Assembly (NCBI GenBank): GCA_900199595.1
Contig: FZRB01000008.1
Span: forward strand, 1-64,000
Direction: 5' to 3'
DNA from: Lachnospiraceae bacterium
Lineage (GTDB): Bacteria > Bacillota > Clostridia > Lachnospirales > Lachnospiraceae
Length of the DNA: 64,000 nucleotides
The notes under the pieces are model-generated. The model searched no databases, had not been told where the DNA came from, and saw only the letters and a program-made list of their open reading frames with translations. The first letter of the stretch is position 1. Each line of letters begins with the position of its first letter. The translations under genes and the position numbers were made by a program. Positions 1 to 64,000 of this stretch are shown piece by piece.

Positions 1-39
1 TTGCTTTGCAAGTAAATTGCTTCTCCCTCATGTTTTAGC

Positions 40-97
40 GGTCAGTAAGGTATCAAGCCTTTTCATACAAGTATGAATGGCTTGATACTTTCTGACC
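40..97. repeat. Long imperfect inverted repeat
   Basis: GGTCAG...CTGACC arms enclose a second pair GTATCAAGCC/GGCTTGATAC and an inner CATAC/GTATG, so the whole 58 bp folds into one long hairpin. It lies just downstream of the minus-strand ABC gene. No T-run follows on either strand, so it is either a non-canonical terminator or an RNA-stabilising 3' structure. Confidence 0.5.
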
Positions 98-147
98 TTG
101 GCATCATTATATCTTAATGTCCCAATAACAGCAATCTACAACATACT

Positions 148-1662
148 TTATTTCGTTCTGAATAATCCTGTTATTATCTTGATAATTATTATATATACTA
201 CCGTTGTCGCTAATAGTGGTATCACTGTCTCCAGACTGTCCATCCTGATACTATCGAAGGTCTTCACCATATCCTGTGCCGAAACATAACCGATAACAGC
301 ACTGGATTTTATTATTGTAATGATATTGTCTCTGAAATCCTCTATAACATCCTCGCCTGAAGCCTTAAACAGTTTTTTTATGAAATGAACATCGTCAAAA
401 TATTCAAGTCTGTAATCCTCTGCCAGCTTTCCTTCGTCAATTCTTTTTGCATTTCTTTCAATGTTTCTGCAGCTCATCTCTGCAAAGGCAAAGGCAAAGC
501 CCATAATAGATGCCAAAACACTTCCTAAAAACATGTTTCTGTAAAATGCGTAATACAAGGATATAATAATCATTACTGCAGGAACTCCCTGAACAAGCCA
601 GAGGATAACTCTACATATACATTTTATTATCAGATTCCCCCTCTTAGAGCCTTTATAAAGAAGAAATCCCATCGGCGAACCAATAAGTACTGCAAAAAGA
701 GTAACAATAAGTGTGACACAAATCCCTCGCACAAAAAGAAGGTATCTGTTACTATCTATGAAAGCATTTTTAAAATGTCTTTTCAAACTGTTTCTTTTTA
801 CTTCATCCTTTGTGAAGGCTGATTTGACATTTTTAGATGATTTTACCCCAGTCCCCTGTTTTCTGGCACATATAGCTACTCCGCCTGAGTAAACTGGTTC
901 ACAAAAATTATAATCCTTCTTTCTTTCCTCTGTAACCGTTATGCCACCACATCCAAGATCATATGTACCATCTGCAACGCCTCGCTGCATTTCTCTAAAA
1001 TCCATCATTTCCACGGAAACACTGTAGCCATTTTCTTTGCAAAATCCAATGATGATATCTATATCATAACCCACCGGTTTTCCAGCTGACATATATGCAA
1101 AAGGAATACTCCCATCATCACTGAGCGCAAGGCGTATAGTTTTGTCACTATCCTCAGCTGCTATCGGCAGATTATCACTCTTCTTATTATCAGTTCTGTT
1201 TCCAAACCATTTATCATCAAGAGCAGCCAGCGTACCATCGGATTTTAAGCTTCTGACATATTCACTGAAAGCTTCACTCAGCTTTTCTCCGGTTTCATTT
1301 CTGGTAAATATATATGCGTAGTCACATTCCTCCAGATATCCATCCGCCATATAAAAATCATCCTTTGTTCTGAGGACTGATCTTATAATGGCATCATCAT
1401 CCACTACTCCATCAACATCTCCATATGAGAGAGCCCTGAAGGCTGCCTCTCTGGTATTAAAGTATCTGATATTTGCATTCGGAAGCTTTTCCTTAACAAG
1501 ATCACCAAAAATGAATCCTCCTACAACTCCGATGGTCATTTCATCATTATCGAAATCAGAGGTTGAATATTCTGAGGATGCATTTACATTTCCCATAGAT
1601 ATAGAAAAGCACTCTAATAAAATAATTATGCATATGAAAGAGAGTTTTAAATATTTCATCAT
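148..1662 (-). CDS. ABC transporter fusion: solute-binding domain(s) plus permease-like membrane domain
   Basis: A 504-residue predicted membrane protein. Residues 1-28 look like a signal peptide. Residues about 40-150 resemble a solute-binding half-domain and about 170-265 a second one of the amino-acid-binding (SBP family 3) type, with the characteristic YDIDI and RKKDYNFCEPVY segments. Four to five membrane helices follow, of the His/Gln/Arg permease type. The EAA loop expected in such permeases is degenerate and no ATPase gene is adjacent, so transport activity is uncertain; a sensor role is possible. The start is supported by GGTGGGG upstream and an ATGA overlap with the preceding gene, implying translational coupling. 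Confidence 0.75.
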   Translation of the reverse strand: MMKYLKLSFICIIILLECFSISMGNVNASSEYSTSDFDNDEMTIGVVGGFIFGDLVKEKLPNANIRYFNTREAAFRALSYGDVDGVVDDDAIIRSVLRTKDDFYMADGYLEECDYAYIFTRNETGEKLSEAFSEYVRSLKSDGTLAALDDKWFGNRTDNKKSDNLPIAAEDSDKTIRLALSDDGSIPFAYMSAGKPVGYDIDIIIGFCKENGYSVSVEMMDFREMQRGVADGTYDLGCGGITVTEERKKDYNFCEPVYSGGVAICARKQGTGVKSSKNVKSAFTKDEVKRNSLKRHFKNAFIDSNRYLLFVRGICVTLIVTLFAVLIGSPMGFLLYKGSKRGNLIIKCICRVILWLVQGVPAVMIIISLYYAFYRNMFLGSVLASIMGFAFAFAEMSCRNIERNAKRIDEGKLAEDYRLEYFDDVHFIKKLFKASGEDVIEDFRDNIITIIKSSAVIGYVSAQDMVKTFDSIRMDSLETVIPLLATTVVYIIIIKIITGLFRTK

Positions 1663-2726
1663 TCCCCACCATCCTTACCGATACACTCTGCCTCTATTTT
1701 TTCGGCACACTCAGCGCGCTCAAACGCAAGTGTATAATAGTTATCACAATATGGATCGTAAGGAACTTCATAAATATCAAGCCAGTAATAGCATGCATCC
1801 ACAACAGTTTCAGCACTTCTCAGCTTTGAATCCAGATTTTCAAAATCTTCACTTTCCAGCAAATGTATCAGATAATGCGCCTGCATATCCGGATCTCCTA
1901 TATCAAATCTATAGTTTTCTCCTTCTCCTTTGGGGCCAAACCATTGCTCAGCAAACTGATAAAGCTCTTCTTTCTTTATATAAGCAGTAACCTGGGCATA
2001 GCCATAACCACCATCTACATTTACCCACTGGTAGTAATCATTATAGTAACCATTCGTCATATCATAGGTTCTTGCCTCAAGAAAATCCTGTTTACTTATC
2101 TCTCCACTGTTAATGCTGTCAGTGTATGTAAAATCATCTACAGCCCAGATATCGTTGTTGTAGTCCTCAAGATTTGAAGCTTCAAAATGTGATTCCGAAT
2201 AAAGATTACACATAACTCCCAAAACCGCATTCGTATTTCCATCATAATGTTTCATTAGAAGGTTCCATAAACGAAGCTGTTCATTACTTTCATCAGCATC
2301 TGAATAATCTCTTTTCGGCTTCAGCGTATCTTTAATAAGGGCAGATGTCTTCTCATCAGCATCAGAAGCAGTTGCAGTTCCGAGTCCCTTCATTTTATTC
2401 CTTCTGAAAAGAGAACCCGGCATAACAAGCTGCATGATAATAAACAGCAAAATAAGGCCGATAACTCCGATACCGATTGTCACAGCCTTTCTTTTTTTGA
2501 AGAGATTGTTTATATCATTTTTTTCACGATTACGCCGGTTTTCCTGAATGATCTTTTTATCAGCCTGGTATCTCTTTACCCTTTCAGAATAATCAAGGGT
2601 AGTTCTCTCAGAGCTTTTTTGCTTCTCGTTTGCTTTCGCTTCATGCATTTCTCTGTTTTTCTTAAGAACAGCTTCATCCAAATCACGCAGCGTTCTACGC
2701 TGTTTTTCATTATTATTCTCAGACAT
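1659..2726 (-). CDS. Membrane-anchored phage-tail-lysozyme-domain protein
   Basis: A 355-residue protein with a basic, Lys/Arg/Glu-rich cytoplasmic N-terminus (1-80), a single transmembrane helix at about 83-105 and an extracytoplasmic domain at about 145-320. That domain matches the phage tail lysozyme family: an LWNLL...GVMCNLYSESHF start with a likely catalytic Glu, then a GGYGYAQVT-like block. It probably cleaves peptidoglycan at the cell surface. It overlaps the downstream ABC fusion gene by 4 bp. Such domains occur in phage tails and in Firmicutes cell-wall hydrolases; the anchor and lack of phage neighbours favour a host wall-remodelling role. Confidence 0.7.
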   Translation of the reverse strand: MSENNNEKQRRTLRDLDEAVLKKNREMHEAKANEKQKSSERTTLDYSERVKRYQADKKIIQENRRNREKNDINNLFKKRKAVTIGIGVIGLILLFIIMQLVMPGSLFRRNKMKGLGTATASDADEKTSALIKDTLKPKRDYSDADESNEQLRLWNLLMKHYDGNTNAVLGVMCNLYSESHFEASNLEDYNNDIWAVDDFTYTDSINSGEISKQDFLEARTYDMTNGYYNDYYQWVNVDGGYGYAQVTAYIKKEELYQFAEQWFGPKGEGENYRFDIGDPDMQAHYLIHLLESEDFENLDSKLRSAETVVDACYYWLDIYEVPYDPYCDNYYTLAFERAECAEKIEAECIGKDGGE

Positions 2727-2815
2727 AACAATTCCTTTTAGCTTATATTCTTAATATATTAATATGACACCCACATCATTAATATAAAATAAATCTATGG
2801 AAATTTAAAGAACAA

Positions 2816-2952
2816 AGAGTGTTGCTTGCGACACTCTCCGCGCGAGGCGCGTGCTGCCAAAGGCAGCTATCTTCCTTGTGCGCCAAGACACATCCATAGC
2901 GGAGCTTTTTTTATATAATAGGAAACGCAGTTTCCTTATTATATAAAAAAAA
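2816..2952. other. Series of short hairpins downstream of the tRNA operon
   Basis: Successive inverted repeats are visible: 2816-2837 (AGAGTGT/ACACTCT), 2839-2851 (CGCGC-GAG-GCGCG), 2853-2867 (GCTGCC-AAA-GGCAGC) and 2906-2952 (GGAAAC-GCA-GTTTCC extended by TTATATAATA/TATTATATAA). They continue the pattern found between the tRNA genes. No coding potential is apparent. Confidence 0.6.
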
Positions 2953-2979
2953 CTCTTAAATCCAGGATCTAAGAGTTTT
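2944..2979 (-). terminator. Intrinsic terminator of the tRNA operon
   Basis: Read on the minus strand, AAAACTCTTA pairs with TAAGAGTTTT around an 11-nt loop and is followed by a T-run, directly after the tRNA-Cys gene. Confidence 0.8.
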
Positions 2980-2983
2980 TGAG

Positions 2984-3054
2984 AGGCGACAGCAGGATTC
3001 GAACCAGCGATCAGGGAGTTGCAGTCCCATGCCTTACCACTTGGCTATGTCGCC
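2984..3054 (-). tRNA. tRNA-Cys(GCA)
   Basis: Full cloverleaf: acceptor GGCGACA/TGTCGCC, anticodon loop CTGCAAC with anticodon GCA, T-arm GGTTCGAATCC, and discriminator U, as expected for tRNA-Cys. The CCA end is not encoded. It is the last tRNA of the operon, followed by an intrinsic terminator. Confidence 0.95.
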
Positions 3055-3060
3055 GAAGGC

Positions 3061-3149
3061 CAAGATTACGAAGTAATCTTGCTGAAACAATTGCTTCAGC
3101 AATTGTTTCTAGTAGCTGCTGTGGCAGCTGTAATATCACGAAGTGATAT
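3061..3149. other. Cluster of perfect short hairpins between tRNA-Cys and tRNA-Asn
   Basis: Four separate near-perfect inverted repeats: 3061-3081 (9-bp stem, GAA loop), 3084-3109 (11-bp stem), 3114-3129 (AGCTGC/GCAGCT) and 3133-3149 (7-bp stem, GAA loop). On the transcribed minus strand the GAA loops become C-UUC-G, so the spacer RNA would be a string of small hairpins, perhaps steering processing of the tRNA precursor. Confidence 0.7.
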
Positions 3150-3187
3150 GAAAGGTGACACACAGCTTACACTGTTGTGCCACAAAG

Positions 3188-3259
3188 CTCCCCGAGTTGG
3201 GCTCGAACCAACAACCCCTCGGTTAACAGCCGAGTGCTCTACCATTGAGCTATCGAGGA
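3188..3259 (-). tRNA. tRNA-Asn(GTT)
   Basis: Acceptor TCCTCGA/TCGGGGA (one U-G pair), D-arm GCTC...GAGC, anticodon loop CTGTTAA with GTT, T-arm GTTCGAGCC and discriminator G. No encoded CCA. Its 5' 23 nucleotides are the seed of the tandem repeats immediately upstream in the transcript. Confidence 0.95.
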
Positions 3260-3487
3260 TTAATAATTATTTCTTAAATACCAACAACGAGTCCAGGGAA
3301 CTCGCCGCAGTTCTCTACCATTGAGCTATCGAGGATTAATAATTATTTCTTAAATACCAACAACGAGTCCAGGGAACTCGCCGCAGTTCTCTACCATTGA
3401 GCTATCGAGGATTAATAATTATTTCTTAAATACCAACAACGAGTCCAGGGAACTCGCCGCAGTTCTCTACCATTGAGCTATCGAGGA
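3237..3487 (-). repeat. 76-bp tandem repeats seeded by the 5' half of tRNA-Asn
   Basis: The first 23 nt of tRNA-Asn (3237-3259) recur exactly at 3313-3335, 3389-3411 and 3465-3487. The three intervening 53-bp blocks (3260-3312, 3336-3388, 3412-3464) are identical to one another by eye. The period is 76 bp, about one tRNA length. Each unit in transcript sense carries a tRNA-like acceptor strand and D-arm and a 5-bp/7-nt hairpin CGAGT/ACTCG resembling an anticodon arm, but no T-arm or 3' acceptor strand, so these are not functional tRNA genes. Confidence 0.9.
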
Positions 3488-3491
3488 AAAG

Positions 3492-3635
3492 CTCGATTTG
3501 TTTACAAATCGAGGTTATTAGCAAGCCGTAAGGCTTGCGTAGAAGCACCTGCTACGGTTGAAGTATCTCGAAGAGATACTGAAAGCGGAGCTGTGCGTTC
3601 TCTGTTGTAAGTATCATACAAAACTATAATTGTAT
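3492..3635. other. Hairpin cluster between the repeat array and tRNA-Ser
   Basis: Inverted repeats at 3492-3513 (CTCGATTTG/CAAATCGAG), 3521-3538 (GCAAGCC/GGCTTGC), 3562-3580 (AGTATCTC-GAA-GAGATACT) and around 3614-3635 (CATACAA/TTGTATG). They have the same style as those between tRNA-Cys and tRNA-Asn. No ORF is supported here. Confidence 0.65.
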
Positions 3636-3639
3636 GTAT

Positions 3640-3728
3640 CGGAGATGGAGGGATTTGAACCCTCGCGCCGCTATTAACGACCTATACCCTTAGCAGGGGC
3701 ACCTCTTCAGCCACTTGAGTACATCTCC
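3640..3728 (-). tRNA. tRNA-Ser(GCT)
   Basis: An 89-nt class II tRNA: acceptor GGAGATG/CATCTCC, anticodon loop CTGCTAA with GCT, a long variable arm, T-arm GGTTCAAATCC and discriminator G. It is the first gene of the tRNA transcript, downstream of a strong promoter. Confidence 0.95.
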
Positions 3729-3812
3729 TTGCTGAAATACATCTACCAAGTCTAAGCCGGTTGCGGCATAAACTGATTATAAACAGCTTCGCTTTTGCAA
3801 AAGCGCTAGATT

Positions 3813-3841
3813 ATAATAGCATTTTACCTAATCTATGTCAA
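3813..3841 (-). promoter_or_regulatory. Promoter of the Ser-Asn-Cys tRNA operon
   Basis: On the minus strand TTGACA (3836-3841) and TATTAT (3813-3818) are separated by exactly 17 bp, upstream of tRNA-Ser. A perfect palindrome CGCTTTTG/CAAAAGCG follows in the leader. Confidence 0.8.
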
Positions 3842-3863
3842 GATATTTTGAATGCTTTTGAAG

Positions 3864-4790
3864 TTATTGGGAATAGTAGCTGAATACCATCATTAATATA
3901 GTAATCGTAATCATTGAAACAACAGTCGTTACTGTTATTGCTTTTGAAAGAAGTTCAGTATCTTCACCGATTTTTTCAGATTGAATAAGCGGAAGATTAC
4001 CCACCGGCATAGCTGCCATCAGACAGAAGCCGAGAACAGCATTTTTTTCACAACCCAGAGCTCTAAGTATTATAAACATGGCAACCGGAAGCAGTATAAG
4101 TCTGAGTAATATATAACCCCAAAGTCTTATTTCCCTGAATCCCTTTCCTACATCTGATCTAGCTATAGATACTCCAAGAAGAACCATCGAAAGAAATACA
4201 GTAGCATTTCCTATATAACTTACACTATTACTGATAATAAGTGGTGGTGTAAGCTTAAACCAACATACTATCAGACTGATCACTGCCATAATAGTTCCCG
4301 GACTGAATACATTTTTCAGATTCATCTTCTCTTTTCCATTACTGAGAACGGTTATTCCATGTGTATAGAAAAGAAGACTATACATTACATTGCACACAAT
4401 TACATGAAGTATTGCATTTTCCGGAAGAATAGCTCTGGCAACAGGAATTCCTATAAATCCGACATTCGTATAAACCGTCATAAGGTTAAAAAATCTTCTT
4501 ATATCTTTCTCTGCTCTTAATAAAATCGGCATAACAAAGCCAAGAATAACCAATCCAAAATAGAAAATCGCTCCCAGAATAATCGAGGTCAGCAAGTCCT
4601 TGTGAGTTGCTGTTACATTTCCGGAAAGAATTGATGCGAGAATTAATGCGGGATTACATATATCCATAACAATAACTGATATTTTCTGCGATACCGTATT
4701 ATCTACTACCTGTTTTTTATAAAGAATAATTCCTATTGCAACAAGAATGACAATAACACCCATCTGCTGCAATACTACCAATGTACTCAT
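3864..4790 (-). CDS. AEC family (auxin-efflux-carrier-like) transporter
   Basis: A 308-residue integral membrane protein with about ten hydrophobic segments in the two five-helix halves typical of the AEC family. The N-terminal VDNTVSQKISVIVMDICNPA region and the Asn/Pro-containing crossover segments fit the family. Members export carboxylates such as malate or other small acids; the substrate here cannot be told. It is the last gene of a run UPF0340-HflX-AEC on the minus strand, 15 bp after hflX. Confidence 0.8.
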   Translation of the reverse strand: MSTLVVLQQMGVIVILVAIGIILYKKQVVDNTVSQKISVIVMDICNPALILASILSGNVTATHKDLLTSIILGAIFYFGLVILGFVMPILLRAEKDIRRFFNLMTVYTNVGFIGIPVARAILPENAILHVIVCNVMYSLLFYTHGITVLSNGKEKMNLKNVFSPGTIMAVISLIVCWFKLTPPLIISNSVSYIGNATVFLSMVLLGVSIARSDVGKGFREIRLWGYILLRLILLPVAMFIILRALGCEKNAVLGFCLMAAMPVGNLPLIQSEKIGEDTELLSKAITVTTVVSMITITILMMVFSYYSQ

Positions 4791-4805
4791 TTTGATAAAT
4801 CCTTC

Positions 4806-6113
4806 TTATATATCTTGAATAGCGTTTATCTTACCACAAATGTCTTCAGATACAAAAGCTTTTATTCTGACTCCCTCCTCCAGATACTCCTCCTCAATTA
4901 TTTCAGAAGAATTCTTTATCTGTGAAAGAAGAGACATTTTCTTATAAGAAAGGACTACATCGACAAGCTTTCTGTCCTCACGAAGTACTTCATCTATGCA
5001 TACGTTAATCTTATCAAGTCCTATGCCGTTTTTAGCAGATATGAGAAGTGTTTTTACAGCTCTTTTATCAATAAGTCCGAGCCTGTCATCAGGATCTTCT
5101 ATTTTATCTATTTTATTGAAAAATGTTATCACTTTCTTTTTTTCTATCTTGAGCATATCAAGTGTATCGTATACAACCTTCATCTCAGAGATCCGGTCAG
5201 GACTAGATGCATCCACTACGTGAATAATATAATCTGCATAATCTGTTTCCTCAAGCGTACTCCGAAATGCATCTACGAGATTATGGGGAAGCTTCCTGAT
5301 AAAACCAACTGTATCAATAAGAAGAACCTTTTGTTTACCGGTGTTACCGGAATCCTCGCCCATCCCTCTTGAATACTCGTATACTCTTGTTGTTGTATCA
5401 AGTGTTGCAAAAAGCTTGTTCTCAGCTAAAATGTCAGCACCCGTAAGTGCATTTAGCAGCGTTGATTTGCCGACATTTGTATAACCGACGATTGCAAATA
5501 CCGGATCTGTCCCCAGGTCTCGGTTTTTTCTTGTCAGTTCTCTATGTTCAACAACATCAGCAAGCTCCCTCTTTAGCTGGGCCACACGGTTTCTGATCAC
5601 TCTTCTGTCCTGCTCCAGCTTCTTCTCTCCGGGGCCTCTGGTTCCGATTCCACCACCAAGTCTGGACATGGATATACCTTTTCCGGTAAGTCGGGATAAT
5701 CTGTATTGAAGCTGTGCCAGTTCAACCTGCAGCTTACCCTCTGCAGTTCTTGCATGAGCGGCAAATATATCAAGTATGACCATAGTTCTGTCCATAACCT
5801 TGATGTCCAGAGCCTTACTCAGGTTGTACATCTGGGCAGGTGACAGCTCATCGTCAGTAATAATTCCTGTTGCACCTCTATCAAGTATCTTATATCTTAA
5901 TTCTTCAAGCTTTCCACTTCCTATATAGGTTGAGGGATTAAATGATGGTAGTTTCTGCGTCAACCTTCCAACCACCACTGCTCCTGCTGTTTCGGCAAGT
6001 TCGGCCAGCTCGTCCAGCGAGCTTTCAACTCCACTCAAAGAATCGTCGCCGTTCGATGTATCCACGGCGACTAAAATCACATATTCTATTTCTTCCTTAT
6101 TTTCATATAGCAT
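4806..6113 (-). CDS. hflX: Ribosome-associated GTPase HflX
   Basis: A 435-residue GTPase that binds the 50S subunit and splits or rescues stalled ribosomes under stress. It has an N-terminal HflX domain (about 8-115), a helical linker containing the RLGGGIGTRGPGE glycine-rich signature (about 152-165) and a G domain with G1 GYTNVGKST, G3 DTVGF and G4 NKID, then a short C-terminal domain. Length is normal for the family. It starts 18 bp after the UPF0340 gene, so the two are probably cotranscribed. Confidence 0.95.
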   Translation of the reverse strand: MLYENKEEIEYVILVAVDTSNGDDSLSGVESSLDELAELAETAGAVVVGRLTQKLPSFNPSTYIGSGKLEELRYKILDRGATGIITDDELSPAQMYNLSKALDIKVMDRTMVILDIFAAHARTAEGKLQVELAQLQYRLSRLTGKGISMSRLGGGIGTRGPGEKKLEQDRRVIRNRVAQLKRELADVVEHRELTRKNRDLGTDPVFAIVGYTNVGKSTLLNALTGADILAENKLFATLDTTTRVYEYSRGMGEDSGNTGKQKVLLIDTVGFIRKLPHNLVDAFRSTLEETDYADYIIHVVDASSPDRISEMKVVYDTLDMLKIEKKKVITFFNKIDKIEDPDDRLGLIDKRAVKTLLISAKNGIGLDKINVCIDEVLREDRKLVDVVLSYKKMSLLSQIKNSSEIIEEEYLEEGVRIKAFVSEDICGKINAIQDI

Positions 6114-6131
6114 ATGGCCCTCTGATAAGAT

Positions 6132-6704
6132 TTACTCTAAAGCTTCATTATATACTGCTCTTACTCCGCCTACATATTTCGGTCTTCTTCTGGCGGCTAC
6201 TACAACAGCCTTTCCGATATTTCTATGGTCCATCCTGAGCGGAACCACAACCGGATGAATGTGCATTCCAATCAGAACTCCACCGATATCTATTCCGGCA
6301 TCAGCCTTTGCTTCAATGCTTTCAACAACAATCGGATCCTTAAAATTCTTATACGTTTCGACGGCAAATGCGCCACCTGCATGGGGCTGTGGGATAACAT
6401 TTACCTCTTCAAATCCATAATGTTCTGCAGTTTCACGTTCTACAACAACGGAACGGTTAAGGTGTTCACAGCACTGAACAGCCACTCTGATCTTTCGGCT
6501 CTGCAATTCACTTACAACAGCAGAATAGATAGCCTGGGCTGCATCTTTGCTAGATGCTGTTCCCATATGTTCACCAATAGTCTCACTTGACGAACATCCT
6601 ATAATAAAGAGCTGCCCTTCCTCCAGCTTAGCTTTCTCTATCACCTCTTTAATAACCTGAGATGCATCATTATATATCTGCTCTATAATATCCACTTCCA
6701 TCAT
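6132..6704 (-). CDS. UPF0340 / TIGR01440 family protein (YwlG-like)
   Basis: About 190 residues, matching the conserved Firmicutes UPF0340 family throughout, with the GCSSSETIGEHMG segment and the HAGGAFAVET and DIGGVLIGMHIHPV blocks. The biochemical function of the family is not established. The start is set at tandem ATGs just after GGAGGAAAG; the second ATG (6701) has the better spacing. In Bacillus its homologue also lies near a tyrosine phosphatase gene, matching the PTP gene found immediately upstream here. Confidence 0.9.
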   Translation of the reverse strand: MMEVDIIEQIYNDASQVIKEVIEKAKLEEGQLFIIGCSSSETIGEHMGTASSKDAAQAIYSAVVSELQSRKIRVAVQCCEHLNRSVVVERETAEHYGFEEVNVIPQPHAGGAFAVETYKNFKDPIVVESIEAKADAGIDIGGVLIGMHIHPVVVPLRMDHRNIGKAVVVAARRRPKYVGGVRAVYNEALE

Positions 6705-6932
6705 CTTTCCTCCAAGATTCTTCACCCTTTTAAGTGGCAGGGTTATCCGAGAATCTTTACAAAGTTTATTTTATTTACAATACACCACAGCTCAATGGTA
6801 TTACACAAATTTTCATAATTCGAATATGTGAGGTCACCGTTCCTTCTATAAGGAGTGTGAAAATAAACCCGCCCAGAAGCGCAAATGAACCGGTTAACCT
6901 CTTATTACTTTATACCTTGAATCTCTTATCAT

Positions 6933-7409
6933 TCATAATTTCCCCTCACCTTTTAAATACTCCAGAAATGCTGTACAACCTTCAACAACATCGCTGTAAG
7001 TTGCCTCAAAATTTCCTGTATACCATGGATCAGCGACGCTCCTTGGGCGATTAGTATAGTCCATCAAAAGACTTATTTTGCCCTGTGGATCTCCACCTAG
7101 AATCCTTGGCATCCATCTAGCATTTTCACTGTCCATGCCAATTATGTAATCATAATCCCTATAGTCTGATTTTGCAAGAAGCTGAGCATGCTTTCCTTTA
7201 CAGGATATTCCTACTTCAGCCAGCTTCGCCTTAGCAGGCGGATAAACCGGACTTCCCTGACCATTCCATATCTCATCAGTATGAGTCGCACGGGACTCTA
7301 TATGGAACTCGCTCTCAAGACCTCTTTTCTTAACCATATCTTTAAAAACAAACTCAGCCATTGGCGATCTACATATATTGCCGTGGCAGACGAATAGTAC
7401 TTTTATCAT
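6933..7409 (-). CDS. Low-molecular-weight protein tyrosine phosphatase
   Basis: 158 residues, the usual LMW-PTP size. The P-loop CHGNICRS (Cys8, Arg14) sits at the N-terminus, and the general-acid Asp is in the DPWYTG motif near the C-terminus. It dephosphorylates phosphotyrosine (or phosphoarginine in relatives) in the cytoplasm. The first ten codons double as the attachment site of the integrated element, so the gene now takes its ribosome binding site (GAGGAAAA, about 7414-7424) and promoter from element DNA. The coding frame is intact. Confidence 0.93.
   Translation of the reverse strand: MIKVLFVCHGNICRSPMAEFVFKDMVKKRGLESEFHIESRATHTDEIWNGQGSPVYPPAKAKLAEVGISCKGKHAQLLAKSDYRDYDYIIGMDSENARWMPRILGGDPQGKISLLMDYTNRPRSVADPWYTGNFEATYSDVVEGCTAFLEYLKGEGKL
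7378..7409 (-). repeat. Attachment-site copy A (functional PTP 5' end, attL)
   Basis: ATGATAAAAGTACT...TGCCACGGCA: the first ten or so codons of the PTP gene. Four more copies of this stretch occur at 26974-27005, 27145-27175, 28804-28835 and 30766-30814. The integrase gene begins its 3' end only 176 bp away, as expected for attL. Confidence 0.8.
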
Positions 7410-7515
7410 TAGCTATTTTCCTCATAATCCCTTGAATTTATTAGATTTTTCAACCTTTCCGAAAATCCGTATTTTTGCAAATATCGGCATATTTTTGCAT
7501 ATTTTTGTCGGCATC

Positions 7516-7537
7516 TGTTGTAAAATCTGTTGTAAAT
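7516..7537 (+). repeat. Integrase arm-type repeats, left end
   Basis: TGTTGTAAAA (7516-7525) and TGTTGTAAAT (7528-7537) in direct orientation, with an inverted TGTTGTAC nearby (about 7548-7555). The same pair recurs near the right end. By analogy with the DR2 repeats of Tn916 they are candidate binding sites for the N-terminal domain of the integrase. Confidence 0.6.
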
Positions 7538-7585
7538 CGGAGGTCCGTACAACAGGCCTTTTTAACGCCTCGAAGAATACTACTA

Positions 7586-8785
7586 TTATAGAGAACTTAC
7601 CCTCTTCATCTCTTCCTTTGCATCATCCACACTTACATGAGTGTAGACATTTAGCGTAACACTGATGTCTGAGTGTCCCATTATATACTGAAGAGTTTTG
7701 GGATTCATACCTGACTTTGCCATCTTGCTGCAGAAGGTATGTCTGCATACATGAGGGGTAACACGTGGCATTTGAATTTTGTAAATGCTGTTGTATTTTT
7801 CCCTAATGTGCTGCATATACTTTTCCCAGTGAAGTGAAACCATCGGCATATCATTCTTATCAAGACAAAGAAAACCGACAACACCATCAATCATAGGCTC
7901 AACCCTTGGCGTTTCCCTATTCTTAATGATATTCTTGAAGCAGTCTGCTACCTCAGGAGTCATGGGAACAAATCTGTTACCACATTCCGTCTTAGGTTTC
8001 TCAATAATGTACTGCATATCACTGCCACGCTGAAGCTGCCTCTCCACTCGTATTGTCATATCTTTGAAATTGATATCTGACTTAGTCAAACCGCAGAATT
8101 CCGAAATACGAAGACCAGTATTTAATAAGATATAAATTGCATCATAGTATCTGCAAAAATGCCTGTCTTCTTTTATGAATTTCAGAAGGTTCCTTTCCTG
8201 CTCCCTGGTAATTGCCTCTCTGGTAACACTATCATTTACAATTACAGAAGAAAGTTCAAAGTCAAATGGATTCTTACGGATCAAATCATCCTCAAGAGCC
8301 ATACGGAAGGCAGGCCTCAGTACACCTCTTATAGTATGGATGGAACTATAGCTTCTACCATCCACCTGCTGAAGCTTTATCAGCCATGCTTTTGCATCTG
8401 AAAGCTTTACTGTATCAATTCTCCTACTGCCCATGCTATCCTTTTTTAGTATGTTGATTACTGTTTTATAACCGGTTCTTGTACTCTTTCTCACTCCAGT
8501 CTTAAGTGATACATACCTTTCACATAGGGATAAGACAGTATAATGACCGCCCTCAGGTATTATCTCATCAAAAAGATCCTGTTCTACCTGACGCTCTTTT
8601 TCTCTAAGAGACAAATCTCTTTTCTTACCTTTAGGTGTAGGATCATTCTTATCAAGTCTCCAGCTATAGACACATTTTCTCTCTCCTCTTAAATCTCTAT
8701 AGGAGAATCTGTATCTTCCATCACTCTGCTGAAATTCTCCATCATGCAATATTCTGTTTTTGTTATCTCTCCTTTTTTCGCTCAT
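7586..8785 (-). CDS. int: Tn916-type tyrosine integrase
   Basis: 399 residues, close to the 405 of Tn916 Int, and sharing its N-terminal MSEKRRDN start with an arm-binding domain (about 1-75), a SAM-like core-binding domain (about 85-170) and a catalytic domain (about 185-395). Catalytic residues visible are Arg in TGLRISE, the HVCRH box, the GHSDI His and the final Tyr in LNVYTHVS. It carries out site-specific integration and, with Xis, excision of the element. It is the leftmost element gene and ends next to attL. Confidence 0.95.
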   Translation of the reverse strand: MSEKRRDNKNRILHDGEFQQSDGRYRFSYRDLRGERKCVYSWRLDKNDPTPKGKKRDLSLREKERQVEQDLFDEIIPEGGHYTVLSLCERYVSLKTGVRKSTRTGYKTVINILKKDSMGSRRIDTVKLSDAKAWLIKLQQVDGRSYSSIHTIRGVLRPAFRMALEDDLIRKNPFDFELSSVIVNDSVTREAITREQERNLLKFIKEDRHFCRYYDAIYILLNTGLRISEFCGLTKSDINFKDMTIRVERQLQRGSDMQYIIEKPKTECGNRFVPMTPEVADCFKNIIKNRETPRVEPMIDGVVGFLCLDKNDMPMVSLHWEKYMQHIREKYNSIYKIQMPRVTPHVCRHTFCSKMAKSGMNPKTLQYIMGHSDISVTLNVYTHVSVDDAKEEMKRVSSL

Positions 8786-8904
8786 AAATTCCTCTCTTTC
8801 TTATAGATAAGAAGAGAGTTCAAATCCATGTCCTATCTTAACACAGTTTAAACTCTCTCGTATAATTATTTTCATTTATTTTTCCTTAATTTCTGAAGCC
8901 CTCT

Positions 8905-9123
8905 TTATATGCATGTCGCATTATCCAAGAAGGTTTCAAATTGTCTTCGCTTAAACAACACCCTATTGCCATTCATGATGATAAAGTCTGAATTCAGATT
9001 CTCTTCTGCAATACTACGAAGTTTCTTCTCACCTATATGGTAGTATTCAGCTGCTTCTGTTATCGTTAAGACATATCTTTTCCATGGCGGGATTGCTTCA
9101 TTCTTAGATTCTTCATAACCCAT
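8905..9123 (-). CDS. xis: Excisionase (Tn916 Xis-like winged helix)
   Basis: 72 residues, similar in size and pattern to Tn916 Xis (67): a PPWKRYVLTITEAAEYY helix-turn-helix, the MNGNRVLFKRRQFE wing and a hydrophobic C-terminus. It bends attachment-site DNA to promote excision by Int. The start follows GGGGGCTGAGTGT and overlaps the end of a small upstream ORF, giving an operon small ORF-xis-int. Confidence 0.92.
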   Translation of the reverse strand: MGYEESKNEAIPPWKRYVLTITEAAEYYHIGEKKLRSIAEENLNSDFIIMNGNRVLFKRRQFETFLDNATCI

Positions 9124-9127
9124 ACAC

Positions 9128-9241
9128 TCAGCCCCCTTTGCAGTCTCTTCTTCTCAGCGTTATCAAGGGAAAGATAAACTTTTTAGCTTCCACTCGTAGG
9201 TTATGTCGGCAGCATTCCTGCTGCATCGTGCCCTTACTCAT
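9128..9241 (-). CDS. Small ORF preceding xis (37 residues)
   Basis: An ATG at 9241 with a strong AAGGAG ribosome binding site opens a 37-codon frame (starting MSKGTMQQECC, ending RRRDCKGG) that stops 5 bp before the xis start. It is basic and Cys-containing. I do not recognise a family; position and spacing suggest either an element regulatory peptide or a leader ORF controlling xis-int translation. Confidence 0.55.
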   Translation of the reverse strand: MSKGTMQQECCRHNLRVEAKKFIFPLITLRRRDCKGG

Positions 9242-9253
9242 ATCAACTCCTTA

Positions 9254-9520
9254 CCTTCTAGATTTTTTTAGAAGGGCATCCACGTTTCATCTGTTAGAAT
9301 TGATACTTTCCGGTACACCGGGCTGCTCCTGCTCGAGCTGTACCCAACTTTACGTGACTTCTTATTCTCCGCTCTTTCCAAAGGATTAATCACTTTTATC
9401 CTTCAGCTGTCATGGCAGAGTGGACTTCCACACCTACAGCTTATGATCCCGTTTCCGAGATATTTGTAAATTGTTAAAATGTTTTCATTTTCTGTAACCT
9501 CCTTCGATGTTACGTGGTAT
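9254..9520 (-). promoter_or_regulatory. Structured untranslated leader of the small ORF-xis-int operon
   Basis: No longer ORF is convincing here. Inverted repeats are present at 9254-9275 (CCTTCTA/TAGAAGG, ending beside the AAGGAG of the small ORF) and 9312-9344 (GGTACA/TGTACC with inner GCTC/GAGC). A strong GGAGG precedes a four-codon MKTF ORF near 9460-9500. The arrangement suggests post-transcriptional control of excision genes. Confidence 0.4.
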
Positions 9521-9532
9521 ACTTGCCTTAAA

Positions 9533-9582
9533 TGATTTCAAAATCATTTGAGACTGTAGCCGTTTTTTTGATTCCGGCTACA
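9533..9582. other. Two inverted repeats in the divergent control region
   Basis: AAATGATTT/AAATCATTT (about 9533-9551) and TGTAGCCG/CGGCTACA (9555-9582, 12-nt loop) lie between the minus-strand xis-int operon and the plus-strand STAND gene. They may be an operator or a bidirectional RNA structure. Confidence 0.4.
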
Positions 9583-9625
9583 CTTGTTATGATCAAATGA
9601 TACTAATGATTTAGGGATTAAAACA

Positions 9626-9675
9626 TTGACGCCTAGTTGACCAAAAGTTGACATAGAAAAGAAATAGATTAGATA
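9626..9675 (+). promoter_or_regulatory. Promoter region of the STAND gene with three phased TTGAC boxes
   Basis: TTGACG (9626), TTGACC (9637) and TTGACA (9648) repeat every 11 bp, i.e. once per helical turn. The last has a weak -10 candidate TAGATA 16 bp downstream. Either one is a -35 box and the others mimic it, or they are a phased operator array. Confidence 0.45.
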
Positions 9676-9687
9676 CGGAGAACTGAG

Positions 9688-12027
9688 ATGCGTAACAGGT
9701 TAACTTTCCCTGAAGTGATTCAGGTACTTCTTGAATATAAAAATAAAACATATACTCAGAACCAATTGATAAGAGATCTTTTTTCATCATGCCTAAAAAC
9801 ATCAGCAAGTAACGCTGATGAGGCTGTCGAAGATAATATAAAATTCAGTAGATGGGTAAAGGGAGAACGTCCAATCCCACAGGATATTCTTGATAAATAT
9901 CAGGAGCCCAACGGAATTAAAGATATGGAATGTGATATTGAGGATCTTATAATCCCAAATCTGATAAATGTATCTGGCGCTAAAGAGAAAATAATAAGTC
10001 TAGTTAAGAACAGTATTGATGTTATAGGACAAGAAAAAGCAGATGAGTTAACATCCGAATCAGATGATGCCGCATTCATTACCTCCGTTATAAGATACTC
10101 TATATATAACAGTCACGATAATGCTTCTCTTCTGTCACCAATGCTAACAGATACACTTCTTAGTAATAGACTCCCATCCGTAGCCGATGGATTTGTCGGC
10201 AGAAAACAGGAAGAGAAAATATGCAGCAAGAAGCTTAACGATCAAGGGATACTTTTTGTAGGTGGAATTGCCGGAATAGGTAAAAGTGAATTTGCAAAAT
10301 ACTTCGCAGATAAGAATAGAAAGAAATATACCAATATAATATATATTTACTACTCAGGCAATCTGAAGCAGGATATAACAAATATGGTATTCAGCAATGA
10401 TAAATCAGATATGACAAGTGAAGAACTTTTTAATACTCATTATAAGACGCTTCAAGAGCTTTATGAGGACAGTCTGATAATACTTGATAATTTCAATGTA
10501 CTCCCAAAAGAGGAACCATTTTTCAAAGAATTCAGAAACAATAGATTCCATCTACTAATAACAACAAGATGCAACCTAAAGCTTGCAGATGAGCGAAAGG
10601 AAGAAATACTTACTCTTAATCTTGAAAAGGAACTAATTCCTCTCTTTATCTCAAACTGTCCTTCTGCCAAGGAAGAAAAAGAAAATGTGAAAGAGATCAT
10701 TAATACTGTCCATTCGCATACTCTCACAGTAATTCTCGCTTCTCTTACACTTGCTGAAAGCGGCCTAGAGCCGGAAGACTTATTATATGAATTAAAAACA
10801 AATGGATTAGATACGCCTGATGCAGAATCCGTTGATATTTATAAGGATGGAGAATATGCAGAAGGCATAATGATAGAACACTTAAAAACTCTACTCAGCA
10901 TTAATAAACTGACTGAGGAAGAAACCCTTATTATGAGATGCATGGCTCTTCTTCCTTCATCCGGAGTTCTTAAGCAGCATTTTAAGGAATGGATGAAGTT
11001 AGATAACCTTGAACCGGTTATCAAGCTTGTTAAACATGGTCTAATTCAGGACGATGCAGAAAACCGGATGTTCAGTCTTCATCCACTAATAAGAGATGTT
11101 GTAATAAGCACTATGGAACCATCCATAAGTAACTGCCGTCTTATAATGGATAGTCTCCATCTCGTATCTCTAGTTCATGGCATGGAGTATGCTCGACCTA
11201 TTAATGCAATTAACTGCCAGTTATCTGTTATGGAAAATATAATAATAGACGATATACCTGCATATCTTATGTATTTACAGGATTTATTTCCACATCTCGA
11301 AAAATACAGGTACACCGAAGAGCTATCAAAGCTTGTAGCTAGAATAGAAAAAATAATGATGGATGGAAAGATTGATACACCTTGTGACAGAGCACTTCTA
11401 TTTGATTATAAAGCTCATCTTTTTATAGAAAAAAAGGATTATGATAACGCCATAAAGAGACAATCAAAGGCTATTAGCATTATGGAGAAGCTAAAGACTC
11501 CTGATGCAACAATGCGTGAAATGAGTCTTCTGTCAAACATTTACTGCAACATTTCCAGTACTTACCTTTATAAAAAGAAGTTGGACATTGCTACAGATTA
11601 TTTAAAGAAGGCATTTGAACTTAGAAAAGAATACGAACACCTGGGACTTATGGAGTCTCACGATCTGCTTGTGCAAATGATGAACCTCGTAGAATTATCT
11701 ATTTTCGCAAAAGACTATACCAACGCAAGAGAAATACTAGACTTCTATGAGAATATAATTACCGAATACCTAGGTACAGATACCTTTGATTACGCTAGAT
11801 GCCAACTGATGCATGGTGTAATTGATTTGCAAACGAGAAAATATAAAGAATCAGAAAAACATTTAGATACAGCTGAAGAAATGATTGCTCGTATTATGGG
11901 AAATGATTCAGTATATCTAAGAGAAGTATATGCAATAAAGTCTAAACTTCACCGCCAACTAGGAAGGATAGATTTGGCAGCTGAGTATGCCAATAAATAC
12001 AGAGAAATAGCCAAAAATCACCCTTGA
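9688..12027 (+). CDS. STAND (NB-ARC-like) NTPase with C-terminal TPR-like repeats
   Basis: A 779-residue multidomain protein. Residues 1-150 form an N-terminal domain of unknown type that may be the effector or sensor. Residues about 165-400 are a STAND NTPase with Walker A GIAGIGKSE (193-201), a Walker B-like SLIILDNF and the sensor strand LLITTRC. A winged-helix-like region follows and residues about 560-779 are helical TPR-like repeats (YDNAIKRQSKAISIMEK and similar). STAND proteins oligomerise on ligand binding; many mobile ones act in phage defence or transcription control. GGAG 7 bp before ATG supports the start. Divergent from xis-int and followed by DUF3800. Confidence 0.8.
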   Translation: MRNRLTFPEVIQVLLEYKNKTYTQNQLIRDLFSSCLKTSASNADEAVEDNIKFSRWVKGERPIPQDILDKYQEPNGIKDMECDIEDLIIPNLINVSGAKEKIISLVKNSIDVIGQEKADELTSESDDAAFITSVIRYSIYNSHDNASLLSPMLTDTLLSNRLPSVADGFVGRKQEEKICSKKLNDQGILFVGGIAGIGKSEFAKYFADKNRKKYTNIIYIYYSGNLKQDITNMVFSNDKSDMTSEELFNTHYKTLQELYEDSLIILDNFNVLPKEEPFFKEFRNNRFHLLITTRCNLKLADERKEEILTLNLEKELIPLFISNCPSAKEEKENVKEIINTVHSHTLTVILASLTLAESGLEPEDLLYELKTNGLDTPDAESVDIYKDGEYAEGIMIEHLKTLLSINKLTEEETLIMRCMALLPSSGVLKQHFKEWMKLDNLEPVIKLVKHGLIQDDAENRMFSLHPLIRDVVISTMEPSISNCRLIMDSLHLVSLVHGMEYARPINAINCQLSVMENIIIDDIPAYLMYLQDLFPHLEKYRYTEELSKLVARIEKIMMDGKIDTPCDRALLFDYKAHLFIEKKDYDNAIKRQSKAISIMEKLKTPDATMREMSLLSNIYCNISSTYLYKKKLDIATDYLKKAFELRKEYEHLGLMESHDLLVQMMNLVELSIFAKDYTNAREILDFYENIITEYLGTDTFDYARCQLMHGVIDLQTRKYKESEKHLDTAEEMIARIMGNDSVYLREVYAIKSKLHRQLGRIDLAAEYANKYREIAKNHP

Positions 12028-12055
12028 CTATAACCCATTTTCATTGTACTATAAT
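12024..12055 (+). promoter_or_regulatory. Promoter of the DUF3800 transcript
   Basis: TTGACT (12024-12029) overlaps the stop codon of the STAND gene. TACTAT lies 17 bp downstream (12047-12052) and TATAAT at 12050-12055. The next gene thus has its own promoter rather than simple readthrough. Confidence 0.55.
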
Positions 12056-12060
12056 TGTAA

Positions 12061-12136
12061 TATCAGCTATGCTGATAGGGGCTGACCGAAAGGTCCGGGT
12101 CCACCGACAGGCGCTGGGAACCGGCGCCATTTTTTT
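12061..12136 (+). ncRNA. Compact structured RNA leader upstream of DUF3800
   Basis: Three hairpins in 76 nt: TATCAGC-TAT-GCTGATA (12061-12077), GACC-GAAA-GGTC with a GNRA tetraloop (12084-12095), and an 8-bp G+C-rich stem with GAA loop (12110-12128) followed by seven T, i.e. an intrinsic terminator. The terminator lies before the DUF3800 ribosome binding site, so the RNA is either a short independent transcript or an attenuating leader. Several families of conserved RNA motifs upstream of DUF3800 genes have been reported (the DUF3800 motifs); membership is inferred from position and structure only. Confidence 0.65.
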
Positions 12137-12158
12137 GTCTTAAGGAGAAGAAATATAC

Positions 12159-12848
12159 ATGCCACCAAAAACACCTAAAATACTTAGTTGTTTCATAGAT
12201 GAAACTGGAGATTTCGGAGAATACGATCCTCATTGTCCTTACTACATGGTTACTGCAGTTCTTCATGATCAGGATATATCTATTGAGGATCAATTAAATG
12301 GACTAGAACGATATTTATCCGACTTAGGATATCCCCATCATGCTATACATGCAGGTCCTCTTGTCAGGAGAGAATCAGATTATGAAGATTTGACCATGGA
12401 AGATAGAAAGAAAATGTTCAATCTTCTATTCAACTTTACCAGAAAACTACCGATACATTTTTTCTGTGCCAAAGTAAAAAAATCCGAATGTAAAGATGCT
12501 GATGAACTTGATGCAAAACTAACAAAGGCAATTAAAGCAGAAATAATGAAATCCGAAGAATACTGGAATTCATTTGATAAAATCATCATTTATTATGATA
12601 ACGGCCAAAAAGCATTAAAGCGTGTATTAAACATAACTTTTAATAGTCTATTCTCTGATGTCGAGGTAAGAAAGGTAACACCTGCAGATTATAGACTTTT
12701 TCAAGTTGCAGATCTCATATGTACACTTGAACTGACACTTTCAAAAATTGAGCTCGGATTATTTTCTAAAACAGAGGACGCCTTTTTCCATGGTTCGCAT
12801 GAATTCAAGAAAGAATACTGGAGAAAAATCAAAGCGAAAGAAATATAA
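12159..12848 (+). CDS. DUF3800 domain protein
   Basis: 229 residues, full length for DUF3800. The N-terminal FIDETGDFG motif, the IIYYDNGQK strand and the late VADLICTLE segment carry the conserved acidic residues of this RNase H-fold-like family, so a nuclease activity is predicted but not established. AAGGAG precedes the ATG at 11 bp. It sits behind a structured RNA with its own terminator, an association known for this family, and lies convergent with the zinc-ribbon cluster. Confidence 0.85.
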   Translation: MPPKTPKILSCFIDETGDFGEYDPHCPYYMVTAVLHDQDISIEDQLNGLERYLSDLGYPHHAIHAGPLVRRESDYEDLTMEDRKKMFNLLFNFTRKLPIHFFCAKVKKSECKDADELDAKLTKAIKAEIMKSEEYWNSFDKIIIYYDNGQKALKRVLNITFNSLFSDVEVRKVTPADYRLFQVADLICTLELTLSKIELGLFSKTEDAFFHGSHEFKKEYWRKIKAKEI

Positions 12849-12875
12849 ACAAACATCTATTTTTCGACATACAAT

Positions 12876-12928
12876 AAAAAAAGCGTTAAGGCATCCATGA
12901 GAATTTCAACTCACAGACGCCTTAACGC
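12876..12928 (-). terminator. Terminator of the ubiquitin-like cluster
   Basis: GCGTTAAGGC (12883-12892) pairs perfectly with GCCTTAACGC (12919-12928); on the minus strand it is followed by seven T. It lies 26 bp after the last gene of the cluster and 35 bp after the convergent DUF3800 gene. Confidence 0.85.
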
Positions 12929-12953
12929 CAATTTATATCATTATTCAGTTACT

Positions 12954-13796
12954 CTACTTACTATCTATATACTTTGCAACTTCCATTTGAGCTTCATACA
13001 AATCATAAGAAAACTCCTTAAAATCTTCTAACTTGCTGTTAAAATCATCTGTATTATATACTTTTCCTGTAGGCAAACTATCTATTGCACTTTTAATTTT
13101 CTTTTTCAGCGATTGTAACTCCTTATAATCCCCACATGAATCATAAGCATCATTCAAACTGTCTTTTGCCGTATCCATTTTCGATAGATTAGAATTATAT
13201 GAATTTATAGGATCACTAGAGTTATTTAAACTCTCCAAAAAATCATCAGTATTATCAGAAGCATCCCATAGCGCATCATTAATACTACTATAAACAGAAT
13301 CTAAATCTTGCTTATCATTCTGAGACTTTTTATTTTTATCATTCTTATCAGAGTTTTCACTACTTAGATCCAACATAGCAATCTTATTATTTGCCGTTAC
13401 CAATACATCATGATTGGTAACAAGCGCTTTATCTTCTTCTGACAGAGCTGCATAAAGATTATTGAGTTTCTCAATATCCTCCTTATCATCTATAGTTATT
13501 TCTCCTAAGCTATCAATAGCAGCTATGATTTCTTCTACTTCTGAGTTTCTTTCTTCTTCCTTTTCCTGAGTTGTACTTTTATCATTGAAAGATTTATAAA
13601 TCATTACAGATCCCACAGAGATAGCACCCACTAATACAACTAAAACTGTTATGATGATAATAATTCTACTTGCCTTTTTGTTCTTTTTATTTACATTGAT
13701 TTTATTTTTTGAATTTATGACATATCCACAGCCGATACAACGCTCTGCTTTATCCGATATATCTTTTCCACATTCCGGACATTTAATTAATGCCAT
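12954..13796 (-). CDS. Zinc-ribbon, single-pass membrane protein with helical extracytoplasmic region
   Basis: 280 residues from an ATG preceded by GGGAGGTGACT. An N-terminal zinc ribbon CPECGKDISDKAERCIGCG (4-22) is followed by a Lys/Asn-rich linker, one transmembrane helix (about 43-65) and a long, charged, Ser/Asp/Asn-rich helical region predicted to lie outside. The zinc ribbon is near-identical to those of two other proteins in this cluster, which ties it to the system although no enzymatic motif is visible. Last gene of the cluster, before a terminator. Confidence 0.75.
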   Translation of the reverse strand: MALIKCPECGKDISDKAERCIGCGYVINSKNKINVNKKNKKASRIIIIITVLVVLVGAISVGSVMIYKSFNDKSTTQEKEEERNSEVEEIIAAIDSLGEITIDDKEDIEKLNNLYAALSEEDKALVTNHDVLVTANNKIAMLDLSSENSDKNDKNKKSQNDKQDLDSVYSSINDALWDASDNTDDFLESLNNSSDPINSYNSNLSKMDTAKDSLNDAYDSCGDYKELQSLKKKIKSAIDSLPTGKVYNTDDFNSKLEDFKEFSYDLYEAQMEVAKYIDSK

Positions 13797-13857
13797 AGTC
13801 ACCTCCCACTTTATTGGTTCACAGCTAATTAACGGCAATAAATACACCAGTTATATT

Positions 13858-14274
13858 CTATTTTCCTTCATGCCATTCAACACAATTTGCCCAATGTTTT
13901 GCACAATAATGATCAGATCCTTTTCCATATGATGCATACTCACAGTACAATCCATCTTTTCCGCATATAGCACACTTTAATTCCCCTCCACACATTGAAC
14001 AGTATTCTTTTGATGAACTAGATGTTTTGGAAGAACTCGATGAACTGTTTCCAGAGTTCGAACACATTGTCATAGTAAAAACCAAAAAAATAATTATTAC
14101 TATTATTAAAACAATTGAGGAACTTGATTTAGCCGCCTTGGAATTACCATTCTGAACGACCATTGAATTATCAATTTTAGAATAATCATCTTTTAGGATT
14201 AATTTACAATGTATGCATTTAGTAGCCTTATCAGAAATTTCTCTTCCACAATTAGGACATTGTATTAATGCCAT
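13858..14274 (-). CDS. Small zinc-ribbon membrane protein with a second Cys/His-rich domain
   Basis: 138 residues; ATG preceded by GGGGGGATTTGAC. N-terminal ribbon CPNCGREISDKATKCIHCK, a transmembrane helix at about 53-72, a Ser-rich linker, then a C-terminal Cys/His-rich domain (CSMCGGELKCAICGKDGLYC and CAKHWANC) that could bind two zinc ions. By topology the ribbon and the Cys/His domain lie on opposite sides of the membrane, unless the hydrophobic segment acts as a re-entrant anchor. Function unknown; cluster membership suggests an adaptor. Confidence 0.7.
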   Translation of the reverse strand: MALIQCPNCGREISDKATKCIHCKLILKDDYSKIDNSMVVQNGNSKAAKSSSSIVLIIVIIIFLVFTMTMCSNSGNSSSSSSKTSSSSKEYCSMCGGELKCAICGKDGLYCEYASYGKGSDHYCAKHWANCVEWHEGK

Positions 14275-14410
14275 GTCAAATCCCCCCTTATTCTCCCGAC
14301 ACAGGAAGTAGCAAGAGTTGACCAAATACTAATTCATCAGCAAATTCTAAGCCATTTGATTAACTCTATACGAAATATCTTATTGATATATTTTTCATTC
14401 ATCCTTTTTT

Positions 14411-15262
14411 TCATTTAATGGTAAAAATAATATATATAAGAGCATAAAACAAAGCAGAAAGAATCGGAATCAAATAAGTTGTACCTCCAACCTTTGCAAT
14501 ATACTGCGCTTTAATAGGTTCCGGAAACTGTTTTCCCTTATTTATCCTTTGTTCAACATCATACATGTAAAAATAATTAGCAAACACACCAACTACAATA
14601 GATATAATCAATTGAAGTAAAATCGAAAACTTTCCTCCTATCAGAGAAAGAATAAAATCTAATCCTAAAATTATTCCCCCTTGCAAATACATCTTTCTAT
14701 ATAAGCACCATAATGGTCCAAACAGAAATGCCATCCAATTCCAGGAATAATACTGTTTAAGATTTTTCAGTTTAGAAAACTCCATCAAATAATATTCCTG
14801 CTTGGTACCTATATAATTCTTTATCTCAGGATCAAAATAATCATTTGTTTTAAAATCTTTCATTACATCTTTTATTTCTGAAGATATTTTTGATGTCACA
14901 TCAGAAACAAGATTCGAAGTTGATGAACCATATTTCATATTGGTTGCCCCAAGGGGCGCTCCACACTTAGTGCAAAAAGAGCTACCAGATTCTATTTTTG
15001 CACCGCATTTAGTACAAAAAAGGTCTACTGCATTATTATAAGAATCCCTTACATCATACTTGGGAGCCGAACTAATTGAATTATCCACTTCAAAAGTTAT
15101 GCCCTGAATAGTACCTTGACACCCAAATGTTGTACACCCTTTATTATCAATCCAACATTCTTTGTGATGTGGCATCTCACATGCACTACATACAACAATA
15201 TCCTCTCCATCAAGAAGTTCAGCCTTACAATATGGACATATTTTACTTATATATTTATTCAT
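14411..15262 (-). CDS. RING-like (prokaryotic RING family 1) zinc protein with membrane domain, candidate E3
   Basis: 283 residues. Residues 6-45 show the binuclear treble-clef pattern of bacterial RING-like domains: CPYCKAELLDGEDIVVC, then CEMPHHKECW and a following Cys-rich turn. A second zinc ribbon (CTKCGAKIESGSSFCTKCG) lies at about 83-101. The C-terminal part (about 160-283) is a DUF2628-like membrane domain with the SWNWMAFLFGPLWCLYRK start and 3-4 helices. ATG is 1 bp after the JAMM peptidase stop, with GGAG inside that gene's last codons, so the two are translationally coupled. RING-like domains in such operons are predicted ligase or adaptor components; E3 activity is inference. Confidence 0.75.
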   Translation of the reverse strand: MNKYISKICPYCKAELLDGEDIVVCSACEMPHHKECWIDNKGCTTFGCQGTIQGITFEVDNSISSAPKYDVRDSYNNAVDLFCTKCGAKIESGSSFCTKCGAPLGATNMKYGSSTSNLVSDVTSKISSEIKDVMKDFKTNDYFDPEIKNYIGTKQEYYLMEFSKLKNLKQYYSWNWMAFLFGPLWCLYRKMYLQGGIILGLDFILSLIGGKFSILLQLIISIVVGVFANYFYMYDVEQRINKGKQFPEPIKAQYIAKVGGTTYLIPILSALFYALIYIIFTIK

Positions 15263-15263
15263 C

Positions 15264-16214
15264 CTAGTCATCTCCATCAGTATCTATAGAATTATCTACG
15301 GCATCACTAGGAGTACCAACTGAAGCATCTGTATCAGATGCTTTATCAATTTTATTTTTCACTTCGGATAACTCTTCCTCTAAAGCCGTAACATCTGTTT
15401 TGAGAGCGCTGATTTCTTCAGCCATATAATCAACTTGTTGTTGCAAGTACGAAACACTTTGCGAATTACTACTTGCCAAATTATCCTGTTGATTTTCAAT
15501 TATTTTCATTCTATTAAGCATATTCATGCTGAAAACGGAAAATACTATTATTTCAATAATAACAAGTATTCCTAATGCACCTAATATCCATGAAAGCTTA
15601 CTAGATAATCCACCACTAACTGTCTCTTCTTCTACAAGTAAATCTTCTTCTACAGGAATTTCAATATCCACTCCCACTTCATCATAGATATAAAACCCCT
15701 TACTTTTTTCTATTTTTCCATTTATCCAACAGAACACGCCTTCTATGTGCCTGATAGGATCCACAACATGAGCTATTTGATATTCTTCATTAAAGAAATT
15801 GTTTTGAATAAACTTATCATATTCTGATAAAAATATACCAAAATCCGGATGAGTATGTATCCAGCCAACAATTTTACCATCCTCGTATTTCTCATCAATT
15901 TCTTTATGAACATAATCCCATGTTTCATGAGTAAACTTAAGTGTTGTCGGAGTTGCTTCTGTGTATTTTGCTTCAATAAAGCCATATATAACTATATTGG
16001 TCTTACCAAACTCTTCTATTGTACCTCCAATCAACATACCCCCACTTTCATTTGTGAGCTTGTCCTTTGTAAATTCATGAATCTCTTTATATACTTGCTG
16101 TGAAATATAAACATTTTTATCTTCTTCAATATGTTCACCAATAAGTAGTATATTCTGAGGAAGTGTATTATCAAATTTTATCTTTTTAAATTCTTCTTTA
16201 GATTTCTTACTCAT
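15264..16214 (-). CDS. Membrane-anchored JAB/JAMM-family peptidase (deubiquitinase-like)
   Basis: 316 residues. Residues about 30-170 form a JAB/MPN domain with the full zinc-peptidase signature: Glu56 in ESGGMLIG, then HTHP with His120 and His122, Ser130 and Asp133 in exact H-x-H-x7-S-x2-D spacing. One transmembrane helix follows (about 205-225), then a coiled coil (about 230-300) and an acidic tail. In ubiquitin-like systems such enzymes mature the modifier or remove it from targets. ATG at 16214 with GGAG 7 bp upstream is preferred over an in-frame TTG. Coupled to the downstream RING-like gene and 58 bp after the E2-like gene. Confidence 0.88.
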   Translation of the reverse strand: MSKKSKEEFKKIKFDNTLPQNILLIGEHIEEDKNVYISQQVYKEIHEFTKDKLTNESGGMLIGGTIEEFGKTNIVIYGFIEAKYTEATPTTLKFTHETWDYVHKEIDEKYEDGKIVGWIHTHPDFGIFLSEYDKFIQNNFFNEEYQIAHVVDPIRHIEGVFCWINGKIEKSKGFYIYDEVGVDIEIPVEEDLLVEEETVSGGLSSKLSWILGALGILVIIEIIVFSVFSMNMLNRMKIIENQQDNLASSNSQSVSYLQQQVDYMAEEISALKTDVTALEEELSEVKNKIDKASDTDASVGTPSDAVDNSIDTDGDD

Positions 16215-16272
16215 ATTATGCTCCAAATCTTTAAAAACGCAGAAATAATACAGTTTTCATAAATCTTAAAAA

Positions 16273-18201
16273 TTATTTAACAGTATTGAAAACCAACACA
16301 GAATTTCCGACCGCAATTGCGTCTCCTTGTTGCAATACATGTTGATTAACTCTAATTCCATTTACAACAGTTCCCATAGGAGATTCACAATCCTTCAAAA
16401 TATATTTACTTCCCTGCATAATAATATCGCAATGATGTGGACTAACCAGTTTATCTTTAAATAAAACAATTGTATTATCACTATTATTTCCAATACTTGT
16501 TGTTCCAGGGAATATTAAATATTCTTTTCCTTCAAACTCTCCTCTAATAACCTTTAACCATGCGGATTTAGCAAACTGCTCTAATAAGCCTACTCCAACA
16601 CCAATAAGTATACCCATAACTAAAATAGCCACACCTCGTGATGCTATTGCATTTGGAATAACATCTGCAATATAGTTAAATAAAAATCCTCCTATAAATG
16701 CGCCAATCAAGCCACCTAGCGAACAGGATATAATTCTTTTTATTTCTGGCTTTATCAAGCCTACAGCTAATCCAATACCAAGTCCCATAATAGCCCAACC
16801 TAAAGCTCTAACAAATGAAGCAGCAATCTTAGACGGATCCTCCCCCAGCATAGAAGAATACATCCACTGAGCCATATATCCGCTTATTCCACCTATTACA
16901 ACTGAAATAATTGCACCAATAACAGCAAATTTAATTGCACTCTGTTTTGATCCGTAATAAATTCCTTCACCTAATCCCAAGAACAAACCAATAAATAATG
17001 CTATCACAGCAGACCATATAGCTGTAGATGTCCTAGTAACTTTGGCAATAGCCTCTTTCATATCATTTTCATCTGAATCAAAATCATCCTGATATGCCTC
17101 ATATAATTGTTCTGTGGATTTTTTATAAGCATCATAATACTCTGACGCAATCTTTGTTGAAGATTCATCCGCCTTTTTTATCCAATCAGAAAATGCGTTT
17201 TCATCATCTTTATCAAGATTATTATCTTCACAATACTTTTCAAAAGCTGAATAAACTTGTTTTTCCAATTCTGATGCCCTATCTGAGTATTTAAAATATT
17301 TTGCTAAATCACGATAACCATACATTGATGCAATATCTGAATTAGAAGAAATCTTTTCACATATTTCACCAAAACCAAATCCGATAAGAGCTCCCAAAAG
17401 AGCCCACAGTATACCTTTGACCAGGACTGTTTTGAAATTTATCTTAACCTTTACAGTCTCTCCAGATGCTGGCATTCCTTGCATTCTTTGAGCAGTTGGA
17501 ATAAACTCTATTCCCTCTAATTCCTCAGCCGTTATCTCAAAATCATTTCCTTCCTTCTTTGGTTCTATATAATTCATTGAACCACCAAACGGATTTTCTT
17601 TAACCAGAGAATTATCTGATACCATATTAGTTTCAATTGATTCGTCTTTTAGTTCATTATCTTCATTAGTTTCTGAATTTATAATCTCATCATTTTCATC
17701 AAACAAATCAATTTCTACATCATCTTTTGCAGATGCATAGTCTGCCACATATAAATTTACATCACCAACTGGGAATAAGTGTTTGTTCTCCATAGCCCAT
17801 GCAGCAGCATCAGCTGAAAGTGGACTAAAAGAATTCCATGATTTGTATTGAATCATGTCACCAATATTAATGATAATATCCGTTAGCGATTCTCCCGCCC
17901 CCCATATATCACCAATGCAGATTTGTCCATCGCGAAAATTTGGATGCCATATAGGTGTAAGAATATTACATATAGGCTTGTATCTTGGATAATCCGCATG
18001 AAGAGTTATTTCAACCTCGTGTCTTCCTAATGTTTCAATTCTTCCATCCGGCAGAAGATAAATACCATTTACATAGTATGTAACATGATATTTTTCTGGT
18101 GGTTCTGCTCCAATTGGTGTAATAACTATATTTTTATGACCAGCAAAATCTTTTTTTAATTGCTCATAATCTGAAGCAATCCTTCTTAACCTAGCATCCA
18201 C
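16273..18201 (-). CDS. E2-like ubiquitin-conjugating enzyme fused to membrane helices and an FHA domain
   Basis: 642 residues starting at GTG with AGGAGGGG 6 bp upstream. Residues 1-145 are an E2/UBC fold: YPRYKP strand, HPN triad (86-88), active-site Cys95 in GQICIG, then Trp122 and NSFSPLSADAAAW as in the E2 C-terminal helices. An acidic linker (about 150-245) leads to roughly seven Gly-rich transmembrane helices (about 255-545, with a soluble helical loop at about 290-385). A C-terminal FHA domain (about 555-642; IGNNSDNTI, SPHHC, NG motifs) predicts phosphothreonine binding. It would accept the modifier as a thioester from the adjacent E1. It follows the E1 gene by 12 bp. Confidence 0.88.
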   Translation of the reverse strand: MDARLRRIASDYEQLKKDFAGHKNIVITPIGAEPPEKYHVTYYVNGIYLLPDGRIETLGRHEVEITLHADYPRYKPICNILTPIWHPNFRDGQICIGDIWGAGESLTDIIINIGDMIQYKSWNSFSPLSADAAAWAMENKHLFPVGDVNLYVADYASAKDDVEIDLFDENDEIINSETNEDNELKDESIETNMVSDNSLVKENPFGGSMNYIEPKKEGNDFEITAEELEGIEFIPTAQRMQGMPASGETVKVKINFKTVLVKGILWALLGALIGFGFGEICEKISSNSDIASMYGYRDLAKYFKYSDRASELEKQVYSAFEKYCEDNNLDKDDENAFSDWIKKADESSTKIASEYYDAYKKSTEQLYEAYQDDFDSDENDMKEAIAKVTRTSTAIWSAVIALFIGLFLGLGEGIYYGSKQSAIKFAVIGAIISVVIGGISGYMAQWMYSSMLGEDPSKIAASFVRALGWAIMGLGIGLAVGLIKPEIKRIISCSLGGLIGAFIGGFLFNYIADVIPNAIASRGVAILVMGILIGVGVGLLEQFAKSAWLKVIRGEFEGKEYLIFPGTTSIGNNSDNTIVLFKDKLVSPHHCDIIMQGSKYILKDCESPMGTVVNGIRVNQHVLQQGDAIAVGNSVLVFNTVK

Positions 18202-18213
18202 ACTACACCCCTC

Positions 18214-19398
18214 CTATTTTTTACCGAAGACTAAATCATAATCTGCAGTAAATTCATAATATTTTGTTTCAATACCCTGTCTTCCCTTTACTACATGTAA
18301 CGGCGGAATTCCTATCTCCCCAAAAGTTTTATCTGAATAGTCTTCTGTTCCATCAAATGTATGTTTACTATTAAATCTCATTTGCTTTCCACATTTTGAA
18401 CAGGTCAACATACTAGCGTTTAATTTATGAACCGGAACTAATAATACCTTCGATTCGCCACAAGTACATTCTGCATTTGTCGCTATATCTCTATCTATTT
18501 CAACAATTACATTTTCTCCCATATCACTTTTAATTTGATCAGCAACCGTTTTTATACTTTCAGAATGTACTGACCATTGTTTTTCTTCTATTTCAGGATA
18601 TATATCATGACTCATACAATCGGGTTTTTCTTGATATTCAACTACATACGAATCATGTGTTAAACCATTAAACACATATCCCTTTCCAGCTAATATAGGT
18701 AATTTTCTTTCAGAATGAAGCAATTTCAACATTTCTTGTACTTGAATACCAGCTATCACCGAAGATGATGTCGGTGTAGTAGGAATCTTTCCCTCATTCA
18801 TTTGTTCATTGGACAACAAAGCACAAGATTTTCTCTTATTAATCAGCATCCAATCTGTTTCTGTCATGGTACACTCATAACAAGCTCCTTGTCCTGGAAC
18901 AAAAACTCGCGCAAACCCATTAAGTACTTCTATAGCCCCATCTATCCATGGTTTATTGACCCTATAGCAATTCTGATTAATAGAAAGTCTAGCCTCCCTA
19001 TTATCTAAACCGCCTAAAACTACATCCATACGCCTGTAAACGCCCAAGCCAACATCATCTATTATATTTGCAACAAACGGTATAACCTTAACATCAGGAT
19101 TTATTTCTTCAGCCCTTTCAGATATCACCTCAGCCTTATATTTCCCAACATCAGACATTCTAAATAATACTGAACGAGTTAAATTTGTGCTTTCTATCTT
19201 GTCCATATCAAACACAAAAACATTCCCCACACCTAACAAGGCAAGGTTCTTTACCAATTCATTTCCAAGTGCGCCTGCACCGACCACCATTATTTTGGCA
19301 TTTTTTAAAATATCCTGATCCCACCATGATATAAGTTTAAATCTACTGTATTTATCCTCTTCAAAATCCATATTAGTAAATTCAATATCATTTGCCAT
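18214..19398 (-). CDS. E1-like ThiF/MoeB-type adenylating enzyme
   Basis: 394 residues from ATG 19398. The Rossmann adenylation domain has VVGAGALGNELV (nucleotide loop, Gly40-Gly45), FDMDKIE with the acidic ribose ligand, NLTRSVLF with the Arg finger, and GGLDNREAR. CYECTM and KRKSC provide candidate thioester or zinc Cys residues, and the C-terminal third has CTC and CSKC pairs forming a likely zinc ribbon. It would activate the C-terminus of the ubiquitin-like protein with ATP. Its AGGTGGG ribosome binding site and start lie inside the 3' end of the modifier gene, so the two are coupled. Confidence 0.88.
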   Translation of the reverse strand: MANDIEFTNMDFEEDKYSRFKLISWWDQDILKNAKIMVVGAGALGNELVKNLALLGVGNVFVFDMDKIESTNLTRSVLFRMSDVGKYKAEVISERAEEINPDVKVIPFVANIIDDVGLGVYRRMDVVLGGLDNREARLSINQNCYRVNKPWIDGAIEVLNGFARVFVPGQGACYECTMTETDWMLINKRKSCALLSNEQMNEGKIPTTPTSSSVIAGIQVQEMLKLLHSERKLPILAGKGYVFNGLTHDSYVVEYQEKPDCMSHDIYPEIEEKQWSVHSESIKTVADQIKSDMGENVIVEIDRDIATNAECTCGESKVLLVPVHKLNASMLTCSKCGKQMRFNSKHTFDGTEDYSDKTFGEIGIPPLHVVKGRQGIETKYYEFTADYDLVFGKK

Positions 19399-19672
19399 AA
19401 TTCCCACCTGCAGTTATTTCTGGTTGCAATCTTAAAACATCCCCATCTTTTATTCCCGCCTCAGATAATGTTTGTGTTTCTAACAATTGTCTTCCAGTTA
19501 CTTTATGAATGAATTTATAACTAATTGGATTCCCGTCTGGTCCCACTGAAGGAAGCTTTATTTTTTCAATCAGTTTCACCATAATAATCCCGCACTTAAT
19601 ATCATCCGGAAGTCCAACTTTCTGTTCCTTATTACCTGTTGCATCAACTATTATCACATTAACTTTTCCCAT
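19388..19672 (-). CDS. Ubiquitin-like protein of YukD type (candidate modifier)
   Basis: 94 residues, beta-grasp in pattern: MGKVNVIIVDATGNKEQKV opening hairpin, central helix GIIMVKLIEKI, and the YukD/EsaB-like end TLSEAGIKDGDVLRL. Gly89-Gly90 is followed by a four-residue NYGK tail, so cleavage after GG by the JAMM peptidase would expose a ubiquitin-like C-terminus. The GG codons overlap the ribosome binding site of the downstream E1 gene, so conservation is needed before the motif is trusted. No type VII secretion genes, the usual partners of YukD, are nearby. Confidence 0.82.
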   Translation of the reverse strand: MGKVNVIIVDATGNKEQKVGLPDDIKCGIIMVKLIEKIKLPSVGPDGNPISYKFIHKVTGRQLLETQTLSEAGIKDGDVLRLQPEITAGGNYGK

Positions 19673-19697
19673 CTATCTTCTCCTTAATATAAAATTA

Positions 19698-19726
19698 ATG
19701 GGGATTCGGTAAACCGGAATCCCCAT
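19698..19726 (-). terminator. Intercistronic hairpin before the ubiquitin-like gene
   Basis: ATGGGGATTC pairs with GAATCCCCAT around a short loop. On the minus strand it follows the zinc-ribbon gene stop by 8 bp and is followed by TAATTTTA rather than a strong T-run, so it is likely a partial terminator or RNA-processing site separating two expression blocks of the cluster. Confidence 0.55.
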
Positions 19727-19734
19727 CGTAATAA

Positions 19735-20892
19735 TTAATATAGTTCATCTAACAGTTCAACTCTATCAAGTTTATCATCTTCAAACATTTTATTAATTCT
19801 TTTCACCGAATCCTTATTCAGTTTTGTTCCATCACTTAATGTTGTTTTTATAAATGATCTTCCAATATTATTTGCTAATTTCTCAATCGTTTCATCTTCG
19901 TCATCGTATTTGCTATATTCCTCATCACTAAGATCTGAAACCGAACAAAAATAACTAAATTGATTCTTATCATAGCTCCAAGTATAAAGCCAATAACTAC
20001 TTACACTAGCACCATAACTGTTATTTCCGCTTACCTGTAAAACTAATCTTTTAGAAATCTTTCCATCTTCATCTTTTTCACCTTCATAATAATAAGCATC
20101 TCTTAATACAAACGAAGATGGATCTTTTAGATTATCAGCTGAATATTGACCATACACAGCAGCAGCATTTTCTATCTGTATCTGTAATTTATCTTGATCT
20201 GACAAAGCAATATCATAAGCTTCTTTGTATTCCCCATCATTCAAATATGCATCTACTACCATCTGCTTATCTTCATCAGTTTTGGCTTTCTCATAAGCCT
20301 TTTCATAATCTCCTTTTTCAATATATCCCGCAGTATCAATAAATATTTTAGGTGCGATCTTTTTAAATGCTATTGCTCCTAGTACTATTATTGCCACAAG
20401 AATACCTATTACAATCGGAGTCTTCTTTTTCTTCTGATTTTGTTTTTCTATTCCAGCATTAAACTGGTTTATCGCTGAATTAACACTTGAATTCACTAAA
20501 ACGTCTGTTTTTTGTCCACATTTAGGACAAAAATCCTGTCCCTCCTGTAATTCAGCTCCGCACTTGCTACAAATCCTTTTTTTAGCTTTTGCTTGACCAC
20601 ATTTCGGACAGAAATCTTGATCAGCTGATAATTCTGCACCACAGTTAGAACAAATAGTCTTAGCTGAAGCACCTTGTGAGTTTAACGGGTCACTGCCTAC
20701 GACACTTGAACTTGATGCAGTCAATGGACCACTACCTATAGTTTCGTTATTTGCAACTCCAGTATTAATTGACACATTATCGTTATTTATTTCTGAAGTT
20801 TTTGGAGATCCTAGAATATAACCACAATGGATACACTTCTCCGCTCTATCTGATATATCATTTCCACATCCAGGACATTTAATTAACGGCAT
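19735..20892 (-). CDS. Triple zinc-ribbon, single-pass membrane protein
   Basis: 385 residues; ATG after GGGGGGCTGAGT. The N-terminal ribbon CPGCGNDISDRAEKCIHCG is like those of the two last cluster genes. Two more zinc ribbons follow (CSNCGAELSADQDFCPKCG and CSKCGAELQEGQDFCPKCG). A transmembrane helix at about 158-180 precedes an extracytoplasmic region with short helical-hairpin repeats (YEKAYEKAKTDEDK, YKEAYDIALSDQDK) and a beta-rich C-terminal domain. No catalytic motif. Likely a scaffold or envelope sensor of the system. Confidence 0.75.
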   Translation of the reverse strand: MPLIKCPGCGNDISDRAEKCIHCGYILGSPKTSEINNDNVSINTGVANNETIGSGPLTASSSSVVGSDPLNSQGASAKTICSNCGAELSADQDFCPKCGQAKAKKRICSKCGAELQEGQDFCPKCGQKTDVLVNSSVNSAINQFNAGIEKQNQKKKKTPIVIGILVAIIVLGAIAFKKIAPKIFIDTAGYIEKGDYEKAYEKAKTDEDKQMVVDAYLNDGEYKEAYDIALSDQDKLQIQIENAAAVYGQYSADNLKDPSSFVLRDAYYYEGEKDEDGKISKRLVLQVSGNNSYGASVSSYWLYTWSYDKNQFSYFCSVSDLSDEEYSKYDDEDETIEKLANNIGRSFIKTTLSDGTKLNKDSVKRINKMFEDDKLDRVELLDELY

Positions 20893-20907
20893 ACTCAGCC
20901 CCCCTTT

Positions 20908-21951
20908 TTATAATGGACATCCACATTTGGTACATGTTTTTGTATTTTCATTCAGTATTTCTCCACAATCAGGACACTTAATATAATGCGCATCTAAATC
21001 ATCAGAGTTTAAAGGACAACCACACTTATTACAGATTTTATCTGTGATCAAAACATAGCTGCCACAATCAGGGCATTTACCATAATTTGAATTTTGTACA
21101 CCAGTTCCTTCTTGAACACCTCCAAAATTACCAGTATTCTGAACAGGCTGACTTTGTTGGTTATATTGATTCTGAACAACTTGCTGATTATGCGTATTAA
21201 TAATCTGATCTGCTATAGATGATTCATTTTGATTTATTTTGTTATTCTTTGGAGTATCATTCATATACAAATTGGTATATGTACCCTTTATAGTATTTGA
21301 AGAGAATATATCTTTGGGATTTTGTAATAATTCAAGAAGAAATCCTGAATCAAGATATAGGAAAATGAAAACAACAAACATAAAATAGAACATTGTTCCC
21401 ATAAACATCCAAATAGAGAAAATAGAACCATTAACCTCATTATATGCATATGACATTAACTTTGATTCTACATTACTGAAAAAGCTTCCCCTTATTAGAC
21501 AAGCAATAATCGTACATAACAAAGGTAAAACACTTGTGATTTTATCAAGACCATATCGAACTAATAAAATCGAATAAATCACCCCAATAATTATCGAAAC
21601 AGAACCTAGGACGACTAACCAAATTTTAAATCCTTCGTTATCCTTTACCAGTAGAATGTACTTTACTAATACACATATATCTACAATTGCCCCTAAAATA
21701 TTAAATAACCCCAAAGCATAACTTGACAATACTTCTTTATTGTCTAACCTCTTAAAAAACAAATAAAATACAAGGACGGAACATCCTACTGCAACAAGAT
21801 GATAAAGTCCGTTAAATAGCATTCCTATCCCTGTAAAAAAACTAAACTCTGTGAATAATAAAATAAAATGACACACTGCAAAAAGACCAGCTGTTCCAAA
21901 CAAAAACCATTTAATGTTTGATTCAAAGGAAGTCTCTCTATACAAGCACAC
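20908..21951 (-). CDS. Multipass membrane protein with C-terminal twin zinc ribbons
   Basis: 347 residues, beginning at GTG with GAGGGTGAT just upstream (a TTG two codons on is an alternative). About seven hydrophobic helices fill residues 12-215, followed by an Asn/Gln-rich linker and two zinc ribbons at the C-terminus (CPDCGSYVLITDKICNKCG; CPDCGEILNENTKTCTKCG). It is the first gene of the minus-strand cluster and lies 15 bp before the triple-ribbon gene. No family recognised for the membrane part. Confidence 0.7.
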   Translation of the reverse strand: MCLYRETSFESNIKWFLFGTAGLFAVCHFILLFTEFSFFTGIGMLFNGLYHLVAVGCSVLVFYLFFKRLDNKEVLSSYALGLFNILGAIVDICVLVKYILLVKDNEGFKIWLVVLGSVSIIIGVIYSILLVRYGLDKITSVLPLLCTIIACLIRGSFFSNVESKLMSYAYNEVNGSIFSIWMFMGTMFYFMFVVFIFLYLDSGFLLELLQNPKDIFSSNTIKGTYTNLYMNDTPKNNKINQNESSIADQIINTHNQQVVQNQYNQQSQPVQNTGNFGGVQEGTGVQNSNYGKCPDCGSYVLITDKICNKCGCPLNSDDLDAHYIKCPDCGEILNENTKTCTKCGCPL

Positions 21952-22121
21952 ATCACCCTCTTCCTACCAAAATACCAATTTCCGAAAAATACTTGAAAGT
22001 ATACAATTAAAGATATAAAATATCTCCCTAACTTTATTGTGCAATATATACATAAAAACTTGATGCTCATATAGACTTTTGTGTATTATTATGATAAAAT
22101 CTAAATATATAAAATAATAAG

Positions 22122-22156
22122 AAAAATCCAGGGAAGTATACTTCCTTGGATTTTTT
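22122..22156 (-). terminator. Terminator after the serine recombinase gene
   Basis: AAATCCA...TGGATTT with inner GGAAGTATACTTCC forms a strong near-palindrome with T-rich flanks in both directions. It overlaps the recombinase stop codon and separates it from the downstream zinc-ribbon/ubiquitin-like cluster. Confidence 0.75.
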
Positions 22157-22769
22157 ATGTGTTTTTAGAAGTGGCTTTTTCGTATAGTCTAGCTTTATTA
22201 TAAAATGTTGATCTACCCATATTACATAGCTTAGCCGCCTCTTCAACACTTATTTTTTTATGTTTCCAGTCTTGATAAACATCATGGAAATTGTCAGGTA
22301 ATGGCATAGGAGCCGGACCAAACCTGATGCCTCTTGCTTTAGCTGCCGCTATCCCCTCAGCTTGGCGTTGCCTTATATTTGTTCTTTCATTTTCCGCAAC
22401 ATAGCTGAGTACCGCGAGTACAATATCCGCAAGGAACGTCCCCATAAGGTCTTTGCCTCTCCTTGTATCCAGGATTGGCATATCCAGCACAACTATGTCG
22501 GCCTGCTTATCTTTAGTAATAATCTTCCACTGTTCAATAATATCCTCATAATTTCTTCCGAGACGATCGATACTTTTAATATAGATCAGATCATCTTTTT
22601 TCAATTTTCGTATCAGCTTCTTATATTTTGGACGGTTGAAATCCTTTCCTGACTGCTTATCAATATAAATCTCAGAATCATTAACTCCCATTTCATGTAA
22701 TGCTATTATCTGCCTATCTTCATTTTGGTCCTTAGAGCTAACCCTTGCATAACCATATATTTTTCCCAT
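22155..22769 (-). CDS. Pin/resolvase-family serine recombinase
   Basis: 204 residues from an ATG preceded by AGGAGG. The catalytic domain begins YGYARVSSKDQNEDRQ (nucleophile Ser11 in the ARVS motif) and keeps the IDRLGRN segment with its Arg residues and ERTNIRQRQAEG. The C-terminal helix-turn-helix is VEEAAKLCNMGRSTFYNKARL. The size is that of resolvases/invertases, not of large serine integrases, so it probably resolves multimers of the circular element or inverts a segment. It follows the relaxase. Confidence 0.9.
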   Translation of the reverse strand: MGKIYGYARVSSKDQNEDRQIIALHEMGVNDSEIYIDKQSGKDFNRPKYKKLIRKLKKDDLIYIKSIDRLGRNYEDIIEQWKIITKDKQADIVVLDMPILDTRRGKDLMGTFLADIVLAVLSYVAENERTNIRQRQAEGIAAAKARGIRFGPAPMPLPDNFHDVYQDWKHKKISVEEAAKLCNMGRSTFYNKARLYEKATSKNT

Positions 22770-22832
22770 ATTACATATCCTCCTGTTGTTCAAAAAAATA
22801 AGCGCACATATTTAATTAATGCACGCTCTTGA

Positions 22833-24527
22833 TTATCTTATTTTCTTATCCCGAATCAGCCTCTTATCATTTCTGTTTTCATTTCGCTCATCCGCTCTTT
22901 GCTTAGCTCTGGAAAGCTTTGCAAATAAACTGCTATCCTTAGGGATTTCATGAATATCTTTCTTTATTATCTTAGTCTTATATCCCCTCTGTTCTAAGAG
23001 CTCGATCGCAAAATCTATAGTTAACTCACGTGATAGAATCATGGCATTGGTATTCTTAATAATCTCGCTCATTTCTTTCCAATTCTTCATATCCAATTGA
23101 TAATCAGTCACTGCCTTTTTGACATTCCTTAATACATTCATAAACTCCCTGACTGTATTAAATCCATACTTTTGAACAGTTTCAGACAGCTCACCCTGCA
23201 TTTCTTCTATAGCTCTTTCAAGGTTCTGTATTTCCACTGACAAACCACTGCGTTTAACAAAGTTGAACTTAGAAGTATCATCTAATTCAATCATTTTGTC
23301 ATTCTTTCTTTTCTGAGCCGCATATATTTCCTTATTCTTATCCTGTAAAATGTCATATATAGCCAAAAGCTGATTTATATCATAATCCAGTATTGGTGCA
23401 ACAGGCCTTTCAGGTTCTTCTATTAGCTCCACAAAAGTTTTTTCCGAGGTTTTATCTGTAACTTCAGTAGCTTCCACATTCTTTGTAGAAGTTACATTTT
23501 CAATCTCTTCTTTCACCTCTGTTATTACCGATTCAACTATTTTCTCTGTCTTTGTTGCAGCTTCTTTTATGATTTCCGCAGCTTTCACAGCTGCTTCTTT
23601 TACTTTAATAATCAGTTTTTCAAGAACCGAGATTGCTTTCTCTAGAATTATTTTGAATAATGACGGTTGCTCCCCACGCTCTTTTATTGATTCTTTTACC
23701 GGTTTAGTTATATGCTCTTTCTTTATTTCAAGTATTTCCTTTTCTGTTATATCCGATACAAGCGCCTGATCCACAGTTTTGTTCCACCTGGTTCTCTCTT
23801 CATTGTCCTGCTTGATTTCTTCAGCTTTTGGATTGTTCTTCCCTATTTTCTTCATAGGAAGATACACCCCATTCCTGTCAAACACCTTCAGCTTCTCATC
23901 AGGATTTTTAACAAGTATATTTATTTCTTCCGTTATAAAAACTTTTGCCTTTTCCAGAAAATCATCCTGCTTGAACTGTATATCCTTCTTATCAAAGATT
24001 ATTCTCTCGTACACCTCACCCTTCTTTACTATCTTGCATTTTTTTCGTATATTGCCATCCTCATCCATTATTTCTTTTTTCGTTCTGACATGCTTTCCGG
24101 TCTCATCATAAAACATATTTCTAGTAGCAGTTTTCTCAATAGGTTCGTCAAGCAGACGCCTCTCTGAAAAAATAAGATGGATATGATAATTTGTTTTTCT
24201 CTTATTGTGATGAAGCGCAGCAACACACTCCACTTTATACTTGTCCTTGAACTTATCTACAAAGTATTTAAGCAGCTGATCCTCTTTATAAGAAGTAAAG
24301 CTTTCGGGAAGAGCTATTATTAATTCTCGAGCCTCAATGCACCTACCACTGGTTCCATTCTTTGCAAATTCAGTCTGGTTGCATTTGGCGAGATTATTCC
24401 AGAAGCTCCCATCAGCAGTATCATATGTTGCATATAGGTATTCCTGCTTCTTGTTACTTGTAATATATGATATCCTCCCCTTCACATTAGGGAGCTTCGT
24501 CATCTGTATAAATGAATGCCTCTGCAT
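22833..24527 (-). CDS. mobA: MobA/MobL-type relaxase
   Basis: 564 residues; ATG 24527 lies 9 bp after AGGAGG. The N-terminal domain (1-200) matches MobA/MobL relaxases: SFIQMTKLPNVKGRISYITS start, an ELIIALPES strand, and the metal-binding NYHIHLIFSER motif. The nicking Tyr is probably the N-terminal YITS Tyr or one close to it. The C-terminal half is a long charged coiled coil (about 270-540). It nicks oriT and pilots the strand using a helper's secretion machinery. A probable oriT lies 115 bp upstream. Confidence 0.88.
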   Translation of the reverse strand: MQRHSFIQMTKLPNVKGRISYITSNKKQEYLYATYDTADGSFWNNLAKCNQTEFAKNGTSGRCIEARELIIALPESFTSYKEDQLLKYFVDKFKDKYKVECVAALHHNKRKTNYHIHLIFSERRLLDEPIEKTATRNMFYDETGKHVRTKKEIMDEDGNIRKKCKIVKKGEVYERIIFDKKDIQFKQDDFLEKAKVFITEEINILVKNPDEKLKVFDRNGVYLPMKKIGKNNPKAEEIKQDNEERTRWNKTVDQALVSDITEKEILEIKKEHITKPVKESIKERGEQPSLFKIILEKAISVLEKLIIKVKEAAVKAAEIIKEAATKTEKIVESVITEVKEEIENVTSTKNVEATEVTDKTSEKTFVELIEEPERPVAPILDYDINQLLAIYDILQDKNKEIYAAQKRKNDKMIELDDTSKFNFVKRSGLSVEIQNLERAIEEMQGELSETVQKYGFNTVREFMNVLRNVKKAVTDYQLDMKNWKEMSEIIKNTNAMILSRELTIDFAIELLEQRGYKTKIIKKDIHEIPKDSSLFAKLSRAKQRADERNENRNDKRLIRDKKIR

Positions 24528-24642
24528 AGCTATCATCCTCCTCTCTGCATTCGTTTATCGTGGGTGCAATAGAAAAAGACCTGCCAGTGACAGGTCTTGA
24601 TATTTGGAAGCTGTATCTGAACAGCTTTCAGCTCCCGGCAGG

Positions 24643-24695
24643 GCGAAATACCCGCGAGCATAAACCGCCAGGTTTGTGCGAGGGGTGTATTTCGC
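24643..24695. other. Probable origin of transfer (oriT)
   Basis: An outer perfect 9-bp inverted repeat (GCGAAATAC 24643-24651 / GTATTTCGC 24687-24695) surrounds an inner 9-bp stem GCATAAACC-GCCA-GGTTTGTGC (24658-24679). The GTGCG downstream of the inner stem resembles the nick region context of MobQ-type oriTs such as RSF1010. It is located directly upstream of the relaxase gene. Confidence 0.6.
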
Positions 24696-24751
24696 TCTCA
24701 ATCGGCGAGGCCTCTGCTAGAAATATACTATTAACTCTTCATATTACTTTC

Positions 24752-24834
24752 TCATAGAATATTATTAGTAATAAATCATAGAATATTTTCATAGCATTTT
24801 ATTATTATGTTTTCATATGAATTCTTCATAGCAT
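24752..24834. repeat. AT-rich direct repeats between oriT and the partition operon
   Basis: TCATAGAATATT occurs at 24752-24763 and 24776-24787, and TTCATAGCAT at 24788-24797 and 24825-24834. The 24730-24960 stretch holds no ORF. Candidates are a partition centromere or a replication-related site of the excised circle. Confidence 0.5.
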
Positions 24835-24997
24835 CCAACCCCTATACTTCAAATCCATATAAAAAAGCCCTGAACAGCTCCAGAACCACCATTATCGCAA
24901 TTCTTTTATGTTACAAGGCTATACTTAATCAGAATAATGTATCCACTTCTTTCTGATCAGCTACAAACCGCTAATATTTCCAGTTCCATATTCAACT

Positions 24998-25037
24998 GCC
25001 CGTTTCCGGGCTTTTAAACTTGTGCCGTTTCCGGCAC
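24998..25037. other. Twin tetraloop hairpins downstream of the partition operon
   Basis: GCCCG-TTTC-CGGGC (24998-25011) and GTGCCG-TTTC-CGGCAC (25022-25037); on the minus strand both have GAAA loops closed by G-C. They lie 8-34 bp past the stop of the 106-residue gene. They may act as a 3' stabiliser or weak terminator. Confidence 0.55.
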
Positions 25038-25044
25038 CACCTTT

Positions 25045-25365
25045 TTATTCTTTTATAGCCTTTCTTATTTCCTCTCGCACCATTTCTCTAATGTCATTTT
25101 TAAAGTCTAATAGTTCCATCTCAAATTCCTCTTTATCAACAGCCTTATCAGCTATCTCTTCGAGATTTCTTATATTTGTATAAAATGTTCTTTCCCCAGT
25201 AAGTCCTCTATATAGTATCATCTTAAGACGTTCATTCTTTGAACCATAACAATTATCAAGTTCTTCAGAAAGCTTTTCCCATATTTCATTATCATAGTAA
25301 TTATCAATATTTAGTCTTATATTAATTTGTTTAACAAGTCCAGAACTTTCTTTCTTTTTAAACAT
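25045..25365 (-). CDS. Small charged protein of the ParM-like operon
   Basis: 106 residues from ATG 25365 (AAGGAGGAATG upstream). Residues 1-60 contain a possible ribbon-helix-helix segment (KQINIRLN, SKNERLKMILYRGL), the rest is an acidic helix ending REEIRKAIKE. Not a recognised family; third gene after the ParM-like ATPase and a second small protein, so probably an accessory partition or element-maintenance protein. Confidence 0.65.
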   Translation of the reverse strand: MFKKKESSGLVKQINIRLNIDNYYDNEIWEKLSEELDNCYGSKNERLKMILYRGLTGERTFYTNIRNLEEIADKAVDKEEFEMELLDFKNDIREMVREEIRKAIKE

Positions 25366-25385
25366 AACACATTCCTCCTTCAATA

Positions 25386-25793
25386 TTAAAACGCATCAAA
25401 ATCAAGCAGATCATTTTCTTCCAGCACATCAGATTTTTCAGGTACAGATTCCTGCATAGTATTCGAATTAGTTTGCGATGTACGCACATTAAATCCTGAT
25501 AATCCAGATACTAAGATATACTGCCCTATAAGCTGTGGCAGATTTTCAAATAATCTACTATTTACCGCTTTTATTATTCTTTCAACAAACGCTTCCTCTT
25601 TTTCATATGAAGATAGATATGGCTCAGCCTTTTCCTTTAAATGTCGTTCATAATAATCATTAATGGCTTTTACCACAAATCTATTCTGTGATTTGAAATC
25701 CTGTTCCACACATTCGGAATGAAGGATCTCCCAGGCTCTTCTCTCTTCATCATGATCAAGATTGAAACGAAAATTATGATTTCTCGTTGCCAT
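25386..25793 (-). CDS. Putative ParR/StbB-type partner protein
   Basis: 135 residues from ATG 25793 (GGGGAAAT upstream). The N-terminal MATRNHNFRFNLDHDEERRAWEIL and SQNRFVVKAINDYYERH resemble the DNA-binding half of ParM-partner adaptors, which bind the centromere and the filament. The C-terminal part is low-complexity. It lies 70 bp after the ParM-like gene and overlaps nothing. Assignment rests mainly on context. Confidence 0.6.
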   Translation of the reverse strand: MATRNHNFRFNLDHDEERRAWEILHSECVEQDFKSQNRFVVKAINDYYERHLKEKAEPYLSSYEKEEAFVERIIKAVNSRLFENLPQLIGQYILVSGLSGFNVRTSQTNSNTMQESVPEKSDVLEENDLLDFDAF

Positions 25794-25864
25794 ATTTCCC
25801 CTTTCCGCATTGTGGCAGTAAAACCACCACAATGCTTATTCTTACATTCTTCAAATTCATCATA

Positions 25865-26791
25865 TTATTTATTGTTATGACGAAGCTTCATATAGCAGAA
25901 GTATTCATACCCTTTTGCTGTGGAACAGATATCATGATCAAAAAATGTCCTATCTTCATCATAGGTTCCTACAGCTCTTACTATCTTTGCTCCGCCTCCC
26001 ATAAAATAAAGTTTCATCATTTTATCGTTAAATTCATATTGTCTGATTCTCCGGAATATCTCATCAACATATTCAGTGGCTGCTGTTTTCATAAGACTCG
26101 CATACGGTTCAGCAATATCAGTAGCCCCAGTCTTAAGATAATCATCGATAACATCATCAGGAACCATCTCACCGGTTTTATCCATTATCTTATTCCTGAT
26201 CCTCTGAGCACACTGGAACACTCCAAACTTTTCTGTCCACGCTCTGCTTTCAGCCACCTTGCCATTATTCAGATACAGAACATTCATAGTTCCATTTCCC
26301 ACATCCACAAGAAGATTTATTCCGGTATACTCTCTAAGATTCTCAGCCACTGCTGAATAGCATTGAGGAAACACTTCACATCCTTCTATATACACATCAT
26401 ATTCAACATCGGCGAACCTAAACTGAATGTGTCTGTCTCTCATAAGGTAATCTCTGAATGATTCTCTCTGAGACTGAACCCACTTTAATGGAAGTCCCGC
26501 TGCAAGAAAAATCCTTGCATTCGTCAGTTCTCTCTGCCTAAGTTCCTTAGCTATAGCAGCAAGTGTCAAAATATAATAGTCCATATCGTCCTGCTTATCC
26601 GGAATAAAACTCTTATGCCCCTCTCCAACGATATAAAATGCTCCATTATACTCAACATAGTTCTTGCTGAATACCGGCTTGCCATCCTGCTTCTTAACAT
26701 CTGTTCTGGTCACTGTATGTCTTGTCTTGATATTTCCGTAACCATGATCAATACCAATTATTATTGTTTCATTTATTTTATATTCCTGCAT
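25865..26791 (-). CDS. ParM/StbA-like actin-type ATPase
   Basis: 308 residues from ATG 26791 (GAAAGGAAAAT upstream). Actin-fold signatures: phosphate-1 loop IIGIDHGYGNIKT, phosphate-2 LLVDVGNGTMNVL and adenosine loop MGGGAKIV. Filaments of such proteins push DNA copies apart. In an integrated element it implies a stabilised, perhaps multicopy, circular phase after excision. It heads a three-gene operon. Confidence 0.85.
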   Translation of the reverse strand: MQEYKINETIIIGIDHGYGNIKTRHTVTRTDVKKQDGKPVFSKNYVEYNGAFYIVGEGHKSFIPDKQDDMDYYILTLAAIAKELRQRELTNARIFLAAGLPLKWVQSQRESFRDYLMRDRHIQFRFADVEYDVYIEGCEVFPQCYSAVAENLREYTGINLLVDVGNGTMNVLYLNNGKVAESRAWTEKFGVFQCAQRIRNKIMDKTGEMVPDDVIDDYLKTGATDIAEPYASLMKTAATEYVDEIFRRIRQYEFNDKMMKLYFMGGGAKIVRAVGTYDEDRTFFDHDICSTAKGYEYFCYMKLRHNNK

Positions 26792-26812
26792 AATATTTTC
26801 CTTTCTACCAAC

Positions 26813-26838
26813 AAAAAAAGAGACGCATCTCACGTCCC
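26813..26838 (-). terminator. Terminator/attenuator in front of the ParM-like gene
   Basis: On the minus strand GGGACG pairs with CGTCTC (one G-U) and is followed by seven T, only 21 bp before the ParM-like start codon. It would stop transcripts entering from the chromosomal genes across attR, or act as an attenuator of the parM operon. Confidence 0.6.
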
Positions 26839-26892
26839 TTAATCTAATAGTTATTATTGGATTCAAACTCTCTCTTCTTATTCTATATAATC

Positions 26893-26913
26893 TGTTGTAA
26901 ATTTGTTGTAAAT
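26893..26913 (+). repeat. Integrase arm-type repeats, right end
   Basis: TGTTGTAAAT at 26893-26902 and 26904-26913, direct, about 60 bp from attachment copy B. Same sequence and orientation as the left-end pair at 7516-7537. Confidence 0.6.
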
Positions 26914-26973
26914 CGAAGTCTCTAATAGACTCAAAGCGCTGATTTACTGCAATTGTAGCATTCTGTTAGTTAT

Positions 26974-27005
26974 ATGCCCCAGCATACAAACAGTACTTTT
27001 ATCAT
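26974..27005 (-). repeat. Attachment-site copy B (probable attR)
   Basis: Minus strand ATGATAAAAGTACTGTTTGTATGC reads as the first codons of the PTP gene and then hits TGG GGC ATA TAA, a truncated frame of 11 codons. It carries the displaced start of the phosphatase gene. Confidence 0.75.
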
Positions 27006-27062
27006 CGCTTTCATCCTTACTAAATACTTCTATTTTCTTGCTTCAAAAAAGCTCATTTCCGC

Positions 27063-27083
27063 TGTTGTAAACCTGTTGTAAAT
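27063..27083 (+). repeat. Second set of arm-type repeats in a 170-bp scar
   Basis: TGTTGTAAAC (27063-27072) and TGTTGTAAAT (27074-27083), at about the same distance from copy C as the right-end pair is from copy B. It marks the remains of another element with the same integrase specificity. Confidence 0.6.
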
Positions 27084-27144
27084 TAAGGTATCGTATTTAG
27101 GAAAACGGCTAATTTCCTAGGTTTCTAAGCCATAGATAGTGTAA

Positions 27145-27175
27145 TGCCGTGGCATACAAACAATACTTTTATCAT
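27145..27175 (-). repeat. Attachment-site copy C
   Basis: Another PTP 5' end, reading MIKVLFVCHGI before degenerating, with GAGGAAAAAAACCA as a retained ribosome binding site. Unlike B, D and E it keeps the CHG codons of the intact gene. Confidence 0.75.
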
Positions 27176-27194
27176 TGGTTTTTTTCCTCGATTT

Positions 27195-27800
27195 TTAATT
27201 CTTTATTTCGGATTTCCATACATCCACAAGTCTTTCCAAACTCCACGCTGCATTTGCCGGACTAGTGGATGGAAGCACTACTGCTTTTATCCCCGTCACC
27301 GGTTCAATATACTTGATATACAGTCGTTCAGCTGTTTTCCCATTTACGATTATCTTCTGAATCTGAGAATTATTTAAGATTTCACTTAAATCATTAGCTT
27401 TTGCATTTTTAATGCTTGCATCAGATGAACCCGATATTTCGCATTCAGCAATCACATCCCAAAGTGCAAGATTATTATCGAGAATCAATTTCTTCTTTTC
27501 TTCAATTGAAGTCGGATTCTCCTGATCAAAAATACTTGCGATTACCTTCCAGAATCTGTTTTGCGGATGGCCATAGAAAAACTTCATTTCTCTGGATTTA
27601 ACAGATGGAAAACTCCCTAGTATCAACACCTTGGAATCCTTATCATAAAGTGGGGGAAACGGATGTTGCTGGACACTCTGCTTATCCGTCTGTCCCATTA
27701 TTATCTTTTTTGTTTGCGTGTTATATTGGTTGATATTGACTTTCTTTTTTATCTTTCTCATTCCGTCAAACACCACATGTTCAACCTTTTTCTTACCCAT
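27195..27800 (-). CDS. DNA glycosylase of the uracil-DNA glycosylase superfamily (deoxyinosine type)
   Basis: 201 residues. The core (about 42-190) matches small family UDG/hypoxanthine-DNA glycosylases: KVLILGSFPSVKSRE with FFYGHPQNRFW, and the late LPSTSPANA motif. It would excise deaminated purines in DNA. Residues 1-40 are a poorly conserved Lys-rich extension and no start has a good ribosome binding site, so the true start may be the internal ATG near 27698. It ends 20 bp before attachment copy C. Confidence 0.8.
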   Translation of the reverse strand: MGKKKVEHVVFDGMRKIKKKVNINQYNTQTKKIIMGQTDKQSVQQHPFPPLYDKDSKVLILGSFPSVKSREMKFFYGHPQNRFWKVIASIFDQENPTSIEEKKKLILDNNLALWDVIAECEISGSSDASIKNAKANDLSEILNNSQIQKIIVNGKTAERLYIKYIEPVTGIKAVVLPSTSPANAAWSLERLVDVWKSEIKN

Positions 27801-27819
27801 TTTAAATCACTTCAATCTA

Positions 27820-28422
27820 TTATATACCAAATAACTTTTTTACTTTCTCAAATATTTCATCCTTACTTATAAGTCCGTCATTGATTATGCACGGTATATC
27901 ATTTTTCTCGCACTCTGATCTTACATATTCAGCAAACAAGATATCACGCTGCATCCAGTTATCAAAAGCTTTCTGCTTATCTGAACATCCTTTCAATACA
28001 TACGGTACATATTCACGTTCTTTATAGTGTGATATCTGGAATTCAAGTGTCGGTATTATCGTAATATATTCCTGTATCCCATATTTTTTTATTATCTTTG
28101 GTGTGTATGCCGCACCTTCAGTTATGATAAAATCAGAATCTATTTTATCAAGGAAATCAAATACAAATTCCGACATCTCATCATATATATCAAACTCTTC
28201 ATCCCGCTGCATAGCAGGAGGTCTCATCCAGTTTTCTTCAGGCGTCATTACCAAACAATTTTTACATGTGGTATACCCCTTCTCAGCTGCAAGATTGATA
28301 AACTCATCAATATGATCATCAACCTTATAATAATATGCTCCATACTCCTTCGAAATTCTTTCAGCCACAGTACTCTTCCCTGCACAAGGAGAACCACCAA
28401 TACATAAAACTCTTCTACTCAT
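27820..28422 (-). CDS. P-loop small-molecule kinase-like protein
   Basis: 200 residues with Walker A GGSPCAGKST at 9-18, a Cys pair (CKNC) at about 53-56 and FIITEGAAYTP as a likely Walker B strand. The fold is that of nucleoside/2-phosphoglycerate-type kinases; the substrate is unknown. It lies 20 bp upstream of the glycosylase gene and forms one two-gene module with it between attachment copies C and D. Confidence 0.7.
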   Translation of the reverse strand: MSRRVLCIGGSPCAGKSTVAERISKEYGAYYYKVDDHIDEFINLAAEKGYTTCKNCLVMTPEENWMRPPAMQRDEEFDIYDEMSEFVFDFLDKIDSDFIITEGAAYTPKIIKKYGIQEYITIIPTLEFQISHYKEREYVPYVLKGCSDKQKAFDNWMQRDILFAEYVRSECEKNDIPCIINDGLISKDEIFEKVKKLFGI

Positions 28423-28503
28423 TCATATTATTCCTTTTCCATGATTCTACCAAACGTTCCATGTTTCACGTATCATTTGCCGTCACATTTTTTATACTGA
28501 CTT

Positions 28504-28713
28504 CTAAAGATTCTTCAATATCACATATTGAACTGTTAGTACTAAAAAAACTATATTCGGAATATAATATATTCTTAAATCAATAAGAAACATAATATAC
28601 TTTTTCCCTAAACCTATTAATTCTACAATTAGGCTAAATACCGGCGAAAACACAAATATAATTAAGACATAAAGTAGTCAAATAATTTTGATTTTTTTAT
28701 ATCTATCAGTCAT
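28504..28713 (-). pseudogene. Decayed small membrane protein gene
   Basis: A 70-codon frame from ATG 28713 to TAG 28504 is broken only by a TGA at codon 12. The rest reads as two hydrophobic helices (LLYVLIIFVFSPVFSLIVEL; NIVFLVLTVQYVIL). Its start abuts the stop of an 18-codon ORF. The rest of 28423-28837 shows nothing else convincing. Confidence 0.5.
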
Positions 28714-28770
28714 CTAGTAAGCATCCTCTTTTTTCAAATTCATTGGTTTTCCAAAAACAAATCTGTTCAT
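28714..28770 (-). CDS. 18-residue ORF with strong ribosome binding site
   Basis: ATG 28770 follows AGGAGGGCTT and opens an 18-codon frame, MNRFVFGKPMNLKKEDAY, whose TAG touches the ATG of the decayed membrane gene. It may be an upstream coupling ORF or a remnant of a larger gene. Function unknown. Confidence 0.35.
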   Translation of the reverse strand: MNRFVFGKPMNLKKEDAY

Positions 28771-28803
28771 AAGCCCTCCTGTTTAGATGTCTCCTAATCT
28801 GTA

Positions 28804-28835
28804 CTGCCCCAGAAGACGAACAGTACTTTTATCAT
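28804..28835 (-). repeat. Attachment-site copy D
   Basis: PTP 5' end reading MIKVLFVFWGSTD then TAG, with GAGGTAAG upstream. It starts 2 bp after the stop codon of the HD-domain gene. No arm-type repeats are visible beside it. Confidence 0.7.
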
Positions 28836-28837
28836 AA

Positions 28838-29644
28838 TTACTTACCTCTATGAGCCGTGATTATCGTATAACTCTTCGCATTTACAGTAATCTCGCAGCC
28901 ATCGATTCTAACATACCAGTTTTTCCCTTGTCTTTCTATAACAGCATTTGGATCATTTAACTTTTCCTTGCACCATTCAATAACATCCACTTCATCGAGC
29001 CTTAGATTTTTCTTTATTCTCTCTATACCCATTTCAGTCGAATGAATCTTTTCTATATTATCAAGCAGTTCCTTACTATCCGGCTTTTCCATCTCTATTT
29101 TTTCAAGTGTATCTTTGAGAATTTCCTGCCTAAGTTCCTGCAACCATTCAGAATGATCAACCACATTAAATGCATAAGTCTTATTTAATTCATATTCATT
29201 CTCAGACCAGGTGTCTATAGGTGATTCATTATGTTGAATAAGAGCCTCGAGTTTATCAAGAGCTTTATACAGCTTCGCCTCAAGAGTTTCCTGTTTCTCC
29301 ATTTCATCATATAGTTCCGCCATAGACTTTGACACTTCTTCAGGAAGGCTCTTCACCCACTCGCCAAGCAGCTCATCTTCAGTTTTTCTGTCACTATCTG
29401 TTTTAACGAATGTTGGAATATCTCCCGTAAAGCATTCTCCAAGATCATGAATTAAACACATACAAACTACTTTGCCAGTATCGACCTCAGGGAATTCATC
29501 CTTAAGAAGAAATGCCATAAGTGATACTCTCCAACTATGCTCGGCAACACTCTCTATTCTTCTTTTTCTCGTGGTGCAGTGACGCGGAGTATCTTTAAGT
29601 TTCTCAGCCACATGTAATATTTCCAAAAATTCTCTTGCATTCAT
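28838..29644 (-). CDS. HD-domain phosphohydrolase fused to DUF3781
   Basis: 268 residues. Residues 1-190 are a YfbR-type HD domain (RHCTTRKRRIESVAEHS, with the metal-binding His/Asp pair in LIHDLGE), the family that dephosphorylates deoxynucleoside monophosphates. Residues about 205-268 match DUF3781 (IERIKKNLRL ... WYVRIDGCEITVNAKSY). Nucleotide-depleting HD proteins can serve in phage defence; here this is only suggestive. It follows the RhuM-Fic gene by 16 bp and stops right at attachment copy D. Confidence 0.8.
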   Translation of the reverse strand: MNAREFLEILHVAEKLKDTPRHCTTRKRRIESVAEHSWRVSLMAFLLKDEFPEVDTGKVVCMCLIHDLGECFTGDIPTFVKTDSDRKTEDELLGEWVKSLPEEVSKSMAELYDEMEKQETLEAKLYKALDKLEALIQHNESPIDTWSENEYELNKTYAFNVVDHSEWLQELRQEILKDTLEKIEMEKPDSKELLDNIEKIHSTEMGIERIKKNLRLDEVDVIEWCKEKLNDPNAVIERQGKNWYVRIDGCEITVNAKSYTIITAHRGK

Positions 29645-29660
29645 ATTAGCTTTCCCTTTG

Positions 29661-30593
29661 CTACAAAGTCAGAAAATTCATAACCAACGCAACCATTATG
29701 TCTTTTTCTTCCGGTCTTGATTCTGCAATCATTAATGTTATAGCTACTAGAGCACCATCACTGATTACTTTTTTACCATCCCTGATAAGTGCATTGTTTT
29801 TTCCAAGGAATTCAAGAAATAGAGAAGCTGCTATTCGCTTACATCCATCTGCATATGGATGATCCTTTATCATGAAATATAGAAGATTTGCAGCTTTCTC
29901 CTCTAACGTAGGATAAGCATCCTCTCCAAATGCACTTTGATAAACTGCAGCAATGATGCCTTCAACTTTACCTTTTTCTTTCTCCAAACCAAAAACATCA
30001 GTCTGAAAAGAATCTCTCATAGCATCAACCATCTGGCAGCACTCTTCATATGTAATTCTGTAAATTGGCTCTGAACCATCTGGTTTTGGAACTACCTGAT
30101 GATCATATTGATCAAGTAATAATAATGCATCTGTGTATTGATTTACTGCTTTCAGGATATCTGCCTCTTCAACATCCAAAGCATCTGCAAGCATTTTAGT
30201 TTGAATATCAACAGTTCTCTCAAGAGCTTTTAAACGCTTTTCGTTTATAGCATATCCCTCAATAATATACTGCTTCAATACGCTATTAGCCCACTGTCTA
30301 AATTCTGTTCCACGTTTAGATTTCACTCTATATCCAACAGAAATAATTACATCAAGGGTATAAAATGGAACTTTTTGCTTTACACCATCAACACGCATTT
30401 TTTGCGTGTTGTTCTCTTTGGACAATTCTCCATCAGAAAAAACATTATTGATATGTTTACGAATAGTCTTTTCATCTCTATCAAATAATAACGCCATTTG
30501 ATTAGCACTTAACCAAACCGTTTCTTTCTCAAAAGATACTGGAATGGATATTTCTTTGTCTCGGGTTTCAAACAGTATTATTTCACTTTTCAT
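29661..30593 (-). CDS. RhuM/Fic-domain protein
   Basis: 310 residues from ATG 30593, preferred because of GGGAGG 7 bp upstream. The N-terminal RhuM/KilA-N-like part has VWLSANQMALLFDRDEKTI and the FYTLDVIISVGYRV segment. The C-terminal Fic/Doc part ends with a motif HPYADGCKR (His245), where the family norm is HPFxDGNKR; the Asn that helps hold phosphate is Cys here, so catalysis may be altered. Fic domains transfer AMP or phosphate to proteins. Upstream partner of the HD/DUF3781 gene; mobile-element cargo in many genomes. Confidence 0.85.
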   Translation of the reverse strand: MKSEIILFETRDKEISIPVSFEKETVWLSANQMALLFDRDEKTIRKHINNVFSDGELSKENNTQKMRVDGVKQKVPFYTLDVIISVGYRVKSKRGTEFRQWANSVLKQYIIEGYAINEKRLKALERTVDIQTKMLADALDVEEADILKAVNQYTDALLLLDQYDHQVVPKPDGSEPIYRITYEECCQMVDAMRDSFQTDVFGLEKEKGKVEGIIAAVYQSAFGEDAYPTLEEKAANLLYFMIKDHPYADGCKRIAASLFLEFLGKNNALIRDGKKVISDGALVAITLMIAESRPEEKDIMVALVMNFLTL

Positions 30594-30765
30594 CAGCAAA
30601 GCCTCCCAATACTTAATGATACTGAAATCATACATCACTTTTCTATTTGTTGTCATTGAACCAATAGTATAATTATTTAACACGAATGGACCTCTCACAA
30701 AAGGTATACGCAATGTATAAAATACCCTGTTTAATCTTCATAAATGTACTATTTATGCGGCTTCT

Positions 30766-30814
30766 ATGACTTTCGGCAAATGCTGCCCCAACATACAAAC
30801 AGTACTATTATCAT
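30766..30814 (-). repeat. Attachment-site copy E (outermost, longest)
   Basis: PTP 5' end reading MIIVLFVCWGSICRKS then TAG, so similarity reaches about 16 codons (compare CHGNICRS of the intact gene). AAGGTGG upstream is a retained ribosome binding site. It probably marks the original position of the gene before insertions began. Confidence 0.7.
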
Positions 30815-30880
30815 AATTTATTATCCACCTTTAGTACGACATTATGGCAATAACATATCTTTACTGCCAATAAATCTTAT

Positions 30881-31642
30881 TCAATGTGTCCTATCCTCGC
30901 CCGACACCTCATATGCCGTATATTCATGATCAAATTCATATCCCAGTTTTTCCGCCAGACGAACAGATATTCTATTCTGGGCATCCCAACTCGGATACAA
31001 ACCTTCGTCAAGGCATCGTATGATCAGCGCTGCACAAACTATTGTCGCCAGTCCTTTTCTGCGTTCTTCCTCTACCGTATCAACCTCTATCTCGATACCT
31101 TCATTATATCTTGTATAAGAGGATGCTCCGGCGACAATCCTCCCGGACCTGATTACAACCACGCCTCTACCGATATCTAGATATTTTTCTTTACTCTCAA
31201 ATGATGAAACAAAATCTCTCGTTACCGGATCAGTCAAACACATATCATATATATTTTCATCAATATCTTTTAATTCATAGCCTTCCGGCAATCTGTCTAT
31301 AAAACTATTCAACAAGTCTTTGTCAAACTTTGTTCCCTTTTTGATTGCATACCTAGTTATCTTCTTCGCATCCGGGAAACACTCCTCAATACATTCTGCC
31401 CATCCTTCATTCTGCGGCGTCATGATAACAAAGCCTTCGGGCTTATGGCTGACAAGCGCTTTATCCGGAATCCCAGCATAAAATGCGAAGCATCCCACAT
31501 AGGCCATGGCCGATACCGGAGCGTCCAGATTTGTAACAAATATTTTCCCCATAACCTTTTGCAGGCAAGAATAAATCAATGTCTCTTCCCAGCCCTCAAA
31601 AAGATGATTTACTTTTGATGTATCTTCCAGTTCGTATATCAT
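30881..31642 (-). CDS. GNAT family N-acetyltransferase
   Basis: 253 residues from ATG 31642 (AAAGGAGAATCA upstream). The N-terminal half is family-specific; the C-terminal half has the GNAT core EVDTVEEERRKGLATIVCAAL with the acetyl-CoA pyrophosphate loop RRKGLA. It resembles the GNAT_acetyltran group. It overlaps the phosphatidyltransferase gene by 4 bp (ATGA) and is the gene next to the outermost PTP remnant, suggesting the ancestral order phosphatidyltransferase-GNAT-PTP. Confidence 0.8.
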   Translation of the reverse strand: MIYELEDTSKVNHLFEGWEETLIYSCLQKVMGKIFVTNLDAPVSAMAYVGCFAFYAGIPDKALVSHKPEGFVIMTPQNEGWAECIEECFPDAKKITRYAIKKGTKFDKDLLNSFIDRLPEGYELKDIDENIYDMCLTDPVTRDFVSSFESKEKYLDIGRGVVVIRSGRIVAGASSYTRYNEGIEIEVDTVEEERRKGLATIVCAALIIRCLDEGLYPSWDAQNRISVRLAEKLGYEFDHEYTAYEVSGEDRTH

Positions 31643-32136
31643 TGATTCTCCTTTCCTGTCCTTATGAAATGTCCTTCCTGAATAGCTGCAAATGTCGCCA
31701 CCAAACATATCGGAATACCCGTATATATGAGAGGACATACTACTAATGTCAGCGGAAGTATGAAGAGCAGCATGCCGGTCACCTTATTCATAATCGTATG
31801 AACTGCAACAAATCTCTTTTGCGTGACATACCCGGATATAACGTTGATAATCTTAATAAATGAAATAACTACCGTCCATACAGATAGCCATATCGGAATA
31901 TCCATTTGGGGAAGAAACTTTATCAGACAAACGGCCACAAATACCAAATCCGCAATTGAATCGAATCTCGAACCAAATTCACTAACTGAGTTTGTTTTCC
32001 TTGCGATGGTTCCATCGACCATATCCGATAATCCAGCAATCAGATATAGCGAGTAAAAAATCGGAGAAAATACCGGACAAAACAGAAGCGCCACACTCAG
32101 GATTATTCTTAAGCCCGTTACTATATTCGCTAGCAT
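31639..32136 (-). CDS. CDP-alcohol phosphatidyltransferase family protein
   Basis: 165 residues, four to five membrane helices, with the catalytic signature DGTIARKTNSVSEFGSRFDS followed by D (D-G-x2-A-R-x8-G-x3-D-x3-D). It joins a CDP-activated lipid to an alcohol head group during phospholipid synthesis. Shorter than PgsA (about 180), like other Clostridia stand-alone members; head group unknown. Translationally coupled to the following GNAT gene. Confidence 0.85.
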   Translation of the reverse strand: MLANIVTGLRIILSVALLFCPVFSPIFYSLYLIAGLSDMVDGTIARKTNSVSEFGSRFDSIADLVFVAVCLIKFLPQMDIPIWLSVWTVVISFIKIINVISGYVTQKRFVAVHTIMNKVTGMLLFILPLTLVVCPLIYTGIPICLVATFAAIQEGHFIRTGKENQ

Positions 32137-32169
32137 TCCTTCAACACCTTTACCCCACTAAACCGTAAT

Positions 32170-32625
32170 TTATCTTTCCATAACAAATCGAACGAGTTCA
32201 ACATTGCCATCTCTTTCTGTTGATTCTATACGAAATCCACATTTTTCAGTATAAAACTTTACATTTTGTTTTTTGTCTAATGGTGTTACTAAAGTGAGCA
32301 TCTTCCAATCTTCAAGCTCTGTCTTCAAAAACTGAATTGCCTGAGTCCCTATTCCTTTGCCCTGATACTCTGGAATAATGCACAGGTTGGAAACCTCATA
32401 TACTCCTGTTTCCATTTGCTTGCTAGAAACACAGCCAATAGGCAAGTCATCACACATTATGACATATTTAGAGAACACTCTTATAGAATCCTCCATCCCT
32501 TCTTTTGTGATTCCATATCCCGGACAATAACCATATCGTAAATAATCGTCATAATAAGCAGCATTATAAATATCTATCAAAACCTCAGCGTCTTCTATAG
32601 CAGCTTGCCTATATTCTATTTTCAT
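32170..32625 (-). CDS. GNAT family N-acetyltransferase
   Basis: 151 residues from ATG 32625 (GGGAGAAG upstream). A single GNAT domain with NLCIIPEYQGKGIGTQAIQFL as strand 4/pyrophosphate loop and a C-terminal FYTEKCGFRIEST. Acceptor substrate unknown. 33 bp before the phosphatidyltransferase gene. Confidence 0.85.
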   Translation of the reverse strand: MKIEYRQAAIEDAEVLIDIYNAAYYDDYLRYGYCPGYGITKEGMEDSIRVFSKYVIMCDDLPIGCVSSKQMETGVYEVSNLCIIPEYQGKGIGTQAIQFLKTELEDWKMLTLVTPLDKKQNVKFYTEKCGFRIESTERDGNVELVRFVMER

Positions 32626-32703
32626 ATTAATTTCTTCTCCCATACTATTCTATGCCTGATATCATAACATTTATAGATATCTCAAAGCTTTCATCAATGT
32701 CAT

Positions 32704-33171
32704 CTATTGCTTTAAATATTCTGATCTAGACTGTTTTGAATAATACACAAATTCTTTGTCACGCTTTATTTCCTTGTATCCTAGCTTTGAATAGAAAACA
32801 TTTGTCCTTGAATTCCAAATAGGTGTATCCAATGTAATCTCTTTTGCCTCAAAAAAAGCGGCCTCTATTTCCTGCATCATAAAGGTTCCATAACCTTTTC
32901 GAAAATGCTCCGGCGAAACAAATATCCGGCCGACATTCAAAACATCATTTTTCAAAAACAGTACTGCTCCGCCAACTATCAATCTCTCATCTGTCAATTT
33001 GTATAAATGACCCAACCTTGCCATTTTCGTATAAAATGGTACTGATTTATACCCGAGAGGCCCTCCGGAGGTTGGTCCACCTATCAAAACATCACTGTCA
33101 AAAGCTCTCTTTGAAATACCTGTTAATGTCAGCGAATCTGAAGTACTGGCTTTTAAGAATTGAATACTCAT
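32704..33171 (-). CDS. GNAT family N-acetyltransferase
   Basis: 155 residues, GNAT core with IFVSPEHFRKGYGTFMMQEI and FYSKLGYKEIKR. It starts 11 bp after the XRE regulator gene, so it is probably that regulator's immediate target. Substrate unknown. Confidence 0.83.
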   Translation of the reverse strand: MSIQFLKASTSDSLTLTGISKRAFDSDVLIGGPTSGGPLGYKSVPFYTKMARLGHLYKLTDERLIVGGAVLFLKNDVLNVGRIFVSPEHFRKGYGTFMMQEIEAAFFEAKEITLDTPIWNSRTNVFYSKLGYKEIKRDKEFVYYSKQSRSEYLKQ

Positions 33172-33182
33172 GACCGCTCCCT

Positions 33183-33851
33183 CTACCTGCAGGCTATATA
33201 TACATCCATACTATCTCCGTCTGTTTCAAAACACGGAATCACATCATTCTCAGCCTGTTCTAAACCGTTAGTTCTCATGAAATCGAACAACGTGTGATAC
33301 GCTCCTGGTATTGTCACAAAAGGATTATCATATGGTCTTTCAATACGAATGGCTACATATTTATGAGAAGACTGTTCTTTGATCTGATATCCTTCTGGTT
33401 TTACATCGTCAGACAAAACCAATGCAGCTGTATATCCATGCATACTAAAAACATTAATCTGCTCCTGTGATAGATTTGGGAAATCCCATCCAATCACCCT
33501 CGGATTCTCAATGCCATTTTCCTCTGCTATTTTATACATCCGACTGATTGCATCACTCTCGGGATCTGTACTGATAACTGTATGCTCAATGTACTGAAAT
33601 CCAGCAACTTCTTCCACTCTAAGATTTGAATACGAATCGCTTCGTTTATCCATTTCTTCTCTAAAAAGATTGTCCAAAGTGCAGTTAAATATCTTGCATA
33701 TTTCAAGTGCCTTATCCATTTCCGGATTTGCTGCATCCATTTCCCATTTTGAGATTGTCTGACGGCTTACATTTAGTTTTTCAGCCAAAGCTTCCTGTGT
33801 CATGTTTTTACTAAGCTGGCGTAAATACTGAAGATTCTTTCCAAAACTCAT
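33183..33851 (-). CDS. XRE-type regulator with C-terminal effector-binding domain
   Basis: 222 residues from ATG 33851 (AAGGAGAATTAAT). Residues 5-65 are a helix-turn-helix (NMTQEALAEKLNVSRQTISKWE). Residues about 78-222 resemble a GyrI-like/AraC effector-binding domain (YKIAEENGIENPRVIGWDFPN; PGAYHTLFDFM), so a small ligand probably modulates DNA binding. A perfect palindrome at 33972-33988 upstream may be its operator. Heads an operon with a GNAT gene. Confidence 0.83.
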   Translation of the reverse strand: MSFGKNLQYLRQLSKNMTQEALAEKLNVSRQTISKWEMDAANPEMDKALEICKIFNCTLDNLFREEMDKRSDSYSNLRVEEVAGFQYIEHTVISTDPESDAISRMYKIAEENGIENPRVIGWDFPNLSQEQINVFSMHGYTAALVLSDDVKPEGYQIKEQSSHKYVAIRIERPYDNPFVTIPGAYHTLFDFMRTNGLEQAENDVIPCFETDGDSMDVYIACR

Positions 33852-33971
33852 ATTAATTCTCCTTATCATCCATATTTGCTGTTTTTATATATCTGCCCCG
33901 CGTTGCAAATATAGATTACTTTTAAAACGCGAAATTCTCCACCAACTCTCAGGTGCTATATCTGTATGTTT

Positions 33972-33988
33972 CGCAACTATAAGTTGCG
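33972..33988. promoter_or_regulatory. Palindromic operator candidate upstream of the XRE gene
   Basis: CGCAACT-ATA-AGTTGCG, a perfect 7-3-7 inverted repeat 121 bp upstream of the regulator start and between it and the GNAT remnant. Confidence 0.5.
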
Positions 33989-34027
33989 CGTTTTATCAAT
34001 TGACCGAAAATCTCTCTTTTAGCGCAA

Positions 34028-34204
34028 TTAAAGCACTATCTCATAATACAGGTAGTCTCCTGTATAGGCACTTTCCGTTTCATTTGACTCTTTCCAGTTA
34101 TCCTCCCAGATTTCCTTATTCCTTGTATCATATGAATATGCATCCTGCAATATGTTATATATTGTCCCTCTCGGGAAATCCATAATCTTCTTAAACTCGA
34201 GCAT
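34028..34204 (-). pseudogene. N-terminal fragment of a GNAT acetyltransferase gene
   Basis: ATG 34204 opens 58 codons (MLEFKKIMDFPRGTIYNILQ ... DNWKESNETE ... YEIVL) that match the N-terminal end of a GNAT family, then stop where the acetyl-CoA-binding core should begin. A truncated remnant, placed 6 bp after the small membrane protein gene. Confidence 0.65.
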
Positions 34205-34210
34205 CGTATC

Positions 34211-34468
34211 TTAATATTCTCCATTTTTCTTGTTTTCTTCTATACCAATTTCATTCATCACATTGTCCTGATGAGTTTCTACGGCTAGTAAAATCAGTAG
34301 AACGACAAAAATAATTCCTGATAACGCCCATACGCAAAAGGCTGCTACTCTAAACCGAAAGACATATAACAGTAAACCTATAAGGATTAGGATACCAATA
34401 CATTTAAGCATCTTTGTCCCGGGCTCCAGCATATTTAATTTATGCTTAAATCGTTTTTCTTCGCTCAT
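34211..34468 (-). CDS. Small two-helix membrane protein
   Basis: 85 residues; GGAG 10 bp upstream of ATG. Charged N-terminus (1-20) and two adjacent transmembrane helices (about 22-41 and 45-62), then an acidic tail ending IEENKKNGEY. No family recognised. Lies between two gene remnants. Confidence 0.6.
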   Translation of the reverse strand: MSEEKRFKHKLNMLEPGTKMLKCIGILILIGLLLYVFRFRVAAFCVWALSGIIFVVLLILLAVETHQDNVMNEIGIEENKKNGEY

Positions 34469-34487
34469 TTTTCGTTACTCCAAAGTT

Positions 34488-34637
34488 TTACAACGTAATT
34501 AGATGAGAACTAACTCGTGGTCTGATTGATACTCCATTCCACCTATAGTCATGTAATCCTATATCGTCCGGAGTAACTGATAAATATTCGCCGTCCATGC
34601 CATTTATTCTTGTTTTGTAGTGAAGAAAGATATATTC
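34488..34637 (-). pseudogene. C-terminal gene remnant (about 49 codons)
   Basis: A frame open from an upstream TGA to TAA at 34488 reads protein-like sequence (INGMDGEYLSVTPDDIGLHD; RWNGVSIRP) without a convincing start or ribosome binding site. It looks like the 3' end of a lost gene. Family not recognised. Confidence 0.4.
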
Positions 34638-34648
34638 TCAATATGACT

Positions 34649-35428
34649 TTAGTCACATATATACAGATCACTGACTGCAAACAGCACTGCCTTTCCGGCA
34701 ATACGAACTCTGTCACCTAAAACGGTGATTTTTAAATCTCCTCCACGTTCTGATGCCTGATAGCAATCCAGTTCTTTCTTTCCAAGCTTTTCGCTCCAAT
34801 AAGGAGCAATCATGCAATGAGAACTTCCTGTAACTGGATCCTCTGAAATAGCCAGTTTAGGCACAAATACTCTGGATACAGAATCATATTCTCGACCAGG
34901 TGCAGTCACTGCAATAGTAAGCCCCTCAAGAAGTTTCATCTTTTCAATATCAGGCGAAAGATTTTTTATCTGCTCTTCTGTCTCAAGTATCATCAATAAA
35001 TCTCTGTCAAGATATGCTTCTATAGGTTTTACTCCAAGCGCATCTTCCATCTCATTTGTCACCGGTACAGGTTGACAATTATAAGCTGGCATATCCATAA
35101 CATACTCATCATTTTCTCTTTTTACACCTAGTTTTCCTACTTGCGTTACAAAAGAAAGCTCTAGTTTATCTTTTTCATAGAAATTAAAAAGTACAAATGA
35201 TGTTCCCAGTGTTGCATGTCCACAGAAGTCTATCTCTCCTCCCGGAGTAAACCATCTCAAATGATAGTTCTCGCCTTCCTTTACTGTAAATGCTGTTTCA
35301 GAAAAGTTATTTTCCTTAGCAATATTCTGCATTAATTCATCAGATATCCATTCATTCATCACACATACAGCAGCCTGATTTCCATGAAATAAAGTATCAG
35401 TAAATGCGTCAACTATGTATTGTTTCAT
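34649..35428 (-). CDS. PhzF family isomerase
   Basis: 259 residues from ATG 35428 (GGAGGAACAAAAA upstream). Diaminopimelate-epimerase-like fold with family motifs VDAFTDTLFHGNQAAV, ENNFSETAF (catalytic Glu), GGEIDFCGHATLG and ISEDPVTGSSHC. Family members isomerise small acids; most have no assigned substrate. Monocistronic by position. Confidence 0.9.
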   Translation of the reverse strand: MKQYIVDAFTDTLFHGNQAAVCVMNEWISDELMQNIAKENNFSETAFTVKEGENYHLRWFTPGGEIDFCGHATLGTSFVLFNFYEKDKLELSFVTQVGKLGVKRENDEYVMDMPAYNCQPVPVTNEMEDALGVKPIEAYLDRDLLMILETEEQIKNLSPDIEKMKLLEGLTIAVTAPGREYDSVSRVFVPKLAISEDPVTGSSHCMIAPYWSEKLGKKELDCYQASERGGDLKITVLGDRVRIAGKAVLFAVSDLYICD

Positions 35429-35535
35429 TTTTTGTTCCTCCAATCTTAATATGGTAGTGTCAAATAGACACCCCTTTTTTGTCTATAAACTCTTTATTTT
35501 AGAGGTCTTACAAATAAAAAGAGCATTAGTTGTTA

Positions 35536-36678
35536 TTACATTTTTCTAATCACTGTATTAATTCTGTCTTCAACAAATCCAACAGCTAAAGCAGTATGCT
35601 TTGAGCCCTCATTTGAAACTGCATGAGCCCATACAGGTTTCTTTCCGATACTTAATACTTCTCGGCACATTCTATCTGCAAGGGTTTTAGCCAGCCCCTT
35701 ATGCTGATAGTGTTCGTCCGTTTCAACACCTATATCCACCTCTTCGGAACTGACGGCTGCTGAAAAGGCTATGGCTATAACTTTCTCTCCATCAAGTGCC
35801 ACATATCCAAATCCATTTTTAAGAAACTGTTCTTTACCTGACCAGGAAAATGATGGAACAATCCTTCCATGAATTCTATCGTAATTTGATTCATCGATTC
35901 GTTCTATTCTGTAATCACATTTAAACTCATTTTTCTGCACCGAACCAAAACCATATTCTATTCTTTTATCCCGCACTAAGCCGTCCTTATCCGAGAAGAA
36001 CTGAATAACCTTAGGATTATCAGTGATAAGAATAAATCTCCTATCACTTTCTTTTAAATAATAATCTTCATATATTCTTTGGAGAAATGAATCTTCTACA
36101 TCACCAGACAGATAAGCAAATCCCGAATAATGCCAAAACAGAACCGCCTTTATATCCTTCTCATCATCAGGAATAATCTCGCCTTCTTGCAGTCCTTCCA
36201 CTATAGATAATGGATAAACTCCGTTACTGCTGCACTGCTTTGCGTAATCTAAATAGGCAAACGAATCTATATGTTTCATCAGGAAATATTTACTTAATTT
36301 AGGATTCTTATCTTCTCTTACAAACTCCACCTCATATCCCAGCTTCTTATAAAATTCTGGAGCCTGAAAACCGAAGGTCGTAAGGGTTATCTTCTCATAT
36401 AATTTTCCTTTATATGTCTCCTCAACCGCTTGCACAAGCTTTCTTCCAAGACCACTTCTTCTATAGTTTTTTCCAACTATCAGATCACCGATATGGACCT
36501 CGTTATAATATGCTCGACCAGTTATAACTCCCATTATGTCGCCGTTATCGTCTTCTGCAACAAAACAGTAATCCTCGTAATTCAGAGCCACTTCATTCTG
36601 CTCTCCATAGGCCGAAAACTCTTCGTTTATAAAATCTCCAATCCTGCTATCTTCCTCGTTATCTTTTCTGATTATCAT
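35536..36678 (-). CDS. Tandem-GNAT acetyltransferase
   Basis: 380 residues with two GNAT domains: the first (about 1-135) has LIVGKNYRRSGLGRKLVQAV, the second (about 245-380) has IGVETDEHYQHKGLAKTLAD; a region of unknown fold lies between. Twin-GNAT proteins often have one catalytic and one structural domain. Its last 95 bp recur, diverged, at 48410-48504 as an isolated gene remnant. Confidence 0.85.
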   Translation of the reverse strand: MIIRKDNEEDSRIGDFINEEFSAYGEQNEVALNYEDYCFVAEDDNGDIMGVITGRAYYNEVHIGDLIVGKNYRRSGLGRKLVQAVEETYKGKLYEKITLTTFGFQAPEFYKKLGYEVEFVREDKNPKLSKYFLMKHIDSFAYLDYAKQCSSNGVYPLSIVEGLQEGEIIPDDEKDIKAVLFWHYSGFAYLSGDVEDSFLQRIYEDYYLKESDRRFILITDNPKVIQFFSDKDGLVRDKRIEYGFGSVQKNEFKCDYRIERIDESNYDRIHGRIVPSFSWSGKEQFLKNGFGYVALDGEKVIAIAFSAAVSSEEVDIGVETDEHYQHKGLAKTLADRMCREVLSIGKKPVWAHAVSNEGSKHTALAVGFVEDRINTVIRKM

Positions 36679-36735
36679 ATTTCCAGTCTCCCCTTAATAA
36701 TCCAACTCCTAATTTTTTTAAGACACATCATATTA

Positions 36736-37677
36736 TTATAATTCAAGCCACTGATCCATTCCCGCACCGGCATCATCATTTGGACGGACTTTGAATCCAA
36801 ACTTTTCATAAAAGGCTTCTTTACCCTTTGCAGAATTAAGAGTGATTTTTACCTTATAGCCGGGCTTCATATCCTTCTTAAGTTTAATGATGCAGGACTC
36901 TACAAGTTTTCTTCCTATTCCCTGTCCTTGATAATCCGAATCAACTATCACATCTGACAAAAATGCGATATAACCTCCATCCCAAAGAAGTCTAGCTACT
37001 CCTATAGCTCTATCTCCTTCTCTAACACATAATACATAATATGCATTATCAATACATGCTTTAGCCTGTTCAAGGGGAAACTCCACCCAGCCAACATCAC
37101 GTCTAAGCTGCATATATTCTTCTGGAGTAATATCATCCACATATTTAATCTCAGGTGGGATTTCATTTGCATTCTTCTTTTGAAAATAAGCCTTCCAGTA
37201 AGGATTCTCTTTATCAAAAATTTCTTTCTGCTGAGGAGTAAGCTTATTAGGATAATCTGTCATCAGATTGAAAACTGTTTCTTTATCAAAAGAGAATACA
37301 TGTATGCCAGCTTTTTTCTCTTTTACCCACCATATAATATCTGTCTTTTTCTTCTTATAGAAATCTCTATCCGAACCATTTGTAATAAGCTGTTTCTGAT
37401 CATCCAGACGGGTACACTCTTCCTCTAAACGCTTGAATTCTTCTATCTTTCTACGTCCCTCGGCAATTTTCTGATAATAATCTACCTCATCAGGCTCTAT
37501 TGGATAGTAGATATTATAATAAGAATACCCTGAGCCTACATTGTATTCATGAGTTTCAATATTATAATATTTTCCCGATTTAGTAACACCAATCCATCTG
37601 GTATACCAATCCTCTTTATTAACTTCATAGCAAAACAGTTCTTCTACTTTTTCATCTGGTATAACACTTTTTTCCAT
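36736..37677 (-). CDS. GNAT acetyltransferase with a novel N-terminal domain
   Basis: 313 residues. The C-terminal 130 residues are a GNAT domain (SDVIVDSDYQGQGIGRKLV; FYEKFGFKVRPND). Residues 1-180 form an uncharacterised Tyr-rich, then charged helical domain (WIGVTKSGKYYNIETHEYN; QKIAEGRRKIEEFKRL). Start set at ATG 37677; a GTG two codons earlier is possible. Function unknown. Confidence 0.8.
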   Translation of the reverse strand: MEKSVIPDEKVEELFCYEVNKEDWYTRWIGVTKSGKYYNIETHEYNVGSGYSYYNIYYPIEPDEVDYYQKIAEGRRKIEEFKRLEEECTRLDDQKQLITNGSDRDFYKKKKTDIIWWVKEKKAGIHVFSFDKETVFNLMTDYPNKLTPQQKEIFDKENPYWKAYFQKKNANEIPPEIKYVDDITPEEYMQLRRDVGWVEFPLEQAKACIDNAYYVLCVREGDRAIGVARLLWDGGYIAFLSDVIVDSDYQGQGIGRKLVESCIIKLKKDMKPGYKVKITLNSAKGKEAFYEKFGFKVRPNDDAGAGMDQWLEL

Positions 37678-37776
37678 ATACACTATATCCCCAAACTATT
37701 CCCATTAATTTTTTTCTATAATTCTACCACAAATATATAGTTTGTATTCCTTCTTGTAATCAAATGCCACTTTTGC

Positions 37777-38232
37777 TTACCTCCCAGCATTTTTCTCTCT
37801 AAGCCAGTGAATAAAGGCGGTCTTATCACTACTATTGTATCCTGAATTCTCATAAAACCTCAGCGTTTCTATTTTTTTAGAACCAGTAAGCAGCATCATC
37901 TTATAACAGTTTTCCTGCTCGGCTATCTTCTTTGCATAATCCAGACGCTCTCTTGCAAATCCACGCCCTCTATAATCAGCATGCGTTACCACATTTTCCA
38001 CAAACGCATATGGTCTTACATTTCTAGTAAGATTCGGAATAATGACGCATACGCATGATGATACTATCTTACCATCTATCTCATTTACAATCAGATGATG
38101 ATTCGGATCTTCGATGATCTGATTCCATGTCTTTTCAAGATGCTCATTCAACTCAGGAATGCTGTCTTCATGCAAAAACAAGTATAGCCTGAGCAATTCA
38201 TCCAAATCTTCTATTCTAGCTTCACGTACCAT
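37777..38232 (-). CDS. GNAT acetyltransferase, duplicate copy 1
   Basis: 151 residues, GNAT core VVTHADYRGRGFARERLDYA and FYENSGYNSSDKTAF. A close paralogue at 41303-41746 differs at only about 15 of 147 aligned residues by eye, so the two arose by recent duplication or repeated acquisition. Substrate unknown. Confidence 0.87.
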   Translation of the reverse strand: MVREARIEDLDELLRLYLFLHEDSIPELNEHLEKTWNQIIEDPNHHLIVNEIDGKIVSSCVCVIIPNLTRNVRPYAFVENVVTHADYRGRGFARERLDYAKKIAEQENCYKMMLLTGSKKIETLRFYENSGYNSSDKTAFIHWLREKNAGR

Positions 38233-38260
38233 AAATCAAATAATCCTTATTATCAATTTC

Positions 38261-38702
38261 TTATATTACTTTTTCCATAATCATCTCAACATCTACTGGC
38301 ATTTTCCTTATTAGCTTAGCCGAAATACCAAAATTGCTCAGCTGCTTCATAAATGCATCAACAGCTTTTTCTTTATACATCAAAGTAAATGAAATCATCT
38401 TTATAGCATACTGCCCATGCATGATAATTAACAGCTTCAGTCAACAGCCCCGTCGATGTAGCCTTATTAATTGTCATAACAGGCAGTGGATTATCCTCCA
38501 GATAATACTCTCTTTCATTTTGTGCAAATCTCACACAAAAATACGGATATCGCTTTGCTGTTTTTTCAGTTGCGGATTTCAATATATCGCCATCTATTTT
38601 GTCGTCCAGCCTAACACATAAACGTACACCCAAATATGCGCCACTGTTATAGACAGCCGTAAAATCGCCAATAGTAATTCTCAGTTTATTGTTATTTTCC
38701 AA
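38261..38702 (-). pseudogene. Truncated condensation-domain/acyltransferase-like gene
   Basis: Codons 1-109 (38702-38373) match the N-terminal part of alcohol-acetyltransferase/condensation-like proteins (LDDKIDGDILKSATEKTAKR; YPYFCVRF) and stop at DDFIYFDV, just before the expected HxxxD catalytic region. After a +1 shift, 36 codons of unrelated-looking coding sequence continue to a TAA at 38261 (KEKAVDAFMKQLSNFGISAK ... MEKVI). A deletion or recombination junction that destroyed the gene is the simplest reading. Confidence 0.6.
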
Positions 38703-38795
38703 ATTTCATACCCTTTCTACTGAGCATCTCTCCCTAGCTACAACACGTACGACATATCATTAATTAGCTTGTTATTATAAATCTCTATAGCTTAA

Positions 38796-39593
38796 TTAAA
38801 TGAGAACTAATTTCACTTGTAATTCCGCTACAGATATATAGTGCTTTACAAAGAATTCTTCCGAAGCATTTTCTGAGAGCATCTTCCAGTGTTCCTCATT
38901 CCACTTAGCGAGTTCTTCTTCATTCATGGATGCACCAACACCTCGACAAGCTCTCATCCTTCCGTGCCATCCATCTCTGCTAAATGGAACATCCACCCTA
39001 AACTCTTCCTGCTTGATCACATCAAAGTATTCCCTGAATTCGTCAGGTACATAGACCGGGTGTACTTTATCTCCATATGCATTCCAGCTTGGATTATACT
39101 TTAATATGATTTCCTCGCTCTTACCGGCAATCTCATCTTCATATGGTAACCATCCCATGTAAAGAATAAGCATCTTTCCATCCGGCTTCAAAATCCTTGC
39201 AAAGTTTTCTGTTATTGCAGCAGCATCCAGATACCAAATGCACTGACATATAGTGATTACATCAAATGTATTATCCGGATAATCAATATTCTCCGCAGGA
39301 CAAGCATAGAAATCTATATCCATATTCTGTTCAGAAGAGAGGACCTTCGCCTGTTCTATCTGATTTTCTGAAATATCGGTTCCTATCCACTTTCCACCAA
39401 ACTGATACATGTTCCGAGGAAGCACTCCTGTCCCTGTTCCGATATCCAGAACTTTCTGTCCATCCTTACATAATCCCAAATCCAAAATATACTGATAGAA
39501 TTCCTTTGGATATATATCCCTATACTTCGCATAGTCTTTTGATGTATTTCCAAAATCAAAAGATTTTCCATTATCTATACCATTAATCTTCAT
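38796..39593 (-). CDS. Class I SAM-dependent methyltransferase
   Basis: 265 residues from ATG 39593 (AAGGAGGAATGCGG). SAM-binding motifs KVLDIGTGTGVLPR, GTDISENQIEQAK and CQCIWYLDA are in order, followed by a substrate lid typical of UbiE/COQ5-like small-molecule methylases. The last codons (VKHYISVAELQVK) are shared almost exactly with an unrelated SAP-like protein at 54289-54936, indicating a 3'-end exchange. Confidence 0.88.
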   Translation of the reverse strand: MKINGIDNGKSFDFGNTSKDYAKYRDIYPKEFYQYILDLGLCKDGQKVLDIGTGTGVLPRNMYQFGGKWIGTDISENQIEQAKVLSSEQNMDIDFYACPAENIDYPDNTFDVITICQCIWYLDAAAITENFARILKPDGKMLILYMGWLPYEDEIAGKSEEIILKYNPSWNAYGDKVHPVYVPDEFREYFDVIKQEEFRVDVPFSRDGWHGRMRACRGVGASMNEEELAKWNEEHWKMLSENASEEFFVKHYISVAELQVKLVLI

Positions 39594-39661
39594 AGCCGCA
39601 TTCCTCCTTATACTTACATATGTCAACAAGTGCTATTCACGGTTGACTCAAAATGCAATAA

Positions 39662-39689
39662 GACCACCTATCCGAGATGATAGGTGGTC
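39662..39689 (-). terminator. Strong hairpin after the 33-residue ORF
   Basis: GACCACCTATC and GATAGGTGGTC form a perfect 11-bp stem with a 6-nt loop. The following minus-strand sequence is only moderately T-rich (TTATTGCATTTT). It separates the small ORF from the methyltransferase gene. Confidence 0.55.
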
Positions 39690-39732
39690 AATAATAGATA
39701 ATACTATAGTATTCTAACAATCCACTCACGCT

Positions 39733-39834
39733 TTAAATCCCGGAAACTCGCATACAAAATTCAGACCATTCACTAGTCGAAGTAGTGCTGATCTTAATGT
39801 GGCGTATGCATTTACAAGATTAAACTTACGCATG
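39733..39834 (-). CDS. 33-residue ORF with good ribosome binding site
   Basis: ATG 39834 lies 8 bp after AAGGAG and opens 33 codons (MRKFNLVNAYATLRSALLLS ... FCMRVSGI), followed by a palindrome AATACTATAGTATT and a strong hairpin. It fills an otherwise empty 318-bp gap with its own terminator-like structure. No family recognised; a small regulatory or membrane-active peptide is possible. Confidence 0.4.
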
Positions 39835-39947
39835 AACAAAACTCCTTATAGTATCGTATCACTTGTTTCAAAATAATAATGTGTTTAGGATACTCTGCTC
39901 CTTCGTATCTGTCAACACTTAATCTATTATATTCTCACACTTAATAT

Positions 39948-40679
39948 TTACTTTTCACAATAAATCTGAATTGCTCTATCGACAAACTCACCAGTTCCTT
40001 CTCCACCGGCTTTGTCTATATTTGCTCTCATTTCTCCTGGTGCACTATATGCTTTACCAAGACTGGAAAGAATCTCTTTTGTGCAGTTATACATCTTATC
40101 AGTGATGAAATCCTGTAACTTCTTCACCTGCTTCTGAACCTTCTCTGTGCCAGGATCCATTTCCTTCATTCCACCGAATTCTGTGAATATCATCATCATA
40201 TCTTTTACAATATTTGCATTATCTTCAGCGGTCCTGCCTTTACTCTTCTTTTCATATTCCTTGTAAGCATCCGTATCGCCCCAGGACTCTTTTGCCCGAG
40301 CCTCATATTCATCTATCTTCTTTGTATCAAATGCTGTAAAATCCATAATACTATTAACTCCTATCTCTTTTATTCCACGCGCAAGATTAAGCAGATTCTC
40401 TATATGTTCCATCTTAAGAGTGAGAAGCTCTATCTGTTGTTCTAGAGCCTTTCCTTTATCAAATTGAGGACTATCGATTATCTTGCCAATATCTTTTAGA
40501 GGAAACTCTAATTCTCTAAACAGTAATATAATCTGCAATCTTTCCAAAGCTGCATCGTCATACAGCCTATATCCTGATTCAGTATAGTCCGACGGTTTCA
40601 GTAACCCTATGCTGTCATAATATTGTAGAGTGCGTATACTCACTCCAGAAAGCTTACTGACTTCATGTACTGTCATCAT
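39948..40679 (-). CDS. MerR-family regulator with TipAS-type ligand domain
   Basis: 243 residues from ATG 40679 (GGGAGGAAGAAAAA). MerR helix-turn-helix (TVHEVSKLSGVSIRTLQYYD), dimerisation helix, and a C-terminal TipAS domain (about 120-243) that binds peptide antibiotics in TipAL. Its own promoter has the 19-bp spacer typical of MerR-activated genes, so autoactivation by a ligand is expected. Confidence 0.9.
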   Translation of the reverse strand: MMTVHEVSKLSGVSIRTLQYYDSIGLLKPSDYTESGYRLYDDAALERLQIILLFRELEFPLKDIGKIIDSPQFDKGKALEQQIELLTLKMEHIENLLNLARGIKEIGVNSIMDFTAFDTKKIDEYEARAKESWGDTDAYKEYEKKSKGRTAEDNANIVKDMMMIFTEFGGMKEMDPGTEKVQKQVKKLQDFITDKMYNCTKEILSSLGKAYSAPGEMRANIDKAGGEGTGEFVDRAIQIYCEK

Positions 40680-40710
40680 TTTTTCTTCCTCCCTCTTACG
40701 TGTTGATGTA

Positions 40711-40741
40711 ATCATAAACTATTACGTAACGTTAGAGTCAA
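40711..40741 (-). promoter_or_regulatory. MerR-type promoter with 19-bp spacer
   Basis: TTGACT (40736-40741) and TATGAT (40711-40716) are separated by 19 bp instead of 17, and the spacer holds the near-palindrome CTAACGTTACGTAATAG. This is the hallmark of promoters remodelled by MerR-family proteins. Confidence 0.75.
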
Positions 40742-40789
40742 TAACTTTTTTTATTTTTTTACTTTGCTTTTATTGGATGCCACTATGAT

Positions 40790-41206
40790 TTACCTTCCTT
40801 CATCCTTTACTTCAAAAGATTTATTCCACGAACCTATTTCAATCATATTGCCCTCTGGATCAGCAATGTAGCAAGTCCTCTGTCCCCAAGGCTCCAGTTC
40901 CGGTTCTAGCACCGGTGTTGCACCATTCTCAATCGCTTTCTTAAAAGCTTCATCAACTTCTTCGAAAGTATCAACATAAAGAGCTATCTCAAAATGTCCA
41001 TTTAATCCTTTAATATATTCATACTTTCGACTCGTCATATCCTCGAAGTCTTTTCTACCATAGAGAAGAAATAAAGTCCCATCTTTAACAAGATACACAT
41101 TCGATGTATCCTCTGCTTCCTTTATCTCAAAGCCAAGTACATCTCTGTAAAAACGAACCATCTTCGCCATATCTTCTACCAACAACCCAAAACCATCTAA
41201 TCGCAT
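40790..41206 (-). CDS. VOC family (glyoxalase/bleomycin-resistance fold) protein
   Basis: 138 residues from ATG 41206 (AAGGAG 9 bp upstream). Two beta-alpha-beta-beta-beta modules with GLLVEDMAKMVRFYRDVLGF and YIADPEGNMIEIGSW, and a metal-ligand-like Glu near the end. Members sequester or modify toxic small molecules. An inverted repeat shared with the WYL regulator's promoter lies 49 bp upstream. Confidence 0.87.
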   Translation of the reverse strand: MRLDGFGLLVEDMAKMVRFYRDVLGFEIKEAEDTSNVYLVKDGTLFLLYGRKDFEDMTSRKYEYIKGLNGHFEIALYVDTFEEVDEAFKKAIENGATPVLEPELEPWGQRTCYIADPEGNMIEIGSWNKSFEVKDEGR

Positions 41207-41254
41207 AACATCCTTCACTCCTTTTTGTTTTTCTATGCATCATAACACGCCAAT

Positions 41255-41274
41255 CATGACAACAGTATGTCATG
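41255..41274. promoter_or_regulatory. WYL-type operator candidate before the VOC gene
   Basis: CATGACA-ACAGTA-TGTCATG (7-6-7), the same half-sites and spacing as at 57074-57105 and 58838-58862. Confidence 0.55.
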
Positions 41275-41302
41275 TATAAACAAAAACAGTCCGAAATATC
41301 AT

Positions 41303-41746
41303 TCACTTCTCTCCAAGCCACTGAATAAATGCGGTCTTATCACTGCTATTATATCCTGAGTTCTCATAGAACCTCAAAGTTTCAGATTTTTTTGAACCGG
41401 TAAGCAGCATCATCTTATAACAGTTCTCTTGCTCAGAGATTATCTTAGCATAATTAAGGCACTCTCTTGCAAGTCCTCGTCCTCTATAATCTGCGTGTGT
41501 TACCACATTCTCCACAAAGGCATATGGTCTTACATTTCTGGTTAGATTCGGAATAATGACGCATACGCATGAGGATATTATCTTACCATCTATCTCATTT
41601 ACAATCAGATGATGATTTGGATCTTCAATAATCTGATTCCATGTTTTTTCAAGATGTTCGTTCATTTCAGGAATGCTTTCCTCATGTAAAAATAAATAAA
41701 GCTTAAGCATTGAATCTAGATCTTCTTTTCTTGCTTCTCGTACCAT
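41303..41746 (-). CDS. GNAT acetyltransferase, duplicate copy 2
   Basis: 147 residues, paralogue of the protein at 37777-38232. The differences cluster at the N-terminus (KEDLDSML against IEDLDELL) and after the pyrophosphate loop. Same GNAT core VVTHADYRGRGLAREC. It ends 4 residues earlier. Confidence 0.87.
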   Translation of the reverse strand: MVREARKEDLDSMLKLYLFLHEESIPEMNEHLEKTWNQIIEDPNHHLIVNEIDGKIISSCVCVIIPNLTRNVRPYAFVENVVTHADYRGRGLARECLNYAKIISEQENCYKMMLLTGSKKSETLRFYENSGYNSSDKTAFIQWLGEK

Positions 41747-41777
41747 TTAAACCTCCAAATGTATTACTTTAACTATA

Positions 41778-42605
41778 TCATAATCCTAGATATGACTTGG
41801 CACATTTCTCTGCAGCGTTTGGATATTCGTATCCTTCAACCTCAGCCAATTCCCTGGTTATACGAGCAAACAGTTCATGTGTTTTTATAAGTGCCTTCTT
41901 TATATCATCCTTATCATAATGCGCAAAGCACTCCTTTAAACCTGAAAGTATCTCCTCATCTGCCCAGTTGTCTATAAACCTTCCGTCATGCCACACATCT
42001 ACACCTGATACTTTTGAGCAGTAAAGCTCAATCATTCTGAGCAGATATCTTTTCATATAAGAATCCACACAGTTTTTCGCAGACCATATCTCGCCTCTCT
42101 TAAGTTTCTTATATGCCCAGATATCATGAAAATAGAAATCATTTACCATATTCGTAAACTCATCTTCTGTTATAGAAGGTGCAGTAACACTGTGAATTAT
42201 ATACTTCTTCAGCAGGCTCGTGAAGTCCATTACATCGTATAGCACCTCGTACCCTCTGTTCATAACCCACTGAGCCACTCCTTCCTTTATTGCTCCTTCA
42301 AACTGCTCCGGAGTAAGCATAATCATATCTACATCCTTATCCTCATCGTAGATACATCTTCTCTCCTTTCCGCCACCTAAAGTATTCTCAATAAATGAAA
42401 TATTCACGTTACCGAATCTCTTGGGATATTCTCCGGAAAACCAAGGTTCAGTATTTGCAGTCACTATAAAAATATCAAGATCGGAATATTCATCGGCCTT
42501 CACATCACTTCTTGTGGTCGAACCAATAGCTATGATTGCTTTAATATCATCATCGCTTTCTGCACTTTCAAGTATTTTATTTTTTATCTGAATATATTTA
42601 TCCAT
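41778..42605 (-). CDS. Aminoglycoside 6-adenylyltransferase-like nucleotidyltransferase
   Basis: 275 residues, near the 280-290 of AadE/Ant(6). The nucleotidyltransferase motif is GSTTRSDVKADEYSDLDIFI (G-S-x-R ... D-x-D), followed by the C-terminal helical kanamycin/streptomycin nucleotidyltransferase domain (IWSAKNCVDSYMKRYLL; FIDNWADEEI). It may adenylate streptomycin-like drugs, but chromosomal Clostridia homologues are often not resistance genes. It follows the membrane protein gene by 7 bp. Confidence 0.82.
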   Translation of the reverse strand: MDKYIQIKNKILESAESDDDIKAIIAIGSTTRSDVKADEYSDLDIFIVTANTEPWFSGEYPKRFGNVNISFIENTLGGGKERRCIYDEDKDVDMIMLTPEQFEGAIKEGVAQWVMNRGYEVLYDVMDFTSLLKKYIIHSVTAPSITEDEFTNMVNDFYFHDIWAYKKLKRGEIWSAKNCVDSYMKRYLLRMIELYCSKVSGVDVWHDGRFIDNWADEEILSGLKECFAHYDKDDIKKALIKTHELFARITRELAEVEGYEYPNAAEKCAKSYLGL

Positions 42606-42612
42606 GATCTGT

Positions 42613-43491
42613 TTATCTCCTAATTTTTCTTAATTTTCTATCAAAATATAATGCAAACACTGCAAGAATAATAAATATAATAACCTTCGTAATCAGCGCA
42701 GGAATCGGCAGTTCAATTCCGGCAAGAATTTGAAATATGGTCTGAACCGGAAGCATGATTCCAATGATCAGACATACTATTAATATCATCCTAAAAAAAA
42801 CATAACCGATAAACTTCTCTTTTTTACAAAGATAGTACGTAATGAACATGAGTGGACTGATGATTCCCATATCCAACACATATGTTGGTTCCGTGGTGTA
42901 TACTTCAATAAGTGCAAGTGGTGAATCCTTTATCAGCGTTGGAATAATATCCGGAAGCCATGTCACAAATAGAGAAAGTCCTGATAAAATGAGAAATACT
43001 TTCATTCCTTTAGTAAAAAAAGAATTTACTCCTCTGTTTTCTTCATTTTCCGTTTTATAAAAAAATGCAAGTAATATATTTACACTGAAAAGACATGTGC
43101 TGAATAAAAGTATATACACAAGATGTAATCTGTTATATGTAACGCCAAAAGCAAGGCAGGCTGAATAATATAATAACACACTTATATATCCAAAGTTTTG
43201 AATATATCTTTCCGTGCTCTGTTCTTTTCGGTATTTGATAAATGAATAAAGAGTAAGCGGTACAACAACAAACAGTACTGTAATATCCGTTCCTATCTGA
43301 ATTGGAGCTTTGAAAAATGAATCATGTGAATAAATCCCCGCTCCCCATATTCGAATGCTCTCTCCATACTGGTTCATCGCATAGTATGACCGTTCCGGAT
43401 CAAATGAAAATATACCCGTAATTGTGATAACCAGCACTAATATTATTATCGCTATATTCAATTCAATCAATGCCTTATTCTTTTCATTCAT
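42613..43491 (-). CDS. Multipass membrane protein of unknown function
   Basis: 292 residues from ATG 43491 (GGAGGAATAGTG). Eight or nine hydrophobic helices spaced along the whole length, with a conserved-looking external loop after helix 1 (FDPERSYYAMNQYGESIRIW). No transporter signature recognised. Lies in the run MarR-flavodoxin-membrane protein-adenylyltransferase. Confidence 0.7.
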   Translation of the reverse strand: MNEKNKALIELNIAIIILVLVITITGIFSFDPERSYYAMNQYGESIRIWGAGIYSHDSFFKAPIQIGTDITVLFVVVPLTLYSFIKYRKEQSTERYIQNFGYISVLLYYSACLAFGVTYNRLHLVYILLFSTCLFSVNILLAFFYKTENEENRGVNSFFTKGMKVFLILSGLSLFVTWLPDIIPTLIKDSPLALIEVYTTEPTYVLDMGIISPLMFITYYLCKKEKFIGYVFFRMILIVCLIIGIMLPVQTIFQILAGIELPIPALITKVIIFIILAVFALYFDRKLRKIRR

Positions 43492-43549
43492 CACTATTCC
43501 TCCAGTATAATTTGCAATGTGTAAAAAGTACACATTGCTATCTTTATCA

Positions 43550-44083
43550 TCACAAAATTTGCACAATAGAATCTAGCGAATCAAAATCCACAAAATCAAC
43601 TTGTTTGTTATAAGTTTCTATCATTGCAGATATTTCAGCGTCTCTCTCTTCTTCAGGTACACTCACAGCTTTTTTATATACCATTCCCATCATCTTCTTA
43701 TGAAGAAAATTTAGCTCAGAATAATCAATGCCTCCTCTAAGATGGAAAACTAAAGCTTTATTATACAGTTCCTCAGAAACCTGCGTCTTAATATTCTTTC
43801 GTATATGTTCTATATTCTTCTCATCTGTTGGGTCTGCCAGGCCCACAGTAACTATGCATATATTTTTATCGGATATATCACTTAGCTTTTTCAAGGTCTT
43901 TTTCATACCCTGAACTCCACCGGCATACAGACCACCCATATAGATAATTGTTTTATAAGAATTAATATCACTTACATTCTCATAGGACACTGCTTCGCAG
44001 TCCAGTCTTCCAGATAATTCCTCTGCATACTTTTTAGTAGTTCCATAGCAGGAACCGTATACTATAATTTTATCTTTATTCAT
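43550..44083 (-). CDS. Flavodoxin-domain protein
   Basis: 177 residues with the FMN phosphate loop YGSCYGTTKKYAEEL at 9-23 and GGLYAGGVQGMKK, as in the protoporphyrinogen-oxidase-like flavodoxin family (Flavodoxin_5). Probably a redox partner or FMN-dependent reductase. Its start overlaps the end of the MarR gene by 8 bp, so it is likely controlled by that regulator. Confidence 0.85.
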   Translation of the reverse strand: MNKDKIIVYGSCYGTTKKYAEELSGRLDCEAVSYENVSDINSYKTIIYMGGLYAGGVQGMKKTLKKLSDISDKNICIVTVGLADPTDEKNIEHIRKNIKTQVSEELYNKALVFHLRGGIDYSELNFLHKKMMGMVYKKAVSVPEEERDAEISAMIETYNKQVDFVDFDSLDSIVQIL

Positions 44084-44558
44084 TTTCAGATAGTCCTTTC
44101 AGATTTTTTTCAATCTTAACAATGGTCTTAATAGTCGTTTTTATATCCTTCTCAGGTATCCCTTCAAACATCTTCATCATAGTTACCTGACTCACGTCAT
44201 CATTTTTCTCGCAGAATTTCCTGCATTCCTTTGTAAGAACGATTCTCTGTTTTCTCTTATCTGCCACGTCCTGCTCAAAACGTATAAAATCCTTCTTCTC
44301 AAGTTTAAGGAGTATCTGCTTTACATTCTGGTGAGAGCTGCCAAGTATATCTGAAAGCTCCGAGAGTGTTGGTGGTTCCTTGCACATATTGATACAGATT
44401 ATTGCAAAAAACTGCTTCCAGCTTATCTCCTGCATCATATTATCCGCCATTGCCTGAAAACGATTCTCAAATGCACTAAGTAATCCAATCAAATAATAAC
44501 TGGATGGTATCCCGGAAAAATCGACCTTATCACTTTGTATTACTTCTTCTAATTTCAT
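44076..44558 (-). CDS. MarR-family transcriptional regulator
   Basis: 160 residues with a winged helix (PPTLSELSDILGSSHQNVKQ, then the RFEQDVADKRKQRIVLT wing with the conserved D-x-R). GGAGAAAAG precedes the ATG. Two copies of a GTAAYATATTAC palindrome lie 23-61 bp upstream of the gene, pointing to autorepression and control of the coupled flavodoxin gene. Confidence 0.9.
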   Translation of the reverse strand: MKLEEVIQSDKVDFSGIPSSYYLIGLLSAFENRFQAMADNMMQEISWKQFFAIICINMCKEPPTLSELSDILGSSHQNVKQILLKLEKKDFIRFEQDVADKRKQRIVLTKECRKFCEKNDDVSQVTMMKMFEGIPEKDIKTTIKTIVKIEKNLKGLSENE

Positions 44559-44580
44559 ACTCTTTTCTCCAATCTAAAAA

Positions 44581-44619
44581 GGTAATATATTACTCTTTTG
44601 ATAAAAGTAACATATTACC
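44581..44619. promoter_or_regulatory. Twin MarR operators
   Basis: GGTAATATATTAC (44581-44593) and GTAACATATTACC (44607-44619): two matching palindromes 26 bp apart in the MarR promoter region. Confidence 0.7.
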
Positions 44620-44662
44620 TTTTATTCTGTCAACAGATTTTTCTATAAATATTACATAGTTT

Positions 44663-47600
44663 TTAAAGCGAAACTTTATTTGCAGGATTAACCTGCTTTC
44701 TGACATTCCGCTTACTTACATTACTCTGAAGCTGTTTTAATGTATCATTAAAATCTTTTCCCTTATTCTCAAGCTGCATCCTTTTATTCAATCTGTCCAG
44801 AACATGAGTCATTCCTATTTCCTTTGCAATCTTGGATGTTTTGTCCAGTAGTTCAAGCTTTGTTTTCATTTCTGCCTTATTGAAACGCTTTGTTCCGTTT
44901 ATCATTTCATTAACATCCTTAATCGTATCTTCTGCAGTCATACTAATTGCAGCAGATACAATTGCCGTATTAAATGAAGCAGGATTCTTAATCATGCTTT
45001 TATTCATATCGACAATTTCATGCACTTCCGAACCGGATTTGTCTTTAATATCATTAATTGTGAAAAACTCTTTCAATGCTTTTTCGACATTTTGAGTAAT
45101 CGGTGTATTGTGTATAACTGTAAGCATCTTCCGGCGATTTAAGTCCACTTCTTCAAAATTAAATGGAGCTTTCACATTCTTATGTACAGCATTTAGATAC
45201 ATACTTGAAAATGCATCATTTACGAGCTCCTTCGAAATCTCCGGAGTAACAGATACTCCCGGATCAACCGCCTTGTCAGCTATATAATGCTTGAAAATAT
45301 CATTAGTCATCATTGAAACTCTGCATATATAGTTCTCGTCAAACTGTTTTGCAAAGTCCAAAGCATTATCGGTTTTTTTGAGGTTATAACCTGGTTTTAT
45401 TCCTGCAGTTGAAACGTTAATTCCAAGCACATCGTTAATTCCTTTATCGATTCCATCCTTGAAATCTAAATGTTCAACCGACTCGATAAGCTTAGGAAGT
45501 TTAGAAATATCATTCTTTTGATAATATAAAAGGTTACTGTTTACAAGCTTCTCATAGCTCTTAAGTATACTTGCAAACATTCTCTCATTTTTATCATCGG
45601 GAAGTCTTTTTCCGGGATCCTCCTCCTTTAACTTGAATGAATATCCTCCCTCCTGTTTCTTATAATCATTCACATGCTTTAACAGGTAATCCTGCATCAG
45701 CTTTTGAGATTCTAGTCTATTGCCTTTCTTAAGAGACCCTAGAATGTTCTTTACATCAGGATCTAACACTTTTTTTAACTTAGCAGTAAATTCGATCTGA
45801 TACCTTATTTCCTCTGGAACATAATCATTCTTTTCTAAACCATTTTGTTTTTCAAGCAAATCAAGTCCCTGAATTAATAATTGCTTTGCGTTTGTCACAT
45901 CAATACGGCGGAATCTTGATTTCTTCTTTTCTCCGGTCTTTGCCGCAGCATCCATCTCATCGGTTTTTCTATCGATATACTGATCCATAACAGCAAGTAT
46001 CTTCCTGCACTTAGGAATAGTAACACTCATGTCAAGATCAGCACTTTTTGAAGACTTTTTCAGTTCCTTAAGTCCATCTTGTATAGCCTTGTATTCAGGT
46101 GAACCCTTTCGAAATGTAAATGCATCCTCAAGAACTGTTTCATAAGCTCTTATTATATATGCATTTGCATCTTTGTGAGAATCAGGTCCAAGCGGTTCAC
46201 TCTGATTAGCAGCTTCAGGCTTCAGAATGTTCGGATCCACCTGAATATTATCCATATTAAATTCGGTTATTGACATTTCAGGAGCTATTTCGATATCAAA
46301 CTTCCGAACTACATTATTACTTCTGTCAGGTCTTGTAACAGAAGGCATTACAAAATGTGTTTTATCTATTGTCTCAAATTCTTCTAATGATTTTTTTAAA
46401 GTGTCTTCATTATATTTCTTTTCCTCCGGTTTTTTATTGTCTTCCGGATAAGCCAGTTTAAGCTTGTTAAAATCATTATTGATATTGTCAATAGAAGCTT
46501 TGGTATTTCTTGCAATATATATATTCTTATTTTCAAATTGAACGCACTCGAATATAGCAGGATCAGATTTTTTCCTTTCCTCATCTCTTTTAGCTCTGGC
46601 CGCCTTTATTTTTTCAATTTCTTCTATATTATTATTTTTCTTAGCTTTTTCATATAAGGCGCCTTCATTGTTAACTGCCTGTTCAATTCTTTTCTTCTCG
46701 CCTCTTATTTCTTCATAGGTTTTATCAACATCCGCCTTAGCCTTAGCCTGTTTTTCCTTAACCGTCTTAGTGTAATTTTCTTTTAATTTCAGAAAAACAT
46801 TATATCTGTCAACAAGTGAAGGAAAATCATCCTTCTTAATTCCACAGTCTTTTTCCAGACGATTTTCCACTTCTTCTCTTCTGATTTTGAAATCATTGAT
46901 AGACTTATTATAAGCATCAATAAACATCTGCTTTTCTTCAGCTGCCTTATTAACAGGTTTATTACCCTGTTTTTTCTTAGCTTTATTTAAGTCTTTCTCT
47001 GTAAGCTTCTTTTTATGCGAATTGTTATATTTTTCTTCATATTCCTTCCAATAAGCCTTGTTAATATCATCTAAATCACTCTGTTCAATTGCCAACAGCT
47101 TTTTGGTTTTATTTATATTTTGTGGAATAGAAACATATTCCTCAACATATCTACGCACAACCGGACTACCTATAAGTTCCTGCTGATTACTTATCTCCTT
47201 GTCATAATTATCTCTATATTCTTTTTGCCTTTTAACTATATCCTTTTCATAGTTTTCATTTAAATTAATACGATCTTTAATAAACTTAGGATAATTAACC
47301 TGTTCACCTCTCAGTCTGGATGATCTCTTCATATATAGCGTATCAAAAACCGGATCACGATCAATATCAACAGGGAAATTTCCTGTGCTGCTCACAAATA
47401 TATCGCTGTAGAGAGCCTTCATCATATCTATCTCATTAACAGCACTTTGAACCTTATCAATTTCCTTCTGATCTCTTCTGTTTGTCTCAATTTTATATCG
47501 TATGCCGTTATATACCAATGGATAAATCGACTGATAGTTTTCGTCAGCTCTGTTGTGAAATCCCTGATAAATCATAGAATTAACATCCGGAAAATTCCCT

Positions 47601-48307
47601 TGATTGATTTTTCCGGTCTTTAAATCATCCATTAGATTTTTATGTTGTTTAATAACCGCGCTACAAATCGGATTCTTCTTAAACTGTTCGATATTTTCTT
47701 CGAATTTATCGGAAATGAGTTCTGTCAGAATTTCGGAACGCCAGGTTTTTTTATCCACTTCAGAACCAGTAACATGTTCATACTCATACTTCAGATGAGC
47801 CAGATACATGAGCTTTGCTATGTCATTCTCTATCTGACGATCTCCTTCTTCATTCATGGGAATCTTATTATTTTCCACATTAGCATGGGCAATCTTTATA
47901 AGCGAATTAAATACATCTGCCCCTGACTCCTGAAGAGCCTTTACAGCAGCATAAGAGTTTTCCGCATATGCAGCATTAAGATCTGCAACATTCGGATCCT
48001 TGCTGAACGAATCCGGATTTTTTTTATTTTGATTTACAAGACAGTTCTTGAGAGAATTCTGCATTATAACAGCAGCTGCTGCAAACTCAGATTTATTCTC
48101 AGCAGTAGCTTCCGGTTTATTTGCATTATCATATAGTTTTTCATAGTTTTTTGCGAGATTCTTTGCCTCGGAAAGATCAGCTGACTCCAACTTATTATCT
48201 TTAAGAACAAGAACAACCTTCTTAGCAGGTGAACCTTTTTCATACGCCTGTCTAATGACTTCCTCTTCATCTATAATATTCTTTGCATTTTCTACTTCTT
48301 TCATCAT
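44663..48307 (-). CDS. Very large cytoplasmic coiled-coil protein (1214 residues)
   Basis: ATG-ATG start after GGAGGTAA. No signal peptide, transmembrane helix, Cys motif or nucleotide-binding motif is visible. The protein is extremely rich in Lys, Glu, Asp and Asn, with long predicted coiled coils at about 340-580 (EKKRIEQAVNNEGALYEKAK region) and shorter helical blocks elsewhere. No family recognised. It is a single-gene unit between MarR and the ABC transporter. Candidates are a scaffold, a secreted effector without a classical signal, or a surface-associated protein. Confidence 0.75.
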   Translation of the reverse strand: MMKEVENAKNIIDEEEVIRQAYEKGSPAKKVVLVLKDNKLESADLSEAKNLAKNYEKLYDNANKPEATAENKSEFAAAAVIMQNSLKNCLVNQNKKNPDSFSKDPNVADLNAAYAENSYAAVKALQESGADVFNSLIKIAHANVENNKIPMNEEGDRQIENDIAKLMYLAHLKYEYEHVTGSEVDKKTWRSEILTELISDKFEENIEQFKKNPICSAVIKQHKNLMDDLKTGKINQGNFPDVNSMIYQGFHNRADENYQSIYPLVYNGIRYKIETNRRDQKEIDKVQSAVNEIDMMKALYSDIFVSSTGNFPVDIDRDPVFDTLYMKRSSRLRGEQVNYPKFIKDRINLNENYEKDIVKRQKEYRDNYDKEISNQQELIGSPVVRRYVEEYVSIPQNINKTKKLLAIEQSDLDDINKAYWKEYEEKYNNSHKKKLTEKDLNKAKKKQGNKPVNKAAEEKQMFIDAYNKSINDFKIRREEVENRLEKDCGIKKDDFPSLVDRYNVFLKLKENYTKTVKEKQAKAKADVDKTYEEIRGEKKRIEQAVNNEGALYEKAKKNNNIEEIEKIKAARAKRDEERKKSDPAIFECVQFENKNIYIARNTKASIDNINNDFNKLKLAYPEDNKKPEEKKYNEDTLKKSLEEFETIDKTHFVMPSVTRPDRSNNVVRKFDIEIAPEMSITEFNMDNIQVDPNILKPEAANQSEPLGPDSHKDANAYIIRAYETVLEDAFTFRKGSPEYKAIQDGLKELKKSSKSADLDMSVTIPKCRKILAVMDQYIDRKTDEMDAAAKTGEKKKSRFRRIDVTNAKQLLIQGLDLLEKQNGLEKNDYVPEEIRYQIEFTAKLKKVLDPDVKNILGSLKKGNRLESQKLMQDYLLKHVNDYKKQEGGYSFKLKEEDPGKRLPDDKNERMFASILKSYEKLVNSNLLYYQKNDISKLPKLIESVEHLDFKDGIDKGINDVLGINVSTAGIKPGYNLKKTDNALDFAKQFDENYICRVSMMTNDIFKHYIADKAVDPGVSVTPEISKELVNDAFSSMYLNAVHKNVKAPFNFEEVDLNRRKMLTVIHNTPITQNVEKALKEFFTINDIKDKSGSEVHEIVDMNKSMIKNPASFNTAIVSAAISMTAEDTIKDVNEMINGTKRFNKAEMKTKLELLDKTSKIAKEIGMTHVLDRLNKRMQLENKGKDFNDTLKQLQSNVSKRNVRKQVNPANKVSL

Positions 48308-48409
48308 TTACCTCCGATATACATTATATCTTTATCTTCCCCAAATATAATAGTTCGAAACCTATTGTATCATAAGCTCCGAACTATTATCCAGTAAATA
48401 AATTTGATA

Positions 48410-48504
48410 TTACTTTTTTCGAATCACAGTATTAACTCTGTCCTCAACAAACCCAACAGCTAAAGCAGTATACTTTGAACCCTCATTGGTAACTGCATGA
48501 GCCC
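48410..48504 (-). pseudogene. 3' remnant of a tandem-GNAT gene
   Basis: The minus strand reads AHAVTNEGSKYTALAVGFVE then DRVNTVIRKK and TAA, the same C-terminus as the 35536-36678 protein, with about 12 differences in 95 bp. It begins 2 bp after the permease stop codon with no 5' part, so a recombination event left only the gene's tail. Confidence 0.8.
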
Positions 48505-48506
48505 TG

Positions 48507-50891
48507 TTACTCTGTGATAAGGCTTCTTACTTCAACTTTCTTGGTCTTGCCTGCTGCCATATATGCAAACAGGAAATAACAAAGGGCTACAGCCGCTATC
48601 GGAAGAAATACTGTGATAAATCTGTAATCGATAATAAAGTTTACTATTCCCATGCTTCTCAGCATATATGAAAGGATTTTTTCAGATAATGTAAGGCTCA
48701 GCGCGGTTCCGATTATGATTCCGAAGAAGGCAACTATAAGAAATCTTACCGCAAACTGCAGTCTGAGATTCCTTGAAGTAAATCCCAAAGCCTTATATAT
48801 TCCTATGTCTATCTTCTCCCTGACAAATGTCTTTGAACATATCATGGATACAACCACCAGGGCAAAAATTACAGAGATAATATATATGACAGCCTTGATC
48901 GAATATGCTATCGTTGTTATCAATCTAGGCGCGGAACCGTCCTCCGAATATACAGATATGAAAATATCTCCTGACAGCTCGGACTCGATCTTATCTTTGA
49001 TTTCTTCTGCTTTTTCAGGATCCGAAAGCTTATAGCCCACATACTGTACGACAAAATCGTCTATAAAGTATGCTGCAGCCTCGCTGTTCATTCCAAAGAA
49101 TCGTCCTGCATCTGTGATATCTGTAATAAATCCGGAAATTACACAATTATTCTTTCTTCCTCTATAGGATACTTCCAACACATCTCCAATATTATATCCC
49201 ATATCCTCCGCATATATCTGACTCACAACAATTTCATTTTCATAGAGAGGCGCACGTCCTTTAGTAACGGTAAATACCTCTTCATCATCAGCCATACGGC
49301 AGTACAGCTTTTCACCGTTTAATACCATATACGTACCCTCAAAGCCATAGCGTTCTTCTATATCGGAATACTCTCTGATAATATCTTCTATACTCTCAAA
49401 CTGATTTCTCACATACTCTGTATTTTCCGGACTGCGTTCTTCCGTATCCACAGATATTGTAATATTCTCAGATGTAGCACCCATAGCTCTCTGCGCATTT
49501 TCCGACGATACCGCATCAGTCATTCCGGTCATTGTCATAAGGAAAAATACAAGAAGCGATGCTATCAGTATTGATGCCACATAGCGCTTTCCTCCTGAAG
49601 TAAACTGCCTGAAGGCAAGACTTGGAGAAAGTGCTCTTCCCTTTATCGGAAGTGTAAGCCTGCTGTCAAAGAACACTTCGCATCTTCCGCCGGATACAGC
49701 TCTTATAGGAGATATGGTTCCTACCTTTTCGGATATGAGCATTATATATAATGCCGAAATAATAAGTATTCCCAGAAGGATCAGAAGGCTCGCACCTACT
49801 GCAACGCCTCCGACTATCTTGATACCTACGATTGATTCAAATGCTCTCGGAAGATATATTACAACCGGCACAGATAATATAATGCCCACAACTGTTCCGA
49901 TGATTTCCGCCAGCATATACTGTCCGAGAAATACTGTTTTCAGTCTGCTGCTGTCAAAGCCCTGGGCCTTCAATATTCCAAGGTCTGTATAATTCATTTC
50001 TATACTTGAGGAAATGCTGTTTGACATTACCACAAAGACTATAACCACCAGAATAATTACAAACGAAAGAAAAATGTTCAGAATTATATCCGGCATAAGT
50101 CCGTGATAATACAGGCTTTCGGATCTGGTCAGAACTCCTTGTGCATAGCTTTCTATATCTGATGTTTTATTTATTTCCTGCGCAAACTTATTATCGGTAA
50201 GATCACAGTCATCCGCTTTAGTAATATAAACAATTTTAAATAAGTCCAAACTGATCTCCGGATTATCAGCTAATGCCTTCTTTCTGTTATCAGCAATCTC
50301 ATCAAAATCCTCCTGACTTATAAAAGAAACCTTCAGTGATATAAAGGAACTTCCGCATGCCGGTTCTTCCACAAATCCCTTTATGGTAAATTCATAGGAT
50401 GCACCTTCAAAATATACAGTCATTTTATCCCCGATTTTCAGATTATCATAATCCTTCAATACTCTCGAAAGATAAACTTCTCCCTTGGATAACTTCGGTA
50501 CTTCTGTGACGATATCTGTCATGTCCTCATTCCAGATAGAATCAATCGTATCATTCTGCGCTATAAACCTGGTATCGAATGATTCATTTTTTCCGTTAGA
50601 ATAAGTACATCTATAAGGACACAGCGCATCTATTACACTTACATCACCTACCAGCGAATTATCCTTCAGTTCCTCAACCATTTCATCTGTCAGAAACTCA
50701 CTTCGGATATTCAGAGTTATATTTGCATCATATTTACGGTCATAGGTACTCTCGATGGAATTCGGAAAATTTCTTTTAAGACTTACTATTACCGAAACAG
50801 AAAGGGCTATGATCATCATAAGTATCATAATACCTTTGAAGGAGCCCTTCTTATAACGAATATTTGATCTGATAAGCTTAATTATATCCAT
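48507..50891 (-). CDS. FtsX-type ABC transporter permease
   Basis: 794 residues. N-terminal helix (about 20-40), a large extracytoplasmic MacB-PCD-like domain (45-265), a first FtsX bundle (about 270-390), a second external domain (about 440-640) and a second FtsX bundle (about 655-780). This architecture belongs to the peptide-antibiotic/lipoprotein-type exporters controlled by adjacent two-component systems. It starts 10 bp after the ATPase gene, and its 3' end touches a GNAT remnant. Confidence 0.9.
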   Translation of the reverse strand: MDIIKLIRSNIRYKKGSFKGIMILMMIIALSVSVIVSLKRNFPNSIESTYDRKYDANITLNIRSEFLTDEMVEELKDNSLVGDVSVIDALCPYRCTYSNGKNESFDTRFIAQNDTIDSIWNEDMTDIVTEVPKLSKGEVYLSRVLKDYDNLKIGDKMTVYFEGASYEFTIKGFVEEPACGSSFISLKVSFISQEDFDEIADNRKKALADNPEISLDLFKIVYITKADDCDLTDNKFAQEINKTSDIESYAQGVLTRSESLYYHGLMPDIILNIFLSFVIILVVIVFVVMSNSISSSIEMNYTDLGILKAQGFDSSRLKTVFLGQYMLAEIIGTVVGIILSVPVVIYLPRAFESIVGIKIVGGVAVGASLLILLGILIISALYIMLISEKVGTISPIRAVSGGRCEVFFDSRLTLPIKGRALSPSLAFRQFTSGGKRYVASILIASLLVFFLMTMTGMTDAVSSENAQRAMGATSENITISVDTEERSPENTEYVRNQFESIEDIIREYSDIEERYGFEGTYMVLNGEKLYCRMADDEEVFTVTKGRAPLYENEIVVSQIYAEDMGYNIGDVLEVSYRGRKNNCVISGFITDITDAGRFFGMNSEAAAYFIDDFVVQYVGYKLSDPEKAEEIKDKIESELSGDIFISVYSEDGSAPRLITTIAYSIKAVIYIISVIFALVVVSMICSKTFVREKIDIGIYKALGFTSRNLRLQFAVRFLIVAFFGIIIGTALSLTLSEKILSYMLRSMGIVNFIIDYRFITVFLPIAAVALCYFLFAYMAAGKTKKVEVRSLITE

Positions 50892-50901
50892 AACGCGCCT
50901 C

Positions 50902-51663
50902 CTACCATGACATGGAAGAAAGCCATGCGTTCACCTGAGTTTCACGGCTCTTCTCATCCTCTGATTTATAAGGCGGCAGCGTCATATCACCGATGATCTT
51001 TCCATCTTCGATATAAAGAATTCTTGTTGCTCTGAGAGCCGCACGCATATCATGAGTAACCATCAGGATACTCTGTCCTTCACGGTTACACTCAGTCAGA
51101 AGGTCCAGAACCTCAACTGTGTTCTTTCGATTGAGTGCTCCCGTAGGTTCATCTGCAAATACAAGCGCCGGACGATTTATGAGTGCTCTTGCTATGGCGC
51201 ATCTCTGCTGCTCTCCTCCCGAGCACTGAGCCGGAAGTTGGGTTTTTATATCAGTAATATTCATTTTCTCAAGAAGACTATCTGCAAAAGAATCAACCTC
51301 TTCTACAGAACGGCTTTTATCCAGATATCCTGGAATCGCTACATTTTCAAATAATGAAAGATTACTTACCAGATGAATCTGCTGGAATACAAAACCAAAA
51401 TCCGTGCAGCGAAGTCTGGCCAGCTTCTTCTCGCTCATCTCCGTAATATTCTCACCGTTAAAGATAACCTCACCTGCAGTCGCTCTGTCCATTCCGCTGA
51501 GTGCATAAAGCATAGTTGATTTACCGGAACCCGAAGCACCCATTATTACGGTAAAATCCCCTTCATAGATATCGAGATCCGCATCTGTGATCACATGTAT
51601 CTGTCCGCCGTTATGAGCAAAGCTTTTGCAGAGCCCTCTTGCCGAAAGAATTGATTTTTTCAT
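50902..51663 (-). CDS. ABC transporter ATP-binding protein (MacB/LolD type)
   Basis: 253 residues from ATG 51663 (GAGGAG upstream; an ATG at 51687 sits too close to any site). Walker A GASGSGKST, Q-loop FVFQQ, signature CSGGEQQRCAIARAL, Walker B ALVFADEPTGAL and H-loop VTHD are all present. It powers the following FtsX permease. Probably regulated by the adjacent response regulator. Confidence 0.95.
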   Translation of the reverse strand: MKKSILSARGLCKSFAHNGGQIHVITDADLDIYEGDFTVIMGASGSGKSTMLYALSGMDRATAGEVIFNGENITEMSEKKLARLRCTDFGFVFQQIHLVSNLSLFENVAIPGYLDKSRSVEEVDSFADSLLEKMNITDIKTQLPAQCSGGEQQRCAIARALINRPALVFADEPTGALNRKNTVEVLDLLTECNREGQSILMVTHDMRAALRATRILYIEDGKIIGDMTLPPYKSEDEKSRETQVNAWLSSMSW

Positions 51664-51695
51664 TTCGAATTTCTCCTCTTCTATCATAATCCGCT

Positions 51696-51737
51696 AATCC
51701 GCGGTTCATAATCCGCGATTCATAATTTGTGGTTCAT
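51696..51737. repeat. Three 14-bp tandem repeats before the ABC operon
   Basis: AATCCGCGGTTCAT (51696-51709), AATCCGCGATTCAT (51710-51723) and AATTTGTGGTTCAT (51724-51737), with a partial copy at 51685-51694. Located between the histidine kinase and ABC genes. It could be a response-regulator binding array or a slippage-prone spacer. An inverted repeat AAATACTT/AAGTATTT lies just beyond (about 51753-51774). Confidence 0.65.
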
Positions 51738-51788
51738 GATCACAGTTTAGATAAATACTTATTAAGAAGTATTTAAGAGAAATCTTTT

Positions 51789-52937
51789 TTAATGTTTTTT
51801 TATCGGGAGGCTCACCACTGCTTCGAGTCCCTCTTCTCCGGAAGTATGATTTATAAGCTCCAGACTTCCACCGGACTGTTCGGCAATGTACCTTACTATA
51901 TAAAGTCCCAGACCGGAGCCATTTTCATCACCCACATTTTTACCACGATAAAACTTATCAGTTATAAACGGCATATCCTCATCAGGAATCCCCGGCCCCT
52001 TATCCCTAAAATGAATTGATACCAAGTCATCGGACTGAGTTAGCGAAACGGTAATATTTGTTTTAGCATATTTACGGGAATTGTTAATCAGATTCTCTAC
52101 TATTTGATTAACTCTTTTTTTATCGGCATAGATAACTGGAGATATATCTGGCTTTCTGAAAATGACGTCCTCATGTTCTGTAGCGATTTCACCTATGGAC
52201 TGCTTGAGGAATGGAACAAGTTCAAACTCTTCCGGCTTCATCTGAAGCATGTTAAGATCCGAAAGTGAATGAAGGAAAAGATCGTTTGTAAGTGCTGTAA
52301 CCTCGTCACATTTTCTCATAAGAACCTCCAGATATCTGGAGCGCCTTTCAGGAGATGTATCGAGATTTTCTTCCAACCCTTCCGCATATGCACGAATTGA
52401 AGTGATTGGCGTTTTGATGTCATGAGAAAGGGTTGCGATTACGGTTTTGTTATTCTCAATTGCCTCATACTCCGCCATTCTCGAACGTGTTATTTCTTTT
52501 CTCATACTGTCAAAAGCCCAGGTAAATGCACCGAAATAATTGGACCTTTCATAATTTAGTGGAAGATCAAAATTGCCCTTTGCTATTTCAGATGCATAGT
52601 CCTTCATCTTATCAAAAGGACGAAGAATATTCATATATACATATAAAAATACCATCGCCATAAAAAAAATGGTGAGGGTACACATAGCAATACCATTTAT
52701 TCCGACGGAGTCCTCAATGGGTTTCGAACGCATCATATCCGCATATTCATCCGTCTTCTGTTTTGCTTTATCATAATCTCCGCGATCAATGAGCTGCGAT
52801 ATTTCATTTAGATCAAGAAGCTGCTGTGACCTATCATCCTGCGGAGATGATTTTCGTGAGCTTAATGCTAAGATGCCTGTTGCCACCACAAGAAGCAATG
52901 AAAAAAACACAGTAACCTTTAATATCCGTCCCTTCAT
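51789..52937 (-). CDS. Sensor histidine kinase
   Basis: 382 residues with transmembrane helices at about 7-25 and 78-100 around a short external loop, a HAMP-like linker, HisKA with the phosphoacceptor in LSHDIKTPITS, and HATPase_c with N box NLINNSRKYA and G boxes DKGPGIPDED and GSGLGLYIV. The short sensor loop suits kinases that sense envelope stress through a partner transporter. It overlaps the response regulator gene by 4 bp. Confidence 0.93.
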   Translation of the reverse strand: MKGRILKVTVFFSLLLVVATGILALSSRKSSPQDDRSQQLLDLNEISQLIDRGDYDKAKQKTDEYADMMRSKPIEDSVGINGIAMCTLTIFFMAMVFLYVYMNILRPFDKMKDYASEIAKGNFDLPLNYERSNYFGAFTWAFDSMRKEITRSRMAEYEAIENNKTVIATLSHDIKTPITSIRAYAEGLEENLDTSPERRSRYLEVLMRKCDEVTALTNDLFLHSLSDLNMLQMKPEEFELVPFLKQSIGEIATEHEDVIFRKPDISPVIYADKKRVNQIVENLINNSRKYAKTNITVSLTQSDDLVSIHFRDKGPGIPDEDMPFITDKFYRGKNVGDENGSGLGLYIVRYIAEQSGGSLELINHTSGEEGLEAVVSLPIKKH

Positions 52938-53617
52938 ATTTCTACCTCCAGAATATATCCAACCTTATAAACCGTTTTAATATATTTCGGTTCTGCCGGA
53001 TCATCCTCCAGTTTCTCTCTGAGCCAGCGTATATGAACGGCAAGTGTTTTCGGTTCAACCTCAGAGAACGCTCCCCATACTTCACTGAGAAGCTTATCCT
53101 TGGTCAGGGCCGTATTGGGATGAGTACATAGAAATGCCAGAAGATCGAATTCACGCATCGACAGATTTATGGCATTTCCTCCCTTTGTTACCGTACGGGA
53201 ACCGATATCTACAGTGATATCACCGAAGGATACAGTCTTTTCATCATCGAATCCGTAGGTTCTGCGGAGCAAAGCATTTATATGTGCCCTCAGTTCCTTC
53301 ATCGAGAAAGGTTTTGGAATGTAATCATCTCCACCTATATCAAGCCCTGTGATTCGGTCCGTTTCACTGGTTCTGGCACTTGCAAATATAACAGGAACAT
53401 CCGATACTTTTCTCAGTTCACGACACACTTCAAACCCGATAGCATCTGGCAGATTAATATCGAGAATTATGAGATGAAAGCTTTTATCTGTCAGAATTTC
53501 AAACGCTTCCTCGCTGCTTCGAGCATAAGTAACTCCGAACCCCTGATCCGTAAGCATATCCATAATGATCATAGCAATATCTATATCATCATCTATTATC
53601 AGGATTTCCCTTTTCAT
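52934..53617 (-). CDS. OmpR-type response regulator
   Basis: 227 residues. Receiver domain with DDD near the start, phosphoacceptor in LIILDINLPD, and the conserved Lys in YIPKPFSMKEL; C-terminal winged helix (SMREFDLLAFLCTHPNTALT; VHIRWLREKLE). First gene of the regulator-kinase pair preceding the ABC transporter, its likely target. Confidence 0.95.
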   Translation of the reverse strand: MKREILIIDDDIDIAMIIMDMLTDQGFGVTYARSSEEAFEILTDKSFHLIILDINLPDAIGFEVCRELRKVSDVPVIFASARTSETDRITGLDIGGDDYIPKPFSMKELRAHINALLRRTYGFDDEKTVSFGDITVDIGSRTVTKGGNAINLSMREFDLLAFLCTHPNTALTKDKLLSEVWGAFSEVEPKTLAVHIRWLREKLEDDPAEPKYIKTVYKVGYILEVEI

Positions 53618-53644
53618 GACATATCCTCCAACATTTTATTATTT

Positions 53645-54244
53645 TCAATCCGAAGTAGTTATATGCATTTCATCAGGAAGTATTAACTTCCAGTCTTTCC
53701 TTAACAGTCCAAGTATCTGAATATCTATTAATTCGCCTCGGCACATCTCATGCTGTCTGAGAGTTCCTTCCATTGTGAAGCCCAGCTTTTCAAGCAGCTT
53801 GCGAGAACCAGTATTAGGCGGTTCAACAAAGGCCTCAATCCTATTCACATCTGACACCTCAAAGGCAAATGAAATTATGAGCGAAAGGGCTTCCGTCATT
53901 ATCTTCTGTCCCCAGTATTCTCTATTCAGATCATAACCAACCTCCACTCGTTTATCATAGTCTGATATTGCATGAAATCCACAGGTCCCAATCAGCTTCC
54001 CTGTTTCTTTTAGAACAATACCCCATCTTATTTCAGCTCTATTTTTAATTCCATTCTCATATCCCTTTGCCATATCTTCCGCTTCCGACAAACTCTCAAA
54101 AGCACCTCGATCATCAAAGTACAGCATCACTTCTTTATTGGAATATATTTCGAATAAAGCTTCTGAATCCTGACTGGTTATCTGTCTAAGTAATAATCTA
54201 TCAGATTGCAGTTCTTTAAAATTTGCAAATAGCTCCTCTTTCAC
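53645..54244 (-). CDS. RimJ/RimL-type GNAT acetyltransferase
   Basis: 199 residues with RLLLRQITSQDSEALFEIY, GTCGFHAI, DLNREYWGQKIMTEAL and VEPPNTGSRKLLEKLGF, the full pattern of Acetyltransf_3 proteins. It may acetylate protein N-termini or an antibiotic. It lies 27 bp upstream of the response regulator gene on the same strand. Confidence 0.9.
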   Translation of the reverse strand: MKEELFANFKELQSDRLLLRQITSQDSEALFEIYSNKEVMLYFDDRGAFESLSEAEDMAKGYENGIKNRAEIRWGIVLKETGKLIGTCGFHAISDYDKRVEVGYDLNREYWGQKIMTEALSLIISFAFEVSDVNRIEAFVEPPNTGSRKLLEKLGFTMEGTLRQHEMCRGELIDIQILGLLRKDWKLILPDEMHITTSD

Positions 54245-54288
54245 TTATTTATCCTCGATTTTAAATCTTCCTTAATTTCGCTTTTTAT

Positions 54289-54936
54289 TTATTTCACTTG
54301 TAATTCTGCTACAGATATATAGTGCTTTACAAGGAATTTGTCCTTGTATTTTTCAAAAAGTTCATGCGAATACTCTTTTTTCATATCAGACTCTCTGACG
54401 ATCTTCCAAAGAGCTGCCGCAGCCTTAAGCCTCTCACCGAACACTTTAGTATCATCGTCTTCACAAAAATCCTTAACAAATTTATTCCACTGAAGTGCCG
54501 ACCTGTCATATACCGCATAGGTTTTCTTCCCATAATATATATCCAGCAGATCTCCAAGGGTAAATGATTCATCACCGTTTTCTTTTACTGCTTTGGCAGT
54601 GGCAACCATATCAACATTAAACTTAAACGGGCTCACTCCAGTTTGTTCTGAGAAAAACTCACGAAACCTGTTGCCAAATGAGAATCCACATTCTATAAGA
54701 CCTGTTTCCAAAGTCAGTACCGTAACAGTCTTTTTTATCTTACTCGCCTTTTTCATCTCCGGCAATATCTTCTCTCCGGAAAAATATGCTTCAATCACTT
54801 TATTCAGTTCTATCTTCCCACTGGGAGCCTTAAGACCATGTGCCTTACATATCTTTATCAGTTCATCACGGTACCAATAATACTTGCAAAATTCATCATA
54901 GTCTTTGATTTCATCAAACTCTGGTCTATTCATCAT
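54289..54936 (-). CDS. SAP-domain-like protein with an exchanged C-terminus
   Basis: 215 residues. Residues about 25-55 resemble a SAP helix-extended-helix (LIKICKAHGLKAPSGKIELN), followed by the KKTVTVLTLETG ... FGNRFREFFSEQTG block of a DUF6434-like Clostridia family. The last 13 residues VKHYISVAELQVK match the methyltransferase end at 38796-39593, with a shared stretch of about 45 bp. A nucleic-acid role is possible but unproven. Confidence 0.7.
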   Translation of the reverse strand: MMNRPEFDEIKDYDEFCKYYWYRDELIKICKAHGLKAPSGKIELNKVIEAYFSGEKILPEMKKASKIKKTVTVLTLETGLIECGFSFGNRFREFFSEQTGVSPFKFNVDMVATAKAVKENGDESFTLGDLLDIYYGKKTYAVYDRSALQWNKFVKDFCEDDDTKVFGERLKAAAALWKIVRESDMKKEYSHELFEKYKDKFLVKHYISVAELQVK

Positions 54937-54981
54937 ACTGCGCCTCGAAATACTCTCTCGTTGATGTCATGCCTCTAAATC

Positions 54982-55728
54982 TTATCCATTAACAAGTTTC
55001 AGGAACTTCTTATCGTTCATCTGTTCATTTGTAATATAATCTCCATCACAAAACAACGCATAGTTTGTTATTGGAGTAGGGGCATTCTGTGCCTCCTCCC
55101 TGCTCTCTAAATGAAACGCACGAAATTGAATATTATTTTCCTTGGCTGTCTGTTCCAATACAGGTACATATTTAGCATTGAACGGACACTGATTCGTGTA
55201 ATACAGAACATATCCCTTCTCGTCTATATGTGGATGCTTAGCACACTCTTTGAACTTCGGTGCATCTGCATTTTTATCAAAGGGCAGATACATAAGACGT
55301 ATACCGTTATCGGCTTCATCAGCTATGATGAACCCCTTATAATCCAGAAACTTTGGATCTGCAAGAAACGGTTTCTTCTTCGCAGCACTCAAAATGCATA
55401 ATCCCTTTCTTCCCTTTTCCTTACTATCCTCAATACAGGAATTTAACAGATCTGAAGAGTACCCATGTCCTTTAAATGAGCCGGATACCCACAGACAGTC
55501 AATATACATATACCCCTCTGCCTCAATTGGAACCCATGCATTTTCCGCAGGGATATACTCAATAAAGCACTTGCCACGCTCCTCACTTTTAAGAAAAACA
55601 AGTCCTTCATCGAATCTATCCGCAAGCCACGCTTTCTTTGAAGAAACCTGCACATCCTTATTGTTGGAAATGGCACAGCATATGTGTTCTTTTTCTAAAT
55701 TATCTTTTGTAACCCTGATGTAATTCAT
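54982..55728 (-). CDS. GNAT-YoaP domain protein
   Basis: 248 residues. N-terminal GNAT domain (about 1-150; DCLWVSGSFKGHGYSSDLLN) joined to a C-terminal YoaP domain (about 155-245) with a thioredoxin-like start YYTNQCPFNAKYV, as in B. subtilis YoaP. AGGAGAAATGAGTTA precedes the ATG. Substrate unknown. Third gene after WYL and YjbR-like genes, all on the minus strand. Confidence 0.9.
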   Translation of the reverse strand: MNYIRVTKDNLEKEHICCAISNNKDVQVSSKKAWLADRFDEGLVFLKSEERGKCFIEYIPAENAWVPIEAEGYMYIDCLWVSGSFKGHGYSSDLLNSCIEDSKEKGRKGLCILSAAKKKPFLADPKFLDYKGFIIADEADNGIRLMYLPFDKNADAPKFKECAKHPHIDEKGYVLYYTNQCPFNAKYVPVLEQTAKENNIQFRAFHLESREEAQNAPTPITNYALFCDGDYITNEQMNDKKFLKLVNG

Positions 55729-55758
55729 TAACTCATTTCTCCTTTGCTTTTATCGGAT

Positions 55759-56124
55759 TCATTCTAAACCCAAAATCTCCTTTTGCTTTTTCTTACTTAA
55801 ACTTCCAAGAACGATTCCGTATGCTTTATCAAGCAGATCCTTCAGGATATCATCCGGCACCTCTCCATCAGCCTTTACTGAATTCCAATGCTGTTTGTTC
55901 ATATAGTAACCGGGGATTATATCTTCATACTGTTTTCGCCAGAAATCCCCCTCTACCGGCTCAAGCTTCAGCGTAATGTAATAGGGCTGATCATTATCAT
56001 CCCGACATATCGCAGCAAACATCTTTCCGCCGATATGAAATCGAATCCAATTCCATTCCGGCTGTAAATCCTTGGTCACACCGGTTTTTCCCATCAAATA
56101 CTCTTCAATCCATGGATATTTCAT
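55759..56124 (-). CDS. MmcQ/YjbR family protein
   Basis: 121 residues, complete family length, with MGKTGVTKDLQPEWNWIRFH, KLEPVEGDFWR and PGYYMNKQHWNSV. The family has a CyaY-like/double-wing fold and is annotated as DNA-binding, without clear function. It starts 4 bp after the WYL regulator gene, so it is cotranscribed with it. Confidence 0.92.
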   Translation of the reverse strand: MKYPWIEEYLMGKTGVTKDLQPEWNWIRFHIGGKMFAAICRDDNDQPYYITLKLEPVEGDFWRKQYEDIIPGYYMNKQHWNSVKADGEVPDDILKDLLDKAYGIVLGSLSKKKQKEILGLE

Positions 56125-56128
56125 ATCG

Positions 56129-57043
56129 TTATTTCCTCCTACTGTAATTCTTTCTCATTGCTTCAATCGTAGCTCTGATCTTTTCACGGGCTTCCTCAGG
56201 TTCAAGCACTTCCGCCTTATCTCCGAATGTCATAATCCAGGCAATCAGATTATCCATATCCGTATAGTCTGCTGTAAAAAGAAGCCTGCCATCATCCTGC
56301 TCTGTAAAACAATTAGGACCGAATTCCTCAACCAACCGCCATTTCTGATCTGATTCAAATAATGCTTTAACCTTGATTTCACCCGGAAAGATTTTCTTAT
56401 TGGAGAGATCCGGAACCGATACATTTCTACATTCAAAAACCTTATCTGTTCCACGAACTTTATCCATACGGTTCAGCTTGAACAGCCTGAAGTCTTTTCT
56501 TTTCCGACACCATCCCCACAGATACCAATTTGACCATTGAAATATCAGGTAATAAGGTTCAACTGTACGGTCACTTTCACCTGATGGAGCATAGTATCGA
56601 AACCTGATCAAATGCCTGTCTCCGATTGCATCCTGAATGGTTTCTATCTTTGGAGCCAGAGAATCCCCATACCAAGATGAAAGATCAATCAAAATGGAGT
56701 CCCTTCCGGTTATGAACTCAGAAGATCCTGCCTGGATTTTCTCCATAAGCTGACCATAGTATCTGCTTCCGCTCACACTATCCAGACTCCGCAGTCCTGC
56801 AAGGATCATCTGCATATCCTTTGATGTCAGGATTGTCCTGTCCATCCGATATCCATCCATAATGCTGATACCGCCACCGGTACCTTGCGATGTACAGATA
56901 GGAATACCTGCTTTGCAAAGATCCTCAATATCACGATTAATTGTTCTTTTTGAAACCTCAAACCGTTTTGCCAGCTCAGGCGCCGTCGTCTTTTCCTCCT
57001 GAAGCAGTACGGAAAGAATTCCAATCAGCCTGTCTATCTTCAT
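56129..57043 (-). CDS. YafY-type WYL-domain transcriptional regulator
   Basis: 304 residues from ATG 57043. N-terminal HTH_11 (LLQEEKTTAPELAKRFEVSK), a WYL domain (about 125-210; the Trp-Tyr-Leu motif is in WSNWYLWGW) and a C-terminal WCX extension. WYL proteins sense nucleic-acid or small-molecule ligands. A 13-6-13 inverted repeat lies right at its TATAAT box, and matching sites precede two other genes, defining a small candidate regulon. Confidence 0.92.
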   Translation of the reverse strand: MKIDRLIGILSVLLQEEKTTAPELAKRFEVSKRTINRDIEDLCKAGIPICTSQGTGGGISIMDGYRMDRTILTSKDMQMILAGLRSLDSVSGSRYYGQLMEKIQAGSSEFITGRDSILIDLSSWYGDSLAPKIETIQDAIGDRHLIRFRYYAPSGESDRTVEPYYLIFQWSNWYLWGWCRKRKDFRLFKLNRMDKVRGTDKVFECRNVSVPDLSNKKIFPGEIKVKALFESDQKWRLVEEFGPNCFTEQDDGRLLFTADYTDMDNLIAWIMTFGDKAEVLEPEEAREKIRATIEAMRKNYSRRK

Positions 57044-57073
57044 ACTACTCACGCTCCATATGTATCATAACAA

Positions 57074-57108
57074 AATAAACATGACAGCAGTGTGTCATGT
57101 TTATTATA
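57074..57108. promoter_or_regulatory. WYL operator and -10 box at the WYL promoter
   Basis: A 13-bp perfect inverted repeat with 6-bp spacer (AATAAACATGACA / TGTCATGTTTATT, 57074-57105) directly abuts TATAAT (57103-57108, minus strand), so a bound protein would block transcription. Confidence 0.75.
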
Positions 57109-57141
57109 TCATTAGACATTTTTTTGCGCTAATACAATTCC

Positions 57142-57861
57142 TTAGCCTTGTCTGGATTTATATATATATTCTGTCATTGTAAAAATCATACTAGTGCCAA
57201 AAGCAGATACTATAGAAGTAATCACAAGTATCATTATAGACTTAGCAATTGACATCCTGGCTTTTCTAGTACAACTATCATCTATATCAACATCATCTAC
57301 ATATTTAGTTGTATCCTTCTGCCTGAATAAATACATAGCAAAAATCAGAAAAAAGAGATGAGCTAACATCATCATAACAAACAACACTATAGCGTCGCTC
57401 TCTCCAAGTCCGGTCCATTTAATCACATAATAAATATCTGCTGCAACAAATATTACATATGCGATAAGATAGAGAATCCCACCTGTCATACTGTCACCGG
57501 CATACAAGTTTTCCACCTGCTGTGTTCTGGGAAGATTATTCAGATCATGTTCATATTTTTTCTTATTTTCCGGCAATTCAAAATGATTCTTCTTAAGCCG
57601 GCTAAGATATATACTTGAATCAATAAATATGAGTAAGCTTACAACAAATACCGGCACTGAAATATACATCGCTACAGACAGAATTGCAAAAAATACAAAT
57701 AGAAAATCCATTGAGGATAAAAAAGCAGATTTAGCCAGAATAACTGAATCAAATAAAAACACAAGAATAAAAAGCAGAATAACTGATCCTGATATTATCA
57801 GCCTTATCCTCCAATCCTTTTTTGTTTTAATATCATATCTGATTAGTTTTCCCCTCACCAT
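57142..57861 (-). CDS. Multipass membrane protein of unknown function
   Basis: 239 residues from ATG 57861 (CTGGAGAAATAAT upstream); an earlier in-frame ATG would overlap the radical-SAM gene by 11 bp. Five or six transmembrane helices with a charged loop in the middle (KKNHFELPENKKKYEHDLNN). No family recognised. Downstream of and probably cotranscribed with the radical-SAM gene. Confidence 0.65.
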   Translation of the reverse strand: MVRGKLIRYDIKTKKDWRIRLIISGSVILLFILVFLFDSVILAKSAFLSSMDFLFVFFAILSVAMYISVPVFVVSLLIFIDSSIYLSRLKKNHFELPENKKKYEHDLNNLPRTQQVENLYAGDSMTGGILYLIAYVIFVAADIYYVIKWTGLGESDAIVLFVMMMLAHLFFLIFAMYLFRQKDTTKYVDDVDIDDSCTRKARMSIAKSIMILVITSIVSAFGTSMIFTMTEYIYKSRQG

Positions 57862-57898
57862 ATTATTTCTCCAGCGAATACTATCCTTAGACTTATCA

Positions 57899-58777
57899 TT
57901 ATAAATCAAAAATACTCATCTGAGGATATTTATCCGGCAGTTCCATCATATAATTAAAACACTCCTGAGGAGTATACATCATTCCATTTTCCTTACAGAT
58001 TGTTCTGAGAAGGTTAAGCAATTCTTTTCTATTGGGACTCGGTAATTCATAAGCATTCCCGTATGTTTCTATATATTTTCTTTTCATACCGGGGAAATGT
58101 CTGTCCAGCGCTGCATAATAATACTCCCTGTCACCTTCCCGGAGAGTCAGCCCCATTCCAAAATCTATAATACCCTTCACTCCTACTCTGACACACTCTC
58201 TCAGAATCGACTCAACATTTTCGCGAGTATCATTTATGAACGGCAGAATAGGCGTAATCCAGACAATTGTTGGTATCCCTTTTTCCTGCATCTTTTCAAG
58301 AACCTCTATTCGTCTCTTGGTATTACAGACATTAGGCTCCAGCTTCTTACATAAATCATCATCATAGGTAGTTAATGTCATCTGTACAACACATTTAGCT
58401 GTCTTATTTATTTCATCCAGCAGTTCTATATCACGAAGGATTCTGTCTGATTTAGTCTGAATCGCTACACCATATTCGTATTTCAGAATAATCTCCAGGC
58501 ATTTTTTTGTCAGCTGAAGTTCTTCTTCACAGTGCATATAAGGATCCGACATGGCACCTGTTCCGATCATGCACTTCTTTCTTTTAGATCTTATTTTATT
58601 CTCAAGAAGTTCAGGTGCATTTTTCTTTACTTCAATATCTTCAAATGGATGCGTAAATTGATAGCATTTACTTCGGCTGTCACAATAAATACAGCCATGG
58701 GAACAGCCACGGTATATATTCATTCCCGTAAATCCATTATTACTTGTTAATATTCCTTTTGCTTCAACAAAATGCAT
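57899..58777 (-). CDS. SPL/Rv2578c-family radical SAM protein
   Basis: 292 residues with the [4Fe-4S] motif CSHGCIYC (C-x3-C-x2-C) at about 25-32 and the spore-photoproduct-lyase-like blocks GAMSDPYMHCE and VQMTLTTYDDDLCKKLEP. It is related to DNA-repair radical SAM enzymes but the substrate is not established. A WYL-type inverted repeat covers its promoter, next to an identical TATAATAAACATGACA as at the WYL gene, so it is a likely regulon member. Confidence 0.9.
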   Translation of the reverse strand: MHFVEAKGILTSNNGFTGMNIYRGCSHGCIYCDSRSKCYQFTHPFEDIEVKKNAPELLENKIRSKRKKCMIGTGAMSDPYMHCEEELQLTKKCLEIILKYEYGVAIQTKSDRILRDIELLDEINKTAKCVVQMTLTTYDDDLCKKLEPNVCNTKRRIEVLEKMQEKGIPTIVWITPILPFINDTRENVESILRECVRVGVKGIIDFGMGLTLREGDREYYYAALDRHFPGMKRKYIETYGNAYELPSPNRKELLNLLRTICKENGMMYTPQECFNYMMELPDKYPQMSIFDL

Positions 58778-58837
58778 ACTGCCCGCTTCCCTTCATTTAT
58801 TCCTCTTACCAAGTTATGTATGAAGTATATCTAATCC

Positions 58838-58868
58838 AACACGACATCTGTGTGTCATGTTTATTATA
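58838..58868. promoter_or_regulatory. WYL-type operator and -10 box before the radical-SAM gene
   Basis: AACACGACA-TCTGTG-TGTCATGTT (58838-58862), one mismatch in the left arm, next to TATAAT on the minus strand. The 16 bp TATAATAAACATGACA are identical to those at the WYL promoter. Confidence 0.65.
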
Positions 58869-58872
58869 ATAT

Positions 58873-59355
58873 CTATAGCTTCTCACAAAAGGAATCTATC
58901 TTCTTGTCATTATCTGATTTAACCCGCGTCTTCGGATCTATAAGTATAAGCTCTGCCTCAAATGCATCTATGCCGATCTGCTTCTTAATTCTTTCAAAGG
59001 CCTTTTCGGCACCGTTACCACTCTGACATGCAAATACGGAAATCTTCTTTCCTTTAAGCTGTCTCTTATGCTCGTTCAGAAATGTACAGAGCGGAGGAGC
59101 CGGACGACTCGCCCAAACAGGAAAACCAAGGATGATCTTATCGTATTTTGATGCCTCAAACTTATAAGGCTTAAGTACCGGCATTTCACCCATTACAGCA
59201 CTTTTTCCGCCCCACAAGAATTTCTTTGCACCCTTATCAGGATAAGCCTTATCCGGTTCTATTTTTATCATATCCGCTTCAATCCTTGCAGCTATCTTCT
59301 CTGCCACCATCTCACTATTTCCAAGCATTGAATAATAAACTATTGCTGTACCCAT
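58873..59355 (-). CDS. Flavodoxin (FldA/BilS-like)
   Basis: 160 residues, FMN loop YYSMLGNSEMVAEK and the GFPVWASRPAPP 60s-like loop of flavodoxin_4-type proteins. AAGGAG before ATG. It transfers electrons in the cytoplasm. It directly follows the PadR gene by 1 bp, making a ferredoxin-like membrane protein/PadR/flavodoxin operon. Confidence 0.9.
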   Translation of the reverse strand: MGTAIVYYSMLGNSEMVAEKIAARIEADMIKIEPDKAYPDKGAKKFLWGGKSAVMGEMPVLKPYKFEASKYDKIILGFPVWASRPAPPLCTFLNEHKRQLKGKKISVFACQSGNGAEKAFERIKKQIGIDAFEAELILIDPKTRVKSDNDKKIDSFCEKL

Positions 59356-59356
59356 T

Positions 59357-59899
59357 TTATATCTCCTTCAAAATCTTCTTAGCTTTATTACACCATCTTA
59401 AGTATGCCTCATAGGTCTCGATTCCAAAAGTTACAGTCAGGTAATAATGAATATGATCCTCCTGATCCAGGACTTTCTCCAGATTCTCCTTATAAAACTT
59501 AAGGACTTCCAGATTACCTCTTACCTGTTCCTCAAAGATTTCTATGTTACGTATTGTCACACTTCTGTCTTCTGTTCCACCAAAATACATCTTGAGAAGT
59601 GTTTCATATTTAAGATCGTTAGCAGCCTTCTCGTCATTCAACCATGCCTTAAGAGTATCTTTACCCTGCTTGGTTATCTGATAAACTATCTTCTCACGCC
59701 CCCCTGTAGTATCAGTTTTCTTTCGCTTCACAAGTCCCTGTTTTTCCATATCATTAAGTGCAGGATATATACTTCCGAAGCTTCCCTTCCAGAAGAAACT
59801 GATTGCACCATCTATCTGCTTCTTTATATCATATCCTGTCAGATTCTCATGAGCCAGAAGTCCCAGAATCACAACATCTATCTTTCTGTCTTTAGCCAT
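59357..59899 (-). CDS. PadR-family transcriptional regulator
   Basis: 180 residues from ATG 59899. N-terminal winged helix (VILGLLAHENLTGYDIKKQI; GSIYPALNDMEKQGLVKRKK) and C-terminal helical dimerisation domain (PadR C-terminal/Vir type). The start overlaps the spacing after the 4Fe-4S gene, so it is cotranscribed with the genes it probably represses; repeats at 60683-60710 are candidate binding sites. Confidence 0.92.
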   Translation of the reverse strand: MAKDRKIDVVILGLLAHENLTGYDIKKQIDGAISFFWKGSFGSIYPALNDMEKQGLVKRKKTDTTGGREKIVYQITKQGKDTLKAWLNDEKAANDLKYETLLKMYFGGTEDRSVTIRNIEIFEEQVRGNLEVLKFYKENLEKVLDQEDHIHYYLTVTFGIETYEAYLRWCNKAKKILKEI

Positions 59900-59904
59900 C
59901 CTGA

Positions 59905-60636
59905 TCACCTTTTCCACAACCATTTATACTTAAGAGCCTTTTTAGGGCATCCGTCTACACAGGCTCCGCACTGTATACATTCTGTACATTTTGAAATGCC
60001 GTCATCTGCTGCCAGCTGCCTGACATCAAGTCCCATTGAGCAGGCCTTGCTGCACATCCCGCAGCCAACACATTTATCCTTTTCAACCTCTATATGAAGC
60101 TGAGGAAAATGCAGCCATCTTCCCACTGAGCTTCCAATCACCATAAAGGGTGCCATCCAGCAGATATAATGGCAGGCCGCTCTTCGTCCATGAATAATAG
60201 ACGGTAAAACCAGCAGCATGACTACACCATAGTATATCACATAGTTATAAATACTCGAAACAGAAATGCCGTGATCCGTCATATAAAATGGATCAATAGT
60301 TAATTCATTTTTTCCAAGGATAAATGTAACGATCACAGCTATAATCCAAAGCGACCAGATAACATATTTGATCTTATCTCTCTTTCCCTGTTTTGCAGCC
60401 TTTTCATTCACTCTCATAGCACATTCCTGAAGCCCGCCTGCCGGACATAAGTATCCACACCACGCTCTTCCGAGAAACATCGACAGCACAAGCATTAAGC
60501 AGAAAACAATAAAGCTTCCGTTAATGATATGCTCCATCGCCGCATTTATTATAAGATATGGAGAGAAATACCATATAGTAATCGGAAAAGCCAGAAACGA
60601 AATGAGCAGTAAACACTTTCTTACTTTCTGTCTCAT
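59905..60636 (-). CDS. 4Fe-4S membrane protein of the NapH/CcoG type
   Basis: 243 residues with four to five transmembrane helices, the membrane Cys motif AWCGYLCPAGG at about 58-68, ACHYICW, and two C-terminal ferredoxin clusters (CVGCGMCSKAC; CTECIQCGACVDGCP). It would pass electrons from or to the membrane, probably to the flavodoxin two genes downstream. AAAGGAG precedes the ATG. Confidence 0.9.
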   Translation of the reverse strand: MRQKVRKCLLLISFLAFPITIWYFSPYLIINAAMEHIINGSFIVFCLMLVLSMFLGRAWCGYLCPAGGLQECAMRVNEKAAKQGKRDKIKYVIWSLWIIAVIVTFILGKNELTIDPFYMTDHGISVSSIYNYVIYYGVVMLLVLPSIIHGRRAACHYICWMAPFMVIGSSVGRWLHFPQLHIEVEKDKCVGCGMCSKACSMGLDVRQLAADDGISKCTECIQCGACVDGCPKKALKYKWLWKR

Positions 60637-60682
60637 ATTTTCATACTCCTTTCATACACAAAAATGCATCGCACAACTTCAA

Positions 60683-60742
60683 TATATCATTTTGATATAT
60701 ATCATTTTGATACATTATGCATCGTGCAAGGACATTTGTCAA
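60683..60742 (-). promoter_or_regulatory. Promoter and repeat operator of the 4Fe-4S/PadR/flavodoxin operon
   Basis: TTGACA (60737-60742) and CATAAT (60714-60719) with exactly 17 bp between. Just downstream, a 13-bp sequence TATATCATTTTGA occurs twice in direct order (60683-60695, 60698-60710; period 15), and ATGCATCG flanks on both sides (60664-60671, 60717-60724). The position suits a repressor. Confidence 0.75.
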
Positions 60743-60743
60743 G

Positions 60744-60780
60744 AAAAAAGTGGCAATCGAATTTCTTTTCGATTACCACT
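60744..60780 (-). terminator. Terminator after the TetR gene
   Basis: AGTGGTAATCGA pairs with TCGATTGCCACT (one G-U) on the minus strand and is followed by T6; it sits between the TetR stop and the next promoter. Confidence 0.85.
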
Positions 60781-60817
60781 GCAAACAAGAACGCATTTTT
60801 AACTATTAATACTTATG

Positions 60818-61390
60818 TCATTTCAATAACATCGACATTATCCACTTCGGATTGGGAGTCTTCATATCCTTATCCATAGCCATCTCTTCCATTATTCCCT
60901 GAACGCTGGCCCAGAAGCATCTTGAAAGAAGAACCGCATCTCCACTTCTGAATACGCCTTCCTTCTGTCCCTTCTCAATCAGTGCTGCTGTATCCTGAAT
61001 CGTATCGACTGAAAGTGCAACCTGCCTTGCCTCCTCGGGCATGCCGGTTCTCCTTACCTGTCCCATCAGAACAAACATGTTGAATACCCAGGGCTGATCT
61101 TTAGCAAATGAAAAGAGATGTTCCAAAAAATTTTCCAGATAGATATGTGAGGGAACTTCAGCTGCTCCATTTCCACTTGCCGACTTTGTACCTGCCGCTC
61201 CCATCTTCACAAGTTCCAGAAGAAGTTCCTCTTTGGACTCAAAGTAATGAAACATGAGTCCGGTACTCATAGGAACTGCCGCCGCTATATCTGTGATCTT
61301 CGTATCATAATACCCACGTTCAACAAACAATGTGAGCGCTGTCATAAGTATTTTTTGTCTTTTTTCTTCCTTCTGTTCTTTTCTAGTCAT
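60818..61390 (-). CDS. TetR-family transcriptional regulator
   Basis: 190 residues; GAGGTAGAT before ATG. N-terminal helix-turn-helix (RQKILMTALTLFVERGYYDT ... AAAVPMSTGLMFHYFESKEE) and a helical ligand domain. It is cotranscribed after the FAD oxidoreductase gene. Twin TTGAAT palindromes on that operon's promoter are its likely operators, giving an autoregulated unit. Confidence 0.92.
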   Translation of the reverse strand: MTRKEQKEEKRQKILMTALTLFVERGYYDTKITDIAAAVPMSTGLMFHYFESKEELLLELVKMGAAGTKSASGNGAAEVPSHIYLENFLEHLFSFAKDQPWVFNMFVLMGQVRRTGMPEEARQVALSVDTIQDTAALIEKGQKEGVFRSGDAVLLSRCFWASVQGIMEEMAMDKDMKTPNPKWIMSMLLK

Positions 61391-61435
61391 ATCTACCTCT
61401 CGATCATTTGATATATATCCGTATTCTTTATATGT

Positions 61436-62935
61436 TTAAATCTCAATACTACGTTTCTTACTCTTCAGAATTCTCTGTACTGCAAATTTACCACTAGCTG
61501 CAGCAACTGGAAGACCACCTGGTGAACTGGTCCACTGACCTGCTAGATAAAGATTATCTATTCCCTTCAGCTTTCCTTTCAGCTTTAGCTGCTTTGCATC
61601 AGGTGTTGTAGTAAAGCTCATATAGCTTCCATGATATGCATTACAGTATCTCTCATAAGTGAGTGGTGTCCAGCAGTCAAGATACTGCATATCACCAATA
61701 AGCTCAGGAAAAGCTGACTCAATTCTTTTCTGTACTTCCTTTACAAGAATATCCTTAAGCTCTCTATATTCTATCTCGCTTAAGCTCTTCCAAAATTCAA
61801 AGTCTTCATCTGTCTGAGAAATACATGTCTGGATAACCTGTTTTCCGTCCTTTACAAAGATCGGATCATAACCATATGCCTTCACGTACATTCTGCCAAA
61901 TGTACGGCTTCCAACTTTGATAGGATCAATATCAATAAATACGGTCTCTCCTCTATCATAGTTTTCACTTACCGCAAATGCAACCTGAAATCCACTTATT
62001 GTAGGATATTTTTTTGGTGCATCATATGCAGCCTTCACTTCCTTTGGCATATATCCTTCCGGAAGCAGCTTTTTGAATAGTACATAAGAATCAACTGTAG
62101 GAATGATATAATCTCCCTTTATAGTTTTTCCATCTTCCATCGTAATACCTGTAGCTGTCTTTTTATCTAAATCAATTCTCTTAATACTGGAATTATAATA
62201 TATCTTTCCGCCTAAATCCTTAAATCTTTTTTCCATACGAAGTGACATCTGAAGAGATGCGCCCATTGGAATCTTTCCGTTGCCATCTGCCATAGTTGCA
62301 TATGATACCAAGAATGCGTAAGCACAGTATTCCTTTGGCAGATAATCGCACATGAGCTTCTGGAGAACAGGTGACTTAAATCTCTTACTGTATTCTTCAA
62401 GTGATATCTTTCCAAACTCCTTCATAACCTTTGGAAAATCAGCCATGCTCTTACCCATATTGATATAATCCTTTACTCCCCACATTTCCATAGGCTTTTT
62501 CGCAGGGAAAAGACACTGCTTTGAATACTCAACATACTGGATAAACTTCTTTATCTCTGCCTCATCTTCCGGAGAAATGGCGATCAGTTCTTCTTCTGTA
62601 CGCTTAAGATCATTCCAAAGTGTTGCTGTCTGTCCGTTACTGATTGTTGAGTAGAACGCATTTATCTCAGCATACTCTGTATCATCTGAAAGGGCTCCTA
62701 CCTTTTTCCATACTTCATACATTTCTGTATCTTTTCTTGTTCCTGTGAGCCAGTGGATGCAGTTGTCTATATGATAACCGTTTCTGTTCCAACCTATACA
62801 TTCTCCACCAGGTATAGCATTCTTTTCATATATCTCAGCATCGAAGCCTGCAAGAAGTGCATATATTCCTGCAGAAAGACCTGCGATACCTCCACCGATG
62901 ATTATTACCTTTTCCTTAGCATTTGCATTACTCAT
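61436..62935 (-). CDS. Phytoene-desaturase-family FAD oxidoreductase
   Basis: 499 residues. N-terminal dinucleotide-binding GGGIAGLSAGIYALLAGFDA, then EKNAIPGGECIGWNRNGY, and the C-terminal FAD motif LYLAGQWTSSPGGLPVAAAS. It belongs to the crtI/amine-oxidase-like family found in gut Clostridia; the substrate is unknown (carotenoid genes are absent nearby). Strong TTGACA-17-TATATT promoter with two palindromes. Confidence 0.88.
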   Translation of the reverse strand: MSNANAKEKVIIIGGGIAGLSAGIYALLAGFDAEIYEKNAIPGGECIGWNRNGYHIDNCIHWLTGTRKDTEMYEVWKKVGALSDDTEYAEINAFYSTISNGQTATLWNDLKRTEEELIAISPEDEAEIKKFIQYVEYSKQCLFPAKKPMEMWGVKDYINMGKSMADFPKVMKEFGKISLEEYSKRFKSPVLQKLMCDYLPKEYCAYAFLVSYATMADGNGKIPMGASLQMSLRMEKRFKDLGGKIYYNSSIKRIDLDKKTATGITMEDGKTIKGDYIIPTVDSYVLFKKLLPEGYMPKEVKAAYDAPKKYPTISGFQVAFAVSENYDRGETVFIDIDPIKVGSRTFGRMYVKAYGYDPIFVKDGKQVIQTCISQTDEDFEFWKSLSEIEYRELKDILVKEVQKRIESAFPELIGDMQYLDCWTPLTYERYCNAYHGSYMSFTTTPDAKQLKLKGKLKGIDNLYLAGQWTSSPGGLPVAAASGKFAVQRILKSKKRSIEI

Positions 62936-62970
62936 TGTATTATATTTCCTTTCTTATTGAATTTGTTTTC

Positions 62971-63038
62971 ATTGAATCTGTATTCAATATATCACCATAA
63001 AAAAAATTTGTCAACACTTTTATTGAATTTTAATTCAA
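62971..63038 (-). promoter_or_regulatory. Promoter and twin TetR operators of the oxidoreductase operon
   Basis: TTGACA (63009-63014) and TATATT (62986-62991) are 17 bp apart. ATTGAAT-CTGT-ATTCAAT (62971-62988) overlaps the -10/start region and TTGAATT-TT-AATTCAA (63023-63038) lies just upstream of -35, a classic repression arrangement. Confidence 0.8.
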
Positions 63039-63143
63039 CTTTTTCTTCTTATAGTTTTATTATCATGCTCCGGTATCACCGTGTATGCAGAAGAAAAATA
63101 TAGAAAAGAAGGCATTTAAAAAGATACATAAAAAAGCAAAATT

Positions 63144-63284
63144 TTATTGATTTTTCTCACATTTTCCCGAACAAGACCCACTGTAAGGACAATTGCCACA
63201 GGGTCCGTGCTTTTTTATGTATCTTATGGCCAGTATAAGGAGTATCATTATTACTATTATTGCAATAATCGTGGCTAAATTCAT
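63144..63284 (-). CDS. FeoB-associated Cys-rich membrane protein
   Basis: 46 residues from ATG 63284 (GAGG upstream). One transmembrane helix (about 3-21), then a short Cys-rich tail with five Cys (CGNCPYSGSCSGKC). This matches the small protein family often found next to ferrous-iron transporter FeoB; no feoB is in the window. It starts 15 bp after the upstream signalling gene. Confidence 0.8.
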   Translation of the reverse strand: MNLATIIAIIVIMILLILAIRYIKKHGPCGNCPYSGSCSGKCEKNQ

Positions 63285-63299
63285 GCTAAGTATCCTCAT

Positions 63300-64000
63300 T
63301 TACAATACGTCATATACTTCCTCTGCCTCGTAGATAAGCTCACCTAATATACGTAGAAGATTATCTGTCTCTACAGGTTTACTAAGATGCGCATTCATAC
63401 CTGCCTGCATGGAACGTTGGACATCCTCATCGAAAGCATTTGCTGTAAGCGCAATGATTGGAATCCTTTTGGCATCCTCTCTATCCATGGCACGAATAGT
63501 CTTAGCAGCCTCCAGACCATCCATCTGAGGCATACGCACATCCATTATAATCGCTGCATATACTCCTGCCGTACTTTTCTCGAACATCTCGACGGCTATT
63601 ATTCCATTTGCAGCATGATCAATCTTGATATTCTCGATTTCAAGAGCATCCATCATTATTTCGGCATTGATATCCACATCCTCAGCCAAAAGAATCCGGC
63701 GTCCGGCCAGCTTCGCACGATCTTTTTCCTTGAATATATTCATATTACTACGTCGTGCTATCTGATCTATTTTTTCCAGAATATTTGAAGCAAAAAGCGG
63801 TTTTGCAAGATAGTTATCTACGCCAACTCTTTCAGCTTCCTCCCGAATATCATCCCAGTTATTTGCCGTAAGTGCAACGACCGTACACTCATTTTTAAAT
63901 AGCTTCATTATCTCAGAAGAAGTTTCTGGACCGGTCATTCCAGACATAATCCAATCCATAAAAACGAGATTATATGGCTTATGCTTCGCATGCTGAATCT
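63300..64000 (-). CDS. C-terminal part of a multi-receiver signalling protein (partial)
   Basis: The reading frame continues past the right edge, so at least 233 residues are seen of a larger protein, probably a hybrid histidine kinase. A first receiver ends here (phosphoacceptor Asp in NLVFMDW, then TVVALTANN and YLAKPLFASN), and a second complete receiver follows (about RRILLAEDVDINAEIMMDAL, phospho-Asp in AAIIMDVRMPQMDG, IIALTANAFDED, LSKPVE). The C-terminus is VYDVL. Confidence 0.88.
   Translation of the reverse strand, partial: IQHAKHKPYNLVFMDWIMSGMTGPETSSEIMKLFKNECTVVALTANNWDDIREEAERVGVDNYLAKPLFASNILEKIDQIARRSNMNIFKEKDRAKLAGRRILLAEDVDINAEIMMDALEIENIKIDHAANGIIAVEMFEKSTAGVYAAIIMDVRMPQMDGLEAAKTIRAMDREDAKRIPIIALTANAFDEDVQRSMQAGMNAHLSKPVETDNLLRILGELIYEAEEVYDVL

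Follow-up and report, generated by a model that had tools for sequence, protein, structure and literature searches.

This locus raises the question of whether a bacterium encodes a complete ubiquitin-like conjugation pathway at its membrane, and what such a pathway might be for. The window (the whole stretch of 64,000 nucleotides analysed) contains a nine-gene operon on the minus strand (12954–21951) in which, by Pfam and hydropathy, a ubiquitin-like conjugation set is combined with membrane parts: a YukD-like ubiquitin-like protein (Ubl), a ThiF-type E1, an E2-membrane-FHA protein, a membrane JAB, a Prok-RING_1 protein and four zinc-ribbon membrane proteins. The first gene encodes ZnR4 (20908–21951), with six hydrophobic segments and a C-terminal double zinc ribbon (Pfam DZR), followed by ZnR3 (19735–20892), with three zinc ribbons, one hydrophobic segment and a C-terminal outer domain. 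After these come the Ubl, a beta-grasp modifier (19388–19672; YukD, 1.7e-11), the E1-like adenylating enzyme (18214–19398 from ATG, 18214–19407 from GTG; ThiF, 2e-53), and the E2 (16273–18201; UQ_con 5.5e-8, FHA 5.5e-14), in which a UBC domain, a disordered linker, six hydrophobic segments and an FHA fold succeed one another. The JAB/JAMM peptidase (15264–16214, or 15264–16226 in the longer frame; JAB 3.5e-7) has one hydrophobic segment and a coiled-coil-like tail, and a candidate E3 (14411–15277) combines Prok-RING_1 (5e-13) with a zinc ribbon and a DUF2628 membrane part. All of these Pfam matches of the five core proteins pass the curated cut-offs. ZnR2 (13858–14325) and ZnR1 (12954–13847) complete the operon, each with a zinc ribbon and one hydrophobic segment; the zinc ribbons of ZnR1, ZnR3 and ZnR4 pass the Pfam cut-off and that of ZnR2 falls under it, and all four proteins carry at least one hydrophobic segment. 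Alignments were added for the Ubl, E1, E2 and JAB, AlphaFold models for the Ubl and E2, and a profile for the RING protein. The original prediction of a complete Ubl/E1/E2/JAB/RING set, with membrane segments in the E2, JAB and RING proteins, four zinc-ribbon membrane proteins, and overlaps and gaps between the genes in agreement with those it gave, is thus borne out.

The Ubl of the window has 94 amino acids and a single YukD domain, and ends in Ala88-Gly89 followed by a five-residue tail. Ala-Gly lies near the end of all 14 aligned Ubls, and LRLQPEITAG is found in 13 of them; between 0 and 10 residues follow, or 107 in relative G648, where the tail consists of a zinc ribbon and two hydrophobic segments (a fusion precursor, in one genome). 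Profile alignment sets this AG over ubiquitin Gly75-Gly76 with no gap, each single match being only about 4 bits; that the end is AG and not the classical GG counts against the pathway proposed below. With synonymous sites close to saturation (pS 0.56–0.95), the window Ubl shares 86–95% identity with the Ubls of eight relatives, compared with 63–72% for the E1 and 76–89% for the UBC domain. This constraint recalls that of ubiquitin, and the natural fusion in G648 marks a likely maturation site. The AlphaFold model (mean pLDDT 82.5, pTM 0.66) shows two strands, a helix and two further strands.

YukD being its best Pfam match, the Ubl might be a YukD/EsaB-like accessory component of type VII secretion and no modifier. 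YukD itself reportedly forms no conjugates with other proteins (PMC1779556), which counts against a modifier pathway. Yet, although of the same Pfam family as YukD/EsaB, this Ubl adjoins E1, E2 and JAB, is the only YukD match in the whole genome, and ends in AG, whereas TsxB of type VII secretion is described in PMC11217815 as lacking Gly-Gly. No type VII genes occur among the Pfam matches of the window operon, and neither WXG100 nor FtsK families among the 25 of 42 families listed for 47 flank proteins chosen from relatives. Given the AG end, the single genomic YukD and the lack of such partners in these lists, we judge this role very unlikely.

The catalytic residues of the E2 and JAB are conserved, as is a candidate cysteine in the E1. 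The HPN and Cys95 of the E2, singled out in the original prediction, are invariant in 16/16 aligned E2s, and the JAB ligands (E, H, H, S, D), zinc ligands according to the same prediction, in 18/18 JABs. A candidate catalytic cysteine of the E1, C195 counted from GTG (C192 from ATG), is kept in 12/12 E1s; it lies in the same stretch as the catalytic cysteine of UBA5 but does not align with it, so that its choice is inferred. Four more conserved cysteines stand near the E1 C-terminus. In the E2 model (mean pLDDT 69.0, pTM 0.47) residues 1–140 fold into a helix at the N-terminus, then strands and a pair of helices. A disordered linker (144–252, pLDDT < 50) leads to the membrane part, which is helical, and the FHA region is modelled with low confidence. 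The phosphothreonine contacts of an FHA domain are the Arg of GR, the Ser of SxxH and the Asn of NG. Among 13 compared regions these were found in 0, 1 (the window) and 0, respectively, while the structural Gly of GR is present in 13/13 and both the His of SxxH and the Gly-Thr of NGT in 11/13. The FHA fold is present with its usual phosphothreonine contacts lost, and because of this loss in the 13 regions phospho-directed conjugation via the FHA fold was rejected.

YukD-like Ubl/E1/E2/JAB/Prok-RING systems of prokaryotes were reportedly predicted by Burroughs, Iyer and Aravind in 2011. The five core domain families are shared, Prok-RING_1 included, and here all five lie in one neighbourhood. 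Since the kind was predicted in 2011, it is not new, and the membrane-anchored set described here is a variant of it. Of the 'distinct class' originally proposed, the membrane parts and FHA fold stand, the latter with its phosphothreonine contacts lost, but the kind is not new. Neither BilABCD nor CBASS type II is known to contain a RING, an FHA domain or a membrane anchor. With BilABCD and with Cap2/Cap3 of CBASS type II the locus shares bacterial E1, E2 and JAB, but BilA carries a pair of Ub-like domains and BilD a pair of adenylation domains (PMC11354881), while the window has one YukD domain in 94 amino acids and one ThiF stretch; a two-domain Ubl and an E1 with inactive and active adenylation domains are not found. 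In CBASS type II, Cap2 joins E1 and E2 domains and cGAS is conjugated through a C-terminal Gly or Ala (PMC10097602); here E1 and E2 are separate genes and Pfam lists no CD-NTase for any of the nine operon proteins. The bacterial FtsH-ternary conflict systems possess E1, RING, JAB and a Ubl-E2 fusion, from which JAB is thought to free the Ubl, the Ubl being joined to E2 and EAD1 (PMC7159879). They share the tri-ligase set and JAB with the window, but their vWA, FtsH and caspase-like partners are missing from its operon (Pfam). An operon of Caldiarchaeum subterraneum groups Ub, E1, E2, RING and JAMM, the latter maturing the precursor exactly after Gly-Gly with removal of nine residues (PMC6043591). 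That system is archaeal, with ubiquitin and GG, whereas here the modifier is YukD-like, ends in AG, and is accompanied by hydrophobic segments in the E2, JAB and RING proteins.

The set is co-conserved in other genomes, as the original prediction requires: nine of the 11 uncut loci, counting that of the window, hold all five core genes (by profiles; the window by Pfam); in the remaining two, G557 has no RING match and G1028 has the E2 only. The system is rare, occurring in 2/298 other genomes of the same family. Searches of phage records with the E2, of plasmid records with the Ubl and of viral contigs with profiles of both yielded no relative; the E2 search of plasmid records returned nine records, eight with FHA only and one with a distant UBC, and a single-sequence search of genome contigs one FHA match only. 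G1350 was the sole addition from further Ubl searches in small families and orders. In G1256 an 89-amino acid frame is a candidate match at 8e-10. Four weak E2 matches (G113, G459, G465 and G677) were discarded: on inspection by eye L006 of G113 looks like a permease and L016 of G459 like a metal-transporter-like protein, and the G677 protein is a LacI/solute-binding protein. In trees of 12 E1s and 12 E2s, the window is closest by path to G862, of another order, without starred support; therefore transfer of the system between orders is only suggested.

The operon is carried by an integrative mobile element, as the original prediction of an integrase-bearing element held: a 19.7 kb insert that is absent from a congener with an empty site. 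An att-like repeat on the plus strand (7381–7410) marks its left end where a LMW phosphatase gene begins, and another lies near the right end (26977–27006, plus strand), with a further copy at 27147–27176. Between them, on the minus strand, are genes for a tyrosine recombinase (integrase; 7586–8785, XerC/D-type matches under the equivalog cut-offs), a Tn916-type excisionase (8905–9123; Tn916-Xis, 3.1e-23), a serine recombinase/resolvase (22155–22793; Pfam Resolvase) and a MobA/MobL-type relaxase (22833–24536; Pfam MobA_MobL). The element also bears an NTPase-TPR gene (NTPase matches under cut-off) and a DUF3800 gene. Carriage on such an element together with these two genes, the rarity of the system and the existence of defence systems with E1, E2 and JAB (PMC10097602) make it possible, though in our estimate at less than even odds, that the operon serves anti-phage or anti-plasmid defence. 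In infected cells the Ubl would then be attached to proteins of the phage or the membrane, in the manner of Bil or CBASS type II, and so block assembly or trigger death. PADLOC, however, called no system of such kind: run on six of the nine operon proteins, it gave general E1-E2, E2 and JAB models, a partial match of the E1 to a BilD model (residues 38–149 only, 3.1e-8), and weak matches of the E2 membrane part to Leo models. Mobility, moreover, is established for the locus of the window only; near the others an integrase gene was seen only at G098 (among 25 of 42 families listed for the 47 chosen flank proteins). Among the 25 of 29 families listed by PADLOC for the 47 chosen flank ORFs, defence-type models were scattered, and only WYL/HTH-type control proteins and Cas3c recurred, with two members each.

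The accessory genes of relatives bear on another function. A trypsin-like membrane protein follows the E2 in 6/9 complete loci (Pfam, run on two of these, gave Trypsin_2 for both), and LysM is found on the second JAB in 2/2 tested. Perhaps these outer trypsin-like and LysM domains monitor the envelope and adjust Ubl conjugation within the cell, as part of envelope-stress or cell-wall homeostasis. We regard this as less likely than not: the window, G056 and G828 loci are without the trypsin-like protein, the JAB of the window is without LysM, and rarity speaks against housekeeping.

A short motif, [DEN]-aromatic-[DE]-aliphatic, recurs in unrelated components, namely E2s, some JABs, one RING protein and the tails of the trypsin-like proteases. 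In the window it lies in the E2 linker (NDFEITAEELEGIEF, residues 219–233; 17503–17547, minus strand; motif scan and model). Defined post hoc after inspection of the sequences, it occurs 28 times in 28,974 amino acids, versus once in a control of 53,335 and not at all in a second control of 16,234; it is missing in 14/18 JABs and 12/13 RING proteins scanned. Perhaps it is a Ubl-binding peptide, in the way that SIM and UIM peptides bind SUMO and ubiquitin, and hence a candidate non-covalent reader of the Ubl. A bolder and doubtful extension is that [DN]F[DE]I in the E2 linker, the N-termini of some JABs, a RING protein and the cytosolic protease tail binds the Ubl in this SIM/UIM-like manner; the Ubl state inside the cell would therefore be coupled across the membrane to the outer protease and wall-binding domains.

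Taken together, the domains, catalytic residues, operon, co-conservation, Ubl conservation, AG end, fusion precursor, motif and mobility of the window's element suggest, with a probability of roughly 0.7, a reversible Ubl conjugation pathway at the cytosolic face of the membrane, motif docking and a role as accessory cargo included. Against it speak the single JAB of the window locus and its lack of a trypsin-like gene, the two uncut loci with core parts missing, and the absence of the motif from most JABs and RING proteins scanned. JAB would trim the Ubl precursor after Ala88-Gly89, and E1 would adenylate Gly89 with ATP and take the Ubl on a cysteine, with C195 (numbered from GTG) the likeliest. 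The Ubl would then be handed to Cys95 of the membrane-anchored E2, with RING and zinc-ribbon membrane proteins bringing E2 and substrate together, and would be taken off again by JAB. The acidic-aromatic peptides may dock E2s, JABs, RING and protease tails to one cytosolic partner, probably the Ubl, and the targets would most likely be membrane or membrane-arriving proteins. As the pathway is accessory cargo, protection of the host, from phage or envelope stress, is its likeliest gain. The hydrophobic segments of the E2, JAB and RING proteins, and a single conserved terminal Gly like that of Atg8/LC3 (PMC10097602), would also fit attachment of the Ubl to a membrane lipid in place of protein, but we consider this improbable, as RING-type proteins suggest protein substrates and the E2 domain matches Pfam UQ_con and, among its best 60 matches, eukaryotic UBC E2s. 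In the protein-conjugating pathway that we prefer, modifier, E1, E2, JAB and RING are joined with membrane segments; to our knowledge, the bacterial Ubl pathways experimentally tested so far are soluble.

Two variations in architecture were observed among the relatives. The TM-FHA part is joined to the E2 in class A and is a gene of its own in G1178 and G1043, that of G1178 matching Pfam Yop-YscD_cpl (3.1e-8). ZnR3 is akin to the RING-bearing protein that precedes the Ubl in G098 (43% over 315 amino acids), the N-terminus being a zinc ribbon in ZnR3 and a RING in the G098 protein.

The minus strand between 12954 and 21951 contains nine genes, and Pfam bore out the domain set of the original prediction, namely YukD (the ubiquitin-like modifier, Ubl), ThiF (E1), UQ_con plus FHA (E2), JAB (peptidase), Prok-RING_1 and zinc ribbons. 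Every core domain exceeds its curated cut-off, as do three of the four zinc-ribbon proteins, only that at 13858-14325 falling short. Cys95 of the E2 had also been numbered correctly. Hydropathy analysis revealed six hydrophobic segments in the E2, one in the JAB and three in the RING protein, two of the latter being marginal; three zinc-ribbon proteins possess a single segment and the fourth six. A 2011 study by Burroughs and colleagues reportedly predicted systems of this five-part kind.

Twelve whole-genome searches were undertaken, bringing the tally to 1520 genomes; the window's own genome and some others were searched more than once. E2 relatives (G numbers denote genomes) were located in two members of the same family besides the window's own genome (G056 and G098; 299 genomes, own included), in the order (G532, G539 and the divergent G557; 295 genomes), in the class (G862, G914, G648, G835, G941 and G828; 391 genomes) and in the phylum (G1178, G1043 and G1028; 398 genomes), these lists being without four dropped weak matches (G113, G459, G465 and G677) and the ambiguous G1256. 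The ORFs of the fetched loci (L numbers) were then searched with profiles of the Ubl, E1, E2, JAB and RING proteins. In eleven loci the cluster and its immediate surroundings are free of contig ends (the window, G098, G056, G862, G648, G835, G941, G828, G1178, G557 and G1028), and nine of these loci contain all five core genes. The RING profile found no match in the G557 locus, and the G1028 locus matched the E2 profile only. This last UQ_con gene (L050 8884-9630), in a locus where neither Ubl, E1 nor JAB was matched, lies close to proteins that by eye resemble a WYL-type regulator and Cas1. Among the five cut loci (two of G532, plus G539, G914 and G1043), one of G532 still shows all five core genes; the other (L026 4722-8376) has two tandem genes, each fusing E2 and TM-FHA parts, directly after the Ubl, with no E1 between. 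Wherever all three are visible the order is Ubl-E1-E2, the exception being G557 with E2-Ubl-E1.

Immediately downstream of the E2 (in G835 after one intervening gene), six of the nine complete loci (G098, G862, G648, G835, G941 and G1178) encode a trypsin-like membrane protein, and so do cut loci G539 and G1043; Pfam was applied to two of these proteins, both Trypsin_2, and the others were assigned by position and by eye. It was not found in the complete loci of the window, G056 and G828. Several loci have a second JAB, with LysM in both examples submitted to Pfam; an association of bacterial JAMMs with LysM is mentioned in PMC6043591. A recurrent neighbour of the cluster is an IrrE-type peptidase bearing an outer Cys motif as well as a hydrophobic segment (L009 4436-5107, L042 12722-13534 and L044 13270-13944); Pfam gives Peptidase_M78 for that of L009, and two unnamed members are among 47 flank ORFs including those of L042 and L044. 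DUF4280 and DUF4176 occur once each among these 47 pooled ORFs. Near the G941 cluster is a protein resembling a phage tail hub (L046 126-2240; Phage_GPD, below cut-off).

The window Ubl shares 86-95% identity (residues 2-89) with those of eight loci in which, as in the window, E2 and TM-FHA form one gene (class A; G098, G056, G532, G539, G862, G648, G835 and G941, one gene each), while the same pairs show 63-72% for the E1 and 76-89% for the UBC domain. With synonymous differences at a proportion of 0.56-0.95, the sequences indicate very strong constraint on the class-A Ubl. Identities fall to 65% (Ubl) and 50% (E1) with G828, and to 59% and 50% with G1178. The structure predicted for the window Ubl resembles a beta-grasp whose end is floppy from position 88 onward. 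An AG is kept in 14 of 14 aligned Ubls, 13 having LRLQPEITAG, and is followed by a tail of 0 to 10 residues which varies from locus to locus (G914 and G557 have none). The Ubl frame of G648 runs on for 107 residues comprising a zinc ribbon and two hydrophobic segments; its zinc ribbons resemble those of the operons' separate zinc-ribbon proteins, and the arrangement recalls the ubiquitin-ribosomal protein fusions of eukaryotes. The Ubl profile aligns AG with Gly75-Gly76 of ubiquitin without gaps, a placing which rests more on pattern than on score, since single repeats give only about 4 bits. Archaeal CsUb is cut by a JAMM immediately after Gly-Gly (PMC6043591), and bacterial cGAS is conjugated via a single terminal Gly or Ala (PMC10097602).

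Among the top PDB matches for the E1 are the ubiquitin, NEDD8 and SUMO E1s, MccB and UBA5. Across twelve complete E1s, 28 C/H/D/K/R positions are invariant, including C195 (numbered from the GTG start at 19407), the pairs C176, C179 and C264, H267, and four Cys near the C-terminus. From their sequences, the two pairs look like one zinc site. C195 is the sole invariant Cys between C176/C179 and C264, and does not align with the catalytic Cys of UBA5. The G914 E1 is split across two overlapping frames (L043 1021-2203).

The E2 profile matched best GarA in its FHA part (42 bits) and UBE2A in its UBC part (38 bits). In 13 TM-FHA regions compared with GarA, the Gly of GR is kept in all and the His and Gly-Thr in 11, while the Arg of GR and the Asn are retained in none and the Ser in one, that of the window. 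Owing to this loss, phosphothreonine reading is unlikely, and a scaffold or a fold for another ligand is the likelier role. In G1178 and G1043 the TM-FHA-like protein is a gene of its own near a short E2 (Yop-YscD_cpl, 3.1e-8, in G1178, the one submitted to Pfam); its fusion to the E2 in class A argues for joint function.

An acidic-aromatic motif was first noticed in unrelated sites while accessory proteins were being read: in the E2 linker (NDFEITAEEL), at the very C-terminus of trypsin-like proteins (DFDIDILE, DFEIEIEE), at the very N-terminus of some JABs (ENFDIEL) and in one RING protein (MDFEIDL). The pattern [DEN][FYW][DE][IVL][DETN][ILVFAD], set up after the sequences had been inspected, occurs 28 times in the 28,974 residues of 91 system proteins (loci L051 and L052 left aside), against a mean of 1.3 and a maximum of 5 in 300 within-protein shuffles. 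Control ORFs of at least 150 amino acids from the fetched loci (181, including unexpressed frames and some accessory genes) gave 1 motif in 53,335 residues, and 53 window frames outside the cluster (16,234 residues) gave none. Carriers are 13 of 17 E2s, 7 of 8 trypsin-like proteins, 4 of 18 JABs and 1 of 13 RING proteins; the 14 Ubls, the E1s and the window's four zinc-ribbon proteins lack it. As homologues repeat one another, independent evidence comes not from the count of 28 but from how many kinds of protein carry the motif: four, or five if the C-terminus of short E2s is included. All seven trypsin-like matches lie beyond the last hydrophobic segment, the eighth protein being cut by a contig end. 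The window E2 linker holding the motif (144-252) is predicted to be disordered (pLDDT < 50). SIM peptides are similarly hydrophobic with acidic neighbours. In G828 the motif is in the JAB and a Pfam scan confined to the E2 showed no FHA there, which is only a mild argument against the FHA fold as the motif's partner.

The cluster is flanked by an integrase (7586-8785), a Tn916-type excisionase, a resolvase and a MobA/MobL relaxase. In congener G1334 a match to 6954-7423 (71%) is followed by one to 27152-27800 (96%), the two sharing 37 bases, and thus 7424-27151 is missing there. The integrase region of G1326 matches 6954-8774 at 92% identity; other congeners have different DNA at this site. 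Because the window copy is mobile and the system rare, a protective accessory function is favoured. Several partners have likely outer domains, which, together with the hydrophobic segments in the E2, JAB and RING proteins, favour targets at the membrane. The function may be phage defence or a response to envelope stress, each with rather low probability. No T7SS link was found by a whole-genome YukD search and among selected flank proteins of relatives. PMC7159879 describes a bacterial system in which E1, RING and JAB accompany a Ubl-E2 fusion. Top-ranked literature matches included no experiments on a YukD-like Ubl that has E1, E2 and RING partners, which says little as subscription journals were mostly outside their scope. 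The literature covered gave no description of an AG end followed by a variable tail, of the fusion precursor, of a TM-FHA part either separate or fused, of the degenerate FHA or of the shared motif.

The element also carries, at 9688-12848, an NTPase-TPR gene (AAA/STAND matches below cut-off) and a DUF3800 gene, possibly further defence cargo. Att-like repeats occur at 7381, 26977, 27147, 28807 and 30786. Those within 26977-30815 separate short stretches, for example a uracil-DNA-glycosylase gene (27195-27800), copies of which, 96-97% identical, are present close to this site in three congeners; the region has the appearance of a row of small mobile cassettes next to the LMW phosphatase gene.
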